A DNA stretch of 64,000 bases from Planctomycetales bacterium (GTDB lineage Bacteria > Planctomycetota > Planctomycetia > Planctomycetales > Planctomycetaceae). Of this stretch, positions 1 through 64,000 are shown in pieces (position 1 is the stretch's first letter; each line of letters opens with the position of its first letter). Location of the stretch: the NCBI GenBank assembly GCA_026400835.1, contig JAPLOA010000084.1, positions 62,001 to 126,000 on the forward strand. Reading direction: 5' to 3'. A model generated the notes under the pieces. The model had not been told where the DNA came from. It did no database searches and was given only the letters and a program-made list of their open reading frames with translations. A program made the position numbers and the translations under genes.

Positions 1-1341
1 CAGCTTCGAGCCTACTCGACGGCTTTCCACTTCGGCCACAATCTTCTGATTGGCTGTGCCTTTGAACCAGACTCGCTTTTGTTCCGCACCGGAAATCAGG
101 CCTGAGGAAGCAATCGGAAATGCGGCTGCGGGGTTGGCTTCGGTAAAGGTTCCTTCCGGGAGCGTTGCGATTCGGTCCAGAGTGATGATAACCGGATTGC
201 TGACGCCCGCAGGTGTTATGCAGCGGACAAGATATCGACCGGGGACAACTGTTGCATCGGCGGTCACGTCTATAACGGCCTGTCCTGCATTGCCACCCTC
301 GGCCACGGCTACCGTCAGACCTTTGATGTCCGTATGCAGCTTTGCATTCTCCAGATTCTGTCCCGCCAAAACCATGCGAGTCGTCTTGCCGATTTCTGCA
401 GAGTGCGGAGCGACTCCTGCGATCTGTGGAAGAGGCTTTGCGCCGTCCCCTGCAGTGCCCTGTTCGGCAGAGATTTCAGCCGCCGCCGCGCCAGCGACTT
501 CCGCAAACAGGGCCTTGGCATCGTCATCCGACAGAGCTTCAGCAAAGACATGCACATCGTCACAAATCAGCTTCATCATTTCGCCGTTGGCAAAACTGGA
601 GCCTATCAGCAGCGGTGTATCACTCACGCATTTCGCCAGCATCACATCCTGCAGCCAGCCCACGTTACCTTCGACAAAGCCGCCGGAAGCCCTGACTGGC
701 GCGAGAGGAACGCCGTTGATAAACAGTCGAATGCGAACATCATCGGCGTCTGTATCGGCGTCAGCTCCCGGTGCGTCGCCCTGATCTAGACTGGCCGTCA
801 GGTGAACTCGCCGACGATACCCGATCGCTCCTTTGACGCTGAAGTTGACGACTTTGTAACCGGTGGCGTCGTTAAGGTAGACCTGAAAGTTGTCCGCCGC
901 CGGCTGGAAGTTGATACCGTAGTTGGTTGGATCTCCGGCACCGAGTTTTCGTTTTGCGAAGAGCCCGAAAGTTCCGCCATCATTCAAAGCTTGCAAACTG
1001 GCGAACAGACCGCTGACTGTGACGGCGTTTGGTTGACTGATGTCTTCGCTATTGGCGATCGATAGAACCTGCTGTTTGGTACCGTCGATCAACAACGAAT
1101 AGCCAGCGCTGCCTGTTACGAAGGCCGAGGGGATTCGCGTCGGGCTAGCCGCAAAAGAAACGGCATCGGCCACTTTGCCGGCTTTGCCGCTATCGGTGGC
1201 GGTTGTCACAGCTGCTGGAGCATCGTCAAAGTTGAGGCTGACGACGGCACGATCACGAACCTGTGCCAGGGTTATGTCGCCACTGAAAGCGAGATTTGCG
1301 ACAAGTAAAGCGACCAGCAGGAAATGAGAACCGGAAGGCAT
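1..1341 (-). CDS. Secreted LamG-like / PPC-type domain protein (3' end outside window)
   Basis: A minus-strand frame stays open for 447 codons from an ATG at 1341 to the window edge. It starts MPSGSHFLLVALLVANLAFS, a clear signal peptide ending near ALAQ. Residues about 30-220 resemble a concanavalin/LamG-like fold: the frame contains SLLIDGTKQQVLSIANSED and later GVPLAPVRASGGFVEGNVGW. Residues about 290-360 look like an Ig/IPT-like segment, followed by the start of a PPC-like region (GTANQKIVAEVESRRVGSKL), a motif common in large planctomycete secreted proteins. It is transcribed divergently from the PSD1 gene at 1665. The C-terminus is missing, so the total domain set is unknown. Plus-strand frames in this stretch are antisense shadows. 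Domain names are inferred from motif memory; the coding call is firm because of the long open frame and signal peptide. Confidence 0.8.
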   Translation of the reverse strand, partial: MPSGSHFLLVALLVANLAFSGDITLAQVRDRAVVSLNFDDAPAAVTTATDSGKAGKVADAVSFAASPTRIPSAFVTGSAGYSLLIDGTKQQVLSIANSEDISQPNAVTVSGLFASLQALNDGGTFGLFAKRKLGAGDPTNYGINFQPAADNFQVYLNDATGYKVVNFSVKGAIGYRRRVHLTASLDQGDAPGADADTDADDVRIRLFINGVPLAPVRASGGFVEGNVGWLQDVMLAKCVSDTPLLIGSSFANGEMMKLICDDVHVFAEALSDDDAKALFAEVAGAAAAEISAEQGTAGDGAKPLPQIAGVAPHSAEIGKTTRMVLAGQNLENAKLHTDIKGLTVAVAEGGNAGQAVIDVTADATVVPGRYLVRCITPAGVSNPVIITLDRIATLPEGTFTEANPAAAFPIASSGLISGAEQKRVWFKGTANQKIVAEVESRRVGSKL

Positions 1342-1664
1342 GTGGCGTGGTCCTTCAAGGAGAGATTTTGCGGCGGGAAACTGCGGAGATTTGCCCATGG
1401 TGGCAACTGGATGGCTCTCAGGCAAGTCGACAGTCAGATTCTCGTAGCTTTCTGTAACATCTGCTCTCATCTGAATCTTACGAGGCGTAATAGTGGACGC
1501 TTTTGAGAATGAGGAGAGAACTAATAGTCAAATGGCCAGGCAGGAGCTTCGCGATGTTGGTTCCTGGACCCAATTTTTGAGGCTGCCTGGTTTCCGACTT
1601 GTGATTCGGAGTTCGAACGCCTACCTTGATGTTCCCGCCTTTTTTTGGGTTTGGAGGACCTCCA
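1342..1664. other. Divergent intergenic region
   Basis: This 323-bp gap separates the divergently transcribed LamG/PPC gene and the PSD1 gene, so it must hold promoters for both. I see no RNA gene or long palindrome in it. A GGAGG ribosome binding site at 1653-1657 serves the ATG at 1665. Confidence 0.5.
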
Positions 1665-4112
1665 ATGCCACTTGCCACATTTGCCGTTCGATCCGGACTG
1701 ATCCTCGCGGCTTGTGTTTGCGTGTCTGTCACTGCAAATTCGCAGGAGACTCCGGTTTCCTCAGCGTTTGCCGACTCCGTCGCACCTTTGCTGCAGAAGC
1801 ATTGCATCGCCTGTCATGGGGCTGATATGCAGGAAGGCGGGCTGCGTCTTGATACGCTGGCCGGGCTCACCAAAGGAGGGAAATCCGGACCCTTGTTGCT
1901 TCCGGGCAAGCCGGATCAGAGCCTGCTGATTACGGCGGTTCGCAGAGAAGACGAGTTATTGCAAATGCCTCCGGATGAAAAGCTTCCGGATGAAGATGTT
2001 AAGCAACTTGTCGAATGGGTTCAGGCCGGTGCGATTCATCCCGAAGGTGCGATTGTCGTAAAAGAAGATGCTCTGCCATTTGATGTGACTGAAGCTCGCA
2101 AGTTCTGGGCATTCCAGCCTGTTCAGGTTCCAGTTGTTCCTGAGGTTGCTGATGCGGAACTTGTTTACTCACCGATTGATGCCTTCGTTGTTTCAAGGCT
2201 TGCGGAGAACGGTCTTCGTCCGAACCTTGTTGCAGATAAGGCCACATTGATTCGTCGAGCAACGTTTGATTTGACGGGGCTTCCTCCCGCTCCGCAGGAG
2301 ATTCAGGACTTCCTTGCCGACGAGTCACCAGAAGCGTTTGCGAAGGTTCTTGATCGTCTGTTGGCCACGCCGCAATACGGCGAACGCTGGGGCCGGCATT
2401 GGCTGGACGTTGTTCGTTATGCAGATTCCAATGGTCTTGATGAAAACATCGCTCATGGCAATGCATGGCGATATCGCAATTACGTGATTTCGTCGTTGAA
2501 CGCTGACAAGCCGTACGATCTGTTTCTTCGGGAACAACTGGCTGGTGATTTGCTGATCGATGAGAAAACCGAAGAGACCACTCGTCATGATCGCCTGATC
2601 GCAACTGGTTTCCTGTCGATGGGTCCAAAGGTCCTTGCAGAAGGTGATGAGACGAAATTGCAGATGGACATTCTGGACGAACAGATCGATACCATCGGTC
2701 GTTCGATGCTGGGCCTGACTCTCGGATGCGCGCGATGTCATGATCATAAGTTTGACCCGATCGCTCAGGCGGATTACTACGCGATCGCGGGGATTTTCCA
2801 GAGCACAAAGACGATGGAGTCTCTGAAACGCATTGCAAAGTGGAATGAGAATTCCATCGCGACCGCCGCGGACAAGGCGAACCTGGAAGCTCATCAGGCA
2901 AAGATCGAAGCTCAAAAGAAAGAGATCGCCGATTATCTGGAGAAAGCAAAATCTGCGGTTGCCGTTTCTGCAGGAACCGGAACAGCACAGCAGGTTGCGG
3001 AAGATCAGTTGCCTGAAGCCGCAAAGAAAGAATTGGCTACGTTGCGAGAAGGCTTGAAGCAGCTTGAAACCACCATTCCAGAATTGCCCACGGCGATGGG
3101 AGTGGTTGAAGGCACGGTGACAAATTCAAAAATCCTGTTGCGCGGCAATCATCTGTCTCCGGGAAGAGCAATTGATCGAGGCGTCCCAGTCGTGTTGGAT
3201 GTCGCAGAGTTCGCTGCTCCGGCAGAACACAGTGGTCGCCGTGAATTCGCGGATTGGTTAACGAGTCCGGCTAATCCGCTGACCGCGCGAGTGATCGTGA
3301 ATCGAGTTTGGCGATGGCATTTCGGACGCGGTCTTGTCGCGACCGCAGACAACTTTGGAAAGCTCGGGGATCGTCCGGGCAACCAGGCCTTGCTGGATTG
3401 GTTGGCCAGCGATTTTGTGAAGAGTGGCTGGTCCCTGAAGACTTTGCATCGCAATATTATGATGTCACGAACGTGGCAACTTGGTCACGAACATAATCAA
3501 GCTGCAGCGGAGAAAGATCCGGATAACATTCTCCAATGGCGCTGGTCGACTCAGAGACTTGGAGCAGAATCCGTGAGAGATGCCGTGTTAGCTGTTTCTG
3601 GTCTGTTGGATCGGTCGATGGGACAATCCATGCTGCATGTGAAGAATCGAGAGTTCCTGTTTGATCACACGTCGAAGGATGGAACTTCCTATGATTCGAA
3701 ACGTCGGTCGGTCTATCTGCCCGTGATTCGAAACAATCTCTACGACGCGATGTCTTTGTTTGATTGCACTGACGGCACCGTCCCGAACGGAGACCGTGCG
3801 TCGTCAACGGTAGCTTCGCAGGCTCTGTTTTTAATGAACAGTGATCTCGTGATTCAAGCGGCCGAAGATCTGGCCGGCGAACTGCTCAGGGAATATCCGG
3901 AGGATGCTCGTGAGCGAGGTCGGATTCTGTTTCTGCGAACTTTGGGCCGACCGGCCGAACCCGGAGAGATTGATCAGCTTCTGGCATCTGCAGAAAAGCT
4001 GACAAGGCAGTTACAGAACGATGGTATTGATCCGACAACTCATGCACTTGCGACCTGGACGGCAGTTGCTCAGGCTATGCTGATGTCGAATGAGTTTTTA
4101 TATGTGCGGTGA
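1665..4112 (+). CDS. PSCyt1-PSCyt2(DUF1549)-PSD1(DUF1553) cytochrome protein
   Basis: The 815-residue protein has the classic planctomycete order. A signal peptide is followed by a PSCyt1 haem-binding domain with CIACH at residues 47-51 and the distal MPPDEKL. Next comes a DUF1549 region (about 165-375) with TFDLTGLPP, YGERWGRHWLDVVRYAD and a second CARCH at 355-359. A charged spacer of 70-80 residues leads to DUF1553 (about 525-800) with TARVIVNRVWRWHFG. I chose ATG 1665 because GGAGG lies 7 nt upstream and a signal peptide follows; the frame is open further upstream to a TTG-ATG at 1626/1629 without a binding site. The DUF1501 partner follows 126 bp downstream. The exact reaction is not known for this family; a periplasmic role in carbohydrate or electron metabolism is usually inferred from its frequent linkage to sulfatase and DUF1501 genes. 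Confidence 0.95.
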   Translation: MPLATFAVRSGLILAACVCVSVTANSQETPVSSAFADSVAPLLQKHCIACHGADMQEGGLRLDTLAGLTKGGKSGPLLLPGKPDQSLLITAVRREDELLQMPPDEKLPDEDVKQLVEWVQAGAIHPEGAIVVKEDALPFDVTEARKFWAFQPVQVPVVPEVADAELVYSPIDAFVVSRLAENGLRPNLVADKATLIRRATFDLTGLPPAPQEIQDFLADESPEAFAKVLDRLLATPQYGERWGRHWLDVVRYADSNGLDENIAHGNAWRYRNYVISSLNADKPYDLFLREQLAGDLLIDEKTEETTRHDRLIATGFLSMGPKVLAEGDETKLQMDILDEQIDTIGRSMLGLTLGCARCHDHKFDPIAQADYYAIAGIFQSTKTMESLKRIAKWNENSIATAADKANLEAHQAKIEAQKKEIADYLEKAKSAVAVSAGTGTAQQVAEDQLPEAAKKELATLREGLKQLETTIPELPTAMGVVEGTVTNSKILLRGNHLSPGRAIDRGVPVVLDVAEFAAPAEHSGRREFADWLTSPANPLTARVIVNRVWRWHFGRGLVATADNFGKLGDRPGNQALLDWLASDFVKSGWSLKTLHRNIMMSRTWQLGHEHNQAAAEKDPDNILQWRWSTQRLGAESVRDAVLAVSGLLDRSMGQSMLHVKNREFLFDHTSKDGTSYDSKRRSVYLPVIRNNLYDAMSLFDCTDGTVPNGDRASSTVASQALFLMNSDLVIQAAEDLAGELLREYPEDARERGRILFLRTLGRPAEPGEIDQLLASAEKLTRQLQNDGIDPTTHALATWTAVAQAMLMSNEFLYVR

Positions 4113-4238
4113 GGCAAGAACGAGTCACTGGTAGCGGGCATCTCTGAACATCTTTGTTGACAAGAATTCGGAAGTCGCAGCGGATTCTATTCCCCTCGAC
4201 GCAATGATCGTGAGACCAGAACGATGTCTGGAGGAAAC

Positions 4239-5639
4239 ATGTTTGACTGCAATCAATCACGTCGACAACTGTTGCAATCCACGGCCGTTGGCTTTGGAGG
4301 CGTTGCGCTGGCGTCGATGATGCAGGAATTGGCCGCGGCGGATCAATCCGTCGTGAATCCATTTCATTTTGCTCCTCGGGCAAAGCGAGTCATCTTCATG
4401 TTTATGAAGGGAGGCCCGTCCCAGGTTGATACTTTTGACTACAAACCTCGACTTCAGCAGGATGATGGGAAGCCTTTTCCGTTCGATAAGCCTCGTGTGC
4501 AGTTTGCTCCGACTGGTAACCTCCTGGGATCGCCGTGGCGATTTCGACAATTTGGCGAGAGCGGGATTCATGTCAGTGAGCTGTTCCCGAATGTTGCACA
4601 ACATGTGGACGATATCTGTTTCCTGAATTCTGTGCATGGAACGAACGCGGCTCATGGTGGAGCGGCGTTGAAGCTTCATACGGGCAGTGACGCTTTCGTG
4701 CGTCCGAGTATGGGAGCGTGGGTCAGTTACGGGCTGGGGACGGAGAATCGCAATCTTCCATCGTTCGTGACGATCTGTCCGACACTGGCCCATGGTGGCG
4801 TTAACAACTGGGGCTCTGCTTTCCTGCCTGCTGAAAATCAGGGGATTCCTCTGGGAGTCGCCAGTCAGCCCGCAACGGCCGCCGCCGTGAAGTATATCGC
4901 CAACAAGAAATGGTCCAGCTCTGCACAACGCATGCAGTTGGATCTACTGAAGCAGATGAATGAGCAGCACCTGTCTCAGTCACCTCAGGAGTCGGCTCTG
5001 AATGCTCGTATTCAGTCATATGAACTGGCGTTTCGCATGCAGTCTGAGATGCCTCATTTGCAGGACATTTCGCAGGAGTCTGAGGACACTCAGAAGTTGT
5101 ACGGGCTGGATCAGCCAATCACTGAGAACTTTGCGCGGCAGTGCCTGATGGCTCGACGATTCTGCGAAGCGGGTGTTCGCTTCGTTCAGGTCACTCACAG
5201 TGATTCAAAAGTGCAATGGGATCAGCACGGGGATTTGCGAGCCGGCCACAGCAAGAACGCGTTGGAGGTTGATAAGCCGATTGCGGGTCTGTTGACCGAC
5301 CTGAAGCGGCGAGGATTATTGTCGGATACTCTGGTCATGTGGGGCGGTGAGTTTGGTCGCACGCCGACGGCTCAGGGAACGACCGATGGTCGCGACCATA
5401 ATCCGGAAGGCTTCACGATGTGGATGGCCGGAGGCGGCGTAAAAGGCGGCTTGCGTTACGGAGCCACGGATGACTACGGTTATTACGCCGTTGAGAAGCC
5501 AATGCATATTCACGATGTCCACGCGACGCTGTTGCATCTGCTGGGAATGGACCACAAGCGGCTGACATATCGCTATACTGGCCGAGATTTCCGGCTGACA
5601 GATGTGGCCGGCAACGTGCATGAAGGCGTGCTGGCGTGA
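4239..5639 (+). CDS. DUF1501 family exported protein
   Basis: The 466-residue protein begins MFDCNQSRRQLLQSTAVGFG, a twin-arginine-type export signal with RR at residues 8-9. It continues with the DUF1501 hallmarks FMKGGPSQVDTFDYKP, VHGTNAAHGGAALKLHTG, DQHGDL and MWGGEFGRTP. The fold is alkaline-phosphatase/sulfatase-like, so a periplasmic hydrolase role is plausible, but no member of this pairing has a firmly proven substrate that I can cite. ATG 4239 follows GGAGG by 4 nt; an in-frame ATG at 4224 is the alternative. It lies 126 bp after the PSD1 gene on the same strand, the usual two-gene operon. Confidence 0.95.
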   Translation: MFDCNQSRRQLLQSTAVGFGGVALASMMQELAAADQSVVNPFHFAPRAKRVIFMFMKGGPSQVDTFDYKPRLQQDDGKPFPFDKPRVQFAPTGNLLGSPWRFRQFGESGIHVSELFPNVAQHVDDICFLNSVHGTNAAHGGAALKLHTGSDAFVRPSMGAWVSYGLGTENRNLPSFVTICPTLAHGGVNNWGSAFLPAENQGIPLGVASQPATAAAVKYIANKKWSSSAQRMQLDLLKQMNEQHLSQSPQESALNARIQSYELAFRMQSEMPHLQDISQESEDTQKLYGLDQPITENFARQCLMARRFCEAGVRFVQVTHSDSKVQWDQHGDLRAGHSKNALEVDKPIAGLLTDLKRRGLLSDTLVMWGGEFGRTPTAQGTTDGRDHNPEGFTMWMAGGGVKGGLRYGATDDYGYYAVEKPMHIHDVHATLLHLLGMDHKRLTYRYTGRDFRLTDVAGNVHEGVLA

Positions 5640-5914
5640 GTTTCAGCGTGATCAGTGACCGTAGCCTATGAAGCGCCGATCAGATCATGAATTTGAGATT
5701 TCAGATGTGCGATTTTAAATTCCCTGTGAGGCCTGTGCTGCGTGCCGGTCTTGAGGTGAGACGATCCAGCTCCGCGTCGGATCAAGCCATCTTTGGGGGT
5801 TCTCTACTAACAAGTTGTGTTGTTGCGGCGTCTTTCCAGAGCAATGCTTTGATTACTTGCTGAGGCTGGAAATTGTGCTCTTGATGTCGATTGCAGCCGC
5901 GGTAAAATTTGGAC

Positions 5915-6151
5915 ATGACAACCATCGAAGAAATTCTTGCAGCCGTAAGAACTCTCCCAGCCGAAGAGCGAAGTCGATTAATTCCGCTTCTTTGGGATGA
6001 GTTGACAGATGAAGACCGCGTTGTACTTTCGCCCGATTGGAATTCCGAGATTCAACGACGGAGCGAAATGATTGAATCCTGCCTTATGGAAACTGAAGAA
6101 TGGCAAAGTGTCCGAAAACGCGCTAGACGTGCAGCGGGGCTCTCCGAATGA
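5915..6151 (+). CDS. Addiction-module antitoxin (Unstab_antitox, TIGR02574-like)
   Basis: This 78-residue acidic protein begins MTTIEEILAAVRTLPAEERS and contains the typical ELTDEDRVVLSPDWNSEIQRR stretch of the small ParD/RelB-like antitoxins that pair with ParE toxins. Its stop codon overlaps the start of the toxin frame as ATGA at 6148-6151, the usual coupled arrangement. ATG 5915 is preferred over the TTG six bases earlier. It should bind and neutralise the neighbouring ParE-like toxin and may repress their shared promoter. Because the toxin frame is interrupted, the antitoxin may now be an orphan. Confidence 0.8.
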   Translation: MTTIEEILAAVRTLPAEERSRLIPLLWDELTDEDRVVLSPDWNSEIQRRSEMIESCLMETEEWQSVRKRARRAAGLSE

Positions 6152-6438
6152 CTCGCGTTCGAGTTTGTTCGGCGGCGGCCAACGACTATATGGAGGCACT
6201 GTGCTGGTACGCAGAGCGTGATTCGGACGTTGCGTTGCAGTTTGAAGCAGAATTCTAGGGTGTGCTGGCACAGATTTCAGATGCACCCGACCGCCAACCG
6301 ACGCTTGACGAAAACCACCGGTATCTTCCGATGAGAAGGTTTCCATTTTTGATCATTTATCGTTGCTCAGGAAACAGTACAACAATAGTTGCCGTCGCAC
6401 ATACGTCGCGATCACCGGACTTCTGGCATAGTCGCTAA
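6148..6438 (+). pseudogene. ParE/RelE-like toxin interrupted by an in-frame TAG
   Basis: Read from the ATG that overlaps the antitoxin stop, the frame encodes a normal 96-codon ParE-family toxin apart from a TAG at codon 37 (6256-6258). Before it comes YMEALCWYAERDSDVALQFE, and after it the conserved YLPMRRFPFLIIYR and VAVAHTSRSPDFW, ending at TAA 6436-6438. No frameshift is needed, so a single substitution (or a read error) explains the break. Family toxins act on gyrase or ribosome-bound mRNA; the truncated 36-residue product would lack the core sheet. The opposite-strand frame over this stretch is a shadow. Confidence 0.8.
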
Positions 6439-6463
6439 AGCAACGCCTTCAATCAGCGTTTGA

Positions 6464-9400
6464 TCAAGCTGCTTTCTTGGCTTTCTGCTGAGGAGCCGCC
6501 TGCTTGGCGGTGTCTTTTCCGGTGGTGGCGTCGGCTTCGCCTTCTGATCGGCGGATGATTCGCACGGGTTCCGTAGAAGCCGGCTGATGCTTTGCGACCA
6601 GCACCAATAATGGCGGCATCAGGATCAGCGAAATCAACAGACTGGATGCGACTCCTAATGCGAGCAGCACACCGATGCTGAACATCCCCTGATGAGCAGC
6701 AATCATCAGACTTCCGAATCCTACAATCGAAGTCAGCGATGTTACCAGCATGCTGCTGATTGTGTCGGCGGACGGTTCGAATGAATCTTTACCAGCGGCA
6801 ATCTGTTTTCGGCAGTCAGACACGAGATAGATCCCGTTGTCAATGCCGATGGCGAAGACCAATGGCAATGCAATCAGGTTGACAGGGTTCAGTTCCAGAC
6901 CCATCAAGGCCATCGCACCCAGCATCAGCACGCCACCCGCCAGGGATGGCACGAGAGTCAGCAGAGTGTCGCGAAGGTTGCGATAGTCCAGAACGGCGGC
7001 GATAAATGCGACCAGCCCCAGACAAATCACAACCAGCAGGTTTGTGTTGATCGTGCCGTTCCGCTGAAACAGCGTATAGCCAATAAACGCGGCAACGGCG
7101 ACCGGCGGTAGAATCGTCATCAGCTTCTGGCCTGGTCGCAGGTAGTTGAACAGCAGCACCAGTGAAATCACAGCCAGAGCATAGAGTCCGATCGAGGCAT
7201 ACGTCAGATGCATCCGGCCCGCGGATTCCAGATTCTGTACGGGAACTCCGGTTACCTGAGCGTCAACGGTTCGAAGTTCCTCGACGAACGTGTTCAGGGC
7301 TGCTCCGTCCCAGATATCTTCTTTCGGGTAGACTCGGAGAACCCAGCGTTGTTCCTTGGTATTACGATCGGCCCAGACATAGCGGCTGCTGAGTTCTGCG
7401 GGGAGGTCTCGTGGAGCCACTGGACTGAAATTGTTTGCCGACGCAATTTCCGAATACTCCAGAAGCAACCAGCGAGCGATCATGTCGTTGTAACCCGACA
7501 GAATGGCGATCGATTTTCGTCCGGGAGTTTCAGAAAGATCAGTCAGGAACTTATCAAGAGCAGCACTTGCACGTTTAGCGGAAGGGTTCGACGATTTGCG
7601 AACAGCCGCGTACAAGGCATCAACTTCTTTCCCGATCGCCATATGGTCTGCAGGAGGAATGTTGGGCACCGTACGCGGAATATTTTCCGCACGCTGTTGA
7701 AGAGACTGCAGCAATTGCATGGTCTGCTGATCAGGTCGGTCTGGCAGTTTGCTGGCGATGTCACTGACTCGAGCCACACTGCCGAGCTTCAGGAATTTTT
7801 CGCGCAGCGAGCTGGCTTCTTCCCATGTGCCCGCGACGGATACGGCATAAAGCACAGTATCAGAACCCGATTCTTCCAATGATCGCTCGGCCTTCACTGA
7901 TTCGGCCGTTGGATCATTCAGTTTAATCAGGTTCGGATTGTAGTTCACAAGGCAGCGAACAGTGCCATCAGAGTACCTAAACGCCTGATAGCCAAAGAAG
8001 GCCAGCAGTACGACAGCAAAGCCAATTGAAACCGCAGGCCAAGCCACCAGAACTCTTCGCAATGCTGCGGGGGAGAATGGCTGCGGTAACGCTTCGACGT
8101 CATATTCAGCATCGGACAATGCGACGAGCGCTGGAAGAAAGATGAACGTTGCCGCTGCACACAGCAGTACGCCCATGGCTGAGATCAGGCCGAGTTCCGC
8201 CAGTCCCGGGAATCCCGTCAGCATTGCTGTCGAGAACGCAAGAGCGGTCGTGATGGCTGATACCAGGATTCCTCCGCCAGTTGTCTCGGCGGTCTCTCGC
8301 AGTGCGTCTGGCAGTTCATACAGTTCCTGACGAAGCGTCAGATACTTGTTAATGAACGAAACAGAGAAATCGATGCCCAGACCGATCAGAAAAATCGGGA
8401 AGCAGACGCTGATGATATTCAAATGTTTGACAACGAGCGTCGCCGCACCAAACGTCCAGCATAACGCGACGATCAGTGTCATCAGCGCCAGCATCGGATG
8501 CCGGATGCCTCGGAAGGCCAGAAACAGCATCGCCCCGACGACGAAGAACGCGACAATTCCAGCGTTCCGCATATCGACCGACGTACTATGCATTTCATCA
8601 TGTTCAAGAGCCGGAATTCCCGTCACGCTGATCAAGACATCTCCCGGCTGTGACTCATGAGCTTTCTCTACTTCGACTGCCAACTCCCGCAGACGAATGA
8701 TAGCTGCGGCATTTGGATCTTCGGTCGGCACTTTGGAATTGCGAATCGCCGTCACCTGCACCACACCCACGGTGTTTTCAGGGTTGAGCATGTAGGCCGT
8801 TTTTGAATCCGTCAGTTTCTGGTCTGCAGCAACCTGCATCAGATCTGGTAAAGGAGAGCGGAACGCGGTCTTCTCGACTTTTCCGGTTTCCAGAGCATTC
8901 CTCATGTATCCGGAGAGACTGTCGGCAAAACGTTCGACAGCCATGTAAGTTTCATCGGAGACGACTCCGTCCTGCTGTCCGCGAGCGATCTTTGTGCGGA
9001 GCGTATTCGCCAGCATTTCTGCTCGAACGAAATTCCAGTTCTGGCGCTGCACTACAGTATCATACTGACCGATCAGTTGTGCGGTCTTTTGAACTTCCCG
9101 AGGTGAAAGAAACAGCAGAGCTTTCTCTCTCATTGCGGTCAGGTCAACTCGCGAAAGAACGTTGCCGAAGTGTTCGGGTTCTCGTTCCAGACGCTGTCCC
9201 AGATCATCAATGACAGATTGAATCAGTTTGCCATTTGGACCTGGAGTTTGGACTGTGATCAGAAGATCCGATTCCGCTCCGAAAGTGTCTGCATACTGCT
9301 TCCATGTTTTGGCGTGCTTATGAGCAGGATCCATGAGATCGCTGCGACTGGTGCGAAGCTGCAGTTGAGTGACCGTGATTCCGACGCTGGCACATGCGAC

Positions 9401-9514
9401 CAGAAGAACCAGCCACAGCATCAGTCGTGGACGCGCGGAGACTGTTGCCACTGTCCAGCCCAGGAATCGGGCGGGAAGTGACCTCGTTGTCGCGTTGTCC
9501 TGCGGTCGGCTCAT
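6464..9514 (-). CDS. MMPL/RND-superfamily exporter (HpnN-like)
   Basis: The 1016-residue inner-membrane protein has the RND duplication: one transmembrane helix near residue 30 (LMLWLVLLVACASVGITV), then a large periplasmic loop. Next are five clustered helices with GLGIDFSVSFINKYLTLRQE, a second periplasmic loop, and a second helical cluster with VFAIGIDNGIYLVSDCRKQI. These GxGxD motifs carry the proton-relay acids of MMPL proteins. Many planctomycete relatives are annotated as hopanoid- or lipid-linked exporters, but nothing here proves the cargo. I chose ATG 9514 because AGGGAAGG precedes it; the frame extends 16 codons further to 9562 without a binding site. The C-terminus ends in a lysine/alanine-rich tail. 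It is convergent with the toxin remnant, with only 25 bp between them. Confidence 0.9.
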   Translation of the reverse strand: MSRPQDNATTRSLPARFLGWTVATVSARPRLMLWLVLLVACASVGITVTQLQLRTSRSDLMDPAHKHAKTWKQYADTFGAESDLLITVQTPGPNGKLIQSVIDDLGQRLEREPEHFGNVLSRVDLTAMREKALLFLSPREVQKTAQLIGQYDTVVQRQNWNFVRAEMLANTLRTKIARGQQDGVVSDETYMAVERFADSLSGYMRNALETGKVEKTAFRSPLPDLMQVAADQKLTDSKTAYMLNPENTVGVVQVTAIRNSKVPTEDPNAAAIIRLRELAVEVEKAHESQPGDVLISVTGIPALEHDEMHSTSVDMRNAGIVAFFVVGAMLFLAFRGIRHPMLALMTLIVALCWTFGAATLVVKHLNIISVCFPIFLIGLGIDFSVSFINKYLTLRQELYELPDALRETAETTGGGILVSAITTALAFSTAMLTGFPGLAELGLISAMGVLLCAAATFIFLPALVALSDAEYDVEALPQPFSPAALRRVLVAWPAVSIGFAVVLLAFFGYQAFRYSDGTVRCLVNYNPNLIKLNDPTAESVKAERSLEESGSDTVLYAVSVAGTWEEASSLREKFLKLGSVARVSDIASKLPDRPDQQTMQLLQSLQQRAENIPRTVPNIPPADHMAIGKEVDALYAAVRKSSNPSAKRASAALDKFLTDLSETPGRKSIAILSGYNDMIARWLLLEYSEIASANNFSPVAPRDLPAELSSRYVWADRNTKEQRWVLRVYPKEDIWDGAALNTFVEELRTVDAQVTGVPVQNLESAGRMHLTYASIGLYALAVISLVLLFNYLRPGQKLMTILPPVAVAAFIGYTLFQRNGTINTNLLVVICLGLVAFIAAVLDYRNLRDTLLTLVPSLAGGVLMLGAMALMGLELNPVNLIALPLVFAIGIDNGIYLVSDCRKQIAAGKDSFEPSADTISSMLVTSLTSIVGFGSLMIAAHQGMFSIGVLLALGVASSLLISLILMPPLLVLVAKHQPASTEPVRIIRRSEGEADATTGKDTAKQAAPQQKAKKAA

Positions 9515-9886
9515 GACCTTCCCTGGTCGGGGTGACGGGTAGAGCAAAGAAAGGAATCTCATAACGGCATGTTCTGCCGAAATGCATTAATCACGATCAA
9601 TTCTGAAGCTGCGCGCGGTGAAAGAGCGCACGACAGACCTGGTCGTAATCGGAACATCGGCATTGCGACAAGAGTGGCTGGAGCCAAACTGGAACTCTGA
9701 AAAAAGCCGTGCCGAATCTTTAGGCTCAAAATTCATCGACTTACAGAAAACCCGCCTTTTGATAGCGATTGTTCCGAATCTGACGTTTGCGAAAGTTATC
9801 AATGACCTGCACAATTCTGCCGAAAGAAGCTCACCGCTGCTGACCAAGGCTTTGTGCCAGATCTCTCCGAATGAAAGTTCGATCCA
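9515..9886. other. Divergent intergenic region
   Basis: This 372-bp gap lies between the exporter (minus) and the MnmE-like GTPase (plus). A plus-strand open frame at 9618-9968 has no recognisable domain and overlaps the GTPase start; I treat it as non-coding. No RNA or repeat was seen. Confidence 0.4.
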
Positions 9887-10999
9887 TTGCTCCCTGAGTT
9901 ATCGCGTTACTCTTCATTCTCAAGCTTCCGTGTCCTCACGCCATCCGGCCCGGGAGCGGTGGCCGTGATTGAACTCCGGCTTGACGCCCAGGCAGACATC
10001 GCATCATTCATGCAGGGGTTTCAGATGGGGTCTGCATGCACGCTGGCGGAGGCACCTCAAGGGAGAATTCTTTTTGGAAGCTGGAGCGGTGAAGACGTCG
10101 TTATTGTGCGGACTGCGGGATACTGCTGGGAGATAAATTGTCACGGAGGAACCATTGCTGTTCATCGCATCTGCCAGGACTTGGCTGCTGCCGGGTTACG
10201 ATCTGACATCGAGGGCTCCGCGTCGAATGAATCTTTCCAGGGAAGAATAGAGCGAGTCACAAATGAAGCGTTGTTAAAATGCAGAACTCGCAAAACTGCC
10301 GGATTGGTACTTGCTCAACAGGACGGACGACTACTGAAGTTCGCATCAGATCTACAGAGTGAATCAGACGACAAAAGCCGATCTGCTCGACAGCATATGC
10401 AACGCTGGCAAAGTGTCGCGCAGCATTTGACGAAACCTTGGCGAGTAGCCATCGTGGGTGAGCCGAACGTTGGCAAATCTTCATTGATCAACACCATCGC
10501 CGGTCTGCAGCGATCGATTGTTTCAGCGACCCCTGGTACAACGCGAGATCTTGTAGAAGCCGACATCGTTGTTCGCGGTTGGATGTTTCGGTTGATTGAC
10601 ACGGCCGGCGTAAGATCTGACTCTGATTCGTTAACGGAGCAATTGGGAATCGTGCAGTCCCTCGCCCTGCTTGGCGATTGCGAAATGATCTGTTTGGTGG
10701 TTGATGGTTCCAGCGGGCAGTTCGAGTCTGTTCTGATGGATCGACTGAAAAAGGTCGAAGTACCGATCTGTGTTGTACGTAACAAGTACGACATTCTGAG
10801 TGATTCTGAGAATACCGGCGTGCCGCTGTGTGCTTCGTCTCTGGATTCCGTTCACGCTGTCACGGCCACTGTAGACGTCTCCGCAAAGACCGGTTTCGGG
10901 ATTTCGGAGTTGCTGACCTGGATCGCAGAAACAGCAGTTCCGGAAGAGCCCCTGACTGAAATCGCTTTGCCATTTGTCGAGCTGTTTGGGCCAGCTTGA
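9887..10999 (+). CDS. MnmE/TrmE-like GTPase lacking the C-terminal CxGK motif
   Basis: The 370-residue protein aligns in outline with MnmE, the tRNA wobble-uridine modification GTPase. The N-terminal half has a folate-binding-like domain (TPSGPGAVAVIEL; the usual HGHGG appears as WEINCHGG near residue 85), then a shortened helical part. The G domain has GEPNVGKSS (191-199), TPGTTRD (215-221), DTAG (238-241), NKYD (299-302) and DVSAKTG. MnmE normally has about 450 residues and ends in C(I/F)GK, whose cysteine is needed for tRNA modification. Here the chain ends PFVELFGPA with no such cysteine. An upstream in-frame TGA at 9872 leaves TTG 9887 as the first possible start. It may be a diverged paralogue or a reduced planctomycete form; no MnmG partner is in view. 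Confidence 0.75.
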   Translation: MLPELSRYSSFSSFRVLTPSGPGAVAVIELRLDAQADIASFMQGFQMGSACTLAEAPQGRILFGSWSGEDVVIVRTAGYCWEINCHGGTIAVHRICQDLAAAGLRSDIEGSASNESFQGRIERVTNEALLKCRTRKTAGLVLAQQDGRLLKFASDLQSESDDKSRSARQHMQRWQSVAQHLTKPWRVAIVGEPNVGKSSLINTIAGLQRSIVSATPGTTRDLVEADIVVRGWMFRLIDTAGVRSDSDSLTEQLGIVQSLALLGDCEMICLVVDGSSGQFESVLMDRLKKVEVPICVVRNKYDILSDSENTGVPLCASSLDSVHAVTATVDVSAKTGFGISELLTWIAETAVPEEPLTEIALPFVELFGPA

Positions 11000-11406
11000 G
11001 TGGTGCCTGCCTTCCGCGCCCAGCACTCCTGATTTGTTCTGGAAGTTCTGCAAAAGCAAGGGTCGTCTTGCTCTGTTGTGGTCCGGGTGTGAGAACAACT
11101 CAGGAATTCGGCCGGGTCATGAATTGGGTTTGCTTGTAGTTTCCAAACCGTGGCTCTGCGGACTCTGCGTTGAAGGGGGCTCGGGTTATCCGTTCCGGGA
11201 GATGTGCAGTCGCTCAACTGCGTCACGGTTGCAGTGTTTGAACTGCAGGGAAACCGCTACAGTGGCGGACAAGGTCGAGAAAACTCAGCGTGTTGCGTTT
11301 TGATAATCCGGCACAGGATTTGTTGAAGGGTTGTCTGCGCATCCATTGAATGGCAACACTTCCGAGGCTCATGCCTGATGAATGATCTTGCAACGGGCGG
11401 TACACG
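11000..11406. other. Intergenic region, no feature recognised
   Basis: This 407-bp stretch between the GTPase and the DUF2339 gene holds no convincing reading frame, tRNA or palindrome. The two small antisense/sense frames here lack homology-like motifs. It presumably carries the promoter for the gene starting at 11407. Confidence 0.35.
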
Positions 11407-13395
11407 ATGAGATTTGAAGAGTTACTGATAATCCTTCTGATCGCTGGCGCGGTGTTGATCCTGCCGGTGGCTGCGATCGTGATGTCCATCATTGCTTTCG
11501 TGAAGACTCGCAAACTAAATGAAGTGACCGGGCGTCTGGATCGCGTCGAAGCCTACCTGCGCGATGTTGCGAATGGTCGTGTTACGCTGCCGCAACCGAA
11601 GGTTGTTGCGGGCGAGTCGGATCAAACACTGGCTGCTCATGCTGCGATGGATTCTATCGCAGCGTCACCGGTCGTGAACGATCCGGTGGAGAGCCTCAGC
11701 CAGTTGGTTGCAGCAAAATCAGCCTCAGAGTCTCCTGCAGTTGTTCCGATGCGGCCGCCCTCTCCTGCTCCGCTGCATACGCCATCTTCTCATCTCACGC
11801 CTGTACATTCCGCGTCCGCTTCCGAGCAATCAGCGTCTCCTGTGGGCTGGGAGACGTTCATCGGTCAGAAGGCGTTCGGCTGGGTGGCGGCCATCCTGTT
11901 CTTATTCTCAGCCACATTTTTCCTGCGTTACGCTTATCAGAACAACTGGATCGGGCCAATTGGCCGAGTTGCTATCGGCGAGTTATTTGGTGCCGCGCTG
12001 GTTATCAGCGGTTGTCGTTACTTGCTCAAAGGCTGGCGGCGATTTGCGTCCATGTTGATGTCGACGGGCATCGTGGTCATCTATCTGGCGACGTATTCCG
12101 CGTTTGGGTTTTATCAACTGCTGCCTCAGCAGCACGCCGGAATGTTTCTGGCTATTTTGGTCATGGAATCAATGCTGGCTGCTGTCTTCTGTCGTTCGTC
12201 GCTGATTGGGATGATTGCGGTCGTCGGCGGTCTGATGACTCCACTGCTGATGCAGTCTGATCATGATTCTTATTCGTCTCTGTTTTTGTATTTGTTGACG
12301 CTGAATATTGGCGTGATTGCAGCCACAAGCGTGCAACGATGGCGAGTAGTCGCGTCGGTCGCTTTTTCTGGTACGCAGTTGATTTATTTGGCCTGGTATC
12401 AGGGCAACTATCATCCGGATAAGTTTGCGTGGGCATTGGGTCTCCAGCTATCGCTGTTCCTGCTGTATCTCGGACACAGTCTCATTATCGCTCGGCGTTC
12501 TGTACGATCTGCGGACTATGAAGAGCTGGCTCGGTTTGTGATCAACGCTGTGGTTGGCTTCGTAGCTTTTCGAACATTGACTCTGGAATCCTGGAGTCTC
12601 TGGATCGGTACCGCGGCCCTTGTTTTCGGTACAATCTATGCCGTCGTGGCTCGCCTGATTATGGCGTGGCGGCCAGCAGATTCTCGTTTACTGATGACGT
12701 CGCTGGCCGTCGCGATCGGGTTTATTGCGTGGGCGATTCCTGTTCAGGCGGATGCTCGGTGGATTTCACTCGGCTGGACCATGATGGCGATAGCACTCTG
12801 GCTATTCGGGCTACGAATCTCTTCGTCTATTCTCCGAGGCATGGCGGCTGCCCTTGCTACGCTCGCAGTGGTCCGCGTGATTGGTTTCGATTTGCCGTTG
12901 TATATCCGTGACCCATTCATTCCTGTGTTGAATCGTGATGCATTACCATCGCTGGCTGTGGGCGTGTTGCTTCTGGCTGCAGTCTGGAAAGCTGATCGAT
13001 ATCTGCCCAGACTGTCGCAAAATGAGCATTGGGGAATCGGCATCACGGGCGTATGCGGAATTACTCTGGTCTGGTTGGTCTTGTCGCTCGAGTGCCATGG
13101 GTACTTCGTTTCGCGATCGTTTATCAGTGGAGATGTGGAACTCTGGCGATGGCGAGCTCAATTAGCTTTGACGGTTTTCTGGATCTTGTTTGCGACGGCT
13201 TTACTGCTGCTGGGATTCCGCTTCAGCCGTTCTCGCCTGCGTTGGTTCGCAATGGGGCTGTTTGGCGTCACGGTACTGAAGTTGTTTGTCATCGACATGG
13301 CGAATGTGCAGCAGATTTATCGAATCTTGGCCTTCTTTATCCTGGCTGTCGTTCTGGGGCTTGTGGCACGCGGATACCAGCGATTCAAACAATAG
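11407..13395 (+). CDS. DUF2339 polytopic membrane protein
   Basis: The 662-residue protein starts with one transmembrane helix (LLIILLIAGAVLILPVAAIV). A short coiled stretch follows (KLNEVTGRLDRVEAYL), then a Pro/Ser-rich cytosolic or periplasmic linker, then the DUF2339 signature WETFIGQKAFGWVAAILFLF. About 18-20 further hydrophobic helices run to the C-terminus, giving a large channel- or transporter-like body. The function of DUF2339 is unknown. The next gene encodes a DUF3999-like exported protein, and DUF2339 and DUF3999 genes are commonly adjacent, so the two probably form one envelope complex. The gap of 236 bp between them leaves room for a separate promoter. Confidence 0.85.
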   Translation: MRFEELLIILLIAGAVLILPVAAIVMSIIAFVKTRKLNEVTGRLDRVEAYLRDVANGRVTLPQPKVVAGESDQTLAAHAAMDSIAASPVVNDPVESLSQLVAAKSASESPAVVPMRPPSPAPLHTPSSHLTPVHSASASEQSASPVGWETFIGQKAFGWVAAILFLFSATFFLRYAYQNNWIGPIGRVAIGELFGAALVISGCRYLLKGWRRFASMLMSTGIVVIYLATYSAFGFYQLLPQQHAGMFLAILVMESMLAAVFCRSSLIGMIAVVGGLMTPLLMQSDHDSYSSLFLYLLTLNIGVIAATSVQRWRVVASVAFSGTQLIYLAWYQGNYHPDKFAWALGLQLSLFLLYLGHSLIIARRSVRSADYEELARFVINAVVGFVAFRTLTLESWSLWIGTAALVFGTIYAVVARLIMAWRPADSRLLMTSLAVAIGFIAWAIPVQADARWISLGWTMMAIALWLFGLRISSSILRGMAAALATLAVVRVIGFDLPLYIRDPFIPVLNRDALPSLAVGVLLLAAVWKADRYLPRLSQNEHWGIGITGVCGITLVWLVLSLECHGYFVSRSFISGDVELWRWRAQLALTVFWILFATALLLLGFRFSRSRLRWFAMGLFGVTVLKLFVIDMANVQQIYRILAFFILAVVLGLVARGYQRFKQ

Positions 13396-13631
13396 TCTCA
13401 TCAATATGAGTGGAGATCCGGTGGAATTCTTATCGACGCTGCAATAGATCGCGAACGATTCTCTGATCATGCATAATCGCTTTTCTTGCTCTGCAGTATA
13501 GTTGGCATTTTTCAACAGGAGGGAACAGAGATAACGGAGAACCGCCGGAGGCACGTGCTGAATGTCTGCTCTGGTTACTCTGTTTGCTCCTGTTCAGTCA
13601 TATTTTCAATCACGTATTGACGGCGACTGTT

Positions 13632-15077
13632 ATGATGAAATCAAAACTGTTTCTGGCGAAGTTTGCAGCATCTCTCGCACTGCTGTCGGCGGTCGGCCCC
13701 GTTTGTGCTCAGGAGAATACTCTGCCGCCAGAAGCCGATACGGCTTCGGTTGTCGCCGAGGCTTTAGCGATGCAGGCCGACGTGACAGCCGAGGCGGTGC
13801 CTCTGCCCGAGAATTCTGCCGATTGGCAGTATCAGACGACACTGTCGTTGCCACCCGGAGATCTTTCCGCATCGTCTGACTTGCTGGACGTATTTGTTCC
13901 TGCAGAGCTCTTTCGACATGCCCGCTATGATCTTTCAGACCTGCGGTTAGACGCGGCCAATGGCAACTCGATCCCGTTCGCGATGAGAACATTGTCGGCC
14001 GGAACGGCGCTGGAATATTTGCCCTCGTCGGAGTTCAATCGATCTGAACCTGATGGCGGAATTCATGAAGTCACGCTGGAATTTTCTGGTGATGATCCAA
14101 CCCACAATCAGGTGGTTGTAGAGACATCCGGTGAAGAGTTTCGACGGACTGTCGTGATCGAAGGCAGCGACGACGGCCAGGACTGGAAAAAACTCGTTGA
14201 AAGTCATCTTTTGGATTTAACGCTGGAAGAGAAGTCGTTTATTAGAAACACATTCCATTATCGAGAGAGTCGACATCGGTTTCTCCGAATTCAGGTGAGT
14301 CCGGATCCCCAGCTGACAACATCTGAAGCGGGCAAAGATGAATTTACGATTGGTGCCGTAAGAGCTTCACGAGAGATAGAGATTCCTGCTCAGCCTGTTG
14401 TAACGGATGCTGTGATCAGTACTCGCGAGCCGACGCGTCAATTTGGCTCACCGGGGTCTCGCTGGATCCTCGATTTCGGAGCGGAGATTCCTGTGGACCG
14501 GCTGGAGGTCATGGTTGCCGATCGGGAGTTTGCTCGCGATATCAGTCTGGAAGCGGAAACAGTGAACCTGCTGGGTCAACCGCAGTTTTATCCCGTCATG
14601 GTCAATGAAAGTTCAACCTGGCAGCGTCAGAAGAGTGACAAGCCAGCGGCATTTGTTTTGACATTCTCTGAGGTGCGATCGCGGCGGCTCCGACTGACTT
14701 CTGCCGACTACCGCAACAAGCCGCTGACTCTGACATCAGCCAAAGGCAGTGCGCCGGCGAGGCAGATTGTTCTGCAACGTCCGGAGGCAACGCAGTTTCC
14801 TTTGGTCCTGCGTTTCGGTAATCCGGAAGCGGAAAGTCCGAACTACGACTTCGCGCGAAACCTGCCCGAAGCATTGCCGACAACGCCTGTGCGAGGAGTT
14901 CTGGGAGCCGCTGAGCCAAACCCGGCGTACGTGGCTCCGCCGATGCCGTTTACCGAGCGATTTCCCTGGTTCATCTACGTCGCGTTAAGTTCTGTCAGCG
15001 TCGCTCTGGGTGCTGTCGTTATGAATCTTTCCAAAGCCGCGATCGCCAATCATGATGCAGCCGGAGATAAGTCGTAA
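13632..15077 (+). CDS. DUF3999-like exported protein with C-terminal anchor
   Basis: The 481-residue protein has a signal peptide (MMKSKLFLAKFAASLALLSA, cleavage after VCAQ) and a beta-rich periplasmic body, for example FVPAELFRHARYDLSDLRL and IEGSDDGQDWKKL, the latter resembling a discoidin-like module. A C-terminal helix (WFIYVALSSVSVALGAVVM) should anchor it in the membrane. Opening and anchor match DUF3999 proteins, which usually sit beside DUF2339 genes as here. ATG 13632 starts the signal peptide directly; a TTG 48 bases upstream is in frame but adds nothing recognisable. Role unknown; likely a partner of the upstream membrane protein. Confidence 0.7.
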   Translation: MMKSKLFLAKFAASLALLSAVGPVCAQENTLPPEADTASVVAEALAMQADVTAEAVPLPENSADWQYQTTLSLPPGDLSASSDLLDVFVPAELFRHARYDLSDLRLDAANGNSIPFAMRTLSAGTALEYLPSSEFNRSEPDGGIHEVTLEFSGDDPTHNQVVVETSGEEFRRTVVIEGSDDGQDWKKLVESHLLDLTLEEKSFIRNTFHYRESRHRFLRIQVSPDPQLTTSEAGKDEFTIGAVRASREIEIPAQPVVTDAVISTREPTRQFGSPGSRWILDFGAEIPVDRLEVMVADREFARDISLEAETVNLLGQPQFYPVMVNESSTWQRQKSDKPAAFVLTFSEVRSRRLRLTSADYRNKPLTLTSAKGSAPARQIVLQRPEATQFPLVLRFGNPEAESPNYDFARNLPEALPTTPVRGVLGAAEPNPAYVAPPMPFTERFPWFIYVALSSVSVALGAVVMNLSKAAIANHDAAGDKS

Positions 15078-15466
15078 CATGGCCGAGTTGCAGAGTCCTG
15101 CACGGAATGCACTTGATGAACGGTGGAATGCTCAGGCTTATTTGCGACGCGCTGTGAACGCTGAAGCATCTTTTCCTCGATGATGCCATTATGCCCCTGA
15201 ACGGGCAAATACCCGTGACTATGTCTGCGTCACGCAACACAGGTGTTGCAGAGCAACATCAGGCCCTCGTTGCTGCTCCAGGACAGATGTGATGGAATGC
15301 CCTACCTGCATGATCTTTCCGTGCTTTCGTTGCAAGCAACAGGTTGCTCGGGACAAAACACTGGCCTAGGTTTTTCGAGTTGAATCGCGCGTTGTTTCTC
15401 ACTCTGAGTGAGCGTTGGGGGCTTTTCAGGCCACTGCGTTCATTTATCCACGAGTGTCGACGGACG
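15078..15466. other. Upstream region of the giant surface protein
   Basis: This 389-bp gap contains no second gene. A TTG at 15344 opens the frame of the next gene early, but the planctomycete N-terminal sorting motif follows the ATG at 15467, so the extra 41 codons are probably untranslated leader. I looked for a GEMM-type riboswitch and did not find one. Confidence 0.4.
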
Positions 15467-18400
15467 ATGCTTTCCTTCTCGCCAGGAGCCGTTGCCGTGA
15501 CTTTTGACTTTCGTCTCAATGAACGTCGCAGGAATCACGATCGTCGGCAAAGTGTCGTGTCACCCGAGCCGCTGGAAGCGCGGCTTCTGTTGTCGACAAC
15601 CAGCATCACCAGTGCTTCACTTCCGATTGTGTCTAATCTTGCGGCTGGCATTCCTGTCGTGTTATCCAGGAGCGCTACTGCGAGGAGTTCGTCTGATTCA
15701 GCGGATGAATTTACAGTCACAGGATCTTCGGCCAGTCTGTCGATTCAGGGCGTTACATCAACAACCAACGTGGCATTGACCTATGCCTGGACAACGACAC
15801 AGGCTCCAGGTGGCGGGGCGATCTCCTATTCGAAGAACTCAACGAATCAGGCCCGGGACAACACACTGACGTTCACTCGGGCTGGAACCTACGGGGTCAA
15901 AGTTTCCGTTCTGTCGGGCAAAACCATCGTCTCGACGCTGACGCTGCAGTTGTCTGTTACACAAGTGCCAACCCGAGTCGGATTACTGGATGGATCAAAC
16001 AAAACGGTGAATTCAGGAGCCGTCCTTTCGGTCACCACAACTCCGCCAACATTGTCGGCCATTGCTCTCGATCAGTTCAATCAGCCTTTGCTGACGCAAC
16101 CCGCGATTACCTGGAGTATCGCCACGGTTCCGGTCGGTGGGTCTGCGACACTAACAGCCACCGGCAATAGTCTTGCCACCGTTGTCAATAAAGCGGGCAC
16201 CTATACGCTGAGAGCCGGCACAGGCTCACAGATTGCTACGGTGTCCTTCAGTGTGTCGCAGGTCGTCACTTCGGTCACACTGAGCACTTCAAGTGGGCCT
16301 GTCGTTGAGAGTTCTCAGCCATTGGTCACCAAAACAACAACTCAGGCCGTACTGGTCAGATGCTTCGACCAGTTTGGCAATACGATGTCATCGCAGCCAT
16401 CGATTACGTGGTCCACGATCTCCGCGCCGAGTGGTGGTGCTGCCAGTGTGCGTTTCAGTTCCGGCCTGGCGACAGCGACCTTCTCACGAGCAGGTGTGTA
16501 TGTCATCAAAGGTGTAACTGGCAGTCAGGCCTTCACGTTTCAGATCAGCGCTGAGGCCACGCTGTCGCGGATTAGTGTGCGAACACCGGACAATCGCGAA
16601 GTCCCGTCTGGTGGCACAGTCTCTGTTTCCGGCGCACGTTATCAGTTGAGCACGATCGGTTTGGATCAGTTTGGGCAGCCCCTGACTTCTCCACCAGAGA
16701 TCACGTGGCAAGTGATCTCATCGGTGAGCGGCGGAACTGTCACGCTGACCAACGAGAGCAATAAAGTGCTGGCCGCTGTGAGTAAGGCTGGCTCCTACAG
16801 CCTGCGAGCGACCTCGGGCTCGATCCTGTCGAATGTGACATTAAGTGTTGCCCAGGTACTGACGTCGCTTACGGTATCGACACCCGATGGAAATGTGGTC
16901 GACCCGTCAGTGCCGGTCGTTACAAGGACGACGTCGCAGCAGATTGCAATCAAAGGATTCGACCAGTTTGGCAACGCGATGTTATCGCCCCCGTCGATTA
17001 CGTGGTCCACGATTTCCTCACCGAGTGGCGGTACTGCGAGTGTGCGTTTCAGCTCCGGCGTGGCCACTGCATCGTTGACTCGAGCCGGCGTGTATATCAT
17101 TCGAGGTGTGATCGGCAGTCAGGTCTTCACGTTTCAGGTCAGTGCGGAAGCGACCTTATCGCGGATCAGCGTGCGGACCCCGGAGAATCGCGAGGTCCTT
17201 TCCGGAGGAACCGTGTCAGTTTCCGGAACAAGTTCTCAGTTGAATGCGATTGGTCTGGATCAGTTTGGTCAGGCGATGAGCTCTGCACCAGAAATCACAT
17301 GGCAAGTGGTCACGTCGGTGAGCGGCGGGACCGCGACTCTGACGACCGAGGGCAATAAAGTTTTGGCCGCCGTGAATAAAGCCGGGTCCTACAGCCTGCG
17401 AGCCAACTCAGGTTCGATTTCGTCGAACGTGACATTGAGTGTTTCTCAGGTCCTGACTTCACTCACGGTTTCAACACCCGATGGAAGCGTGGTTGATCCG
17501 TCTGTTCCGGTTGTCACAAAGACGACCTCGCAGTTGATTGCGATCAAGGTCCTGGATCAGTTTGGCAACGCGATTTCATCGCCACCATCGATCACGTGGT
17601 CCACGATTTCCGCGCCAAGTGGCGGGACGGTCGGCGTGCGATTCAGCTCGGGTGTGGCGACTGCGACCTTCACTCGGGCTGGCGCGTATGTCATCAAAGG
17701 TGTTACCGGCAGTCAGACTTTCACTTTTCAGGTGAACGCCGAAGCAACGTTGTCGCGGATCAGTGTGCGGACGCCGGAGAATCGCGAGTTAGTATCAGGC
17801 GGTACCGTGTCCGTCTCCGGGACAAGTTATCAGTTGAGTGCAATCGGTCTGGATCAGTTTGGTCAGTCGATGGTTTCTCCACCAGAAATCGCGTGGCAGG
17901 TGATCACCTCTGTGAGTGGCGGAACAGCCACGATGACCGCCGACGGGAATAGAGTTCTAACGACTGTGAACAAAACTGGCTCGTACAGCCTGCGAGCGAC
18001 CTCGGGTGCCATCCTGTCGAATGTCACTTTGAGTGTGACGCAGGTTTTGACCACATTGCGCCTCGCCACCACCGCTGGCGATGTTGTGGACCCGGCGGTT
18101 CCTGTTTCGGTTTCGACGACGACAAGTCTTCTGGCCGTTCAAACGCTGGATCAGTTTGGAAATGCGCTGACGGCATTGCCGTCGATTTCGTGGAACACAG
18201 TACTTGCTCCAACAGGCGGTACAGCGTCGACGGCCTTCAGGTCCGGCATTGCAACCGTCACGTTCAATCGATCGGGCAATTATGTCGTCCGCGCAGCCAG
18301 CGGCGGACTGGCAGTCACTGCTGGATTTCAGGTGGTTCCGACACTGCAGTCGATTGCAGCCTTTGGTTCTGATGGTCGACAGCTTAGTATGTCGGCCGTT

Positions 18401-20311
18401 ACGGTTGGAGCCGTCAGCAGTGTTGTGACCTTGACCGGCCTCGATCAGTTCCGAGTCGCACTTGCGGAACAGCCTGCATTCACGTGGTCCGAAGCGACAA
18501 CGCCATCTGGCGGCACAGCGTCATACAGCAATGCCGGGAGCAGCCATGCAATCACGTTCAGCAAAGCCGGAAGCTACACGCTGAGGGCGACTGCTGATAC
18601 GTTGTCCCTGAATTTGAATTTCTCCGTTGTTCAGACGTTGACGAATATTGCCCTGACCCCGGGGAATCTCACGATCTCCTATGGAGTGACTCAGCAGTTC
18701 CTGGCGAGTGCTCTGGATCAGTTCGAGTCGCCGTTTATCATTCAGCCTGCATTTCTTTGGTCCACAACGGGAGGAACGATTTCGAATATGGGGTTCTATA
18801 CTGCCGGGACGCAGGCCGGCTCATACTCCGTCAGTGCCAAAGCCGGGACGTTCACCGCGGCAATATCTATTACAGTCATCGCGCCGACAATTCCGGATGG
18901 CTTGCTGGATCCCGATCTGTATTCTCTCGTGAATGGCTACTATGGCGACGGTCTGATTGATCGAACTGACATGATGGCAATCCTGCGGAGTGCCGGAGTT
19001 GACGGAATGGTCAGTGCCACGGAACTGGCGGATTTTCGATTTCTGGTGTCCAGTACGACGCCGTATACGATGCCGGAGTATGTGCGCGGCCTTGCCACTG
19101 ATGTCGTGAACACCAGTCCGGCGAATCTCTGGTACAAAGGACAGACGGCCGGTAATCTTTCATCAGGCAGCTCGTCCACACTACTCAATAACCTTGTCGA
19201 CAAATGGTTCCTGGGCACCGATGAACCCGCGTTAACAACACCCCAACTGACCTATCAGACAACAATTGGGAATTTATTCAACGGCACGCCATCCCGAGCC
19301 GATGCACGCCAGGGAGCTCTGGGCGACTGTTACTTTATCGCGGCCGTTGCATCGATCGCTGACAGTAACCCCGACGCTGTTCGCAATATGTTTGTCGATA
19401 ACGGCGATGGTACGTACACCGTTCGCTTTTACAGCGTGCATGATGGCATGGCCGATTATGTCACCGTGAGCCGTCGCTTACCGGCTCAGTTCAACGGTGC
19501 GTTGGGGTATTCGGGATATGGATTGAGCGTTTCATCCACCTCCACAACCGTCTGGATCGCTCTGGCAGAAAAAGCTTACGCTCAGTGGAACGAAACGGGC
19601 AATGAAGGTCGTGACGGCACGAATCGTTATGCAGCCATCGAAGGCGGCTGGATGGGATATGTGAATGCTCAGGTGCTGGGTACTGCGTCTTCAAACTACT
19701 CGATGACATCCGTCAACAAGCAAATATTGATCAATGCGTTGAGCAGCCAAAAGGCCGTGACGACAGGAACCAAAACATCCGTGGCTGCTGGTCTTTACGG
19801 TTCTCATGCGTATCTGGTGACAGGCTATGAAGCGTCGACTGATACGTTCCGGCTGCACAATCCCTGGGGCTTCAGCCATCCCGGAGCGCTAAGCTACTCG
19901 CAGCTTCAGGCGTACTGTTCCATGTTTGTCGTTGCTGACGCTTCAGGCTCAGGTCCTGTTTCCGGGGTGGTTGCAGGGGCAACATCTATTCCAAGCCCCT
20001 CGTTGCCTGTTTTCGCCTGCAGCCGTGCCGAGCAGAAGTCGAGGATCATCGACCCTGATACAGCATCAGCGAAGCATCAGGGGGATTATTCCACCGCACA
20101 AGTCGACACTGAATCATCGGCGAATTCTGAACACAACTCCGATGGAGGCAACCGAAGGGTACTGACAAGGCTTCGCATTAACTTCATGAAGGACGAATCA
20201 GGCGAGTCTTATCTGTGGGACATAAGTTTACCGAAGGATTGTTTGACAGAACTTGAGGTCGACTTGATTGACCGGTTGTTTGCTGAGCAGGTCGAACCGA
20301 TTGCGGTGTGA
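15467..20311 (+). CDS. Giant LEPR-XLL-type surface protein with Ig-like tandem repeats and calpain (C2) protease domain
   Basis: The 1614-residue protein has a basic N-terminus and PEPLEARLLLS at residues 34-44, a variant of the LEPR-XLL motif found at the start of large planctomycete surface proteins. About 11 Ig-like modules of roughly 99 residues follow. Six of them form three 198-residue units repeated in DNA every 594 bp (16259-18040), with ISVRTP and DQFGNA/DQFGQ recurring. After a dockerin/EF-hand-like segment (GYYGDGLIDRTDMMAIL) comes a calpain-like domain. It has catalytic Cys1288 in GALGDCYFIAAVAS, His1447 in SHAYLVTGYE and Asn1465 in HNPWGF, so the triad is complete. A short acidic tail follows. 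ATG 15467 was chosen because the sorting motif lies close behind it. It probably acts as an exported, surface-bound cysteine protease or adhesin; the substrate is unknown. Confidence 0.85.
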   Translation: MLSFSPGAVAVTFDFRLNERRRNHDRRQSVVSPEPLEARLLLSTTSITSASLPIVSNLAAGIPVVLSRSATARSSSDSADEFTVTGSSASLSIQGVTSTTNVALTYAWTTTQAPGGGAISYSKNSTNQARDNTLTFTRAGTYGVKVSVLSGKTIVSTLTLQLSVTQVPTRVGLLDGSNKTVNSGAVLSVTTTPPTLSAIALDQFNQPLLTQPAITWSIATVPVGGSATLTATGNSLATVVNKAGTYTLRAGTGSQIATVSFSVSQVVTSVTLSTSSGPVVESSQPLVTKTTTQAVLVRCFDQFGNTMSSQPSITWSTISAPSGGAASVRFSSGLATATFSRAGVYVIKGVTGSQAFTFQISAEATLSRISVRTPDNREVPSGGTVSVSGARYQLSTIGLDQFGQPLTSPPEITWQVISSVSGGTVTLTNESNKVLAAVSKAGSYSLRATSGSILSNVTLSVAQVLTSLTVSTPDGNVVDPSVPVVTRTTSQQIAIKGFDQFGNAMLSPPSITWSTISSPSGGTASVRFSSGVATASLTRAGVYIIRGVIGSQVFTFQVSAEATLSRISVRTPENREVLSGGTVSVSGTSSQLNAIGLDQFGQAMSSAPEITWQVVTSVSGGTATLTTEGNKVLAAVNKAGSYSLRANSGSISSNVTLSVSQVLTSLTVSTPDGSVVDPSVPVVTKTTSQLIAIKVLDQFGNAISSPPSITWSTISAPSGGTVGVRFSSGVATATFTRAGAYVIKGVTGSQTFTFQVNAEATLSRISVRTPENRELVSGGTVSVSGTSYQLSAIGLDQFGQSMVSPPEIAWQVITSVSGGTATMTADGNRVLTTVNKTGSYSLRATSGAILSNVTLSVTQVLTTLRLATTAGDVVDPAVPVSVSTTTSLLAVQTLDQFGNALTALPSISWNTVLAPTGGTASTAFRSGIATVTFNRSGNYVVRAASGGLAVTAGFQVVPTLQSIAAFGSDGRQLSMSAVTVGAVSSVVTLTGLDQFRVALAEQPAFTWSEATTPSGGTASYSNAGSSHAITFSKAGSYTLRATADTLSLNLNFSVVQTLTNIALTPGNLTISYGVTQQFLASALDQFESPFIIQPAFLWSTTGGTISNMGFYTAGTQAGSYSVSAKAGTFTAAISITVIAPTIPDGLLDPDLYSLVNGYYGDGLIDRTDMMAILRSAGVDGMVSATELADFRFLVSSTTPYTMPEYVRGLATDVVNTSPANLWYKGQTAGNLSSGSSSTLLNNLVDKWFLGTDEPALTTPQLTYQTTIGNLFNGTPSRADARQGALGDCYFIAAVASIADSNPDAVRNMFVDNGDGTYTVRFYSVHDGMADYVTVSRRLPAQFNGALGYSGYGLSVSSTSTTVWIALAEKAYAQWNETGNEGRDGTNRYAAIEGGWMGYVNAQVLGTASSNYSMTSVNKQILINALSSQKAVTTGTKTSVAAGLYGSHAYLVTGYEASTDTFRLHNPWGFSHPGALSYSQLQAYCSMFVVADASGSGPVSGVVAGATSIPSPSLPVFACSRAEQKSRIIDPDTASAKHQGDYSTAQVDTESSANSEHNSDGGNRRVLTRLRINFMKDESGESYLWDISLPKDCLTELEVDLIDRLFAEQVEPIAV
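16259..18040 (+). repeat. Three 594-bp tandem repeats inside the surface protein gene
   Basis: Copies begin at 16259, 16853 and 17447 (each at the CAG of a QV dipeptide), and a diverged half-copy begins at 18041. The spacing is exactly 594 bp (198 codons) each time, so the frame is kept. The second and third copies are the most alike. The pattern indicates recent in-frame duplication or recombination. Confidence 0.9.
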
Positions 20312-20620
20312 GTAAGCTTGTTGAGTCATCTGAGAGAGCAGCGCGGAGTTGACCGGATCGCTCCACGGCTTCGACAGTTTGATCTGTTTGAAGAGTGCTG
20401 AATTTTCCATTTACGGAAGAATCAGTGTTCGCGAACTGTGAGCCCTTGCCCGTTCGCGTCGGTCGTGCAGGCGGGGGGCAGTGCGTTGTACTCGCCACAG
20501 TATGATTTGAGGGCCAGTCTTGTTTGTCTGGGGTAAACCCGGTGGCGAATGGAAAACATGGCTCGCTTCGACATGATGGGTTGGCAAATCGCGTATCGAG
20601 AGATCACAGAGACGATCTTT
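20312..20620. other. Convergent intergenic region
   Basis: This 309-bp gap lies between the convergent surface-protein gene and the first sulfatase. No gene, RNA or strong terminator hairpin was recognised. Confidence 0.35.
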
Positions 20621-22261
20621 CTAATTCGTTGTCTTCTTTTTTCCTTTTGTTCCCTGCTTTGTTTGAGGGGGCGTCGTGAGTTTGGCGAGTGCGGTAAAGC
20701 TGTTGGTTTGTTTTTGCCAGACGGCTTCTAATTCTTTGACTTTGTCGGGCATCTGAATTGCCAGGTTTGTCTGCTCTGCTCGATCTTCCGCCATGTTATA
20801 CAGTTCCCAGGGATCTCCCTTGGCGGCTACCAGTTTCCAGTCGCCTACGCGAACCGCTCGGTTGCCTTCATGGAGCCACCAGAGGAATTCGCGATCAACA
20901 GGCTCGTCATTCATGATCGTGGGAAGCAGACTGCGTCCGGCAAACGGCGGAATCTGCTCGGTCCCATTTTCAACGCGTTCCTGTTCAACGCTGTCTGCAA
21001 GCCCGGTGGCCTCCAAAATCGTGGGGACCAGATCAATCAAGTGTCCCGGTGTGTGCCGCAATTCGTTGGTCTTCGAAGTTCCCTTGGGCCAATGCACGAT
21101 CAACGGAGTACTAATGCCTCCTTCATGAACCCATGTTTTGTGCCGACGAAACGGCGTATTCGCCGCGCTGGAGAATCCAGGGCCGAGGCACAGATAAGAC
21201 TTTTCGCTTCCCGGAGCAGCCATCGGATCGTGTCCGCCATGCCGCACCATAATCTCTGCACTGGCTCCGTTATCGGAAGCGACGAAGATCAGAGTATTCT
21301 CGAAGGCACCCATCGAACGCAACTGTTCCAGATATCGGCCAATTTCCTGATCCATGCGATCGATCATGGCCGCATGAATCGCCATCTTGGTTGCTTGAAA
21401 TCGACGCTGCTCATCATTGAGTTCAGTCCATGGCAGCGGCCGGTTGATCTCGCCAGGGCCAAGCTTTACGAAAGCATCCGGAAAGTCATATGGCGGCCCC
21501 ACTTCGCGTTCGAGGGCAGATATGGCTGTCTTGACCAATCCCAGTTCACGTTGGCGAGCATGACGAGCCTGACGCAACTGGTCCCATCCCTCCAGATAAC
21601 GATCGCGGTACTTGGCGATGTCTTCTTCCTTCGCGTGCAATGGAAAGTGAGGAGCGATAAACGGCAAATAGTGGAGGAACGGTTTGTCGCTGTAATTCGC
21701 GGCGTGATCCTTCAGGCATTCAATTGCATGCTCAGCAGTCGCCGTTGTTACGTAGTAGTTCGACTCATCCTCGGCCGGAACAACAGGCTTATCGTCGATC
21801 AGGTTGCCTTTGGCGGTGAAGAAGTTTCCGTCATTTCGCGTATGCAATGATCGATCAAAACCGCCCGCCAGCACATCGCCGTCGATATGCCATTTGCCGC
21901 TGTGGTAGCTGCGATAACCAATCTTCTTCAGTCGTTCCGGCAGCAGCTTGGCCCACTTCGGACGCGTGCCCTGATTGCCTCCGGGCAGATCAGGCAAAGC
22001 ATCGCGATGAATTTGCTGAGGATAGTAGCCGGTCATCAAGGCCGCTCGCGACGGCCAGCAACGCGCAGTGTTGTAGAACTGAGTGAATCGGACACCGTTC
22101 TTTGCGAGTCCATCCAGATTTGGTGTCGCGATCTCACCGCCATAGCAGCCCAGATCGGAGTAGCCCATGTCATCGGCCAAAATGATGACGATGTTTGGCG
22201 GGGCTGCTTCGAGTGGTGTGATGGCAAATAGAAACAGAAAGAGTGGGAAGAGATGTTTCAT
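20621..22261 (-). CDS. Secreted sulfatase (arylsulfatase A family)
   Basis: The 546-residue protein has a signal peptide (MKHLFPLFLFLFAITPLEAA) and the metal-binding opening NIVIILADDMGYSDLGCYGG. The sulfatase signature is CWPSRAALMTG with Cys68, the residue converted to formylglycine. Further active-site parts are GKWHIDG, FVASDNGAS and WELYNMAEDRAEQTNLA. It should hydrolyse sulfate esters in the periplasm, probably of marine or algal polysaccharide or glycosaminoglycan; specificity cannot be read from sequence alone. It follows another sulfatase (22352-23950) on the same strand with a 90-bp gap, so they may be co-transcribed. Maturation needs a formylglycine-generating enzyme encoded elsewhere. 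Confidence 0.93.
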   Translation of the reverse strand: MKHLFPLFLFLFAITPLEAAPPNIVIILADDMGYSDLGCYGGEIATPNLDGLAKNGVRFTQFYNTARCWPSRAALMTGYYPQQIHRDALPDLPGGNQGTRPKWAKLLPERLKKIGYRSYHSGKWHIDGDVLAGGFDRSLHTRNDGNFFTAKGNLIDDKPVVPAEDESNYYVTTATAEHAIECLKDHAANYSDKPFLHYLPFIAPHFPLHAKEEDIAKYRDRYLEGWDQLRQARHARQRELGLVKTAISALEREVGPPYDFPDAFVKLGPGEINRPLPWTELNDEQRRFQATKMAIHAAMIDRMDQEIGRYLEQLRSMGAFENTLIFVASDNGASAEIMVRHGGHDPMAAPGSEKSYLCLGPGFSSAANTPFRRHKTWVHEGGISTPLIVHWPKGTSKTNELRHTPGHLIDLVPTILEATGLADSVEQERVENGTEQIPPFAGRSLLPTIMNDEPVDREFLWWLHEGNRAVRVGDWKLVAAKGDPWELYNMAEDRAEQTNLAIQMPDKVKELEAVWQKQTNSFTALAKLTTPPQTKQGTKGKKKTTN

Positions 22262-22283
22262 GTCGGATTCCAGGCATTCTGAA

Positions 22284-22310
22284 CCGGACGCTGACGCGTT
22301 CCGGCTGATG
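22284..22310. repeat. Near-palindromic GCGTTCCG motif, copy 1
   Basis: This 27-bp motif contains CGGACGC and GCGTTCCG as arms of a near palindrome. It matches a second copy at 49087-49113 at 23 of 27 positions. It lies 23 bp upstream of the sulfatase start in the 90-bp inter-sulfatase gap. Likely a short REP-type repeat. Confidence 0.6.
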
Positions 22311-22351
22311 GTATCGATGCTGAGTCATGGGAGGCACGGCGCGTAATGAAG

Positions 22352-23950
22352 TTACTTTTCACTCGCCGCCGTCAACTGCATGGCTTCGGCAACAGACTTC
22401 TTTCCGGCAGGCTTCTTGTCGTCAAAAGGTCCGTCGGAGCCGCCTTTCGGCCACGTGGCAGGATCTGCAAACTGGCCGTCGTCTTTGTACTGCTTTTGCA
22501 GTCGAGCGATCTCCGCCTTCAGCTCGGCAAACTTTGTAGCGATCTCGGGTTTGTTGCGACTGGATTCGGAGAACAGCAGATTGTTCTGTTCGGCCGGGTC
22601 GTTCACGAGATCGAACATCTCATAAGCATCCTGCTTCCAGTAATGAATCAGCTTGTGAGTCACCGTGCGAACTCCCAGATGAGCCACGGTGTTGTGATGT
22701 CCAGGATCATGGTAGTAGCGATAGTAGACGCTGGTTCGCCAGTCTGCGGGTGATTCGCCGCGAAGAATCGGAGCCAGAGATTGCCCCTGCATGGAATCCG
22801 GAACGGGCAATCCCGCGAGGTCAAGAAAGGTTGGTGCCAGATCGATGTTAGCAACGAACTGCGTTGGCACACTACCCGCTTTGACTCCTGGACCGCGAGC
22901 GATCAGCGGAGTCTTCAGCCCGGGCTCATACATAAATCGTTTGTCGTAGAGTCCAAGATCACCGAGGTACCAGCCATTGTCGGCGGAGTACATGACAATC
23001 GTGGTTTCCGCGAGCCCGTGCTGGTCGAGATAGTCCAGCACTTTGCCGACGCCATCATCAACTCCCTGAACGCAGGCGAGATAGTCCTGCATGTATCGCT
23101 GATACTTCCAGTGGACCAGATCTTTGCCGGTCATTGTTTTGCCATCGATCGTCAGTTCCATCGGCTTTGCGTTGTACCACTGAGCCAGGGCCGGGCCTTT
23201 CAGGTCCGCTGGCGGCTCAAGCTTCAGATCTCGCCGAGTCAGATCGCGAGCGACAGTCTGTTCGTTGATCGGCAGAGCTGTGGGGCGAGTCGCGTAGTCA
23301 TCAAAGAGTGTTTCTGGTTCAGGAATGACGGCGTTCTGAAAGCGAGCTTTATTGCGATCATCCGGCTCCCATGCTCGATGAGGTGCTTTCTGGTGCAACA
23401 TCAGGAAGAACGGTTTATCTTTGGGGCGAGTTTCCAAAAATTCAATTCCAAGGTCTGTCGTGATGTCGGTGCAATGTCCTTCGATGTTGACCTTCTTACC
23501 TGGAACCAGAAATGCTGGATTCCAGTAAGCCCCCTGCCCTGGCAGAACAATCCAGCGATCAAAGCCTGTGGGATCTGAACCCAGATGCCACTTACCGATC
23601 ATTCCCGTGTGATAACCTCCGACCTGCAAACGCTTAGCCGCGTTGTCTCGAGTGCCATCGAATCGATTGAAGACAGGAACTCCATTCAGATGCGAATACT
23701 GCCCGGTCAGCAAGGTCGCGCGACTTGGGGTGCAGATGGAATTCGTGACAAACGAATTAACGAATCGAGCCCCATCGTTGGCGAGCCGGTCGAGATGCGG
23801 AGTTTGATTGACCTTTGACCCATACGCGGAGATCGCATGTTGAGCGTGGTCGTCGGAGAAAATAAAGATGATATTCGGTCGTTCCGCAGCCAGCAGCGTC
23901 TGGCCGGCGACTGACAAAACAAACACTGCGGCACAGAGAAGCTTCTGCAT
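22352..23950 (-). CDS. Secreted sulfatase (choline/heparan-type subfamily)
   Basis: The 532-residue protein starts with a signal peptide (MQKLLCAAVFVLSVAGQTLL), then RPNIIFIFSDDHAQHAISAYG and the signature CTPSRATLLTGQYS with Cys73, the formylglycine position. GKWHLGS, LHQKAPHRAWEPD and MYSADNGWYLGDLGLYDKR follow, which complete the metal- and sulfate-binding site. The family removes sulfate from polysaccharides in the periplasm; the GxYDKRFMYE block resembles planctomycete N-sulfoglucosamine or iduronate sulfatases, but the substrate is inference. It is the upstream gene of a two-sulfatase unit. Confidence 0.93.
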   Translation of the reverse strand: MQKLLCAAVFVLSVAGQTLLAAERPNIIFIFSDDHAQHAISAYGSKVNQTPHLDRLANDGARFVNSFVTNSICTPSRATLLTGQYSHLNGVPVFNRFDGTRDNAAKRLQVGGYHTGMIGKWHLGSDPTGFDRWIVLPGQGAYWNPAFLVPGKKVNIEGHCTDITTDLGIEFLETRPKDKPFFLMLHQKAPHRAWEPDDRNKARFQNAVIPEPETLFDDYATRPTALPINEQTVARDLTRRDLKLEPPADLKGPALAQWYNAKPMELTIDGKTMTGKDLVHWKYQRYMQDYLACVQGVDDGVGKVLDYLDQHGLAETTIVMYSADNGWYLGDLGLYDKRFMYEPGLKTPLIARGPGVKAGSVPTQFVANIDLAPTFLDLAGLPVPDSMQGQSLAPILRGESPADWRTSVYYRYYHDPGHHNTVAHLGVRTVTHKLIHYWKQDAYEMFDLVNDPAEQNNLLFSESSRNKPEIATKFAELKAEIARLQKQYKDDGQFADPATWPKGGSDGPFDDKKPAGKKSVAEAMQLTAASEK

Positions 23951-24091
23951 CGTGATGGGCCTTTCGAAGCTCGTGGGTCAGGAGTCGATTGCTGAATGCG
24001 TGAGGAGGTTTTCAGCTGCCAGACTTTAATTGATCACGCCGTCGTTAGGAAGTGGCGGGGGGGGCTTTGCAGGAGTCGAGTGCGGCCGTGT

Positions 24092-24129
24092 ACATAAAAA
24101 GGGGTCAGGTACACAAAAAGGGGTCAGGT
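24092..24129 (+). repeat. Two 19-bp direct repeats at the RAYT left end
   Basis: ACATAAAAAGGGGTCAGGT (24092-24110) is followed at once by ACACAAAAAGGGGTCAGGT (24111-24129), 18 of 19 bases alike. The second copy overlaps the left inverted repeat of the RAYT element. Confidence 0.8.
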
Positions 24130-24850
24130 CTCTTTTATTTGGCATTACGCGTTGTTAGGCTTTAGGGATGGCACGCACAAAACGCATTTGTCCTGCAGGT
24201 GAAGTCTTCCACGTTCTGAATCGCGCGGTGGCTCGGCTCACAATTTTTGAGAAGCCGGAAGACTATGCCGCGTTCATGCGCGTTGTGGAAGAAACATGGG
24301 CAATCGTCCCACTGCCGATTTATGCGATGGTGGCAATGCCCAATCACTGGCACTTTGTTGTCAGGCCGGAGACCAGCGATCAGGTGAGTGAGTTTTTCCG
24401 TCGCCTCACTGTCATGCACACGATGCGTTGGCATGCTCACTATAAAACAGCTGGAACCGGGCATTTGTATCAGGGGCGTTTCAAATCGTTTCCCATTCAA
24501 TCGGACGGCCACTTGCTGACGGTCATGCGGTACGTGGAGCGAAACCCAGTTCGTGCAGATTTTGTCGAGCGTGCGGAAGACTGGCAATGGAGCTCCGCGT
24601 ATGCTCGCTTCCAACGTGCTGACGAACGCCGCTGGCTGATAATTCCCGTTGATCCACAGTTGCCGCGAAACTGGCGTTCATGGGTGAATAAGGTCGAGAC
24701 TGAGGTCGAGTTGGACTCGCTTCGTCGCAGTGTCAAACGTGGCTTGCCGTTCGGTGATGATAACTGGACCAGAAGCAGTGCCGTCCGCCTTGATCTCCAG
24801 GCCACAACTCGCCCCAGAGGAAGACCCCAAAAAGAGACCTGACCCCTTTT
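24115..24850 (+). mobile_element. RAYT element with 21-bp terminal inverted repeats
   Basis: The transposase gene is framed by AAAAGGGGTCAGGTCTCTTT at 24116-24135 and its reverse complement at 24830-24850; the match extends to 21 bp without mismatch. The right repeat contains the gene's TGA stop (24840-24842). The ends and the HUH transposase fit a REP-associated element able to move or copy short palindromes. Confidence 0.8.
24168..24842 (+). CDS. REP-associated tyrosine transposase (RAYT, Y1 HUH family)
   Basis: The 224-residue protein has the HUH motif as H60-W61-H62 (MVAMPNHWHFVV). It also has HYKTAGTGHLYQGRFKS and the RAYT block MRYVERNPVRADFV with the candidate catalytic tyrosine at 122. 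IS200/RAYT enzymes cut and join single-stranded DNA at hairpins. RAYTs are usually single copies that mobilise REP sequences in trans rather than themselves. The C-terminal RGRPQKET is typical. No second gene is in the element. The start ATG 24168 follows AGGG closely. Confidence 0.9.
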   Translation: MARTKRICPAGEVFHVLNRAVARLTIFEKPEDYAAFMRVVEETWAIVPLPIYAMVAMPNHWHFVVRPETSDQVSEFFRRLTVMHTMRWHAHYKTAGTGHLYQGRFKSFPIQSDGHLLTVMRYVERNPVRADFVERAEDWQWSSAYARFQRADERRWLIIPVDPQLPRNWRSWVNKVETEVELDSLRRSVKRGLPFGDDNWTRSSAVRLDLQATTRPRGRPQKET

Positions 24851-24872
24851 CTGCCCATCGAGTGGTGTGGGA

Positions 24873-25916
24873 TTAGCCTTCCATAAATACATCCAGCTTT
24901 TGGCCTGCGTAGATTTGAGGCGTCGCGCCAACGATCTCGTAAACAATAAACAGAACGCGAGTATCTACTCGCTCAGTAGTGCCGCCGGTCAGGGATTTTT
25001 TGGGAACGATGCGGGGGTCAATACGGACAAAACGCAATTCGATAGAGGTGCGATCGCGCCCGCGCACAAAACCTTCAGCTCGCGCATTAGGGCTTACCCT
25101 GCTCGCATCTTCCTCGTCAACCTGGACTCGCACTCGAAGCGGACCATGCACTCCAAGCTGAACAAGGGGATTCTCGGTTCTCGTTGATTCCGCAAACTCA
25201 CCTTGGCGAACATCAACATGCAGGACCAGGCCATCGACGGGGGCTTGAACGACTAATCGATCAAGATCTACTTGTACCTGGTCTGCACTCGATTTGGCCG
25301 AAGCAACTTCATATTCCGCGATCTCAATATCATGACACCACGTTCCGGCTTCCAGCTTTGCGAGATCCGCTGTGGCTTGTGCCATTTCTGCATTCGACTG
25401 GTCGTAGGCATACTTTCTCGTAATGTGTTCTTCTTCGCTTAACGCCCGCTGTTCGATCAACCGTTTCGCTCGATTCCAGACATCTTCGTTGCGTTTAAAC
25501 GTTGCAGTGGCCGCCGCCACTCGGGCGCGTGCCGGCGGTAGGTCTTCGGGGCGTGTCCCTGCCTTTAGTTTAAGAAGCTTCGCGGTAGCGGTTGCTAACG
25601 TTGCAGTTCGATTATGCAACTCCGCTCTTAATGCGCGATCGTCTAATGTAAACAGAGCATCACCTTTAGATACCATTTGGCCCGGGATTACATGCACTCT
25701 TGAGACAATTCCAGAGATGGGCGTTGCGATCGCAATGGGCTCACCAGCCATCTGAACTTCACCTAGCCCTGAAATGGTATTCGCTCCAAGCGTCGTCAAG
25801 GAGGGCGGATTTAGCGCAGCCGAAAGTTGCTCTTTCGGTGTTAAGTGACTCAACGTCGCGATACCAAAGCCAACCGCGATTGCGGCGATGAGGGGAATGC
25901 CGAACTTGATCAACAT
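24873..25916 (-). CDS. HlyD-family periplasmic adaptor (DevB-like)
   Basis: The 347-residue protein has an N-terminal membrane anchor (LIKFGIPLIAAIAVGFGIATL). Paired lipoyl-like half motifs follow (GIVSRVHVIPGQMVSKGDAL and APVDGLVLHVDVRQGEFA), split by a long coiled-coil hairpin of about residues 100-220. A beta-barrel segment (GPLRVRVQVDEEDASRVSP) completes the HlyD/DevB plan. It would bridge the inner-membrane ABC transporter to an outer-membrane channel. It is the last gene of the tetR-permease-ATPase-adaptor operon. GGGAAG lies about 8 nt before the ATG. No outer-membrane TolC gene follows; the RAYT element lies 23 bp beyond the stop. Confidence 0.88.
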   Translation of the reverse strand: MLIKFGIPLIAAIAVGFGIATLSHLTPKEQLSAALNPPSLTTLGANTISGLGEVQMAGEPIAIATPISGIVSRVHVIPGQMVSKGDALFTLDDRALRAELHNRTATLATATAKLLKLKAGTRPEDLPPARARVAAATATFKRNEDVWNRAKRLIEQRALSEEEHITRKYAYDQSNAEMAQATADLAKLEAGTWCHDIEIAEYEVASAKSSADQVQVDLDRLVVQAPVDGLVLHVDVRQGEFAESTRTENPLVQLGVHGPLRVRVQVDEEDASRVSPNARAEGFVRGRDRTSIELRFVRIDPRIVPKKSLTGGTTERVDTRVLFIVYEIVGATPQIYAGQKLDVFMEG

Positions 25917-25964
25917 CGCTTATCTTCCCTTAGCAAAGGAGCTTCTCAGTTTTCGATAGGTGCG

Positions 25965-26687
25965 TTAGTGTGAGGTCGAATGCGGATTGATCGGATGATT
26001 TTGACGCGACACGCTTTCTACTTTTGAAATGAGACCATCCTCCATGTGCACCACTCGATCTGCAAAGCTGTAAACGCGTGGATCGTGCGTCACCACAATG
26101 GCAGCTCGATCTGCTGCAACGGCAAGGTCTCTCAGCAAGGTCATTACTGCTTGCCCCGCCTGACCGTCGAGTGCTGCTGTCGGCTCATCGCAAAGCAATA
26201 ACTTCGGCGAGTGCACAAGTGCACGCGCAATGGCAACGCGTTGTTGCTGGCCACCAGAGAGTTGACTGGGAAGCTTGGTTGCATGGGCTCCCAGGCCCAA
26301 TGTCTCGAGCAACACCTCTCCCTTAGAGAGTGCCCTGGGCCAGTCGAATCCACTGGCTACGAGCGGTATCGCGACGTTCTCCGACGCTGTGAGACCTGCA
26401 AGGAGGTTGTATTGTTGAAATATGAAACCAATGTTCTTCAATCGATATGGTACCAGCATCGACGCAGACATGGATGAAACTTCATGATCGAATACATGCA
26501 TTGAACCAGATGCGCCGCGAAGCAGTCCGGCAATCAATGAAATCAAGGTGGTTTTGCCGCATCCACTCGGCCCAACCAGCATGGTTAACATGCCTGCCGG
26601 GGCGATGAAGTCAACGCCTTTCAAAACATTGACTGAACCAGCCGCAGTCTTAAATGCCATCTTGACGCCTTTGCAAATCACGCTCAT
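25965..26687 (-). CDS. ABC transporter ATPase (DevA/MacB-like)
   Basis: The 240-residue ATPase has Walker [10 protein letters not shown], signature [15 protein letters not shown], Walker [13 protein letters not shown] and switch His in VTHDPR. It belongs to the LolD/MacB/DevA subfamily that powers FtsX-type permeases in exporters. ATG 26687 follows GAGG by 6 nt and starts 2 bp after the permease stop, so the genes are translationally close. A longer frame reaching 26888 overlaps the permease and is not used. The next gene, the adaptor, lies 48 bp downstream. Confidence 0.93.
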
Positions 26688-26689
26688 GG

Positions 26690-27835
26690 CTAACCTCGGA
26701 AGACAACGGCTGGGTCTACGGTCAGGACCTTTCGTACGCTGACCACACATGCCAACAGAGTTACCAGAACAATAAAAATGCCCGAACCAAGAAAGATGAA
26801 TGGATGCATAAACATCCCCCGCAAGCCACCTGAGAGCTGTGTGCTCGTCATGGCAAAGAACAGATTGGCAACTCCAATACCAAGGCAATAACCGATGGTA
26901 GATACGAATACAGCCTGCGTCATGATCATCCGAAGTATCACCCAGTTATTGATCCCGATGGCCTTCAAGGTCGCGAACTGCTTCAGGTTCTCAACACTAA
27001 ACATGTAGAACGTTTGCCCCACAATTGCGACGCCGATAACGACTCCCATCAATATCGTTATGCCGAAGTTCTCTGCAATTCCTGAGTACTTCAAGATCCA
27101 CGCTTGGGTGTCGTCCATAAACTCAGCACGTGTTCGAGCTTTCAGGCCAGTTACTTTCGTGATCTGCCTGGCAACCTCTTCTGGTGAATGTTTGGAGGCA
27201 GCACGGGCAAGAACATAGGTCACGGGATTGAGCGTTTCTCTGGCCATGGCCACTCCGAGGCTTCGTCGTGTATAGACGCGAGGCAGTCCACTCCATGAGG
27301 ATCCGATGTAGCAGATTCCTACAACAACAGCACGACGCTGTCCAATTTCGACTGCGGCTCCAACTTGAGGTGCCACCCCGGGAAAGATGTTTGTGTATCC
27401 CGCGATGTCCATGACGATCGCATCCGGCTGATGGAGATCATCCAAGGTCCCAATGAGCATTTCCTGGGGGGCACCGACCATGGATAGATCGTCGATCCCG
27501 ACCAATTGCACAAGTTTCATACGCCCGTCTTCCGTTCGTAATTGTGCAGTTGACTGATAATAGGGTACGGCCCACTGAACTCCAGGCACCGATCGGACTC
27601 GATTCACAGACAACTCAGCAATCGGATAGCCTTGATCAAGCGTTTCCACGCTGGACTTCATCACCCAGATGTCGGCTTGATTGGCTTCGAGAATGTCGCG
27701 AGTCGACGCGTGCATCAACGAATGAAAAATGGCGGATTGCTGACTGATGAGCAAGGTCGCAAACGAGACTCCGAGGACCAACGCAACGTACTTAGCCTTG
27801 TCATGCAGAAGTATCTTAAACGCGACGAGATTCAT
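26690..27835 (-). CDS. FtsX/DevC-type ABC permease
   Basis: The 381-residue protein has an N-terminal helix (YVALVLGVSFATLLISQQSA) and a periplasmic domain of about 220 residues. Three C-terminal helices follow, with the FtsX-like block ENLKQFATLKAIGINNWVIL, the hallmark of DevC-type permeases. With the ATPase and adaptor it should form an exporter of lipids, glycolipids or toxic compounds. Cyanobacterial DevBCA exports glycolipids, but the substrate here is unknown. ATG 27835 follows GGAGA; the frame reads 24 codons further upstream into the tetR end and is not used. The gap to tetR is 22 bp. Confidence 0.88.
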   Translation of the reverse strand: MNLVAFKILLHDKAKYVALVLGVSFATLLISQQSAIFHSLMHASTRDILEANQADIWVMKSSVETLDQGYPIAELSVNRVRSVPGVQWAVPYYQSTAQLRTEDGRMKLVQLVGIDDLSMVGAPQEMLIGTLDDLHQPDAIVMDIAGYTNIFPGVAPQVGAAVEIGQRRAVVVGICYIGSSWSGLPRVYTRRSLGVAMARETLNPVTYVLARAASKHSPEEVARQITKVTGLKARTRAEFMDDTQAWILKYSGIAENFGITILMGVVIGVAIVGQTFYMFSVENLKQFATLKAIGINNWVILRMIMTQAVFVSTIGYCLGIGVANLFFAMTSTQLSGGLRGMFMHPFIFLGSGIFIVLVTLLACVVSVRKVLTVDPAVVFRG

Positions 27836-27857
27836 GTCTGATTTCTCCAGGCAGCGA

Positions 27858-28529
27858 CTATTTCGAAGCGGCTTTCTTCTTCTTTGATTCTGGCAATGGA
27901 AAACCATCGCCGTATCGCTTGACCGAATCCAGGGTCACATTGGCAAGTACTTCAATGAAAGAATCGCCACCGTGTGCTTTCTCGACGACTGCAGGCGCAA
28001 AGTCTTGCAGGATTCGCCGATGGGTCATGAAGGTTGAAGCCAAAAGATGCATGGTGATTACGCCAAAACGCACAGCATCGTTGTCCTTGGGAAGCGACGT
28101 CACTCGACTAACCACGTCGCACAGCCATTCGAATTCGGGCAGATAGCTGTGCTTGAGCACTTTGCGAAACGAAGCAGACGGATCCAGGGCTTCGCGTTCG
28201 ATGAGCTTTATTGGCCATGCAACGGTCTGAGCTGCGTAGTCCTTGATCAGCCACTGAATGGCTAATCGAAGGGCTTCTTCTGGCTTTGCAGCATTCGCTT
28301 CATCGAACAGTGGCAGGGCTTCGTCAGAGATTTTGACAGCCGTGACAAGTACTTCTTCATAGAGAGCTTCCATGCTTCCGAAATGGTAGGGTATCGCTCC
28401 CAGTGAAACGCCCGCCTTGGCTGTCACTTGCCGGGCTGTGACCCCGCTGAATCCAAAGTTCGCAAAGAGTTCGCCAGCAGTCTGGATTACGGCTGACTTC
28501 GTTTTTTCGGAATCGCTCGCTACCCCCAT
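27858..28529 (-). CDS. TetR-family repressor of the DevBCA-like operon
   Basis: The 223-residue protein has the TetR helix-turn-helix at residues about 10-55 (ELFANFGFSGVTARQVTAKA, GVSLGAIPYHFGSMEALYEE) and a ligand-binding helical body with a C-terminal domain like the CecR/DUF1956 group. It lies first in the operon and is transcribed from a promoter overlapping a perfect inverted repeat (28555-28593), so it probably represses itself and the exporter. Starts at GTG 28541, ATG 28532 and ATG 28529 are possible; I chose 28529 because GGAG is 6 nt upstream. The lysine-rich C-terminus (SKKKKAASK) is unusual. Confidence 0.9.
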   Translation of the reverse strand: MGVASDSEKTKSAVIQTAGELFANFGFSGVTARQVTAKAGVSLGAIPYHFGSMEALYEEVLVTAVKISDEALPLFDEANAAKPEEALRLAIQWLIKDYAAQTVAWPIKLIEREALDPSASFRKVLKHSYLPEFEWLCDVVSRVTSLPKDNDAVRFGVITMHLLASTFMTHRRILQDFAPAVVEKAHGGDSFIEVLANVTLDSVKRYGDGFPLPESKKKKAASK

Positions 28530-28554
28530 CATCGTCTCCACAAACGCAGCTTAC

Positions 28555-28593
28555 CTGTGTAGTACATATGTATTATACAAATGTACTACACAG
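28555..28593. promoter_or_regulatory. TetR operator with bidirectional promoter
   Basis: CTGTGTAGTACAT (28555-28567) and ATGTACTACACAG (28581-28593) are perfect 13-bp inverted arms around a 13-bp spacer. On the minus strand the spacer contains TATAAT (28572-28577), about 40 bp before the tetR start. The same site sits 26 bp before a plus-strand GTG reading frame with a good ribosome binding site. Arms of this length and symmetry suit a TetR dimer pair. Confidence 0.85.
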
Positions 28594-28618
28594 AGGCGAT
28601 GGAGTCAAGGAGAAAATT

Positions 28619-28822
28619 GTGTCGGCAAAAAACGGGGAAGAACCAATCTCGCCGAGCGTTCCGGACGACTCGCCGCGAATTCCGAGCGTCCGCGAAAGCT
28701 ACTTTTTGAAGCAAGTGGATTCTTTTCGTAGAGCAATGTCTACGGTTCAGTTTCATCGTTCGCATGGGTGGCCCGAAGACAAAAGGCGATGCATGACGCC
28801 TTCTCTGCCCCAGGAGACTTGA
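28619..28822 (+). CDS. Small hypothetical protein divergent from tetR
   Basis: A 67-codon frame begins at GTG 28619, with AAGGAG at 28607-28612 spaced 6 nt, a better site than most genes in this window have. The product starts VSAKNGEEPISPSVPDDSPR and later reads SYFLKQVDSFRRAMSTVQFH; no domain is recognised and there is no transmembrane helix. It starts 26 bp beyond the TetR operator, so it could be controlled by the same repressor. The C-terminal third looks less gene-like, so it may be a remnant of a longer protein. Coding status is uncertain. Confidence 0.35.
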   Translation: MSAKNGEEPISPSVPDDSPRIPSVRESYFLKQVDSFRRAMSTVQFHRSHGWPEDKRRCMTPSLPQET

Positions 28823-29272
28823 ACCAGCACTGACCGATCACGAATTGCGATTCGAAAGACGCTTGCCAGCATATCTGTGTGATGAATGATGCTTCGGGAA
28901 TTGGCGGCGAGTGGGTCAGCAGCAGGCTGCTGAAGAAGGAAGCTGCAGCGGGCTGCATGCAGTCCAAAAGTATAAAGTATTCAGTGGGCAAGAGAATCTG
29001 AGAGACAAATGGAAACGCTCGACATGGTTTTCGTGGGCGATTCGGAATGACAGCTCTCTTGATCGTCAGCAAGCTACTGGCAAGCGCAGGGCTGATTTGC
29101 TCGAGCTAAATCATCAATCTCAGTTGGCTGCGACTTCTCTTGTCACGCCAGGCAGTCGCTTTTTCGTTCGCCCTCGTGGTTCGGCTGTTGGTAATAGGAA
29201 TGTCCTTTCCGGCAAAGGATCTACTTAACGCGAGGCATCTCGTCTGGCGGCGGTGTTGAGACCACCCATCGG
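28823..29272. other. Intergenic region with partial MITE copy
   Basis: This 450-bp stretch before the end of fabF contains the partial palindromic repeat at 28917-28965 and otherwise no recognised gene or RNA. Confidence 0.4.
28917..28965. repeat. Partial copy of the CAGCCTGCTGCC repeat family
   Basis: CAGCAGCAGGCTGCTG (28917-28932) and AGCTGCAGCGGGCTGCATGC (28941-28960) followed by AGTCC correspond to the right-hand part of the 130-150-bp elements at 44387-44531 and 54620-54753. Its left end is missing. Confidence 0.6.
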
Positions 29273-30523
29273 TTACTCCATTGAGGAGAACACGAGGCAC
29301 GCGTTGTGGCCGCCGAAGCCGAAGCTGTTCTTCATGGCTTTACGGATCTTCATGGCTCGCGGCTGGAATGGGACGTAGTCCAGATCACAACGTGGATCCG
29401 GATTGTCCAGATTGATCGTCGGTGGAGCAGTCTCGGTCTGCATCGCTTGAAAACAGAAGACCGATTCAACACCGCCTGAGGCACCCAGCAGGTGACCGAG
29501 TTGACTCTTCGTGCTTGAGACGGCAATTGCATCGGCGTGGCTGCCGAAGACCGTTCGAATCGCACTCGTTTCTGCGATGTCGCCCAGCGGTGTGCTGGTC
29601 CCGTGCGCATTAATGTGGTCAATTTCATCCGGCGGGACGCCAGCATCACGCAATGCAGCCCGCATGGCATAGGCCGCACCTGTTCCAGTCGGATCCGGGG
29701 CTGTCAGGTGAGTCGCATCTGACGACAGGCCGTATCCCATGACCTCACCGAGGATCGTGGCTCCACGCTTTTTTGCAAACTCATATTCTTCCAGAACCAG
29801 AATACCGGCGCCCTCGGAAAGCACGAAGCCATCACGATCACGATCGAATGGACGGCTCGCTTGTTGAGGGGCGTCGTTGCGAGTTGACAATGCTCCCATG
29901 CGAGCGAATCCGGCGATACCCATTGGCGTCAAACCCGCTTCGGTGCCACCGGTCACCATGACATCGGCCACATCCATCTGGATCAGCCGATAGGCATCGC
30001 CGATGGCATTGGTTCCCGATGCACAAGCCGTGCAAACGGCAGTGTTAGGGCCACGCAGACCCCATCGCACGGAGATGTTTCCGCTGGCGGCATTGATGAT
30101 GAGCTTGGGAATCATGAACGCGGAGATTCGATCGGGGCCACGATCAAACAGCATCGAATGCTGCTGCTCGATTTCATCGAGTCCACCGATTCCGCTGCCG
30201 ACCAGAACGCCGTAGCGATAAGTGTCGCCTTCAGACAAATTGATCTTTGCCTGAGTAATGGCCTTTTGTGCGGCGACCATTGCGAACTGACTGAAGCGGT
30301 CGATACGCCGCAGTTCTTTGCTCTCAATCGGCAGATGCGGCAGCGGGTCGAAGTCTCGGATTTCGCCTCCGAAACGCACCTTAAAGTCGCGACAGTCAAA
30401 CCGTTGAACGGGACCGACACCACTTTTTCCTGCACAGACCGCTGCCCAGACGTCGTCCAGTTCGCAGCCAAGCGGAGTGACAACGCCAAGCCCGGTCACT
30501 ACTACTCGACGGCGTGACATCAT
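29273..30523 (-). CDS. fabF: 3-oxoacyl-ACP synthase II (FabF)
   Basis: The 416-residue condensing enzyme has the Cys-His-His triad: Cys167 in TACASGTNAIG, His307 in NAHGTSTPLGD and His344 in QLGHLLGASG. It carries the KAS II pattern VVVTGLGVVTPLG at the start and AMKNSFGFGGHNACLVF near the end. It elongates acyl-ACP by condensation with malonyl-ACP in the cytosol. It lies downstream of acpP on the same strand with a 145-bp gap, the standard acpP-fabF order. The ATG at 30523 is followed at once by a second ATG. Confidence 0.96.
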   Translation of the reverse strand: MMSRRRVVVTGLGVVTPLGCELDDVWAAVCAGKSGVGPVQRFDCRDFKVRFGGEIRDFDPLPHLPIESKELRRIDRFSQFAMVAAQKAITQAKINLSEGDTYRYGVLVGSGIGGLDEIEQQHSMLFDRGPDRISAFMIPKLIINAASGNISVRWGLRGPNTAVCTACASGTNAIGDAYRLIQMDVADVMVTGGTEAGLTPMGIAGFARMGALSTRNDAPQQASRPFDRDRDGFVLSEGAGILVLEEYEFAKKRGATILGEVMGYGLSSDATHLTAPDPTGTGAAYAMRAALRDAGVPPDEIDHINAHGTSTPLGDIAETSAIRTVFGSHADAIAVSSTKSQLGHLLGASGGVESVFCFQAMQTETAPPTINLDNPDPRCDLDYVPFQPRAMKIRKAMKNSFGFGGHNACLVFSSME

Positions 30524-30668
30524 TCAGCTCGCGGCGGAAAGAAGAACTCGCAGCACCGAACCAACGAAATCCGCAGCCACAATGCCGGAGTGCCGATGCC
30601 TTTGGGGCGATCAGCACAACCAGCATCAAGCTGCGATTGTGGTTGACGAATCAATGCGAGTGAAGGAA

Positions 30669-30899
30669 CTATTGCTTACCTTCGATGTAGGTGATCGCAT
30701 TCCCCACCGTCTTGATCTTGTCGTAATCCTCGTCTGGAATCTTGACGTCGAATTCGTCTTCAAGAGCCATGACGAGTTCAACAATATCAAGGGAATCCGC
30801 CTTCAGATCATCAACGAATGAACTGGTGCGGGAGATTTCTTCTTTAGGGACGTCAAGCTGATCGCTGACGATACCAATCACTTTTTCTTCAATCGACAC
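30669..30899 (-). CDS. acpP: Acyl carrier protein
   Basis: The 76-residue acidic protein has [20 protein letters not shown], with the serine of DSLD as the phosphopantetheine site, and ends ITYIEGKQ. It carries growing acyl chains for FabF encoded just downstream. GTG 30899 is the start because GGAGG lies 9 nt upstream and the length matches the usual 77; the frame opens eight codons earlier at an ATG without a binding site. Confidence 0.95.
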
Positions 30900-31507
30900 T
30901 GATGCTTTCCTCCAGCGAAACAAAACACTGACAGATGTTTTCGAACACCGCCAGTCGTCCGGGGAACTGCTCCGGGCACCTGCTCCAGTCGCAGGCGATC
31001 GTCCGGTCCGCGAATCGTGCGGAAGATATATCGGGTTTGCGAATTCGTGTAAACCCGTTTAGCCGGGCAGTCTGCCTCATTTCCGGAGTGCGGGTCAATT
31101 TTCTGCGACATCATTAAGGTGACGGGCTTGTTTTGCCCGTCAGATTCGGAGTTTCGGAGAGAGTTCGCTGGATTTATGGATGTTCACCATCGATTTGGGT
31201 TTCTCTGCCAAGTCGGGGTTCCCGGAATGCAATACTCCGCAGGATATTCAAGCCGTGAATAGCGAGGGCGTAATCGGGCGAATTCGGGCGGGTTGGTTTG
31301 CGGCGGGCGGTTGGGGCTCTATCCTGCGTTTCCATCTTTCACCTGCGGCGATGCTGCCAGGGTGATTATTAAATCCGCCCTTTGCCCTCCGCGCGCTTTG
31401 ATGCCATCAATTCCCTCCGACATCAGTCCTGCCAGGTTTCCCGCTGCGGCATCATTTTCTGATTCCGACTGTGGGGCCGACTCGCTGCGATTTGCAAGGA
31501 GCGTTCC
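30900..31507. other. Intergenic region upstream of acpP and the BatA operon
   Basis: This 608-bp divergent region should carry promoters for acpP (minus) and the BatA operon (plus). It has an 8-bp inverted repeat TGACGGGC/GCCCGTCA at 31120-31142 without a T-tract. AAGGAG precedes the ATG at 31508. No other gene was seen. Confidence 0.45.
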
Positions 31508-33697
31508 ATGACATTCCTGAATGGAGCCCTCGCGTTCGGAGCTTTGGCGTTCGCTGTTCCACTCATTATTCATATCCTGAATCGAAGCCGATTTCGTACC
31601 GTCGAATGGGGAGCAATGCATCTCCTTGAGTCGGTGATTAAAGTCAACCACAAGCGGCTCCATGTTGATCAACTGATTCTGCTGTTTGTGCGTTGTGCGA
31701 TTCCCGTGTTGCTGGCTCTCTGTCTGGCTCGCCCTGTTCTGACCGGCTCCCGATTGCTTGAAGGTGACTCGCCGGTTTCGTTGGTGATCCTGCTCGATAC
31801 AAGTTATTCGATGGACACTGTCGATCCGTCAGGCTCGCGCTTTGAAAAAGCCGTTGATGCGGCTTGTCAGATTGTGAATACGGTCAGTCGAGGCTCTGAG
31901 GTTGCTGTCATTCAAACGGGTGGTCGTCCGACACCATTGTTTGATCAGCCGGTCTTTGATAGCGAAGCTGTTGTTCGTCGGCTGCGGCAAATTAAGGCCG
32001 GGTATGGGGCCAGTGATATGCAGGCTTCACTCAACGAAGCGTTGAAGACGGTCGATGCGATGTCACATGCTCGCCGCGAACTGATCGTGATCAGCGATTT
32101 TCAACCGGCGGATTGGCAGGCGATTGGGCAAAACACCGCCGAAGCCATTCGAGGGCAAATGGCCTCGCTGAAGATTCCCCCGGCATTAACTTTGTTGCCG
32201 ATTGGTCAACCCGTCAACAGTAACATCTCTGTTGAGTCTCTGGAGTTTCCTCGCCGCGCGCTGGGCGTTGGCCAGCAGATTTCTGTGCGAGCGAATCTTC
32301 GCAATCACGGCAGCACGCCGATTGAGAATGCTCGTGTTGTTTTAAGGTTGGACGGAGCGGAATCGTCCGTTTCGCAGATTGCTCTCACGGCGAACGGGAC
32401 GACTCAAACACTGTTCCCCTGCTCTTTTGAGAAAGCGGGCTCGCATGTGATCGAAGTCGAAGTCATCGCCGACGATTCTCTGAAAGACGATAATCGTTAC
32501 GCAGCGGCCGTTACAATCTGGGACGGTATTAACGTGTTGCTGGTTGATGGTGATCCCAGCGGGCAGCCTCTGCAAAGTGAAACTGATTATCTGTCGATTG
32601 CTCTGACGCCGTTTACTTTTGGTCGAGTACGTTTGGCGGATCTTGTGCAGACCCAGACCGCGCAATCGAAGGATCTTACGGAAGAACGCCTGAAGACTTC
32701 GCGCGTCGTTGTGTTGGCGAACGTCTCAAAGCTGGAACCTGCTCAAGTCTCCGCGTTAACGGCTTTCGTCAACGACGGCGGTGCCTTGCTGGTCTGTGCC
32801 GGAAACAAGATTGATTTGAATTGGTATCGCGAGCAGATGTTTGCCAATGGTGGAGGACTTCTGCCAGCGGCGTTTGGGATGCTGAAAGGGCTAACCGAGT
32901 CCGACGGGAAAGCTGATGCGGCCGCCGGAACTCTCAACAAGAGCTCTCATATTGTCGCTCAGCATTTCGATCATCCGGCTTTGGAATTCTTTAACGAGCC
33001 GGCCAATGGTGATTTGTCGACGGCGGAGATTCGACGCTGGCATGAGCTGGCCGATGTGGATAGTCGCAGCGACGTCGCGGTGTTGGCACGATTGGATTCC
33101 GGCGATCCGCTGTTGATCGAACGTCGAGTTGGGGATGGCGTTGTGCTTCAAATGGCGACGGCCTGTGATGCGGACTGGTCGGATTTGCCCGTGCGGCCTT
33201 TGTATGTTCCGTTGATGCAGCAAATTATTACGACGATGGCTTCGGGGATTTCTCCGCCACGAAATATCGCGACCGGTGATCCCGCTGTTGCGATGTTACC
33301 CGGCGCCGAACAAGCGACAACATTGTCGGTGGTTACTCCTGATGGGGCTCGTCGAACTCTCAATACAACGCCTCAAGGTAAACTACAATTGGCGCGGTTT
33401 GAGGAAACTCAACGGCCTGGCGTGTACGCCATGTCAACGCCTGCGGCCGAAACGATTCACTTTGTTGCCGAGACTTCTCGCAGTGAATCGGACTTGAGTA
33501 CTCTGCCTGAAACGGCGTTGGTCGAGTTATCAAAGAGTCTGGCATCCACGCTGATCAAATCTCCGGCAGAGTATCTTGAACAGGATCGTCTGCGACGACA
33601 CGGCCAGGAGATCTGGAAGTACGTACTCGCGGCGTTTTTGGCGTTCATGTTTCTGGAACTCGTTCTGCAACAACGATTCGCGAGGGTTCGTCTATGA
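31508..33697 (+). CDS. BatA-like membrane protein with von Willebrand A domain
   Basis: The 729-residue protein opens with the BatA N-terminal domain (AFAVPLIIHILNRSRFRTVEW), has a second helix (IPVLLALCLARPVL) and then a VWA domain with the MIDAS start LLDTSYSMDT (DxSxS). After the VWA comes an Ig-like segment, then a class I glutamine-amidotransferase-like domain (ALTAFVNDGGALLVCAGNKI), and a C-terminal helix (YVLAAFLAFMFLELVLQQRF). VWA/BatA proteins are linked to stress tolerance and surface complex assembly, often with MoxR ATPases; none is in this window. The stop overlaps the next gene's start (ATGA, 33694-33697), so translation is coupled. Confidence 0.85.
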   Translation: MTFLNGALAFGALAFAVPLIIHILNRSRFRTVEWGAMHLLESVIKVNHKRLHVDQLILLFVRCAIPVLLALCLARPVLTGSRLLEGDSPVSLVILLDTSYSMDTVDPSGSRFEKAVDAACQIVNTVSRGSEVAVIQTGGRPTPLFDQPVFDSEAVVRRLRQIKAGYGASDMQASLNEALKTVDAMSHARRELIVISDFQPADWQAIGQNTAEAIRGQMASLKIPPALTLLPIGQPVNSNISVESLEFPRRALGVGQQISVRANLRNHGSTPIENARVVLRLDGAESSVSQIALTANGTTQTLFPCSFEKAGSHVIEVEVIADDSLKDDNRYAAAVTIWDGINVLLVDGDPSGQPLQSETDYLSIALTPFTFGRVRLADLVQTQTAQSKDLTEERLKTSRVVVLANVSKLEPAQVSALTAFVNDGGALLVCAGNKIDLNWYREQMFANGGGLLPAAFGMLKGLTESDGKADAAAGTLNKSSHIVAQHFDHPALEFFNEPANGDLSTAEIRRWHELADVDSRSDVAVLARLDSGDPLLIERRVGDGVVLQMATACDADWSDLPVRPLYVPLMQQIITTMASGISPPRNIATGDPAVAMLPGAEQATTLSVVTPDGARRTLNTTPQGKLQLARFEETQRPGVYAMSTPAAETIHFVAETSRSESDLSTLPETALVELSKSLASTLIKSPAEYLEQDRLRRHGQEIWKYVLAAFLAFMFLELVLQQRFARVRL

Positions 33698-36609
33698 CAA
33701 CACTGCGATTTGTTGGCGATGTTCCGCTGTGGGCCGGGTTGCTGTCCGCATTGATCGTGTGCGTGCTGTCGTGGCGTTACTACAGCCGCGAAAGTTTTGA
33801 TCTGCCGCGTCGACTTCGCTGGCTGCTGCCATTGCTTAGGTCTTCGGCGTTTCTGCTGGGAATTCTGATGCTCACCGGGCCGGTGTTGCATCATCGCATG
33901 ATTCTTGGCGAACTTGGCCGAGTCAAAATCTATGTTGATGATTCACGCAGCATGACGATGCAGGATCGTCACATGTCGACCGGGAGAAAATTGCTGGTCG
34001 CTGAGCAGCTGGGTTGGATCAGCGCGGGGCGAATCGATTCGAAACTGCTGAAACTTGCGGATCAGTTGTCTGAGGCTCGGCAGGGATTTGTCGATGCGAT
34101 TGCTCCGAAGAGTACCGCACCGGTGAGCGATCCCGGAGCCGTGAGTTCTGATGCAGCACCACCTGCGGTGGCCGATCCCAAAGCTGCCGATGCCGCAGCA
34201 AGTAGCCCGTCTGTCAACGCGGCCCCTGCTGTTTCGGCCAGTGCTGTTCGCTCTGCGGTTGATGTGTTTCGTTCACGTTTGCTGGAGTTGAAGACGTCTC
34301 TGCCGTCAGAACTCTCTGAGCGATATCAAAATGAGTTGCTTCTGCCGTTGGATTCGACTGCCTCCACAATTGACGCAGACGCTGCCGCCGCGGCGAATGC
34401 ACTGGTCGCACTGGCCAAAGTCTGTGAATCGCTCGAAGGTTCAGTCCGCGGTTTCTTTGAGGCAGAGGTTTCGCGGATCGTTGAATCCGGCGATGAGTCG
34501 ATTCGCTCGGCGCTTGCCATGTTCGATGAAACTCCGCGATGGCGTCGGTTGGAGATGGGGCTATCGGAATCATCTGCAAAGATTCTGGATAAGCTTCGGG
34601 AGCAGCATGATGTTGAATTGCTGCGGTTGGCGGGTGACAAAGCGGAGTTGCTGGGCAGTCCGGCTGCAACTTCCGCCAATGATGGAGTCGATAAGAAATC
34701 TGAAGGCGAATACGAAAGAAGTGTCGAGGACTTTTCCAGTGTCACGGACCTGAGTTCCGGAATCGTGGCGACTCAGAAATCTGTCACCACATCGGAGGAT
34801 TCTGGCGACACACCAGCGACAGAGACCAAAGCCGCTGATGCTGCTCAGGCGAAGACTGCGATTGTTCTGATCACTGATGGTCAGCACAATTCCGGCCCAT
34901 CGCCGTTGCAGACAGCACAGGTGTTAGGAGGTCAGAGTGTTCCATTCTACAGCGTGTCGCTGGGAGCGTCACAGCAGGCTGCGGATTTGGCGGTGATTGG
35001 CCTTGAACACCCGGATCTTGTGTTCCAAAAAGATCATGTTCGCGGTGTGATGGTTGTTCGTGATCAGATGACGCCGGGGAAACCTTTTGTTGCACAGATC
35101 AGCTATCAGGATCAGGTGCTTTGGCAGCAGCAACTGGAAACTCAGAACGTTGCCGAGCGACGGATTGAATTTGATTTTGAGATCGATGAACTCGTCACAA
35201 AACTGGGAGCGCAGTTTGCTTCCGACATCAAGCAGCATGCCGTGCCTTTGGAGTTTCAGGCGTCGATTGCCGCGTTGCCCGAAGAGTCCGAAACGGACAA
35301 CAATCAGCGCGCGATGAGACTGGCCGCTATCGTCTCAAGCTACAAGGTTTTGTTGATCGATGGACGTTCCCGCTGGGAAACGCGCTATCTTCGCAACGTT
35401 TTTGAACGCGATGAGCAATGGTCGATCAACACTGTGATCGTTGGGCCGGGAACTGATCACGCGGGTCTGACAAGAGGTGAAGAAGAGGGACAGTTCCCGG
35501 GCAAGCGAGAACAATTGTTTGCTTACGATCTGGTGATCTTCGGCGAAGTTGCTCCTGAGCTGTTTAACGAGCAGGACTTTCAATGGCTGAGTGAGTTTGT
35601 GGAAACTCGTGGTGGCGGCATCGTGTTTATCGATGGTCAGCGAGGTCGCCTGCGACAGCTCGCGAGTACGAAGCTTGGAAGTTTGATTCCCGTCGAGTGG
35701 CTGAACGAAACCATTTCGGCCAAGCCGACATCGCTGCAATTGACGGACAAAGGGGCCTCAGAAAGTGCGTTGCGACTATCGCCCGATGCGGAACAGAATC
35801 GTCGCTTCTGGACTGAGCTGCCTCCGCCTCATTCGCTGGTGGCTGTGAATGCTTTGCCCGGGGCTGAAGTTCTGATTGAAGCGAATGTGGATGGTCGACA
35901 ACGGCCAGCGATGGTGACGCGATTGTTTGGTTCGGGACGAGTTGTCTACTTCGCGTTCGATGAATCCTGGCGCTGGCGTTTCAAGACGGCCGATCTTTGG
36001 CATCAGCGAGCGTGGAATCAGTTGGCGAAATATGTGATGCCAAGGCCGTTTGCGGTCAGCGACGAATATGTGTCGCTGGATACAGGCTCGGTGCGTTACG
36101 ACTTTGGAGCGACTGTTGATGTTCGAGCACGTCTGCTGGGCCTGAATGGAAAACCGGCGACTGGTGTTTCTGCTGACGCTCTGGTGTGGAAAGAGGGACG
36201 CATCGTTTCAACGGTAAGCCTGACTCCCGATGCCGATGTGCCGGGGATTTATCGAGGACACGTCGCGGCCTTACCGGAAGGCGAGTACGAAGTCTCGGTT
36301 CGAGCTGCCGGCTATAGTGATGCCGCTTTGAAGGCTCGCAGCCGGTTTGTGGTGCTACCACCGGAATCCGGCGAGATGACTCAGACTTCGGCCAATGAAA
36401 CGTTGCTGAAACAGATGGCCGCAGCTTCCGGAGGAGATTACCTTCGCGAAGAGGAACTGTTTCGATTGCCGGAGCTGTTGAGTCCTCTCAGCAGCGGCCG
36501 AGTGGTCGAATCCGACACGCAGATCTCGCAGAGCTATTGGTGGTTTGCCGCAATTGTTATCCTGTTGACGGCTGAGTGGGTGTTACGAAAACGAGCTGGG
36601 TTGCTTTGA
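33694..36609 (+). CDS. VWA-like / glutamine-amidotransferase-like membrane protein
   Basis: The 971-residue protein has two N-terminal helices (WAGLLSALIVCVLSW, LLRSSAFLLGILMLTGPVL). A VWA-like domain follows whose first motif VDDSRSMTM keeps DxSxS and which later reads VLITDGQHNSGPS. A long alanine/serine-rich insert of about residues 130-350 splits the VWA domain. The second half has a class I amidotransferase-like fold (YDLVIFGEVAPELFNEQDFQ, GGGIVFIDGQRG), an Ig-like segment and a C-terminal helix (WWFAAIVILLTAEWVL). It shares architecture with the preceding gene, so the two may be diverged partners in one membrane complex. Function unknown. Confidence 0.75.
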   Translation: MTTLRFVGDVPLWAGLLSALIVCVLSWRYYSRESFDLPRRLRWLLPLLRSSAFLLGILMLTGPVLHHRMILGELGRVKIYVDDSRSMTMQDRHMSTGRKLLVAEQLGWISAGRIDSKLLKLADQLSEARQGFVDAIAPKSTAPVSDPGAVSSDAAPPAVADPKAADAAASSPSVNAAPAVSASAVRSAVDVFRSRLLELKTSLPSELSERYQNELLLPLDSTASTIDADAAAAANALVALAKVCESLEGSVRGFFEAEVSRIVESGDESIRSALAMFDETPRWRRLEMGLSESSAKILDKLREQHDVELLRLAGDKAELLGSPAATSANDGVDKKSEGEYERSVEDFSSVTDLSSGIVATQKSVTTSEDSGDTPATETKAADAAQAKTAIVLITDGQHNSGPSPLQTAQVLGGQSVPFYSVSLGASQQAADLAVIGLEHPDLVFQKDHVRGVMVVRDQMTPGKPFVAQISYQDQVLWQQQLETQNVAERRIEFDFEIDELVTKLGAQFASDIKQHAVPLEFQASIAALPEESETDNNQRAMRLAAIVSSYKVLLIDGRSRWETRYLRNVFERDEQWSINTVIVGPGTDHAGLTRGEEEGQFPGKREQLFAYDLVIFGEVAPELFNEQDFQWLSEFVETRGGGIVFIDGQRGRLRQLASTKLGSLIPVEWLNETISAKPTSLQLTDKGASESALRLSPDAEQNRRFWTELPPPHSLVAVNALPGAEVLIEANVDGRQRPAMVTRLFGSGRVVYFAFDESWRWRFKTADLWHQRAWNQLAKYVMPRPFAVSDEYVSLDTGSVRYDFGATVDVRARLLGLNGKPATGVSADALVWKEGRIVSTVSLTPDADVPGIYRGHVAALPEGEYEVSVRAAGYSDAALKARSRFVVLPPESGEMTQTSANETLLKQMAAASGGDYLREEELFRLPELLSPLSSGRVVESDTQISQSYWWFAAIVILLTAEWVLRKRAGLL

Positions 36610-36640
36610 ACGGTGATGGCTGGCGGAGATGTGATGTATT

Positions 36641-36706
36641 CGTTTAACGGCAAGCCGCAGGCGAACCTGAACCTGGACGCCACCGCCTGCGGCTCGCCGT
36701 TAAACG
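36641..36706. repeat. 23-bp inverted repeat between operon genes
   Basis: CGTTTAACGGCAAGCCGCAG begins at 36641 and its arm runs to 36663; the right arm lies at 36684-36706. The arms match at 22 of 23 positions and enclose a 20-bp spacer. Located between the second and third operon genes, it could act as an attenuator or be a REP element. Confidence 0.8.
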
Positions 36707-36799
36707 AAATTGCGAATCGCGAGAGATGATCTTTTGTAGTCAGATGGTATCAGGCAGCATGGTTGCTGACAGCACGGTGCACATAAAGGAAGATTCACG

Positions 36800-39700
36800 A
36801 TGAGTGTTTCGCTTGATCCCGTTGTTGCTCGAAAACTCGAAGAATTCGGACGCCGTCGGTTTCGACTGATCGTCGCGCGAGGACTCTGCGCGGGCGTTGC
36901 CACGTTTTTGATCTGTGTCGCGATCGTGGCCGCGATCGACTGGTATTGGCTGCTCAGCGATCGCGCGCGCTGGGCTTTGAGTGCGGCGATTTATTTGCCG
37001 GTGCTTGTAGTTATCTGGACGACCAGCCTGCGGCGGATTCTGCGTCGGCCGTTGAGAGAAGAGATCGCATCGCAGGTGGAGATGACAGAACCGCAGCTTC
37101 GAGAGAATCTGCTCTCGGCTGTCGAACTGGCGACGGATGATCCTTCCACTCTGCACGACTCCCCGGTCTTTCGAAGTTTGCTGCAGGGCAAAGTGGCCGA
37201 GCAGATGACTCGGATCGAAGTCCCGGCGTTGCTGCCTCTGAAACTTGTTGCGCGCTGGATGGCGGTTGCGGGAGTTATCGTGGCGATCGCCGCGGTGCTG
37301 CTGTTGTCGAGTGATCATCGTTATCGTCAGCTTGCCGCCCGTGCGATCCTGCCGGGAGCCAATATCGCGCGGGTTTCTCGAGTCAACGTTGAGATTTTGC
37401 AGCCGACACCGCGCTCGCTGATAATGGCCGAAGATGAAACAGTCGCTGTCGTCGCCTCTGTTACCGGCGGCAGTTTTGAGGAAGTGACACTCGAGACCTT
37501 TACGGAGAAACAGGGAGCCGTTCGACAATCGATGCGTGGGCGAACGGAGGCTGAGTTCACATCCAACATTCATGTGATGGACGAATCGGTTGAGTATCGG
37601 ATTCTTGCCGGTGATGCGGTGACCGAGCGATTTCGAATTGAAGCCCGTCCGCGTCCTCGTGTGACAGCGTTTTTGAAGACGTTCGTCTATCCGGCCTATG
37701 CCTTATTGCCCGACAGGAAGGTCACGGAGAACCATGGCGATCTGCTGGTGCTGGAAGGCACGAAAGCGGAAATGCAGCTTGAACTCGATCAGCAGGTGTC
37801 CGCTGCGGAACTGCGAATCGATCCGTCGGAATCCGATGAGATGATCGCTATCCCGTTGGTTCAAGTCGCGGACAGCCAGAACGGTTTGCAGTGGAAGGCG
37901 ACTGTTCCTGTCGATGCGGCGGCGATTTACAAGGTGCATCTGGTTTCTAAAGAAACAGGCTTTGAAAATCTCTTCAGTCCGAAGTACGAGATTCGACCGC
38001 AACCGGATTTGATCCCGCGTGCGGGTTTCGTGGATCAGAAAGAGACGACTCTGCTTTTACCGCCCAATGATATCGTGGCCCTGAAAGCGATGGCGGAGGA
38101 CGATCTTCCGCTGGTCAAGCTGGAGCAGCATGTTTCTGTCAACGGGCTGGACTGGATCGCCCTGCCTCTCGATGCGAAACCGGACTCGGAGACAGAAGGT
38201 CGAAGCCTGACGGCCGAGTGGCAATGGGATCTGCAGAATCACAAACTGAAAACCGGAGATCAGGTGCTCACGAAGCTTGTCGCCACTGATCGCAAAGGCA
38301 ATATCGGTGAATCGATCCCGTTGCGAGTGATCGTGGCCGCGCAGGACTTCGATCCGGATCGGCACACGATGATGGAACGCAAGATCGAACTTGTCGATGA
38401 GCTGGCGAAGTTTTCGGAATTGTTTCAGGAGCAGAAAGTGACGGCTCTGGAAGTTATCGAACGACTGCGAAAGCCGGAGCAGACCGAAGAGCAGGCGTCG
38501 CGGGATCGTAATGTGCTGACGGATCTGGCCAGTAAGCAGCGCGAGCAGGCTGAGAAGATTCTGGCCAACATCCTTGCGGTTGAAAAAGACATGGCGGCCG
38601 GTGCTGATGCTTATGATCTGGATTTGATCGGGCGAGTCGTCGCAAGAATACAACGCGAGTACTCAAACGTCCCGGTGTTTGCGTTGAAGGCTCGGCAGCA
38701 TACCGAAGATGTGAATCGCAGGAATGGCGATCTGGATGTCATCAAACAGACATTCGAGCGAACAGCCGACGATGCTAAAATGATCCATGAACACTATCAG
38801 GTTCTGGCGACTCATAACTTCGTCACGGCTGTGGCGATTGATATGGATGCATTGCTGCGTCAGCAAAAGCTGGTCGTTGACAGCCCGACACAAACCTGGG
38901 AACGATTGCAGCGCCAGGAAACTTTGGTGCTCAATCAAATCAAAGGAATTGAGCAGCTTGTTCGGGGTCAGCGTAAGCGACTGCCGAAGTATCTCGAAGG
39001 CCAGCTGACTGAGATGATCCGCTGGACGGAAACGAATCGCGATCGACTCCAGGAGTCGATGGAGTCTGCCGAGAAGCTGGAACAGTTGAAGACGGTTTCA
39101 AAAGAACTGCATCGTCAGTTGCAGGATCGGCAGCGGTTTGATGTCGTCGACGGAAATCTGTCTAATCGAATTGTGAATGCCTGGCGAGATCTCGATAACC
39201 GCGCTGGAAATCTTTACCTTCCGATCGACCAGTTAGCGAGAGCCATTCAGCAGGAGAATCAACTGACGACTCAGGCGGCCGCGTCACAGGATTCCGCCGC
39301 AGGTCAGAAAATTCTTGATCAGGCCGAACGATTTGTGGCGGAGATTGATCTGAAGCATCGGCGAAGTCTTGATCAGCTTCGAATTCGCAAAGAGCTGACT
39401 CAGTCCCGCAAAGATGGTGATGCTCAGTATGTCGCTGATGCCGGTTTGGCTCATCGTGCGGTGATTTCGTTGCTGAATCAACATCGCCAGGTGTCACCAC
39501 AGGATTCAGCGATTGCAACGCGTCTTCTGGAGGTTGCTCCGGCTTATCGAATTCTCGAAGCCGGACATGAACTCACGATTGTGCGTGATGCTCTGGACGA
39601 ACTGACCAATCTCGAACGCTGGGGATCACAGGACCTGCAGGCTCGCATCGAGCATCCTCGTGTCTGGGATCTTGTACAGCGAGGGTTCGAACTGGCGAGT

Positions 39701-42496
39701 CAGCGGCTGCGTGAATCGGGCGTGAAGAATGAAATCGTCGGCACATTTGATCAGACTCGCTGGACGGCGGAAGCACGCGATACAGCTCGCAAGATTACCG
39801 AGCGACGTTGGAAGCGCGAAGCTTTGATCAGTGCTGGGCATGAGCTGGTGCAAATCCGGGATCAGGTTGCTGTCGTGATCAGGACGCTTGAACCTGTGAT
39901 GGAGGATGCTCGAAACGTCATTCGTCGATATTCACCAACGATCCCACAAATGGCGGCTCAGACGGCCGAGCAGATTCGAGAACTTGAAGAAGCCACAACG
40001 GAAACAGCCGACGTCGTCGAGCAGCAAAATACTTCGCCGCAGAACCCCGAGGCTACTCAGCAGCTGGAAGAGCTCGAGCAGCTTCAGGAATCCATTAATC
40101 AGCAGATCGCGGATTTGACCGAAGCGTTGGTTGAGGACGCAAATGCTCAGGATCTGCTGGAAGAATCTGAGCGCGAACGTGCGAGAGATGCGGATGATAG
40201 TATCGCTATGATTCAGGATCCGGCGACCAAAATGAACGAAGCCATGGAGAAGGCTCAGGAGCAGGCCGCGCCGGAAGAGCAGGCGAAAGAACTTGCTCAG
40301 GCGGCGGAACAGCAGGAGAAAGCGGCGAAGGCACTGGAACTGGTCGCTGAGCATTTCGATCAGCTCGACAAGGGCCTCGACGTGGCCGACACACGAGCCG
40401 AACTGCGAGAAGCCGAGAAGGAACTGGGAATTGTTGAGTTGCTGGATAAACAATATGACACCAGCGAAGAGCTGGTGGAAATGGCGGAGAAGGAAACGTC
40501 GGAGTTGATCTCGGAACTTGAAGCGGAGTTGCAGAAGAACCCTGCGATGCAGAAAGCTCTGTCAGAGATTTCGCAGACGGCTTTGGAAGATGCACGGAAC
40601 GCGTTGGAGTACGCAGCCGAGGATGACAAGCAACTTCAAAGGGCGAACGAGCAGGCCGATCAGGAGTTTCAGGCGAAGAAGCGAGATCTGGTGCAGGATC
40701 TTCGCGAAATGGCAGCGGACGCGTCACAGCTTTCCGGAGCGTTGATTGCTCAGGCCAGTCAGTCGGCGGCCCAGGGCAAGACAACAGAAGCTCAGAAAAA
40801 GCTTGCAGAGACTCAGCAGAAGTTGAATGAAGCCGCGGCGAAAGCGAACTCGGCCAGAGAAGAATTATTGTTGTCCGAGTTAGCTCAGACGGTTCAGGAG
40901 ACGAAAGCGACATTGGCTCAGGCGACAGAGACACTGAAGCAAGCCAGGGAAAAAACGCAGGCGGGCAAGGATGAGAAGATCCATGCCGATGACAAAGCCC
41001 GGGAAGCGCAGAAGGTGGATTCGGAGAAGCGTCGTCAGCAGTTCCATGAGCAACAAAAGAAAGCTGCGGCGGACGTTGCCAGGCGAGCAGATGATGTCCA
41101 GAAACGAGCGGAGCAGGGAGTTCAGGCTGCCGAGAAGAATTTGGCGGCGGTCGATGCCAGAGTTCAGCAGGCTCAGACCAAACTCAACGAGAAGCCCGAT
41201 AACGCCGGCCTGAAGAACGCACTCGCGCAGGAGCAGGTTCGTCAGTCGGCCGAACAGAAAAAAGTCGCGGCTGCGAAGACTGTTCTGCAGGAGGCTCAGG
41301 TAAAGAGTCAACAGGCCAATCAGCGGTCTGAAGAAGTTAAGAATAAGCCTTTGCCAGCCCTGGATGCCCAAAACCCGGCGACTCAATTGGCCGATCAGTA
41401 CGCTGATGAGGCGATGAAAGCGGCGGAGCAGTTGAACAAGAAAGCGGATGAAGCGGTGGCCGCGGCCAACTTCGGCAATGAACTTTCGCCACCGAAGAGC
41501 TCGCTTGCACAGGCCGAAACGCAGCAGGGCGAGATCACCGAGGATGTGGCGAGTGCTTCGGAAGATGTGTCCCGAGCAGCCCGACATGAACGCCGCTTGA
41601 ATAATCCGACGGTTGCTGAGCCGCTGCAGAAAGTGGCTGACAGTATTCAGCAGGTGGCTCGCAATGAATCGAATATGGCGGAGCAGCAATTGAAGGCAGC
41701 AGCGACTGAGGCGGAGCAGGCTGAAGCCAATGCCCTCGCGAATCCTCAGAATAATCAGCCGCAGCCTAATGGTCAGGCACTGAAAGCTCAGCAGGATGTT
41801 GCCAAAGCAGAGTCTGCGATTAATCAGCAGGCCGGAAATCTTTCGGCGGTTGTCGATCCATTGCTGGCCGCTGCGGCTGCAGCAGAAGCGGCTGCTCAGG
41901 AGTCCGGGGAACCATCGCAGGTTGCTGCGGCAGGGAACCAGGCTGATGGGGCGACTGCGACTGCGCCTGCAGCGGCTGATGGGAGTGATAGGAACAATGA
42001 GAGTAAGGGGAATGAATCGGCTGCGGCTGCGGAGTTGACACCGGAAGATATGGCTCGTGGGGAACAATTAGCACGGACGCTGGATGAGCTGGACAGGTTG
42101 CAGGCGGAAGCGGCTGTGGCATCTCAGACGAATGCTGATGCTGCTCAGGCGGCGTTGGCTGCTCAGAGAAATGCAGCGCAATTGGACACGCTGGCTCAGG
42201 CCGCGCGGGCACAACAGGCTGCTCAGGCGGCTGCGAGACTCCGCAATCAGCAGGAGACGATGGCGGCTCTGGGATTGGGGGGAACTCAGTCTGCCGATTC
42301 GGCATCGACGGAGCCGCGAGTTGCAGATTTTGAAGTGACGCCTGTGAATCGCAATGATGGAAAGAACTGGGGCAAACTTCGCAGCCAGTCGGCAGAGGAT
42401 CTGACAAAAGGCAAATCTGAAGTTGTCTCTGAGGAGTATCGCAAGAGCGTTGAGACCTACTTCAGGGTCCTTGCGGAACGTGCGAAGAAGAAGTAA
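36800..42496 (+). CDS. Giant coiled-coil membrane protein (DUF4175-like N-terminus)
   Basis: The 1898-residue protein has three hydrophobic helices within the first 180 residues ([53 protein letters not shown]). A periplasmic beta-rich region of about 180-520 follows, then more than 1200 residues of Glu/Gln/Ala-rich heptads. The C-terminal part is almost pure coiled coil with runs such as [20 protein letters not shown]. The N-terminus resembles DUF4175-type proteins. AAGGA precedes the ATG. It is third in the BatA operon and probably forms a long periplasmic or envelope-spanning filament or scaffold. Composition bias limits finer annotation. Confidence 0.75.
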
Positions 42497-42524
42497 CGAA
42501 GGGAAGGTTATTTCTCTTGAACTT

Positions 42525-43673
42525 ATGAGCTGGTTTCAGACTGAAAATCGAATGCGAGCAAAAATGCGGTTCTCTTTCCTCCTGTTGATGATGGTCGTGC
42601 AACTTCTGCTGAGTAGATTCGCTTCCGCCCAGGAAGCGGTGAAGCCAGTGGCCGATTCTCCGCAAGTCCCATCGGTCTTTCAGAAAGACGAAACCGATCT
42701 GGCGCTGGACCGAGCGATTGCTTATCTCATCAGCAAACAGCGTGAAGATGGTGCGATTCTGGATAAGGGGATCGATACAACGATGACGTCGCTGTCGATC
42801 ATGGCCATGGCCAGCGTTGGTATTCAGCCTTCGGATGTTTCACCGGAAGGTCAGGCGATGCAGAAAGCTCTGGCGTTTGTGCTGAAGGAAGATCGAGTCG
42901 ACCCGAAGGGATACTTCGGGGCCAAAGATGGATCTCGCATGTACGGACACGGCATCATTACGTTGATGTTGACCGAAATGCTGGGGATGGGGACAACGAT
43001 CGAACAGGATCAATTGATTCATGATCGATGTCAGAAAGCAATTGATGTCATTCTGGCGTCGCAGAAGCAGAAGAAGCCAACTCACTATCGCGGTGGCTGG
43101 CGCTATGAGCCGCAATCAGCCGACTCAGATCTCTCCGCAACGGTCTGGCAGTTGATGGCTCTTCGATCCGCGAAGAATGATGGACTGCAGGTTCCAGCCG
43201 GAGCCATTGAAGACGCGGTCGCATACCTGAAGCGATCATACGCCTCGCCGCTTGACGAAAATGGCTTGCCTGACAAGAAGGCCAGTGGGTTCACTTATGA
43301 GCCCAATCAGAACAATCCCACATTTACGATGACGGCTGCGGGATTATTGGCGATGCAGGTTTGTGGCGAATATGAATCGCCGCTGGTCGCCGGAGCAGCT
43401 GATTGGCTGTTGGAGCATCCACCGAAATGGGAGGAACGATTCTGCTTTTATGGAACGTACTACTACGCTCAGGGGATGTATCAGCGCGGCGGCAATCACT
43501 CGGAGACTGCTCAGAAGCTTGTGCAGGAAATGCTGCTGCCGAAACAGGCGGGTGATGGTTCTTGGACCGCAGCCAACGGCGAAGAGAAAAACCACGGAGC
43601 TGTCTATTCCACGTCGATGGCCGTTCTGAGCCTGTCTGTGAAATACCATTATCTGCCGATTTATCAGAAGTAA
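42525..43673 (+). CDS. Secreted terpenoid-cyclase/prenyltransferase-fold protein
   Basis: The 382-residue protein has a signal peptide after ATG 42525 ([18 protein letters not shown]) and alpha/alpha-barrel repeats typical of squalene-cyclase-like and prenyltransferase-like domains: [35 protein letters not shown] and [20 protein letters not shown]. No DxDD cyclase motif is visible, so it is probably not a true triterpene cyclase. It closes the BatA operon, 28 bp after the coiled-coil gene; similar genes accompany such operons in planctomycetes. ATGs at 42552 and 42564 are other possible starts. Confidence 0.75.
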
Positions 43674-43907
43674 AGGGTGCTGTTCTGCTGCTGATACTGG
43701 CACGCGAAACCGAAAGGTGATGCGTATCAGGGTGGTTGGGAATTTAAGGAAACTGGAATCCGGCAGACTTTTTGCTGTCCCATTGGCCCGTTAAACTTGC
43801 CCACAATACCCCAGTGTTTCAGATTTGAGTCAAACGGGGCGAAAGGAAGTGCTGACGGGGTCGTCAGCTTTGGGTTTCGATTAAGGGATCAGAGGGAGGC
43901 TTTCACA

Positions 43908-44306
43908 ATGTTGCGTCATTTCATGAGCTGTATCATCGCAGTGGCCGCGGTCTCTGCTGCTGCTCAGGCTGGTGATCATTACTACTTTCCGGGTTATGCT
44001 TTTGCCGCTCCGCCAGTGGTTTACGCGGCACCGGTTGTCAGCTATCAGCCGGCTTATGTGGTTCCATCAATGTCGGTCGTTTCTGTTCATTCGTATCCGG
44101 TCAGCACTTTCGGTTACTCAACATCGTACTATGCACCAATGGTTCCAACGGTCGCTGTGGCTCCGTCACCGTTTGCTGCCTATTACGGTGTACCCGCCGC
44201 GTACGCTGCGCCGGGCTACTATCGTCGCCACGGTCACTTCCGTCGTTATCGCGGAGTGGAAGTTGAATTTGAACGAGATGGCGACATCGAGATTGATTAC
44301 CGCTAG
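43908..44306 (+). CDS. Small secreted Tyr/Pro/Ala-rich protein
   Basis: The 132-residue protein starts at ATG 43908 with GGGAGG 8 nt upstream. A signal peptide (HFMSCIIAVAAVSAAAQA) is followed by a low-complexity stretch rich in Tyr, Pro, Val and Ala (PGYAFAAPPVVYAAPVVSYQ). It ends in a basic then acidic tail (YYRRHGHFRRYRGVEVEFER). This resembles cell-surface or matrix proteins of no known enzymatic function. A strong terminator follows the stop, so it is likely monocistronic and highly expressed. Confidence 0.8.
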   Translation: MLRHFMSCIIAVAAVSAAAQAGDHYYFPGYAFAAPPVVYAAPVVSYQPAYVVPSMSVVSVHSYPVSTFGYSTSYYAPMVPTVAVAPSPFAAYYGVPAAYAAPGYYRRHGHFRRYRGVEVEFERDGDIEIDYR

Positions 44307-44331
44307 TCGAGTTGTCAGTCCTTAATTCATC

Positions 44332-44372
44332 AAAAGGTTTGAGCTGTCTCATGATGGCTCAAGCCTTTTTTT
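44332..44372 (+). terminator. Rho-independent terminator of the small secreted protein
   Basis: AAAAGGTTTGAGC (44332-44345) pairs with GCTCAAGCCTTTT (44357-44369) around an 11-base loop, then continues as T residues to 44372. It lies 26 bp after the stop. Confidence 0.85.
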
Positions 44373-44386
44373 GTGTAAAACTCTTT

Positions 44387-44531
44387 GGACTGCGGCAGCC
44401 TGCTGCCGCTTTTCGTGCAGGCAGCCTGCTGCCAAACTACGAGAGTGAGGCTCGTACGAATCGAGCAGTTCACGAGACGCTGATCCACAGCAGGCTGTGG
44501 ATCGGAAAGCTGCGGCGGGCTGCCGCAGTCC
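44387..44531. mobile_element. MITE-like palindromic element, copy A
   Basis: The 145-bp element is bounded by 27-bp imperfect inverted repeats starting GGACTGCGGCAGCC (44387-44413; right arm 44505-44531). It contains further internal palindromes. Its first 51 bp are identical to copy B at 54620-54670. No coding capacity. It lies between the terminator and the next gene. Confidence 0.8.
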
Positions 44532-44564
44532 AAACAGGAATAGGCCGCGTTGCGGGAGAGTTTC

Positions 44565-45659
44565 ATGTCGCGAATCGTCTGGATGCTTCAGATTATTGCA
44601 TCTTTGCTTCTGATGAATCCCGGGGCTGCTCAGGGAGAATCGTTCGTCTTCGTGAGTCTGTTGCAGGAGCGGAAGATTGTTACGTTTCAACGTACGGTCG
44701 ATTCCGGGGATCTGCGGCGAAGTGAGGTTACGGAATGCAGTGCTGAGCCCGCGTACCTGACAGCTTCGAAAGATGGTCGCGTATTGTTTGTGTCCTATCG
44801 CAGTTCCGGGCAACTGGCTGCGTTCAGTGTTGATGCTTCGACAGGAAAACTGAATCTCATCAATGTGGTTGAAGGCGGGGAGGATCCGGCGTTTCTTATT
44901 CCCGATCGAACCGGACGGTTTTTGCTGACAGCCTACTACGTCAGCAATAAGGTGACCGTTCATCGTGTCGACGCTGATGGACGTCTGTCAGAGAAACCAG
45001 TGTGTTCGTTGCGGACCGCCGCGAATGCTCATGGAGTCGCGATCGATTCGAAGAATCAATCGGTGTATGTGTCGCATACCGGAGCCAATCGAATCGATCA
45101 GTTTGGCTTTGATCAGCAGACCGGAATCCTGACGCCTCTTGATCCACCATTCGTCATGGCCAATACGATCCAGAATCCTCGCCACATTGTCATGCATCCG
45201 TCGGATCGCTGGGCCTATTGCAGCAACGAAGCTGGTGGCAGCAAAGAAGACGGAGCCTCTCTGTATGCACGGGACGGAAAAACCATGCAGTTGAAGCAGG
45301 AGCAGTCTGTGCTCTCTCTGCCGGAAACGTTTGATGCGAATCAGAATTCGACCGCCGAATGTTTACTGACTCCGGACGGGAAGTTTCTGTACGTCGCGAA
45401 TCGAGGCCATAACAGCATCGCCGGTTTCTCGGTCAATCAGTCCAACGGCCGCCTGACACGAGTTTCCATCACTCCGACCGAAGCCGTTCCAAGATCCTTC
45501 ACGATCAGTCCAGATGGGCGACATCTGTATGCGGCCGGTGAAGCCAGCGGGCGAGTGGCTTCGTATGCGATCCAGTCCAATGGAGAACTGAAACGGCTGG
45601 CCGTTGTGGATTCCGGCCCGATCTCATGGGCGATTCTTGCCGTCGAGGTGAATCGCTGA
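44565..45659 (+). CDS. Secreted lactonase-family beta-propeller protein
   Basis: The 364-residue protein has a signal peptide (WMLQIIASLLLMNPGAAQ) and seven-bladed propeller repeats of the 6-phosphogluconolactonase (Pgl) type: CLLTPDGKFLYVANRGHNSI, FTISPDGRHLYAAGEASGRV and HIVMHPSDRWAYCSNEAGGS. The exported form suggests a role other than the cytosolic pentose phosphate pathway, perhaps as a sugar lactonase or binding propeller. ATG 44565 follows GGGAGAG by 4 nt; a start 15 bases earlier is possible. A repeat element lies just upstream. Confidence 0.8.
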   Translation: MSRIVWMLQIIASLLLMNPGAAQGESFVFVSLLQERKIVTFQRTVDSGDLRRSEVTECSAEPAYLTASKDGRVLFVSYRSSGQLAAFSVDASTGKLNLINVVEGGEDPAFLIPDRTGRFLLTAYYVSNKVTVHRVDADGRLSEKPVCSLRTAANAHGVAIDSKNQSVYVSHTGANRIDQFGFDQQTGILTPLDPPFVMANTIQNPRHIVMHPSDRWAYCSNEAGGSKEDGASLYARDGKTMQLKQEQSVLSLPETFDANQNSTAECLLTPDGKFLYVANRGHNSIAGFSVNQSNGRLTRVSITPTEAVPRSFTISPDGRHLYAAGEASGRVASYAIQSNGELKRLAVVDSGPISWAILAVEVNR

Positions 45660-45663
45660 GATT

Positions 45664-45776
45664 GCTCGTAGGCAAGCGAACCAGTTTCGGAGGCCGGACC
45701 GAGCGGAGCGAGGTTCCGGCATTCTTGAACAGAGGCTGAATTGCAGGAACTCGCTGGCGCTCGGTCCGAGCCTACT
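45664..45776. repeat. Palindromic intergenic repeat between convergent genes
   Basis: GTAGGC near 45669 pairs with GCCTAC at 45771-45776. An inner GGCCGGACCGAGCGGAGCGA (45693-45712) pairs with parts of GCGCTCGGTCCGAG near 45758. The right end overlaps the stop codon of the PQQ-like gene. It could act as a bidirectional terminator and looks like a REP. Confidence 0.6.
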
Positions 45777-47223
45777 TGCAGCGAAATGCATACAGAGCGA
45801 CGTCCGTACGAATCAGCATCTGGCCATCGGCAATGACGGGAGTCGCCATGATACGCTCCTTAAAGTCGTAAGATCCAAGCACACTCCAGTCACGCCCTGC
45901 TTTCAGGATCGTGACGACGCCACCTTCACTGATCAGATAAACCTTGCCATCACCCGCCACAATTGATGCATAGTAGTTGCCTCGTCCAACCGCCCTGCCC
46001 TGCTTCAGCATCTCGCCGGTGTTGGCATCAAGACTGGTAATGATTCCGCTGTCCTTCACCATATACAGAACACCGTCATACACGGCAGAGCTTGGCACCG
46101 TCGGCAGGCTGCGATGATAAGTCCAGTTTACGTTTTCCGCAGGCAATTCACCGCGAGTTCCGGGCCGAAGAGATGCGGCCACGTTTTGAGCACGCTCGAA
46201 AACCATCGCATGCTTCTCCCACTCCTTCTGATCCAGTCTTTGGTTCTGATTCAGATCAATGCGGAAGAATCGTTCAAGGATTGCATTCCCCTCCGGCAGC
46301 TCATCTTTGCCGATCTCTTTATCGCTGTTCTTATCCAGCGTTGTCAGCGCGGTTGCGAAAGGTTCCATGCGGATGCGATCATCGGCATCTCCGCCCGGAG
46401 TCCACGTGGCAAAATAGATCTCTCCGTTGACGATCAGAGGAGTGCTGTCAACCAGACGTGAAAGGCCATCATACCACCAAAGCTTCTGGCCGTCTTTCGG
46501 ATCATAAGCCGCCAGTTGCAGAGAGCCTGCCACCAGAAGTTCGGTACGACCGTGGTTATCGAACACGACCGGAGTCGCATAGCTGCGAGTCGCCTCGGTT
46601 CGTTCTGATTTCCAGACAACTTCCCCGGTCTTCTGGTCCAGAGCAATCAGGAAGCTGTTGATGTCGTGGTCCTCATTGAGAAACACTTTTCCGTCGAACA
46701 ATACGGGAGAACTGGAGGCTCCAAACTCATCCTGAAACGGTCCCATCGGGCGTTCCCACAACAGTTTACCGTCGAGGTCATAACACAGCAGGCCATAACT
46801 ACCGAAGAAGGAAAACACCTGAGAACCATTGCAGGCTGGAGTCGACGAGGCAGGACTTCCAACGGCATGAAAAGCTTCCAGCGTTTTTGCAGGAGCGACC
46901 TGCTTCCAACGTACTTTTCCGCTCGCGCGATCCAGTGCAACCGTAGCCAGTTCTTTGGTGTCTGCGGTATAGGTTGTGACGTAAATGGAATCACCGCAAA
47001 GACAAGGAGAGGAGATTCCCGGTGGCAATTCTATTCGCCACAGTCGGTCCTCGCCCTCACCAAACTCTACCGGAAGCACTGCGTTCGCTGAAGCAATCCC
47101 GTTATCTCTGCGAAACCATGCTTCATTCTCACCGGCCTGTATACCCGACCCGAAAACGGAGCTCACCAGTATGGCGACCGTAAACAGGAATCGACAGTTT
47201 TTCAAAGTCAGTCTTCGTGGCAT
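45772..47223 (-). CDS. PQQ-type beta-propeller with inserted EF-hand pair
   Basis: The 483-residue secreted protein has a signal peptide (FLFTVAILVSSVFGSGIQAG) and PQQ-like propeller repeats (LDRASGKVRWKQV, LDQKTGEVVWKSE, LDANTGEMLKQGR). Between blades, about residues 295-330, it carries two complete 12-residue EF-hand loops, DKNSDKEIGKDE and DLNQNQRLDQKE. Such proteins are common in planctomycetes and are often annotated as outer-membrane assembly-like (BamB) or PQQ-like; enzymatic activity is unproven. Calcium probably stabilises the insert. It is convergent with the lactonase-fold gene, sharing a palindromic repeat at the stop. Confidence 0.85.
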   Translation of the reverse strand: MPRRLTLKNCRFLFTVAILVSSVFGSGIQAGENEAWFRRDNGIASANAVLPVEFGEGEDRLWRIELPPGISSPCLCGDSIYVTTYTADTKELATVALDRASGKVRWKQVAPAKTLEAFHAVGSPASSTPACNGSQVFSFFGSYGLLCYDLDGKLLWERPMGPFQDEFGASSSPVLFDGKVFLNEDHDINSFLIALDQKTGEVVWKSERTEATRSYATPVVFDNHGRTELLVAGSLQLAAYDPKDGQKLWWYDGLSRLVDSTPLIVNGEIYFATWTPGGDADDRIRMEPFATALTTLDKNSDKEIGKDELPEGNAILERFFRIDLNQNQRLDQKEWEKHAMVFERAQNVAASLRPGTRGELPAENVNWTYHRSLPTVPSSAVYDGVLYMVKDSGIITSLDANTGEMLKQGRAVGRGNYYASIVAGDGKVYLISEGGVVTILKAGRDWSVLGSYDFKERIMATPVIADGQMLIRTDVALYAFRCK

Positions 47224-47414
47224 GATGAGGACCTTGTTGAGGAGAGCTTTGGAGGACGTTTACGGAGCATAGATGGGGAGCATTCACGAATGTGAGTGCG
47301 GCGGGAGAAGTTGATGATTCACGTTGGAGCATCAGATCTCAAATCTGAATTGTCAGATTTGAATTGTCAGATTTCCGATGAGGAACGCCGAATTCAAATT
47401 CTTTCCTCAGCCCA

Positions 47415-48659
47415 TTAACCGTGGTCATGATCGCGGCTGCAATCGTGGTCATGATCATGGTCGTGCAGGCAGGTTTCCCACGGGCTGAAGGGATCTTCGA
47501 GCGAACGCCAGACTTCCGGCCCGCCCTGCATTTCCGCATCGGTCAGCAAGCACTCATTGATTGCGGCTTCGATTTCCGCGGGATTAATCTGTGAAATGAT
47601 CAGAAGCTCCTGTCGGCGATCGCCCCATTGCTCGTTCCAGACAGATTCCAGTTCTGCGGTGAAGTCGGGATCATCCTGAGGCCATTCGCTGCGATCGGTC
47701 TCGGCCCACCATTTGCCAGCGGGTTCCGCAGCCATCACCTGGCCGGCCTGAGACCAGAATCCGGACATCGTATTTCGCGTGGCCAACCAGAGATTTCCTC
47801 GAGATCGCAGGATACTCGGGGCAAGCTCATGTTCCATCCAGAAGTCCCAAAGTCGCTGTGGGTGAAATGGCCGATTGGCTCGAAAATAAAAGCTGGAGAT
47901 GCCAGAGATGGATGAATCTGCATCCGGGTCTGTCTGTGATTCCTCCGAAGATCGGCCGCCTGAAGTATCCGGGAAACGGCCCGTGTCAACGACATCTGCA
48001 ATCGGGACTTCGCCATGAATTGCGAGGACGACTTTGGCTTCCGGGTTGAGGTGTCGTAACAAGTTCATGATCAAACCTTGGTCCTCAGGAGAGACAAGGT
48101 CTGATTTATTCAGCACCACAACATTCGCGAACTCAATCTGATCCACCATCAGCCGGACGAGATCCCGATTGTCTTCTTCGTCCAGTCCGATACCAAGCTC
48201 ACCAAGTTCATCTGTTGAGTTGTAGTCGTTCAGAAACGTTTCTGCGTTAACAACGGTGACCAGAGTGTCGAGCGTGGCGACATCGGCCAGTGAGTCACCA
48301 TTCTCATCGACATACAAAAAAACCTCCGCCACGGAAGCTGGTTCCGCGACACCGGCCGCCTCGATCAAAATGCTGTCGTGGAGACCTTGCTGAGCAAGTT
48401 GCCAGACGTCAGCAAGCAGATCTTCGCGAAGGGAGCAACAGATACAGCCATCGGTCAATTCAATAAAAGATTCCCCGGGCTGTTCTGCGATCTGGTCGTA
48501 TTCGACAACTTCCCGGGAATCCTCGTGATCCGGGTCGTTCAGTGAATTCTGGATGACGCCCATGTTTTTTTCACCGCGATTTCTCAGCAGATGATTGAGC
48601 AGGCTGGTTTTGCCTGAGCCCGGAAGTCCGGAAATGAGAGTAACGGTTGGCTTTTTCAT
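47415..48659 (-). CDS. CobW/COG0523-family GTP-dependent metallochaperone
   Basis: The 414-residue GTPase has Walker A GLPGSGKTS, the family CxCC motif GCICCSLRED (Cys72, 74, 75), VLNKSDLV as the base-recognition motif and the C-terminal CobW domain. It ends in a metal-binding tail HDHDHDHDCSRDHDHG. COG0523 proteins deliver zinc, cobalt or nickel; the tail and motif suit zinc. No zinc-responsive operator was found upstream. It stands alone on the minus strand; the ABC exporter with a His-rich loop at 50.9-52.9 kb lies beyond purE-purK. Confidence 0.92.
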   Translation of the reverse strand: MKKPTVTLISGLPGSGKTSLLNHLLRNRGEKNMGVIQNSLNDPDHEDSREVVEYDQIAEQPGESFIELTDGCICCSLREDLLADVWQLAQQGLHDSILIEAAGVAEPASVAEVFLYVDENGDSLADVATLDTLVTVVNAETFLNDYNSTDELGELGIGLDEEDNRDLVRLMVDQIEFANVVVLNKSDLVSPEDQGLIMNLLRHLNPEAKVVLAIHGEVPIADVVDTGRFPDTSGGRSSEESQTDPDADSSISGISSFYFRANRPFHPQRLWDFWMEHELAPSILRSRGNLWLATRNTMSGFWSQAGQVMAAEPAGKWWAETDRSEWPQDDPDFTAELESVWNEQWGDRRQELLIISQINPAEIEAAINECLLTDAEMQGGPEVWRSLEDPFSPWETCLHDHDHDHDCSRDHDHG

Positions 48660-49130
48660 GTTGGCAGAATGGTCCTGATTGAGCTGCGGAACGGACTGGC
48701 TGATGGCGATTCTTCACTCATGTTCAAGGTCAGCAGGCGTCATGGTTGGGTGTGAGCCCTCTCGAATTAGTAAGCGTATTCGCAATTTGAATCAAAGAAA
48801 ACTGGCCGAGGTTGATTATTGATACGCGACGTAGAGAGTACCGCTTTTCCCGTCTTTGGCTGCTCCGTTCCGGGCATTGGAATCAAACCCCGGAATTTGC
48901 GGTGGGGCGAAGTCCAAAGGTCGTCATTGGGCTGCTAGTATGCCGCCCTGACGAAATTTTCATCGCAGTTTTCTGCCGTGTTGGGTGGTTTGTTTAAAAC
49001 GCCATAAAAAACGTAGCTGAGCTCATGAGAGCTCAAGAGTCGCTCCGAATTCTCACGAATCCGGCTACAGACGCATGCTGCGAAAATCGGACGCGAACGC
49101 GTTCCGACTGATGATGTAAAAAGGGCCTTT
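48660..49130. other. Divergent intergenic region with short palindromes
   Basis: This 471-bp gap separates the CobW-type gene (minus) and purE (plus). It holds a 7-bp perfect inverted repeat TGAGCTC/GAGCTCA (49018-49035) and the GCGTTCCG motif at 49087-49113. No reading frame or Zur-type box was recognised. Confidence 0.45.
49087..49113. repeat. Near-palindromic GCGTTCCG motif, copy 2
   Basis: This 27-bp near palindrome matches the copy at 22284-22310 at 23 of 27 positions and ends 17 bp before the purE start. The duplicate location beside an unrelated gene argues for a REP-type repeat rather than a purine operator. Confidence 0.6.
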
Positions 49131-49637
49131 ATGAGTAATACATCGCCTGTTGTTGGTGTTGTGATGGGCAGTCGGTCCGACTGGGAGACAATGGCCCCGG
49201 CGGCAGAGATTTTGCGGCAGTTTGGGGTCCCATATGAATGTCGAGTCGTCTCGGCGCATCGGACTCCGGCGTGGATGGCAGATTATGCAACGACGGCGGA
49301 ATCGCGAGGAATCCGGATCATCATTGCCGGGGCTGGCGGTGCGGCTCATCTGCCGGGGATGATCGCCGCGCAAACGGTGTTGCCCGTGCTGGGGGTTCCC
49401 GTGCAGAGCAGAGCTCTGAACGGGTTGGACTCACTGTTATCGATTGTTCAGATGCCCGGCGGAGTGCCTGTGGGAACTTTGGCAATTGGCAGTGCCGGGG
49501 CTCGCAATGCGGGCTTGCTGGCTGTCAGAATTCTGGCCATTAATGATGCTTCGTTGAATCAGCAATTGCACCAGTTTCATCAACAGCAGACCGATGCCGT
49601 GCTTAACGATTCTGAGCTAAGTCTTCCCGGTCAGTAA
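49131..49637 (+). CDS. purE: N5-carboxyaminoimidazole ribonucleotide mutase
   Basis: The 168-residue enzyme has the PurE motifs [18 protein letters not shown] and [17 protein letters not shown], which form the CAIR/N5-CAIR site. It converts N5-CAIR to CAIR in purine synthesis, using the product of PurK, whose gene starts 30 bp downstream. Length and order are typical of a bacterial purEK operon. Confidence 0.97.
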
Positions 49638-49667
49638 TCTGAACACTCGATAATTCTCTTCACCACA

Positions 49668-50819
49668 ATGAAACAATCACCGCGATCACTTCCACCGGGT
49701 TCAACACTGGGCATGCTTGGCGGAGACCAGCTCGGCCGGATGTTTGCCATCGCCGCGCGGCAATGCGGATACCGGATCATCACGTTTGGTGATCCGTCTG
49801 ATTCACCGGCGGGCCAGGTGAGCGACATGAGTATTCCCGCGAATTTTTCAGATGAAGATGCGCTTCGCAAGTTCGCGGCTCAGGTTGATGTCGTGACGTA
49901 TGAACAGGAGAATATTCCGGTTCCGACCGTTGAACTGCTACTGCAACATGTCCCTGTCTTTCCGGGACCTGAACTGTTACGAGCATCTCAGCATCGTCTG
50001 TTGGAAAAGACTTCGCTGCGAAAGATCGGAATTCCGACCGCCAACTTTGCGGCTGTGCATAGTGCGGAAGAACTGAAAGCGGCCGTCGCGAATTTTGGTG
50101 GCGATGCCATCCTGAAAACGGTGACGCTGGGATACGATGGCAAAGGCCAGGCTCGCGTACGCAGCACGGATGACCTGGAGGCCGTGTGGAAGAAGTTTGC
50201 TGTCGAAGAAGCGATCGTCGAACAGATTGTGGACTTCTCATTTGAACTGTCGATTGTGGCTTCACGCTTTGGCGATGGTACCTGTGCGTTTTATCCGCCG
50301 GTTCGCAACGATCATGTGAACCATATTCTGGACGTGTCGGTCAGTCCGGCCGACAGCATTTCGCCTCAGTTGACTGCCGATGCCATTCAGATTGCTCGCG
50401 CGATTCTGGAGCATTTTGATGTGATTGGCGTGCTGTGCGTGGAGTTGTTTGCGACGACGGACGGCAAACTGGTCGTCAATGAGATCGCTCCTCGACCTCA
50501 CAATAGTGGCCACTTGACGATTGATGCCTGTCGCAGCAGTCAGTTCGAACAGCAGTTTCGAGCTGTCAGTGGTCTCGCCTCCGGCAATGTCGAAATGCGA
50601 TCACCGGCCGCAATGGCAAATCTGCTGGGCGATCATTTGTTTGACGCCACGCCGGAGTGCTGGAGTGCAGTATTCGCAATGCCGAATGTGCATGTCCATA
50701 TGTATGGCAAAGCGGAAGCTCGAACCGGTCGCAAGATGGGACATCTGACAGCCACGGCGGCGACCGCGATGGCCGCTGAAGATCTGGTTGTTGCCGCGCG
50801 AAGAAAACTGCGCGGCTGA
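49668..50819 (+). CDS. purK: N5-carboxyaminoimidazole ribonucleotide synthase
   Basis: The 383-residue ATP-grasp enzyme starts with GSTLGMLGGDQLGRMFAIAA and contains ILKTVTLGYDGKGQARV, FELSIVASRFGDGT and NEIAPRPHNSGHLTIDAC, all standard PurK motifs. It carboxylates AIR to N5-CAIR with ATP and bicarbonate. It follows purE by 30 bp in the same operon and ends before a bidirectional hairpin. Confidence 0.97.
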   Translation: MKQSPRSLPPGSTLGMLGGDQLGRMFAIAARQCGYRIITFGDPSDSPAGQVSDMSIPANFSDEDALRKFAAQVDVVTYEQENIPVPTVELLLQHVPVFPGPELLRASQHRLLEKTSLRKIGIPTANFAAVHSAEELKAAVANFGGDAILKTVTLGYDGKGQARVRSTDDLEAVWKKFAVEEAIVEQIVDFSFELSIVASRFGDGTCAFYPPVRNDHVNHILDVSVSPADSISPQLTADAIQIARAILEHFDVIGVLCVELFATTDGKLVVNEIAPRPHNSGHLTIDACRSSQFEQQFRAVSGLASGNVEMRSPAAMANLLGDHLFDATPECWSAVFAMPNVHVHMYGKAEARTGRKMGHLTATAATAMAAEDLVVAARRKLRG

Positions 50820-50841
50820 TACAGAAGAGTTGCGGAAAGAA

Positions 50842-50886
50842 GTTGCTCGCACTCCGAGGGTGTTTGCCGTCGAACGTGCGAGCAAC
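50842..50886. terminator. Bidirectional hairpin between purK and the ABC permease
   Basis: GTTGCTCGCAC (50842-50852) and GTGCGAGCAAC (50876-50886) are a perfect 11-bp inverted repeat around 23 bp in the 90-bp gap between convergent genes. No T-run follows, so termination on both strands is an inference. Confidence 0.65.
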
Positions 50887-50909
50887 ATTGACCTGTTAAT
50901 GGAACTCTG

Positions 50910-52250
50910 TCAGCTGCTTAACGCATCGGCCACGTTGGTACGATAAGCCGTCATTGCGGGCAGGAATCCAACGAGCACAGCCAGTCCGACCAACACCGGA
51001 AACAGAACCGCTTCCCAGACGTTCAGTGCCCAGGGATTGATCAGCAAACCTGTCTGATTCACGATCCAGGGTGAGGCGACAATGGCAATGCCATGTCCCG
51101 TCAGCCAGCCAAGCAATCCGCCGCCGATACAGAGCAATGCTGATTCGGCCAGAATGATTCCGAAGACATGCATTCGTTGAGCACCCAGAGCTCGCATGAT
51201 GCCGATCTCGCGGCGACGATCCGACATGGAGTTGTAGATGCTCACAAAGATTCCAACGCCGGAGACCAGGATGATGATGGCCGTCAGCGCGACGAGAGCC
51301 TTCTGGATATTTCCAATCAGTCCATTCATCAGCCTTTGAATTGTCCGCACGGGGTTCGCGGCCATCGCCTGATAACCAGTCTGCAGATCGCTCATCAGGC
51401 TCACACCGAGATACGGTTTATCCGGGTCTGTCTTGATAAGAATCGCCGAGATCTCTTTCATGGCATCCGGGGTGGCATGAGCATGGTTATGGTGATCATG
51501 CGATCCGGCGGCCTCTTCCGCCTTGACGCCTTCCAGTTGCTTCAAGGCTGCAACCAGTCGTTCGGGATCGGCTGCGTAGAAATCTTTTAATCGTTTCTCG
51601 ATTTCGTTAACAGGCTTTCCATGTCCGGCAATGGCGTAGAAGCCATCGAGATTCAGAAAGACTGTGCGGTCGTTAGCGGTGCCTGTTGGAGCGAGAACTG
51701 CGACGACTGTGAATTTTTCATCATGCACGTGGCCGCTGTCCGCACCGCCGTGGACGATCGTAAACTGCGAACCCTGATCCCAGCCGTTCTCACGAGCGAC
51801 CTCAGAGCCAATAATCGTGTCGAACAGACCGTTGATACGACTGCCGCGGATGCGAAACTTCCGGCGAGGCATGTATTCATTTTCGAAATACTGTGTCGTT
51901 GTTCCGACGATGGGGAATGATCCTTCTTTGGTCACGTCGCCAAAAGCCAGAGGCACCGCCGAGACAACTCGCGGATCCTTCTGCATCTGTTCAAGGAACA
52001 AATACGGCAGATTCTCAATCGGCGGCTGCATGCGATAAACCGCGCTGAGCACCAGTTGCAGATCACTGCCCTTGGGGCCCACGATCAGATCGTAACCCAC
52101 ACTGGTCTGATTAAATGCGCTATCCACCGCGCCAAAAATGACCAGCACGAGAACCATTAACATCACACCCAGTCCGATACTGAGTGCCGTCAAAGATGAA
52201 GCCAGCCTGCGCTGACGAATACTCTTCCAGGCAATTGTCAGCAGATTCAT
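50910..52250 (-). CDS. FtsX/MacB-type ABC permease with His-rich loop
   Basis: The 446-residue permease has an N-terminal helix (SSLTALSIGLGVMLMVLVLV), a large periplasmic domain and three C-terminal helices with the FtsX block RRREIGIMRALGAQRMHVFG. The periplasmic domain contains GSHDHHNHAHATPD (around residue 240), a likely metal-binding loop that is not general to FtsX permeases. The start overlaps the ATPase stop (ATGA at 52247-52250), so the genes are coupled. Whether it exports a metal-chelating cargo or senses metal is inference. Confidence 0.88.
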   Translation of the reverse strand: MNLLTIAWKSIRQRRLASSLTALSIGLGVMLMVLVLVIFGAVDSAFNQTSVGYDLIVGPKGSDLQLVLSAVYRMQPPIENLPYLFLEQMQKDPRVVSAVPLAFGDVTKEGSFPIVGTTTQYFENEYMPRRKFRIRGSRINGLFDTIIGSEVARENGWDQGSQFTIVHGGADSGHVHDEKFTVVAVLAPTGTANDRTVFLNLDGFYAIAGHGKPVNEIEKRLKDFYAADPERLVAALKQLEGVKAEEAAGSHDHHNHAHATPDAMKEISAILIKTDPDKPYLGVSLMSDLQTGYQAMAANPVRTIQRLMNGLIGNIQKALVALTAIIILVSGVGIFVSIYNSMSDRRREIGIMRALGAQRMHVFGIILAESALLCIGGGLLGWLTGHGIAIVASPWIVNQTGLLINPWALNVWEAVLFPVLVGLAVLVGFLPAMTAYRTNVADALSS

Positions 52251-52936
52251 GTGGCTTGCTCCTGCAGACAAAGCTCGGGACGATTGAAGTCCTGCAGCTT
52301 TTCGACTCGCTTAAATGACCCTGCGACCTCCAGTGAATGCGTGACCATCAGCAACGTCACGTTGTGATCTCGACAAGTGTCGCGAATCAGATCGAGGATC
52401 AACTGCTGATTGGCAGGGTCGACGTTCGCAGTCGGCTCGTCAGCCAGCAGCAACACAGGCTTGTTGGCCAGCGATCTTGCTACGGCCACTCTTTGTTGTT
52501 CGCCCACGGACATCTGTTGAGGCGAATGATTCAGGCGATGCCCCAACCCAACTCGTTCCAGCAGTTGTTTTGCAAACGTCTTATCGACGCCCTTGCCGGA
52601 AAAAGACATTCCCAGCAGGACGTTTTCCAGAGCCGTAAACGCAGGCAGCAGATTGAATGTCTGAAAGACGATCCCAATCCTGGCGGCGCGGAAGTGATCA
52701 CGGACGACTTCCTGCATCGCTGCGACGTCACGACCATCGACGACAACTCGTCCTGCGTCCGGCGTGAGGATTCCTGAGATAATGTTCAGCAGTGTGGTTT
52801 TGCCGCCACCGCTTGAGCCCAGGAGAGCAACTTGCTCTCCCTGTTTCATTTCAAATCGTTCGATCCCGAGCACCGGTATTCGGCGTCCCCCGGGTTCCCG
52901 GTACGATTTCCGGATGGATTCCAGCAATAGTGACAT
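52247..52936 (-). CDS. ABC transporter ATPase (LolD/MacB family)
   Basis: The 229-residue ATPase has Walker A GSSGGGKTTL, MSVGEQQRVAVARSL as the signature (MSVGE in place of LSGGQ), Walker B VLLLADEPTANVD and the H-loop VTHSLE. AGAGG precedes ATG 52936 by 4 nt; a longer frame to 53002 is not used. It pairs with the overlapping FtsX-type permease to form an exporter or lipoprotein-release-like machine. The altered signature is seen in several MacB-like ATPases and should not abolish function. Confidence 0.92.
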   Translation of the reverse strand: MSLLLESIRKSYREPGGRRIPVLGIERFEMKQGEQVALLGSSGGGKTTLLNIISGILTPDAGRVVVDGRDVAAMQEVVRDHFRAARIGIVFQTFNLLPAFTALENVLLGMSFSGKGVDKTFAKQLLERVGLGHRLNHSPQQMSVGEQQRVAVARSLANKPVLLLADEPTANVDPANQQLILDLIRDTCRDHNVTLLMVTHSLEVAGSFKRVEKLQDFNRPELCLQEQAT

Positions 52937-53491
52937 TCGACCTCTGCAAGCTGTTGTGAATGTTCTGTGACCCGGACGGCACACGCTGTCCGGCGGGTTC
53001 AATAACCCGAGTCCAAAGCAATCTCTCGGTGGACTTGTGATGCAGCAAGCAGAACGGCGCTAGTGGGTTGCTGATTCCATCGCAACCCGAAGCGTTAGCG
53101 AGGGATTTTATGTGTGAAGAGTTGACACACTGATCCCTCACTGACCTTTCGGGTTGTGAAAAGCCCTTAACATCAACAAACCGCCAGCGCCATTCGGCTC
53201 GCGACCAATACTGCTTCAGTAGTCCGCCGCTGCCGACCAGCCTTCGCGACTTATCGCCTGCAGGCTTCCGGCTACGCAGTGTACGCTGGAGAAAGGCAGA
53301 ATCTGAACCCGATTTTCCGGTTTTCCCGGCCCAAGTTCGAGACCAACGCGGCGATGTAGTGGGCCAGCCGTTGACGTCGGTCATAGAATTCATGACCCTA
53401 TCGGGCGTAGAATTCTCCGCTTGAAATCTCACCCCGAGTATTCCTGACCTTTGCTGTTCACGACAGCGAACTTCGATCAAGGCCCAAAACC
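52937..53491. other. Divergent intergenic region
   Basis: This 555-bp gap contains the palindromic repeat at 53083-53156. TAGAATTC occurs twice near 53386-53411. No reading frame or RNA was recognised. It must hold promoters for the ABC pair and the FGE-like gene. Confidence 0.45.
53083..53156. repeat. CAACCCGAAGCG palindromic repeat, copy 1
   Basis: CAACCCGAAGCGTTAGCGAG starts at 53083 (arm to 53106). It pairs imperfectly with an arm at 53133-53156 that ends TTTCGGGTTG. A second copy lies at 55397-55476. Confidence 0.75.
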
Positions 53492-54601
53492 ATGACGAAA
53501 AAGCCTTTTCGTCCCGCGACAATCCCTGCTCTTTTGTTCCAGATCGCTATTGGGGCAGTTCTGCTGATTCGGTCCACGGCCGTTTCTGGTCAGGAGACGA
53601 AATTGGAGCCGGTGAAAGTGCCGGCGGCAATTGCGGCGACACCGGAAGAGATGAAAGCCTACTCCGAACCGCTGATGCACACCACTTTCAAGCTGGACAT
53701 GCTGCCGGTCAAAGGCGGAAAGTTCGTCATGGGCAGCCCGGATATAGAAACCGGCCGACGTGACGACGAAGGTCCATTGCACGAAGTCGAACTCTCTCCA
53801 TTTTGGATGAGCAAGTACGAAATTACCTGGAATCAGTACGAAGTCTGGAGCGACCGTGTCGACTCCCTCCGCCGTGCGGCCTATGGCAAACCGACGACTC
53901 CACGAGACAAGCTGGCTGATTCTGTCACTCGTCCGACTCCACCGTACACGGACATGAGTTTTGGGATGGGCCGTGAGAACAATCCCGCGATCTGCATGAC
54001 GCAGCACTCTGCTCGAATGTTCTGCACCTGGCTCAGTGCCAAGACGGGACGATACTACCGACTGCCGACCGAAGCGGAGTGGGAATACGTTTGTCGTGCG
54101 GGAACGACTACGATGTATTCGTTTGGTGACGATGCATCGCAGATCGGTGAGTACGCCTGGTACACGGACAACAGCGAAGGCATTTATCATCCGGTCGGCA
54201 AGAAGAAACCAAATCCATGGGGCTTCTACGACATGCACGGTAACGTCGCGGAATGGGTTCTTGATCAGTATGTTCAGGACACTTACAAGTTAAGAGCTGG
54301 CAGTGCTGCCGTTGATCCACTGACGATCCCGATGACCGAGTATCCGCGCATTGTCCGTGGCGGTGGCTGGGATGATCCGGCCGAAATGCTGCGAAGCGCA
54401 GTGCGAGAAGGATCCAGCGAAGAGTGGAAGCAACAGGATCCTCAGCTTCCACAAAGCATTTGGTACTTTACCGACGCACTTGGAGTTGGCTTGCGAGTTG
54501 TTCGACCATTCATGGAACCGGCGGAAGAGCTTCGAGCTTCCAAGTGGGACAAGAGCGAGCCGATCCAGAAGGACCCCGAAGAAGTACTCAGCAACGAATA
54601 A
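53492..54601 (+). CDS. Secreted FGE-sulfatase (SUMF1)-fold protein lacking the catalytic cysteine pair
   Basis: The 369-residue protein has a signal peptide (ALLFQIAIGAVLLIRSTAVS) and the FGE fold motifs KFVMGSPD, VELSPFWMSKYEITWNQYEV, RLPTEAEWEYVCRAGT, NPWGFYDMHGNVAEWVLDQY and IVRGGGWDD. True formylglycine-generating enzymes have two active-site cysteines in the C-terminal part. The segment after RGGGW has none, so a formylglycine role for the sulfatases above is unlikely. It is more likely a structural or binding protein, a common fate of this fold in planctomycetes. A MITE-like repeat lies 18 bp past the stop. Confidence 0.85.
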   Translation: MTKKPFRPATIPALLFQIAIGAVLLIRSTAVSGQETKLEPVKVPAAIAATPEEMKAYSEPLMHTTFKLDMLPVKGGKFVMGSPDIETGRRDDEGPLHEVELSPFWMSKYEITWNQYEVWSDRVDSLRRAAYGKPTTPRDKLADSVTRPTPPYTDMSFGMGRENNPAICMTQHSARMFCTWLSAKTGRYYRLPTEAEWEYVCRAGTTTMYSFGDDASQIGEYAWYTDNSEGIYHPVGKKKPNPWGFYDMHGNVAEWVLDQYVQDTYKLRAGSAAVDPLTIPMTEYPRIVRGGGWDDPAEMLRSAVREGSSEEWKQQDPQLPQSIWYFTDALGVGLRVVRPFMEPAEELRASKWDKSEPIQKDPEEVLSNE

Positions 54602-54619
54602 TCTGACTACTCTTGTCCT

Positions 54620-54753
54620 GGACTGCGGCAGCCTGCTGCCGCTTTTCGTGCAGGCAGCCTGCTGCCAAACCATGGCCTCGAGTTGATATCGCTCAGAACA
54701 AGTGGCCCACAGCAGGCTGCGGTTCCAAAAGCTGCAGCGGGCTGCAGCACTCC
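54620..54753. mobile_element. MITE-like palindromic element, copy B
   Basis: The 134-bp element is bounded by 27-bp imperfect inverted repeats (54620-54646 and 54727-54753). Its first 51 bp are identical to copy A at 44387-44437. It sits between the FGE-like gene and the convergent chorismate-lyase-like gene and ends 11 bp before that gene's stop. No coding capacity. Confidence 0.8.
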
Positions 54754-54764
54754 AAAGGTCAAAA

Positions 54765-55307
54765 TCAATCCAGCGGTGATGAAACTTCCAGCAAATCAAT
54801 TGCCGGTGCGCCGTTGCAGAAGATTGTGGCGAGGCGACCATAGGTCGTCTGGCCGACGTCCATATTCAGGTACTCGGCCAGTCCCGGCCCGGCCGTGAAT
54901 CGCAGAATGGCACCGAGATCCACGTGGCGAAAAACGTTGTGCTGAATAAGCACGCGGCCCAAAGGAGTCTTCTCGGCCAGAATTTCAGCCCGGACCTTTT
55001 CTGTAACATAGTCGAGATTAAACCGCACATAGCCGAACTGCACCGCATTCTTCGTGCCACTTTTGTGCAGGCGAATCTTGCGGAGGTAAAGCCCGTCTTC
55101 AAATCGAGACGCCATAACTTCCACATCGACGGTGCAGTCATGGAATGATTCCATGCTGATCGTCATGTGGTGCTCGTGAACCAGCATGCGATGATAGGGC
55201 TCCGGCGTCGCCTCTTTGGCGACGTGCTCCGCTGTCTGATACAGCAGATGACCCTCAGGTTCGGGAAACAGACCAACCAGCTCCTGCAGTTCTTTAAGCG
55301 GATTCAA
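54765..55307 (-). CDS. Chorismate-lyase-like (UbiC/DUF98-fold) protein
   Basis: The 180-residue protein has the layout of chorismate pyruvate-lyase-like folds: YHRMLVHEHHMTISMESFHD early, LRKIRLHKSGTKNAVQFGYV in the middle, and EKTPLGRVLIQHNVFRH followed by YGRLATIFCNG at the end. Such enzymes release pyruvate from chorismate to give 4-hydroxybenzoate, but nothing here proves activity. An in-frame TGA just upstream leaves TTG 55307 as the first start. It follows the HemW-like gene on the same strand, with a repeat element in the 216-bp gap. Confidence 0.55.
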   Translation of the reverse strand: MNPLKELQELVGLFPEPEGHLLYQTAEHVAKEATPEPYHRMLVHEHHMTISMESFHDCTVDVEVMASRFEDGLYLRKIRLHKSGTKNAVQFGYVRFNLDYVTEKVRAEILAEKTPLGRVLIQHNVFRHVDLGAILRFTAGPGLAEYLNMDVGQTTYGRLATIFCNGAPAIDLLEVSSPLD

Positions 55308-55396
55308 GGTTCAATTCTTTCGTATCGATGGAGAATGCCGAACAGATTGATCTTCACGGGACTAAGGAACATTCCCGAAATAAGCCCCGTTGATCC

Positions 55397-55476
55397 CAAC
55401 CCGAAGCGTGAACGAGTGATTTTGGGGAGCAAATGTCTGAACCCGAAATCGCAATCCCTCACTAACGTTTCGGGTT
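55397..55476. repeat. CAACCCGAAGCG palindromic repeat, copy 2
   Basis: The arms CAACCCGAAGCGTGAACGAG (from 55397) and the segment at 55453-55476, ending GTTTCGGGTT, form an imperfect palindrome related to 53083-53156. It lies between the chorismate-lyase-like gene and the HemW-like gene. Confidence 0.75.
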
Positions 55477-55523
55477 CGGATCTCAAGGCATAGAAACATC
55501 CGGAAGTGAATCCGGGACTGGTC

Positions 55524-56843
55524 CTAAGTATACCGAACTGCTCGATGCTGTTGCTCAAAGTACTCCGGCAGCAGGCTGTCTACCTGAAGCAGCCCTTTTC
55601 GCGTCAGCTTGAGCATATCTCCGTTCAGCCTCAGATAACCAGCCGCTTGTTGATTTTTCAGAGCCGTCGCAAACTCGTGTTGCACATTGACGCCGTACTT
55701 CTGGTTTAATCGTCCCAGTTCGACCTGACCTTCTTTCATCAGCAGGACCAGTTCTCGAATCAACAACTGATGAGCCGTGGGCTTCATCGCTCGGTTGATT
55801 GGCAGTTCGCCACGATTCACCGTTTCCATGTAGTCTTCGATGCGGTCAAGGTTCTGATAGTGAACGCCCTGGAAATGCCCGAATGAAGACACTCCGGTTG
55901 CGATCAGATCGCATCCACGCCAGACGTTGTCGCGATAAACGAAGTGATCGGTGGCAGGATTCTTAACCAATTCGTTACCGCTGGAGATATGGTACCCCGC
56001 TGCCACGAGACGATCCATCGCTTCACTGACCCAGCGTCGCTTGGTAGGCCAATCGGCAACCGGCGATTGAGCCCCCTGCTCTCTCATCTCTTTTGAATAG
56101 ACCGTGTTAAACGGCAGTTCCATTTGATAAATCGTGATGTTATCAGGCTGCATCTCCAGTGCTCGGTCAATACATCGAGTCCAGTTTTCGTCAGTCTCGC
56201 CGACCATCCCGGCAATCAGGTCAATGTTGACTTGAGGAAACCCGACCTGACGAATCCATTCGTAAGCGCGCATCACTTCCGGAGACAGGTGGGCTCGTCC
56301 GTTCTCCTCCAGAATCTTGTCATCGAAGTTTTCCACACCCAAAGAGATTCGAGTAATCCCGATATCACGGAGTGTCTCGAGCTTCTCCATGCTGAGCGTT
56401 CCCGGCTCACACTCGAACGTGACTTCTTTGGCCTTGTCCCAGGAAATGTATTCGCTCATCCGATCTCGCAGCGATCGCAACTGTTTGGAGCTGAGATAGC
56501 TGGGAGTTCCGCCACCGAAATAGACAAACAACAGTTCGCGAGTTCCGATTGCCGATCGCTGGCTGATTAATTCCAGTTCCTGAATCAGGGCCTTTACGTA
56601 ATCTTCGATCGCCTTGGCGTTCTGGTTTGTGTAAACGCGAAAGTAGCAGAACTTGCAGCGTTTGCGACAGAACGGGATATGAATGTAGAGCCCAAGTGGC
56701 GTATTGGCCGTCTGAGCGGGATCTGCATTCAACGCGTTCATCGCTGCCGGAACAAAATCGGATTGCCATTGCGAGAACGGCGGATAATTCGAAATGAAAT
56801 AGCTACCGACTTCGGTTGTGGCAGAAACTTCTGTAGTCGTCAT
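55524..56843 (-). CDS. HemW/HemN-like radical SAM protein
   Basis: The 439-residue protein has the 4Fe-4S radical SAM motif CRKRCKFC (Cys59, 63, 66), followed by FGGGTPSYL and [11 protein letters not shown], the S-adenosylmethionine-binding parts of the HemN/HemW clan. HemN needs an additional cysteine two residues after the cluster motif; here it is absent (CKFCYF), so it resembles HemW, a haem chaperone, rather than the oxygen-independent coproporphyrinogen oxidase. The C-terminus has the HemN_C domain ([20 protein letters not shown]). The specific role is inferred. The downstream gene on the same strand is the chorismate-lyase-like protein. Confidence 0.85.
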
Positions 56844-56963
56844 AGGATTCTGTTTCTGAAGACGCCTGCATCGAGAAAAAACGGTCTGGTCACATGATAC
56901 ACATGTGGCCGATCGCTGTCTGCACTGCAGGCTGACTTCACCAATCCCGGGGCTGTCTCTGCC

Positions 56964-58265
56964 CTATTTTGCAGGCTCCGACAGTGATTTTACATAGGCC
57001 AGCAAATCAGCGGCCTCGGCAGCTGTCAGATCCGCCAGTACACCATCAGGCATTAGTGAGCGCGCACTCTTCTGCATTTCTTCAATGTCTTTTTTGGCCA
57101 CGGTCACGAGTTGGCGATCGGCTGCTCGCAGCACCACTTCAGTGTCCGTCTGTTTCTCCAGCAGTCCAGTCAGAATCTTCCCGTCGATGGTGACCACGGC
57201 CCATGCGGCGAACTTTTCGTCTACTTTCAGGGACGGCTGCAGGATGTGTTGCAGCATCTCAGATTCATGCAGGTACTTTTTGCTGATCTCTTTTAACGTC
57301 GGCCCAACCGACAACGCTGCATCATCAGTGTGGTGACAAGCTCGACATCTTGCAGCATCACTGAAGAAGATCAAACGGCCGCGTAAGGCGTCACCATCCT
57401 GATCAAGAACAACGGAAGGCTCGAACGTCCGCCCCAAAGTTTTCTTACGTTGTGATTCCGGAATGAAATCATCGAACAGCCCTCGAATATCGCTGCTGGC
57501 ATTTCTGACGGTTTCAACTGCCGCGACTCGATCGTCTGACTTGAACTTTCCATCATGCAGCTTTGACATCAGTGCCAGGGCACCTTCCGTATTGCCGACA
57601 ATCGTTTGCATCGCCGCGTTGCGAGCATCCGCGTTTGCTGATCCGGCGGCCAATGACTCCAGAGCCAGTGACTGAGCTGTTCCGCTCTGCAATGGATCCG
57701 ACAATTTCATTTCCGCCGCATGCGGAAGAGATCGAATCCATTGGTCGATCAATGTTACACCGCGACCATCAATCACCTGAGATCCAATATAGGGCATGCG
57801 AGCGTATCCAAGCTTCGACATCCGATACATCATGACTGATCGATAGGGATCTCCCGGGACGACGATTTTTGCCTGTTGCATTCCGAACGTGCCGATGTTT
57901 GTCCCTTTGTTGGTCATCATTTGATCGAACGTCAGATCTCGAGTCATAAAGAATGACACGATGGCATTGCCGCCCTTGTGATGGCACATGCTGCAGTTGC
58001 CGTGCAGGTATGAGCGAGCTCGATCGTTCAAGTCCAGCGATTCATCATGAGGATTTACGAGCCGATGTGATTCGCTGCGAGCCGCCTCGGGAATCGAGGC
58101 GATGACTTCCTGAGCCAACATTGATTCCAGTTCGTCTGTCGGACTATCGCCGGAGACCGCTCCTGCCAATTGGTTTCCGACGAATCCCAATACAAAACCG
58201 GGGCCCGCGTTGTGGCATAGTTTGCATTCATTCACTGCGTTCGAGTGCCACGTGCGCTCTGTCAT
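56964..58265 (-). CDS. Diheme cytochrome c part of an interrupted oxidoreductase fusion
   Basis: The 433-residue product carries three CxxCH-type sites: CKLCHNAG near its start, CSMCHHKGG near residue 95, and CRACHHTDD near 300. The rest is a helical cytochrome scaffold ending VADLTAAEAADLLAYVKSL-like (LTAAEAADLLAYVKSL). The N-terminus has no signal peptide. In-frame, 14 codons upstream is TAA 58305-58307, which ends the preceding dehydrogenase. The segment between reads KSVQWHDAHSPGRM in the same frame, and RTWHSNAVNECKLCH is what full-length homologues have after the DAEL block. So this is probably the C-terminal half of one gene (984 codons) split by a stop. The diheme part resembles the SO_2930/HNE_0200 type. 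Confidence 0.75.
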   Translation of the reverse strand: MTERTWHSNAVNECKLCHNAGPGFVLGFVGNQLAGAVSGDSPTDELESMLAQEVIASIPEAARSESHRLVNPHDESLDLNDRARSYLHGNCSMCHHKGGNAIVSFFMTRDLTFDQMMTNKGTNIGTFGMQQAKIVVPGDPYRSVMMYRMSKLGYARMPYIGSQVIDGRGVTLIDQWIRSLPHAAEMKLSDPLQSGTAQSLALESLAAGSANADARNAAMQTIVGNTEGALALMSKLHDGKFKSDDRVAAVETVRNASSDIRGLFDDFIPESQRKKTLGRTFEPSVVLDQDGDALRGRLIFFSDAARCRACHHTDDAALSVGPTLKEISKKYLHESEMLQHILQPSLKVDEKFAAWAVVTIDGKILTGLLEKQTDTEVVLRAADRQLVTVAKKDIEEMQKSARSLMPDGVLADLTAAEAADLLAYVKSLSEPAK

Positions 58266-58304
58266 CCTTCCGGGACTATGAGCATCATGCCACTGAACCG
58301 ACTT

Positions 58305-59915
58305 TTAAGTGCCCATTGAACTGACCAGTTCCGCGTCCGTTCCCTGATCATTCCAGAGGTAGCTGTAAGGATGCCATGTTCCATACTGAAACTGCAGAAT
58401 CTGAGTTTCCAGCGGCTGGGCAGGATTTCCCTCGGAAGCCGGAACCGACACATGCTTCGCGAAGACAGTGCCCTCCGGGTACGTCCCACGAATCGCGCTA
58501 TGAGGAGCCAGGTGGATGGTTTCTTTCCCGGGCACTCCAACAAAGCGTTGGGCGACCGCGCCATCGACCCAGCGAGGAACCGTGACATCGTAGGCGACAA
58601 CTCCGGCGGCTGGTTTCAGAGTCGCGAGATCGGCAAAGATTCCTGTCTGACTGAGCAGTTTTGGAAACTCGGCGGACAGATCTTTGACCTCGTTCGGCAG
58701 CAACTCATAGATCTGTCCGGTCAGGTCATAGTCGACAACATAAAGTTGCCCGGATGAACTCTCCATAAAGTCCGTGATACGAAGATCCGTGTCGACCAGC
58801 GTCTGACCGACGAAGGATCCGTCGGCCGATCGTCCAACGGACCAGATCGTACCAGTGATATAGTCGCCGTAGACAAAGTCACCGTGCAGGGACTTCAGTT
58901 TGTAGCCGCGATAGACCGGCCCACCAATGACGGAGTTGGCTTCTGAATGATGATGGTCACGAATCGGCGGAGTAATCGGCGTTGGCCCCACCGGAACTTC
59001 AGATCGCAGCCTCGCGCGGCCTTCCATCACGGGCCAGCCGCAGTTAGTGCCGCTGCCGACCAGATGAATCATCTCCCACGTTTCCCAGCCATTGTCGGCG
59101 ACATAAACCTCATTGGTCTTCGCATCAATGCCGAACTTCCACGGATTGCGTAATCCGTAACCAAAGATCTCAGCGCGAGCACCTTCGTGTTTGACGAAAG
59201 GATTATCCGCCGGGATGGAATACTGCTGATCGGCTGACGGATGATCAACATCGATACGAAGGATCGCTCCCAAAAGGTCTGTCACAGTCTGGCCGGTGGT
59301 TAGTCCATCAGGAGGATTCGGCCCGGAGCCATCGCCGGTTGCGATATACAACATGCCGTCGGTACCGAATCGCATGCAGCCCGCATTATGTCCGCCGGAA
59401 GGCCAGGTGATGATGACGGTTTCGCTTTTGGGATCCAGAACCGGGACTGCATCATTTGTCATCGTGTACCGTGAGACTCGTGTATGGGGTTTGCCTTTGG
59501 GGTGCACGAGGCACAGATAAACGTAGCGATTGTCCTGAAACTTTGGATGAATCACCGCGGCAAACAAGGACACGCTGCCTCCCGCAACAGCCGCCGCATC
59601 CAGAGCCAGATCGGCCTTTGCCGTTTCGGCATTCTTCACAAACGTAAAGACGCGGCCTCCTATTTCTGCCACCAGCAGTCGATTCGTGCCGGGAATCTCC
59701 AGCAGGCTGGTGGGCAGATCGAATTTTAGCTGAGGAAAGGCAGAGACAACTCTGAACGGTTCAGGAGGTGCCGGTGTGCCCTGCAGCTTTGATGTTGTCC
59801 ACGGCTCGCGTGCTCTGGATGCTGGCTCACTTCCAGAAACGCGGCCAAAGTTTACGGAGTACTGGAAAGCAACTGCGCAGGCAATCAGCCGAACGATCAG
59901 GAACCGTGCGTGCAT
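58305..59915 (-). CDS. PQQ-dependent sugar dehydrogenase-like part of an interrupted fusion
   Basis: The 536-residue product has a signal-like start (MHARFLIVRLIACAVAFQYS) and a glucose/sorbosone dehydrogenase beta-propeller of residues about 50-400, with SGGHNAGCMRFGTDGMLYIA, DGSGPNPP and YGLRNPWKFGIDAKTNEVYV. A linker then has YGTWHPYSYLWNDQGTDAEL, which normally continues into the cytochrome part now read as a separate ORF (56964-58265). The TAA at 58305-58307 ends it after DAELVSSMGT. The enzyme would oxidise sugars or sugar acids in the periplasm and pass electrons to the fused cytochrome; the split would break that link. Confidence 0.8.
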   Translation of the reverse strand: MHARFLIVRLIACAVAFQYSVNFGRVSGSEPASRAREPWTTSKLQGTPAPPEPFRVVSAFPQLKFDLPTSLLEIPGTNRLLVAEIGGRVFTFVKNAETAKADLALDAAAVAGGSVSLFAAVIHPKFQDNRYVYLCLVHPKGKPHTRVSRYTMTNDAVPVLDPKSETVIITWPSGGHNAGCMRFGTDGMLYIATGDGSGPNPPDGLTTGQTVTDLLGAILRIDVDHPSADQQYSIPADNPFVKHEGARAEIFGYGLRNPWKFGIDAKTNEVYVADNGWETWEMIHLVGSGTNCGWPVMEGRARLRSEVPVGPTPITPPIRDHHHSEANSVIGGPVYRGYKLKSLHGDFVYGDYITGTIWSVGRSADGSFVGQTLVDTDLRITDFMESSSGQLYVVDYDLTGQIYELLPNEVKDLSAEFPKLLSQTGIFADLATLKPAAGVVAYDVTVPRWVDGAVAQRFVGVPGKETIHLAPHSAIRGTYPEGTVFAKHVSVPASEGNPAQPLETQILQFQYGTWHPYSYLWNDQGTDAELVSSMGT

Positions 59916-60042
59916 GGTGGCGTCTCTGGAGGAATGAAGTCAGAAGAAGGGGAAGGTCAGTGTTTGATCGAATGATAAAGTCACAGCGATATCTGCTTGC
60001 CAACCATGGTGGTGGAAGTGGTGGCAGGCAGTGGGCAAAGTT

Positions 60043-60092
60043 CCCGTCGGCGGAGCGACGGGGTACGGTACACCCGTCGCTCTGCCGACGGG
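60043..60092. repeat. 20-bp inverted repeat (hairpin) between dehydrogenase and hydrolase genes
   Basis: CCCGTCGGCGGAGCGACGGG (60043-60062) and CCCGTCGCTCTGCCGACGGG (60073-60092) are complementary at 19 of 20 positions around a 10-bp loop. It lies 7 bp past the stop of the hydrolase gene and could serve as its terminator. Confidence 0.8.
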
Positions 60093-60098
60093 ATTCCT

Positions 60099-61196
60099 TT
60101 ACTTCGCAGGCTCATTCAGCTTCACCCATGACACCTGAGTCACCAGCTGATTGAGTGCCGCAAATGAGATATGGGCGTTCGTTGCGTAGCGAGGTGTATT
60201 GTTCGACGGGAATGTGGCGAGTGTTGCATCGCCGACGAGAAACACGTTGAAATCCTTTGAAAGGTTATCATAGCCCGCCGTCGTTTTGCAGAAGCACATG
60301 TCGGTGGCATAACCCGTCAGCAAGACATGGCGAATGCCCTGCTTCTTTAGATAGTCTCGCATCGGACCGTAGCCATCGGCGTCGTAGATTACGATGTCAT
60401 CAGGCTGCACCGTGATATCGCGAGTGACCGGAATCGGCTGCTGCCAGAATCCCTCGTTGTTGTACCTGGCACCGGCATCAAGTCCCGGAAACTGTTTGAA
60501 GTAATCGATGACTGGCGTCTTTGTCGACACGGGAAACTCTGACACCAGAGGCTCACCGCGATAATCGAAATTCTTCAGCTTGGCTGACAACTCCTTTGCA
60601 CCTTGTTCTCGTTGCTGAGCTGTCGGTGTGGAATTAACAGAACGATAAACCAGCTTGCGGATCGGATCTTCCGTTCCAGGGAGACTAAACATCACACAGC
60701 CGACGTGTGAACGGAGCGACTTGATGAACGGATTGATGACTTCGCTGGTATGGCGCGCCGCCAGATGATTCTTCGTCGGCGTACAAAAATCCGCTACGCC
60801 TGCTGGTTCAGGAGTATCCCAGCCCTGACCGTCGTCAATCCCCCAGGGATGAACCATCACGATGGCCGTTTCTTTGGCCAGCAGATTGTTGGGCATCTCG
60901 ATGATGCCTCGTGCGTTGTACGAAAACCGCCAGGCTCGAACGGTCAAGTCTGCCCCGTCGTCATTTACCAGTACCGGCGCTTCGTAACGAGTGTCCTCGA
61001 TGACAGGCTGAACAAATTCAGGATGATCATTCAGCAGAGGTGCCGGATCGACCAGCTTAACGAGACTATTTCTATAGGTCCTCGTTTCCGGCTGCTGCCC
61101 GGAAGCAGATGATAGAGATAATCCGAGGCCGAGCGCCAGGATTGCACTTCGTCGAACAAGCGAATTCCAGAAAAAACTGGTCCAGCGTTCGGTCAT
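60099..61196 (-). CDS. Secreted isochorismatase-like cysteine hydrolase
   Basis: The 365-residue protein has a signal peptide (SAILALGLGLSLSSASG) and a C-terminal isochorismatase-fold domain with the catalytic cysteine in LLTGYATDMCFCKTTAGYDN and the final helix FNVFLVGDATLATFP. Most isochorismatase-fold enzymes have about 200 residues and lack export signals, so about 120 residues of N-terminal extension are unusual. The substrate is unknown; nicotinamidase or carbamoyl hydrolase activities are known in the fold. ATG 61196 is favoured by GGAG 8 nt upstream; GTG 61202 is the alternative. Confidence 0.7.
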   Translation of the reverse strand: MTERWTSFFWNSLVRRSAILALGLGLSLSSASGQQPETRTYRNSLVKLVDPAPLLNDHPEFVQPVIEDTRYEAPVLVNDDGADLTVRAWRFSYNARGIIEMPNNLLAKETAIVMVHPWGIDDGQGWDTPEPAGVADFCTPTKNHLAARHTSEVINPFIKSLRSHVGCVMFSLPGTEDPIRKLVYRSVNSTPTAQQREQGAKELSAKLKNFDYRGEPLVSEFPVSTKTPVIDYFKQFPGLDAGARYNNEGFWQQPIPVTRDITVQPDDIVIYDADGYGPMRDYLKKQGIRHVLLTGYATDMCFCKTTAGYDNLSKDFNVFLVGDATLATFPSNNTPRYATNAHISFAALNQLVTQVSWVKLNEPAK

Positions 61197-61508
61197 CGTC
61201 ACGGCTCCATGTATGCAGTAGAACGTCTGAGCAAAACATTGCCGCAGATGATAACCAATGCACGCACGACCGGAAGTGAGGCAGGCGTTGAGACGGCTGC
61301 AAATACGCAGTCGGTGATTTCGGCAGATCCTCCTTGCCGCGGAGCGTCACCTCATGGTAGCCCGGCCTTTCAAGGCCGGGACAACAATACCAACAATCGA
61401 TTATGTCGCGGAGCGACAATTGATTCGAGATCGTCGGCAATCCACCATGAAATCATTCATGCGTCGCCCCGCGACGCCGTGGATATTGGTTGCATCATTC
61501 CCGGGGGA
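61197..61508. other. Intergenic region with GGCCTT palindrome
   Basis: This 312-bp gap contains the perfect inverted repeat CCCGGCCTT/AAGGCCGGG (61361-61380). Plus-strand frames here are shadows. No gene or RNA was recognised. Confidence 0.45.
61361..61380. repeat. Perfect 9-bp inverted repeat CCCGGCCTT
   Basis: CCCGGCCTT (61361-61369) and AAGGCCGGG (61372-61380) leave a 2-bp loop. The hairpin could terminate the LolD-like gene or be a REP fragment; no T-run follows on either strand. Confidence 0.7.
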
Positions 61509-62243
61509 CTATGCCGCATCTTCGCGAGCAATGGTCTGGATTCGTCCCTGAGCAAGCCGCACCGTTCGGTGAGCCTGAGCCGCGATCGATTCATCATGAG
61601 TCACCATCACGATCGTCAGTTGCTGGTTCTCATTCAGCGACTTCAGCAAATCCATAATGCCACCGCCGGTGCTGGCGTCGAGATTTCCGGTGGGCTCATC
61701 GGCCAGCAGAATCTCCGGACGACCAACAAGTGCTCGAGCAATCGCGCCGCGCTGCATTTCTCCGCCGGACAATTCTGAGGGACGATGCTTAATGCGGTGT
61801 TCGAGTCCAACCTGCTGAATCATGCTCATCGCTGCTTCACGAATCTCTTTGCGATGGCGCCAGTACCCCAGAATCGAATGACGAATCATCAACGGTGTCA
61901 TGACGTTTTCAAGGAGTGACAATTCGGGCAGCAGGTGATAAAACTGAAAGATGAAACCGAAGACATGATTTCGCAGCTGATCTCGCGCCGCCTGGTTGAG
62001 GTTATCGATGCGATTCCCATCCAGAATGACTTCGCCGACATCCGGCGAGTCCAGCAGCCCCATCACATGCAGCAGCGTGCTCTTGCCTGACCCGCTCTGG
62101 CCGATGACGGAGATAAACTCACCGCGATGAGCAGTCAGGCCGGCTCCCTGAAGAACCGGAACCTTATGCTCGCCCCTGAAGTACGACTTCGTAATCGCTT
62201 CGGCGGAAATCAGGGGACGATTCATTTTCAGAGTCTCTGCCAT
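61509..62243 (-). CDS. LolD-like lipoprotein-releasing ABC ATPase
   Basis: The 244-residue ATPase has Walker A GQSGSGKSTL, signature LSGGEMQRGAIARAL, Walker B ILLADEPTGNLD and the LolD-like FIFQFYHLLPELSLLENV. It follows the FtsX-type permease gene on the same strand, the LolC/LolE-LolD arrangement that releases lipoproteins from the inner membrane. A longer frame reaches 62300 and a shorter start at 62225 is possible; I chose the ATG at 62243, although no strong binding site separates them. GAI in place of VAI in the signature is a small oddity. Confidence 0.88.
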   Translation of the reverse strand: MAETLKMNRPLISAEAITKSYFRGEHKVPVLQGAGLTAHRGEFISVIGQSGSGKSTLLHVMGLLDSPDVGEVILDGNRIDNLNQAARDQLRNHVFGFIFQFYHLLPELSLLENVMTPLMIRHSILGYWRHRKEIREAAMSMIQQVGLEHRIKHRPSELSGGEMQRGAIARALVGRPEILLADEPTGNLDASTGGGIMDLLKSLNENQQLTIVMVTHDESIAAQAHRTVRLAQGRIQTIAREDAA

Positions 62244-62300
62244 GGCAAGATTCTTTGACTGAGAGAAAGCAAAGCAAACGGAACTTCGTCCGACAACCAA

Positions 62301-63899
62301 CTACTCAAATCGCAATGCGCGGACCGGATGCAGCCTGGCTGCTCGACGAGCAGGCAGGATACTGGCCAGCACGGCGATACTGATGGCACCAAAGGCGACG
62401 GCGATCACCATCATCGGGCTGACACTGGTTGGGATCTCAAAGAAGTAATAAATCTTTTCGTCGAAAACCTTGCGTCCCGTGATCCAGCTCAGGCCATCCT
62501 CAATCTGATTAATATATCTCACAAACAGCAGACCGATCGCGACGCCAGCCAGGCTGCCCACGATCCCCAGTCCAAGACCATAAGACAGAAAGATTGACAT
62601 CACTCCATTTGAACTGGCTCCGAGCGATTTCAGAATGCCGATGTCTCGTGTCTTCTCCACAACGATCATGTAGAAGATTGCGAGAATGCCAAAACCCGCA
62701 ACGGTGATGATCAGAAACAACAGGACATTCAGGATCGCTGTTTCAACTTCGACGGCGGACAACAGCAGTCCCTGTTTCTCTTCCCATGTTTTGATGGAAA
62801 CCTGCCCCGGAGGAAACGAACGCTCCAGAGCAGCAATCACTTTCGGAGCATCAGCGTAATCTTTCAGCTTGATATGGATTGATGTGATCGAATTATCCAG
62901 ATGCATGCCTCGGCTTTTCTGCAGCTCATTGATATTCATCAGGACGATGCTGGTGTCGTATTCGTTCATACCACTTCTGAACATGTCAACGACAGTCGCG
63001 TTAATTCGCACAGGCTCTGGAGGTCTTCCGGCAGTCACCGTGCTGACGATGACATCATCACCCGGGTTCACCATCATCACTTTTTCCAGCTTGCCGGTCT
63101 CCGGGTTCTTTGCCTGAAAGCTGACCAGTCCTTCACCAAGAAAGATTCGAGCAGGAAACGGCTCTGTGCGAACAGTGCTTTCGATCGGAGGCTCGGGAAG
63201 TTCATTCAGAAAACTGTCCTGAATAATCCCATCCTTGATGACAGCATCTTCTGCGGCCGGTGTTTCATTTGCAGCGGATTCACTGTCAAACTCAGGCGTG
63301 TCCGTTTCTTTGGTCGCATCCACAGTTGCTGGCACCATCTCATCAACAGAAGGCTCCTCCGGCAGATACAGTGATCTCTGTTCCAGGACCGCCTTACGGT
63401 ATTCGGTCGCTTCCGGAGTCAGTTCCCACGCCACCGGCGTTTCGCGACTGCGCAATGCTTCGCGAATAACAACACCGTCTTCGATAACAGGATTGAAGCT
63501 GTCGAGGTAATCTCTCAGCGGTCCGACAGACGACTTGCCCTCAGGATCGATACCCTGAATCTGCACGGCCGAAGTGTAGCTTTCGCCGGTATACGGATCC
63601 CGGAAGCTGATCATGCCGGGGATCTCGATGGTCGGAGTCATCGCCGCGATGTATTGACCAGCGGCTCCTTCCACGAGCTCCATCTGCGCCCGAGCATTCT
63701 CGACGCCCGACATACTGCGGGATTCGATCACAATGTCGGCAATGAAGTTGTGCAGGCGGTCACGCATTTCTGTTGTGAAGCCAGCCATAACGCTGTTCAC
63801 AACAATCATCGTCGCAACACCCAGCATGACGCTGATAATGCACGCCAGAGCGATGTATTTGGTTCGCAGATAACGAACACACAGCAACAACTTGTACAT
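62301..63899 (-). CDS. LolC/E-like FtsX permease
   Basis: The 532-residue permease starts MYKLLLCVRYLRTKYIALAC after GGAG spaced 8 nt and reads SVMLGVATMIVVNSVMAGF, the LolC/E opening. A large periplasmic domain of about 330 residues has an acidic, Asp/Glu/Thr-rich insert (EPSVDEMVPATVDATKETDT) that most LolC proteins lack. Three C-terminal helices follow, with TRDIGILKSLGASSNGVMSI, the FtsX motif. It should work with the downstream LolD-like ATPase in lipoprotein sorting to the outer membrane. Only 101 bp of upstream sequence remain in the window. Confidence 0.88.
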   Translation of the reverse strand: MYKLLLCVRYLRTKYIALACIISVMLGVATMIVVNSVMAGFTTEMRDRLHNFIADIVIESRSMSGVENARAQMELVEGAAGQYIAAMTPTIEIPGMISFRDPYTGESYTSAVQIQGIDPEGKSSVGPLRDYLDSFNPVIEDGVVIREALRSRETPVAWELTPEATEYRKAVLEQRSLYLPEEPSVDEMVPATVDATKETDTPEFDSESAANETPAAEDAVIKDGIIQDSFLNELPEPPIESTVRTEPFPARIFLGEGLVSFQAKNPETGKLEKVMMVNPGDDVIVSTVTAGRPPEPVRINATVVDMFRSGMNEYDTSIVLMNINELQKSRGMHLDNSITSIHIKLKDYADAPKVIAALERSFPPGQVSIKTWEEKQGLLLSAVEVETAILNVLLFLIITVAGFGILAIFYMIVVEKTRDIGILKSLGASSNGVMSIFLSYGLGLGIVGSLAGVAIGLLFVRYINQIEDGLSWITGRKVFDEKIYYFFEIPTSVSPMMVIAVAFGAISIAVLASILPARRAARLHPVRALRFE

Positions 63900-64000
63900 C
63901 GAACGCACTCCGTTGCGGACGGGAACTTTCAACCCAACCAATTGTAGAACCGTGACAGGCCTCACCCTTTGAGGATTCGCCCTGTCAAACTTTCAGACTC

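Follow-up and report, generated by a model that had tools for sequence, protein, structure and literature searches.

Operons of the Bat or DUF4175 kind, which bring together MoxR and VWA genes, are widespread, and to our knowledge no function has been agreed upon for them. The MoxR-led operon RL3499-RL3502 of Rhizobium leguminosarum, which Vanderlinde is said to have described in 2011, is reportedly linked with cell shape and an intact envelope; by description, not by sequence, the system analysed here can be likened to it as MoxR-led and envelope-tied. Our literature search found no paper on MoxR, cell envelope integrity and operon in Rhizobium leguminosarum, none joining MoxR, DUF58 and planctomycetes, and none linking DUF58 with DUF4159. 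According to passages of PMC9976466, NorQ and NorD pair an AAA+ MoxR protein with a VWA protein, and the MoxR ring is plugged by this VWA partner; the planctomycete system has the same kind of pairing but differs in having one soluble VWA protein (DUF58) and two membrane VWA proteins. The Bat operon of Bacteroides shares with our locus a BatA-type transmembrane hairpin with a VWA domain, as well as MoxR and DUF58, which are found in relatives of the locus. The locus adds a second large VWA protein, a DUF4175 giant and a secreted toroid to this set, gives no BatD-type or TPR match (BatB/C/E genes) in its four proteins by Pfam and NCBIfam, and does not have MoxR and DUF58 directly upstream, the pair being located on another contig (C84). 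AdvA of Acinetobacter, described in passages of PMC7481262 as a DUF4175 division protein with transmembrane helices, resembles the giant in domain content, namely the DUF4175 domain and the transmembrane helices.

The window is the whole stretch of 64,000 nucleotides that we analysed (positions 62001-126000 of contig C72) from a draft genome of 7.58 Mb. It carries four consecutive ORFs on the plus strand, in agreement with the sequence-only reading that preceded this work: G1 (31508-33697, 729 aa), encoding a BatA-type membrane protein with two N-terminal transmembrane segments and a VWA domain; G2 (33694-36609, 971 aa), encoding a second VWA membrane protein; G3 (36800-42496, 1898 aa); and G4 (42525-43673, start approximate within 42525-42564), encoding a secreted-looking alpha/alpha-toroid. 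G1 and G2 do overlap as ATGA (33694-33697), as had been noticed, and the 190-bp gap between G2 and G3 holds a palindromic, REP-like dispersed repeat without assigned strand (36632-36710). The mechanical ORF call for G4 begins at a TTG at 42423 and gives 416 aa; since starts at 42525-42564 agree both with an N-terminus that resembles a signal peptide and with the length of the L166 ortholog (376 aa), the true start most likely lies there, past the G3 stop, and an overlap of G3 and G4 is probably absent. Upstream of G1, on the minus strand, are an acpP-like ORF named by eye (30669-30923) and fabF (29273-30523), which we rejected as a conserved flank because among the loci searched they are present in the window alone. 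The flank genes of 11 relatives' loci gave weak, paralog-level matches, with no counterpart at the corresponding window position. Judged by ORF sizes, the nearest species (G163) may retain the downstream flank.

We compared this order with 22 named loci from MAGs of Planctomycetaceae or other Planctomycetota, several of which share contigs with the genus genomes described below or with genome G111. The sequence-only reading had made its proposal depend on the four genes being conserved together in relatives, and they are: of the 21 named loci with the upstream side visible, 20 have G2 ahead of G3 (the exception is L175, and L184 has an extra ORF between the two), and G4 follows in 11 of the 12 with a complete G3, L167 having a different gene there. 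The stretch ahead of G1 can be inspected in 14 named loci, and 12 of them have both MoxR and DUF58 there, the exceptions being L185 (the same as G111), with DUF58 only, and L170, with neither; in L167 a 152-aa ORF lies between the pair and G1. The gene order including MoxR and DUF58, which the earlier reading had suggested looking for in other planctomycetes, is complete in G024 of the same family, where MoxR-DUF58-G1-G2-G3-G4 lie on one strand of a single contig. Two other members of the family (G048 and G069) carry G1-G4 with neither MoxR nor DUF58 upstream, and in G056 MoxR is one gene away and the stretch has no DUF58. Relatives of the G3 head are present in at least 93 of 149 phylum genomes and those of G2 in at least 141, often several per genome. 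The first 100 of the 150 head matches listed were compared with the listed G2 matches: for 31 heads a G2 lies no more than 6 kb upstream in the same orientation, at a distance of up to 600 bp for 20 of them, and no head has a G2 in the opposite orientation at 8 kb or less. As to the suggestion that the set could be specific to this phylum, BatA and DUF58 domains also occur in control genomes, for example Caulobacter and Bacteroides.

It had been remarked that no MoxR or DUF58 gene is in view, and locally this is true. Neither was found in the 10 proteins scanned around G1, unless one counts the weak match to DUF58 that the G1 VWA domain itself gives (15.6 bits against a cut-off of 23.4); the best 15 tblastn matches contained no remnant of either gene upstream of G1; and contig C72 carries none of the genome's 14 MoxR and 13 DUF58 matches, which stand beside 9 BatA matches. 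The genome's closest MoxR and DUF58 share 85% and 84% identity with the operon copies and lie side by side where contig C84 ends, so the absence near G1 represents a local split. Within the genus sample of 18 genomes, 13 have a close G3 match (E<=1e-30); a DUF58 with 70% identity or more accompanies it in 11 of these 13 and is absent from the other five (Fisher one-sided p=0.0025, kinship ignored), which suggests that the pair goes with G1-G4 even when unlinked. In 8 of the 11, MoxR-DUF58 is joined to G1 or further (G149, G151, G156, G157, G158, G159, G161 and G162; the contigs of G151 and G158 end within MoxR). The pair does not adjoin G1 in G000, a convergent ORF matching none of our six profiles follows DUF58 in G164, and in G163 one contig stops just past DUF58 and another starts inside G1. 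G153 and G160 have G3 and no close DUF58; their G3 contigs are 6.6 and 7.5 kb long, and the missing gene may therefore be due to gaps in the assembly. G152, one of the five genomes without a close G3, still has a more distantly related one that includes the tail described below.

Domain searches bear out G1 as a BatA/VWA protein, with matches to BatA (PF07584, 5e-14) and VWA_2 (PF13519, 1e-16) in Pfam and to two_anch (3e-21) in NCBIfam; a CARDB match is just above its cut-off, and GATase-like matches in a weak region are below theirs. G2 had been read as VWA/amidotransferase-like, and both resemblances can be found below the Pfam cut-offs, namely a weaker VWA match (PF00092, 4e-4) and a GATase-like/DUF7408 region. 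Alignment reveals about 280 poorly conserved residues between the DxSxS of G2 and a later DG motif, after which the GATase-like region follows. The MIDAS motif DxSxS is intact in 19 of 19 G1 and 21 of 21 G2 orthologs. At the aligned position of the GATase nucleophile, Cys is absent from all 21 G2 proteins and occurs, unconserved, in some but not all of the 19 G1 proteins; an active amidotransferase is thus rejected for G2. Hydropathy gives two N-terminal transmembrane segments in both proteins, G1 alone having another that passes the threshold at its C-terminus, and the charge distribution under the positive-inside rule would place both VWA domains outside. A sequence search of solved structures with G1 returned no match.

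G3 has the look of a naturally fused chain, in which a membrane head is followed by a helical rod and a short terminal piece; its 14 full-length orthologs measure 1843-1946 aa. The head (aa 1-527, 36800-38380) is delimited by the DUF4175 profile, the model and hydropathy. The suspected relation to DUF4175 is real: although full-length G3 gave no match in Pfam, NCBIfam or PADLOC, the first 527 aa scored 30.5 bits against PF13779 (curated cut-off 27.3), and 11 of the 12 alignment members, G3 among them, match at E<=1, the best at 2e-13. With these 527 aa as query the match covers positions 11-397 of 825, that is, the N-terminal half of the profile; G3 differs from the family in its length of 1898 aa, in the unrecognised second half of the profile and in the tail fused to its end. 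Residues 1-180 comprise a membrane part and a loop, with three transmembrane segments by hydropathy (28-46, 56-74 and 153-171). The loop, about aa 79-150, is conserved, its block 101-150 having the second highest conservation (0.74) of all 50-residue blocks; it is thought to be cytoplasmic, and the charge distribution suggests that everything beyond residue 171 lies outside. A sequence search of solved structures with the head gave three matches, at E 0.73 or worse.

The rod (aa 528-1842, 38381-42325) is defined by composition and by AlphaFold models, which cover aa 1-1130 and 770-1898 with mean pLDDT of 75.2 and 75.7, a medium confidence built on 14 sequences. In these models the membrane part is helical with low to medium confidence, Ig-like strands are predicted at about aa 194-512 (pLDDT under 50 at 400-436), and aa 519-1701 form about 34 separate helices, most of 11-67 residues, joined by short loops. 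After about 1701, Ala/Gln-rich linkers of low confidence alternate with helices, the low-confidence stretches lying around 1698-1747 and 1818-1854. G3 had been described as a giant coiled coil, and its size stands; with a membrane part, Ig-like strands and many separate helices, the models depict an array of helices more than a single uninterrupted coiled coil. Foldseek with the aa 1-1130 model retrieved only generic Ig-like chains and long helical, dynein-containing assemblies. We rejected the idea that the rod (aa 528-1700) is detectably homologous to sequences of distant relatives, because in the 17 loci printed only the head and tail profiles match.

The last 56 residues of G3 (aa 1843-1898, 42326-42493) are conserved, with about 45 residues forming the conserved part and the motif WGxL...EYRxxVxxYFRxLA, and are modelled as two helices, 1854-1870 (pLDDT under 50) and the better predicted 1878-1896. 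This tail recurs in distant relatives whose rods have no detectable sequence likeness. A profile built from 11 tails matched 41 of 895 called proteins, a set that contains overlapping loci and the sequences used for the profile, and none in the reversed or the shuffled set; in all 40 domain matches passing the limit, the tail ends within 14 residues of the C-terminus. At E<=1e-4 there are 121 tail matches in 78 of the 149 phylum genomes. The tail shares one frame with a G3 head in 23 of these (18 genomes; 10 of the 23 contributed to the profile), with fused open frames spanning 789-2657 aa, and in 28 (25 genomes; none of the 28 contributed) it lies in a separate frame downstream of a head, on the same strand and within 9 kb, against roughly 0.14 expected by chance; the other 70, compared with the 150 head matches listed, have no listed head nearby. 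Head and tail are thus one ORF or neighbours in 51 of 121 matches, which amounts to a Rosetta-stone link.

The separate form takes more than one shape. Within the same class, head genes of 1208 and 1326 aa in L211 and L212 are each followed by a gene for a 284-aa tail protein, and in L210 and L214 the head, a coil-like protein (Gln/Glu-rich or Glu/Ala-rich) and the tail are encoded by three consecutive genes, the coil-like and tail proteins having signal-like N-termini by eye. No tail protein exceeded the curated cut-offs in Pfam (L210, L211, L212 and L213) or NCBIfam (L210, L211 and L214). From sequence comparison, it looks as though the G3 of the window is the fused form of a head, rod and tail that relatives often encode separately. 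L210, a paralogous operon in genome G121, continues into NPCBM and trypsin/PDZ protease genes, and such genes also follow the tail-bearing locus on contig C65 (L213) of the window's own genome. These neighbours fit envelope work of the wider family and say nothing direct about the copy in the window.

G4, earlier called a secreted cyclase-fold protein, has the single N-terminal hydrophobic stretch and signal-like N-terminus of a secreted protein, and its toroid assignment is supported by weak matches, below the Pfam and NCBIfam cut-offs, to profiles of the squalene-cyclase/prenyltransferase type; the TTG start at which its frame is called is, as stated above, mechanical. The counterpart in L211 matches PF13243 above cut-off (7e-10). 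Compared with the squalene/oxidosqualene cyclase and prenyltransferase toroids, G4 is a protein of about 380 aa with a signal-like N-terminus and without DxDD: this motif is missing in all 18 G4 proteins, 17 of which have DxD[LI]S and one VSDIS instead, so a terpene cyclase is rejected. A sequence search of solved structures with G4 gave no match. Since the catalytic residues are missing in G4 and in the GATase-like region of G2 and DxSxS is kept, the assembly seems to be made for binding and mechanics, not for chemistry.

According to the above-described analysis, we favour, with moderate confidence, the explanation that G1-G4 are the part of a MoxR-DUF58-BatA-VWA-DUF4175-toroid operon that makes its membrane and periplasmic components, the ATPase part being encoded elsewhere in this genome, and that the product is a machine for envelope maintenance, driven by MoxR and VWA proteins and equipped with a periplasmic rod. 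In this scheme an AAA+ ring of MoxR in the cytosol, together with DUF58 as a soluble VWA adapter, would act on the loop of the G3 head and also on the transmembrane hairpins of G1 and G2, and the ATP-driven movement would be transmitted outward across the membrane. On that side, a single periplasmic assembly for upkeep or remodelling of the envelope would be built from the VWA domains with their MIDAS motifs (G1 and G2), the Ig-like stretch, rod and tail of G3, and the secreted toroid G4. We infer the topology, complex formation and energy transfer of this machine, the topology from the positive-inside rule and from the signal-like N-termini, read by eye, of the separate coil and tail proteins; envelope integrity as its job is our guess. 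The six-gene order in G024, the upstream MoxR-DUF58 pair, the head-tail link and the conserved loop argue for this explanation, and ATP-driven envelope maintenance is the best reading in view of the known MoxR/VWA couples and of Rhizobium RL3499, a MoxR protein that passages of PMC3893208 call important for membrane integrity and cell morphology. Against it speak the loci with DUF58 only (G111/L185) or with neither gene (G048, G069 and L170). The lack of a close G3 in 5 of the 18 genus genomes indicates that this copy is dispensable, and the many BatA, DUF58 and MoxR matches in the genome mean that partners could be shared. Further points against it are that 10 of the 23 fused tails went into the tail profile, that the models are of medium confidence, and that Leptospira lacking bat genes showed no phenotype, as set out below. 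The sequence-only reading had proposed an envelope-spanning machine; an envelope machine is still the best reading, whereas spanning of the envelope stays conjectural, and the modelled rod is broken into many helices.

Other explanations account for parts of these data. If the MoxR and VWA proteins were a maturation chaperone of the NorQD/CoxD kind, inserting metal into or remodelling one secreted or membrane enzyme held by G3 and G4, the intact DxSxS of G1 and G2 would fit, and the MoxR/VWA pairs of known function do mature specific enzymes according to passages of PMC9976466 and PMC3893208; we consider this unlikely, because Pfam searches of 10 window proteins recognised no metalloenzyme gene in the operon, the relatives' flank genes have no counterpart at the matching place, and G4 is a single toroid without DxDD. 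It seems quite improbable that G3 serves chiefly as a stalk holding the inner membrane and outer layers of planctomycetes at a set distance, with the ATPase only assembling it: a conserved head and tail around a rod of varying length and sequence, as seen in the fused frames and the 17 loci, would suit such a tether, but the modelled rod consists of separate helices, and the 176 nm of one straight helix is therefore unsupported. A Bat-type operon for aerotolerance or oxidative stress, to which the BatA N-terminal domain, the VWA domain and the MoxR-DUF58 pair upstream in relatives would point, is very doubtful given the lack of BatD-type and TPR matches in the four proteins, and passages of PMC3557215 report no growth, morphology or oxidative phenotype in Leptospira without bat genes, leaving an aerotolerance role unsupported there. 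A biological-conflict (defence) system, suggested by the MoxR and VWA modules of conflict systems described in passages of PMC7159879, is hardly credible for six proteins without a PADLOC match at E<=0.001, for head and G2 relatives this common in the phylum, and for G1-G4 without an effector domain in Pfam or NCBIfam.

Returning to the envelope-maintenance machine, what interests us most, and goes beyond the sequence-only reading, is that G3 is built of head, rod and tail and that relatives have these parts as separate genes. A more specific proposal, which we advance tentatively and hold to be possible though rather doubtful, is that this is a widespread planctomycete machine in which MoxR/DUF58 drives a three-part periplasmic stalk, kept either as one chain or as separate secreted proteins, and in which the tail would be a hitherto undescribed element for docking, to which a MIDAS VWA domain or the toroid G4 would bind, closing the far end. 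The separate encoding of head, coil and tail in relatives leads to testable predictions on their contacts and on the side of the membrane where they lie; meanwhile, the short conserved tail provides a handle for finding more members of the family and its binding partner.

The conserved C-terminal element of the DUF4175-headed giant, which is a separate gene in some relatives, was also located in the own genome on contig C65 (L213, 6050-11385, minus strand), where the match is weak (E values of 0.0099 in one search and 1e-4 in another). This locus encodes a 378-residue tail protein; NPCBM, trypsin-like and trypsin/PDZ genes come next, and the gene order 3' of the tail gene is identical to that in L210, a paralogous operon of G121. 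In G064, a 279-residue tail protein (L113, contig C166, 7190-8029, plus strand) consists of a hydrophobic N-terminal stretch joined to the tail by a Gln/Lys-rich linker, and its gene is divergently oriented relative to a MoxR operon.

Between the second VWA gene and the giant gene lies a palindromic, dispersed REP-like repeat (window 36632-36710; GTTTAACGGC...GCCGTTAAAC). The own genome contains at least 79 matches, counted on both strands, in at least about 40 places; these are lower bounds, as 40 of 176 candidates were scored. The repeat also occurs at the ends of contigs C84 and C50; on C84, one copy follows the unlinked DUF58 gene, and the C84 end and C50 start have 142 bp in common (96%).

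Elsewhere in the window, genes for an HlyD-type adaptor, a DevC/FtsX-type permease and a TetR/CecR-type regulator (24873-28541, minus strand) constitute a predicted efflux-type cluster. A CobW/ZigA-like GTPase (47415-48659, minus strand) matches NF038288 at 402 bits, below the cut-off of 600.

Genome-wide, we found 14 MoxR, 13 DUF58 and 9 BatA domain matches (one BatA below cut-off). Judged from these matches, a single genome holds many parallel MoxR/VWA loci.
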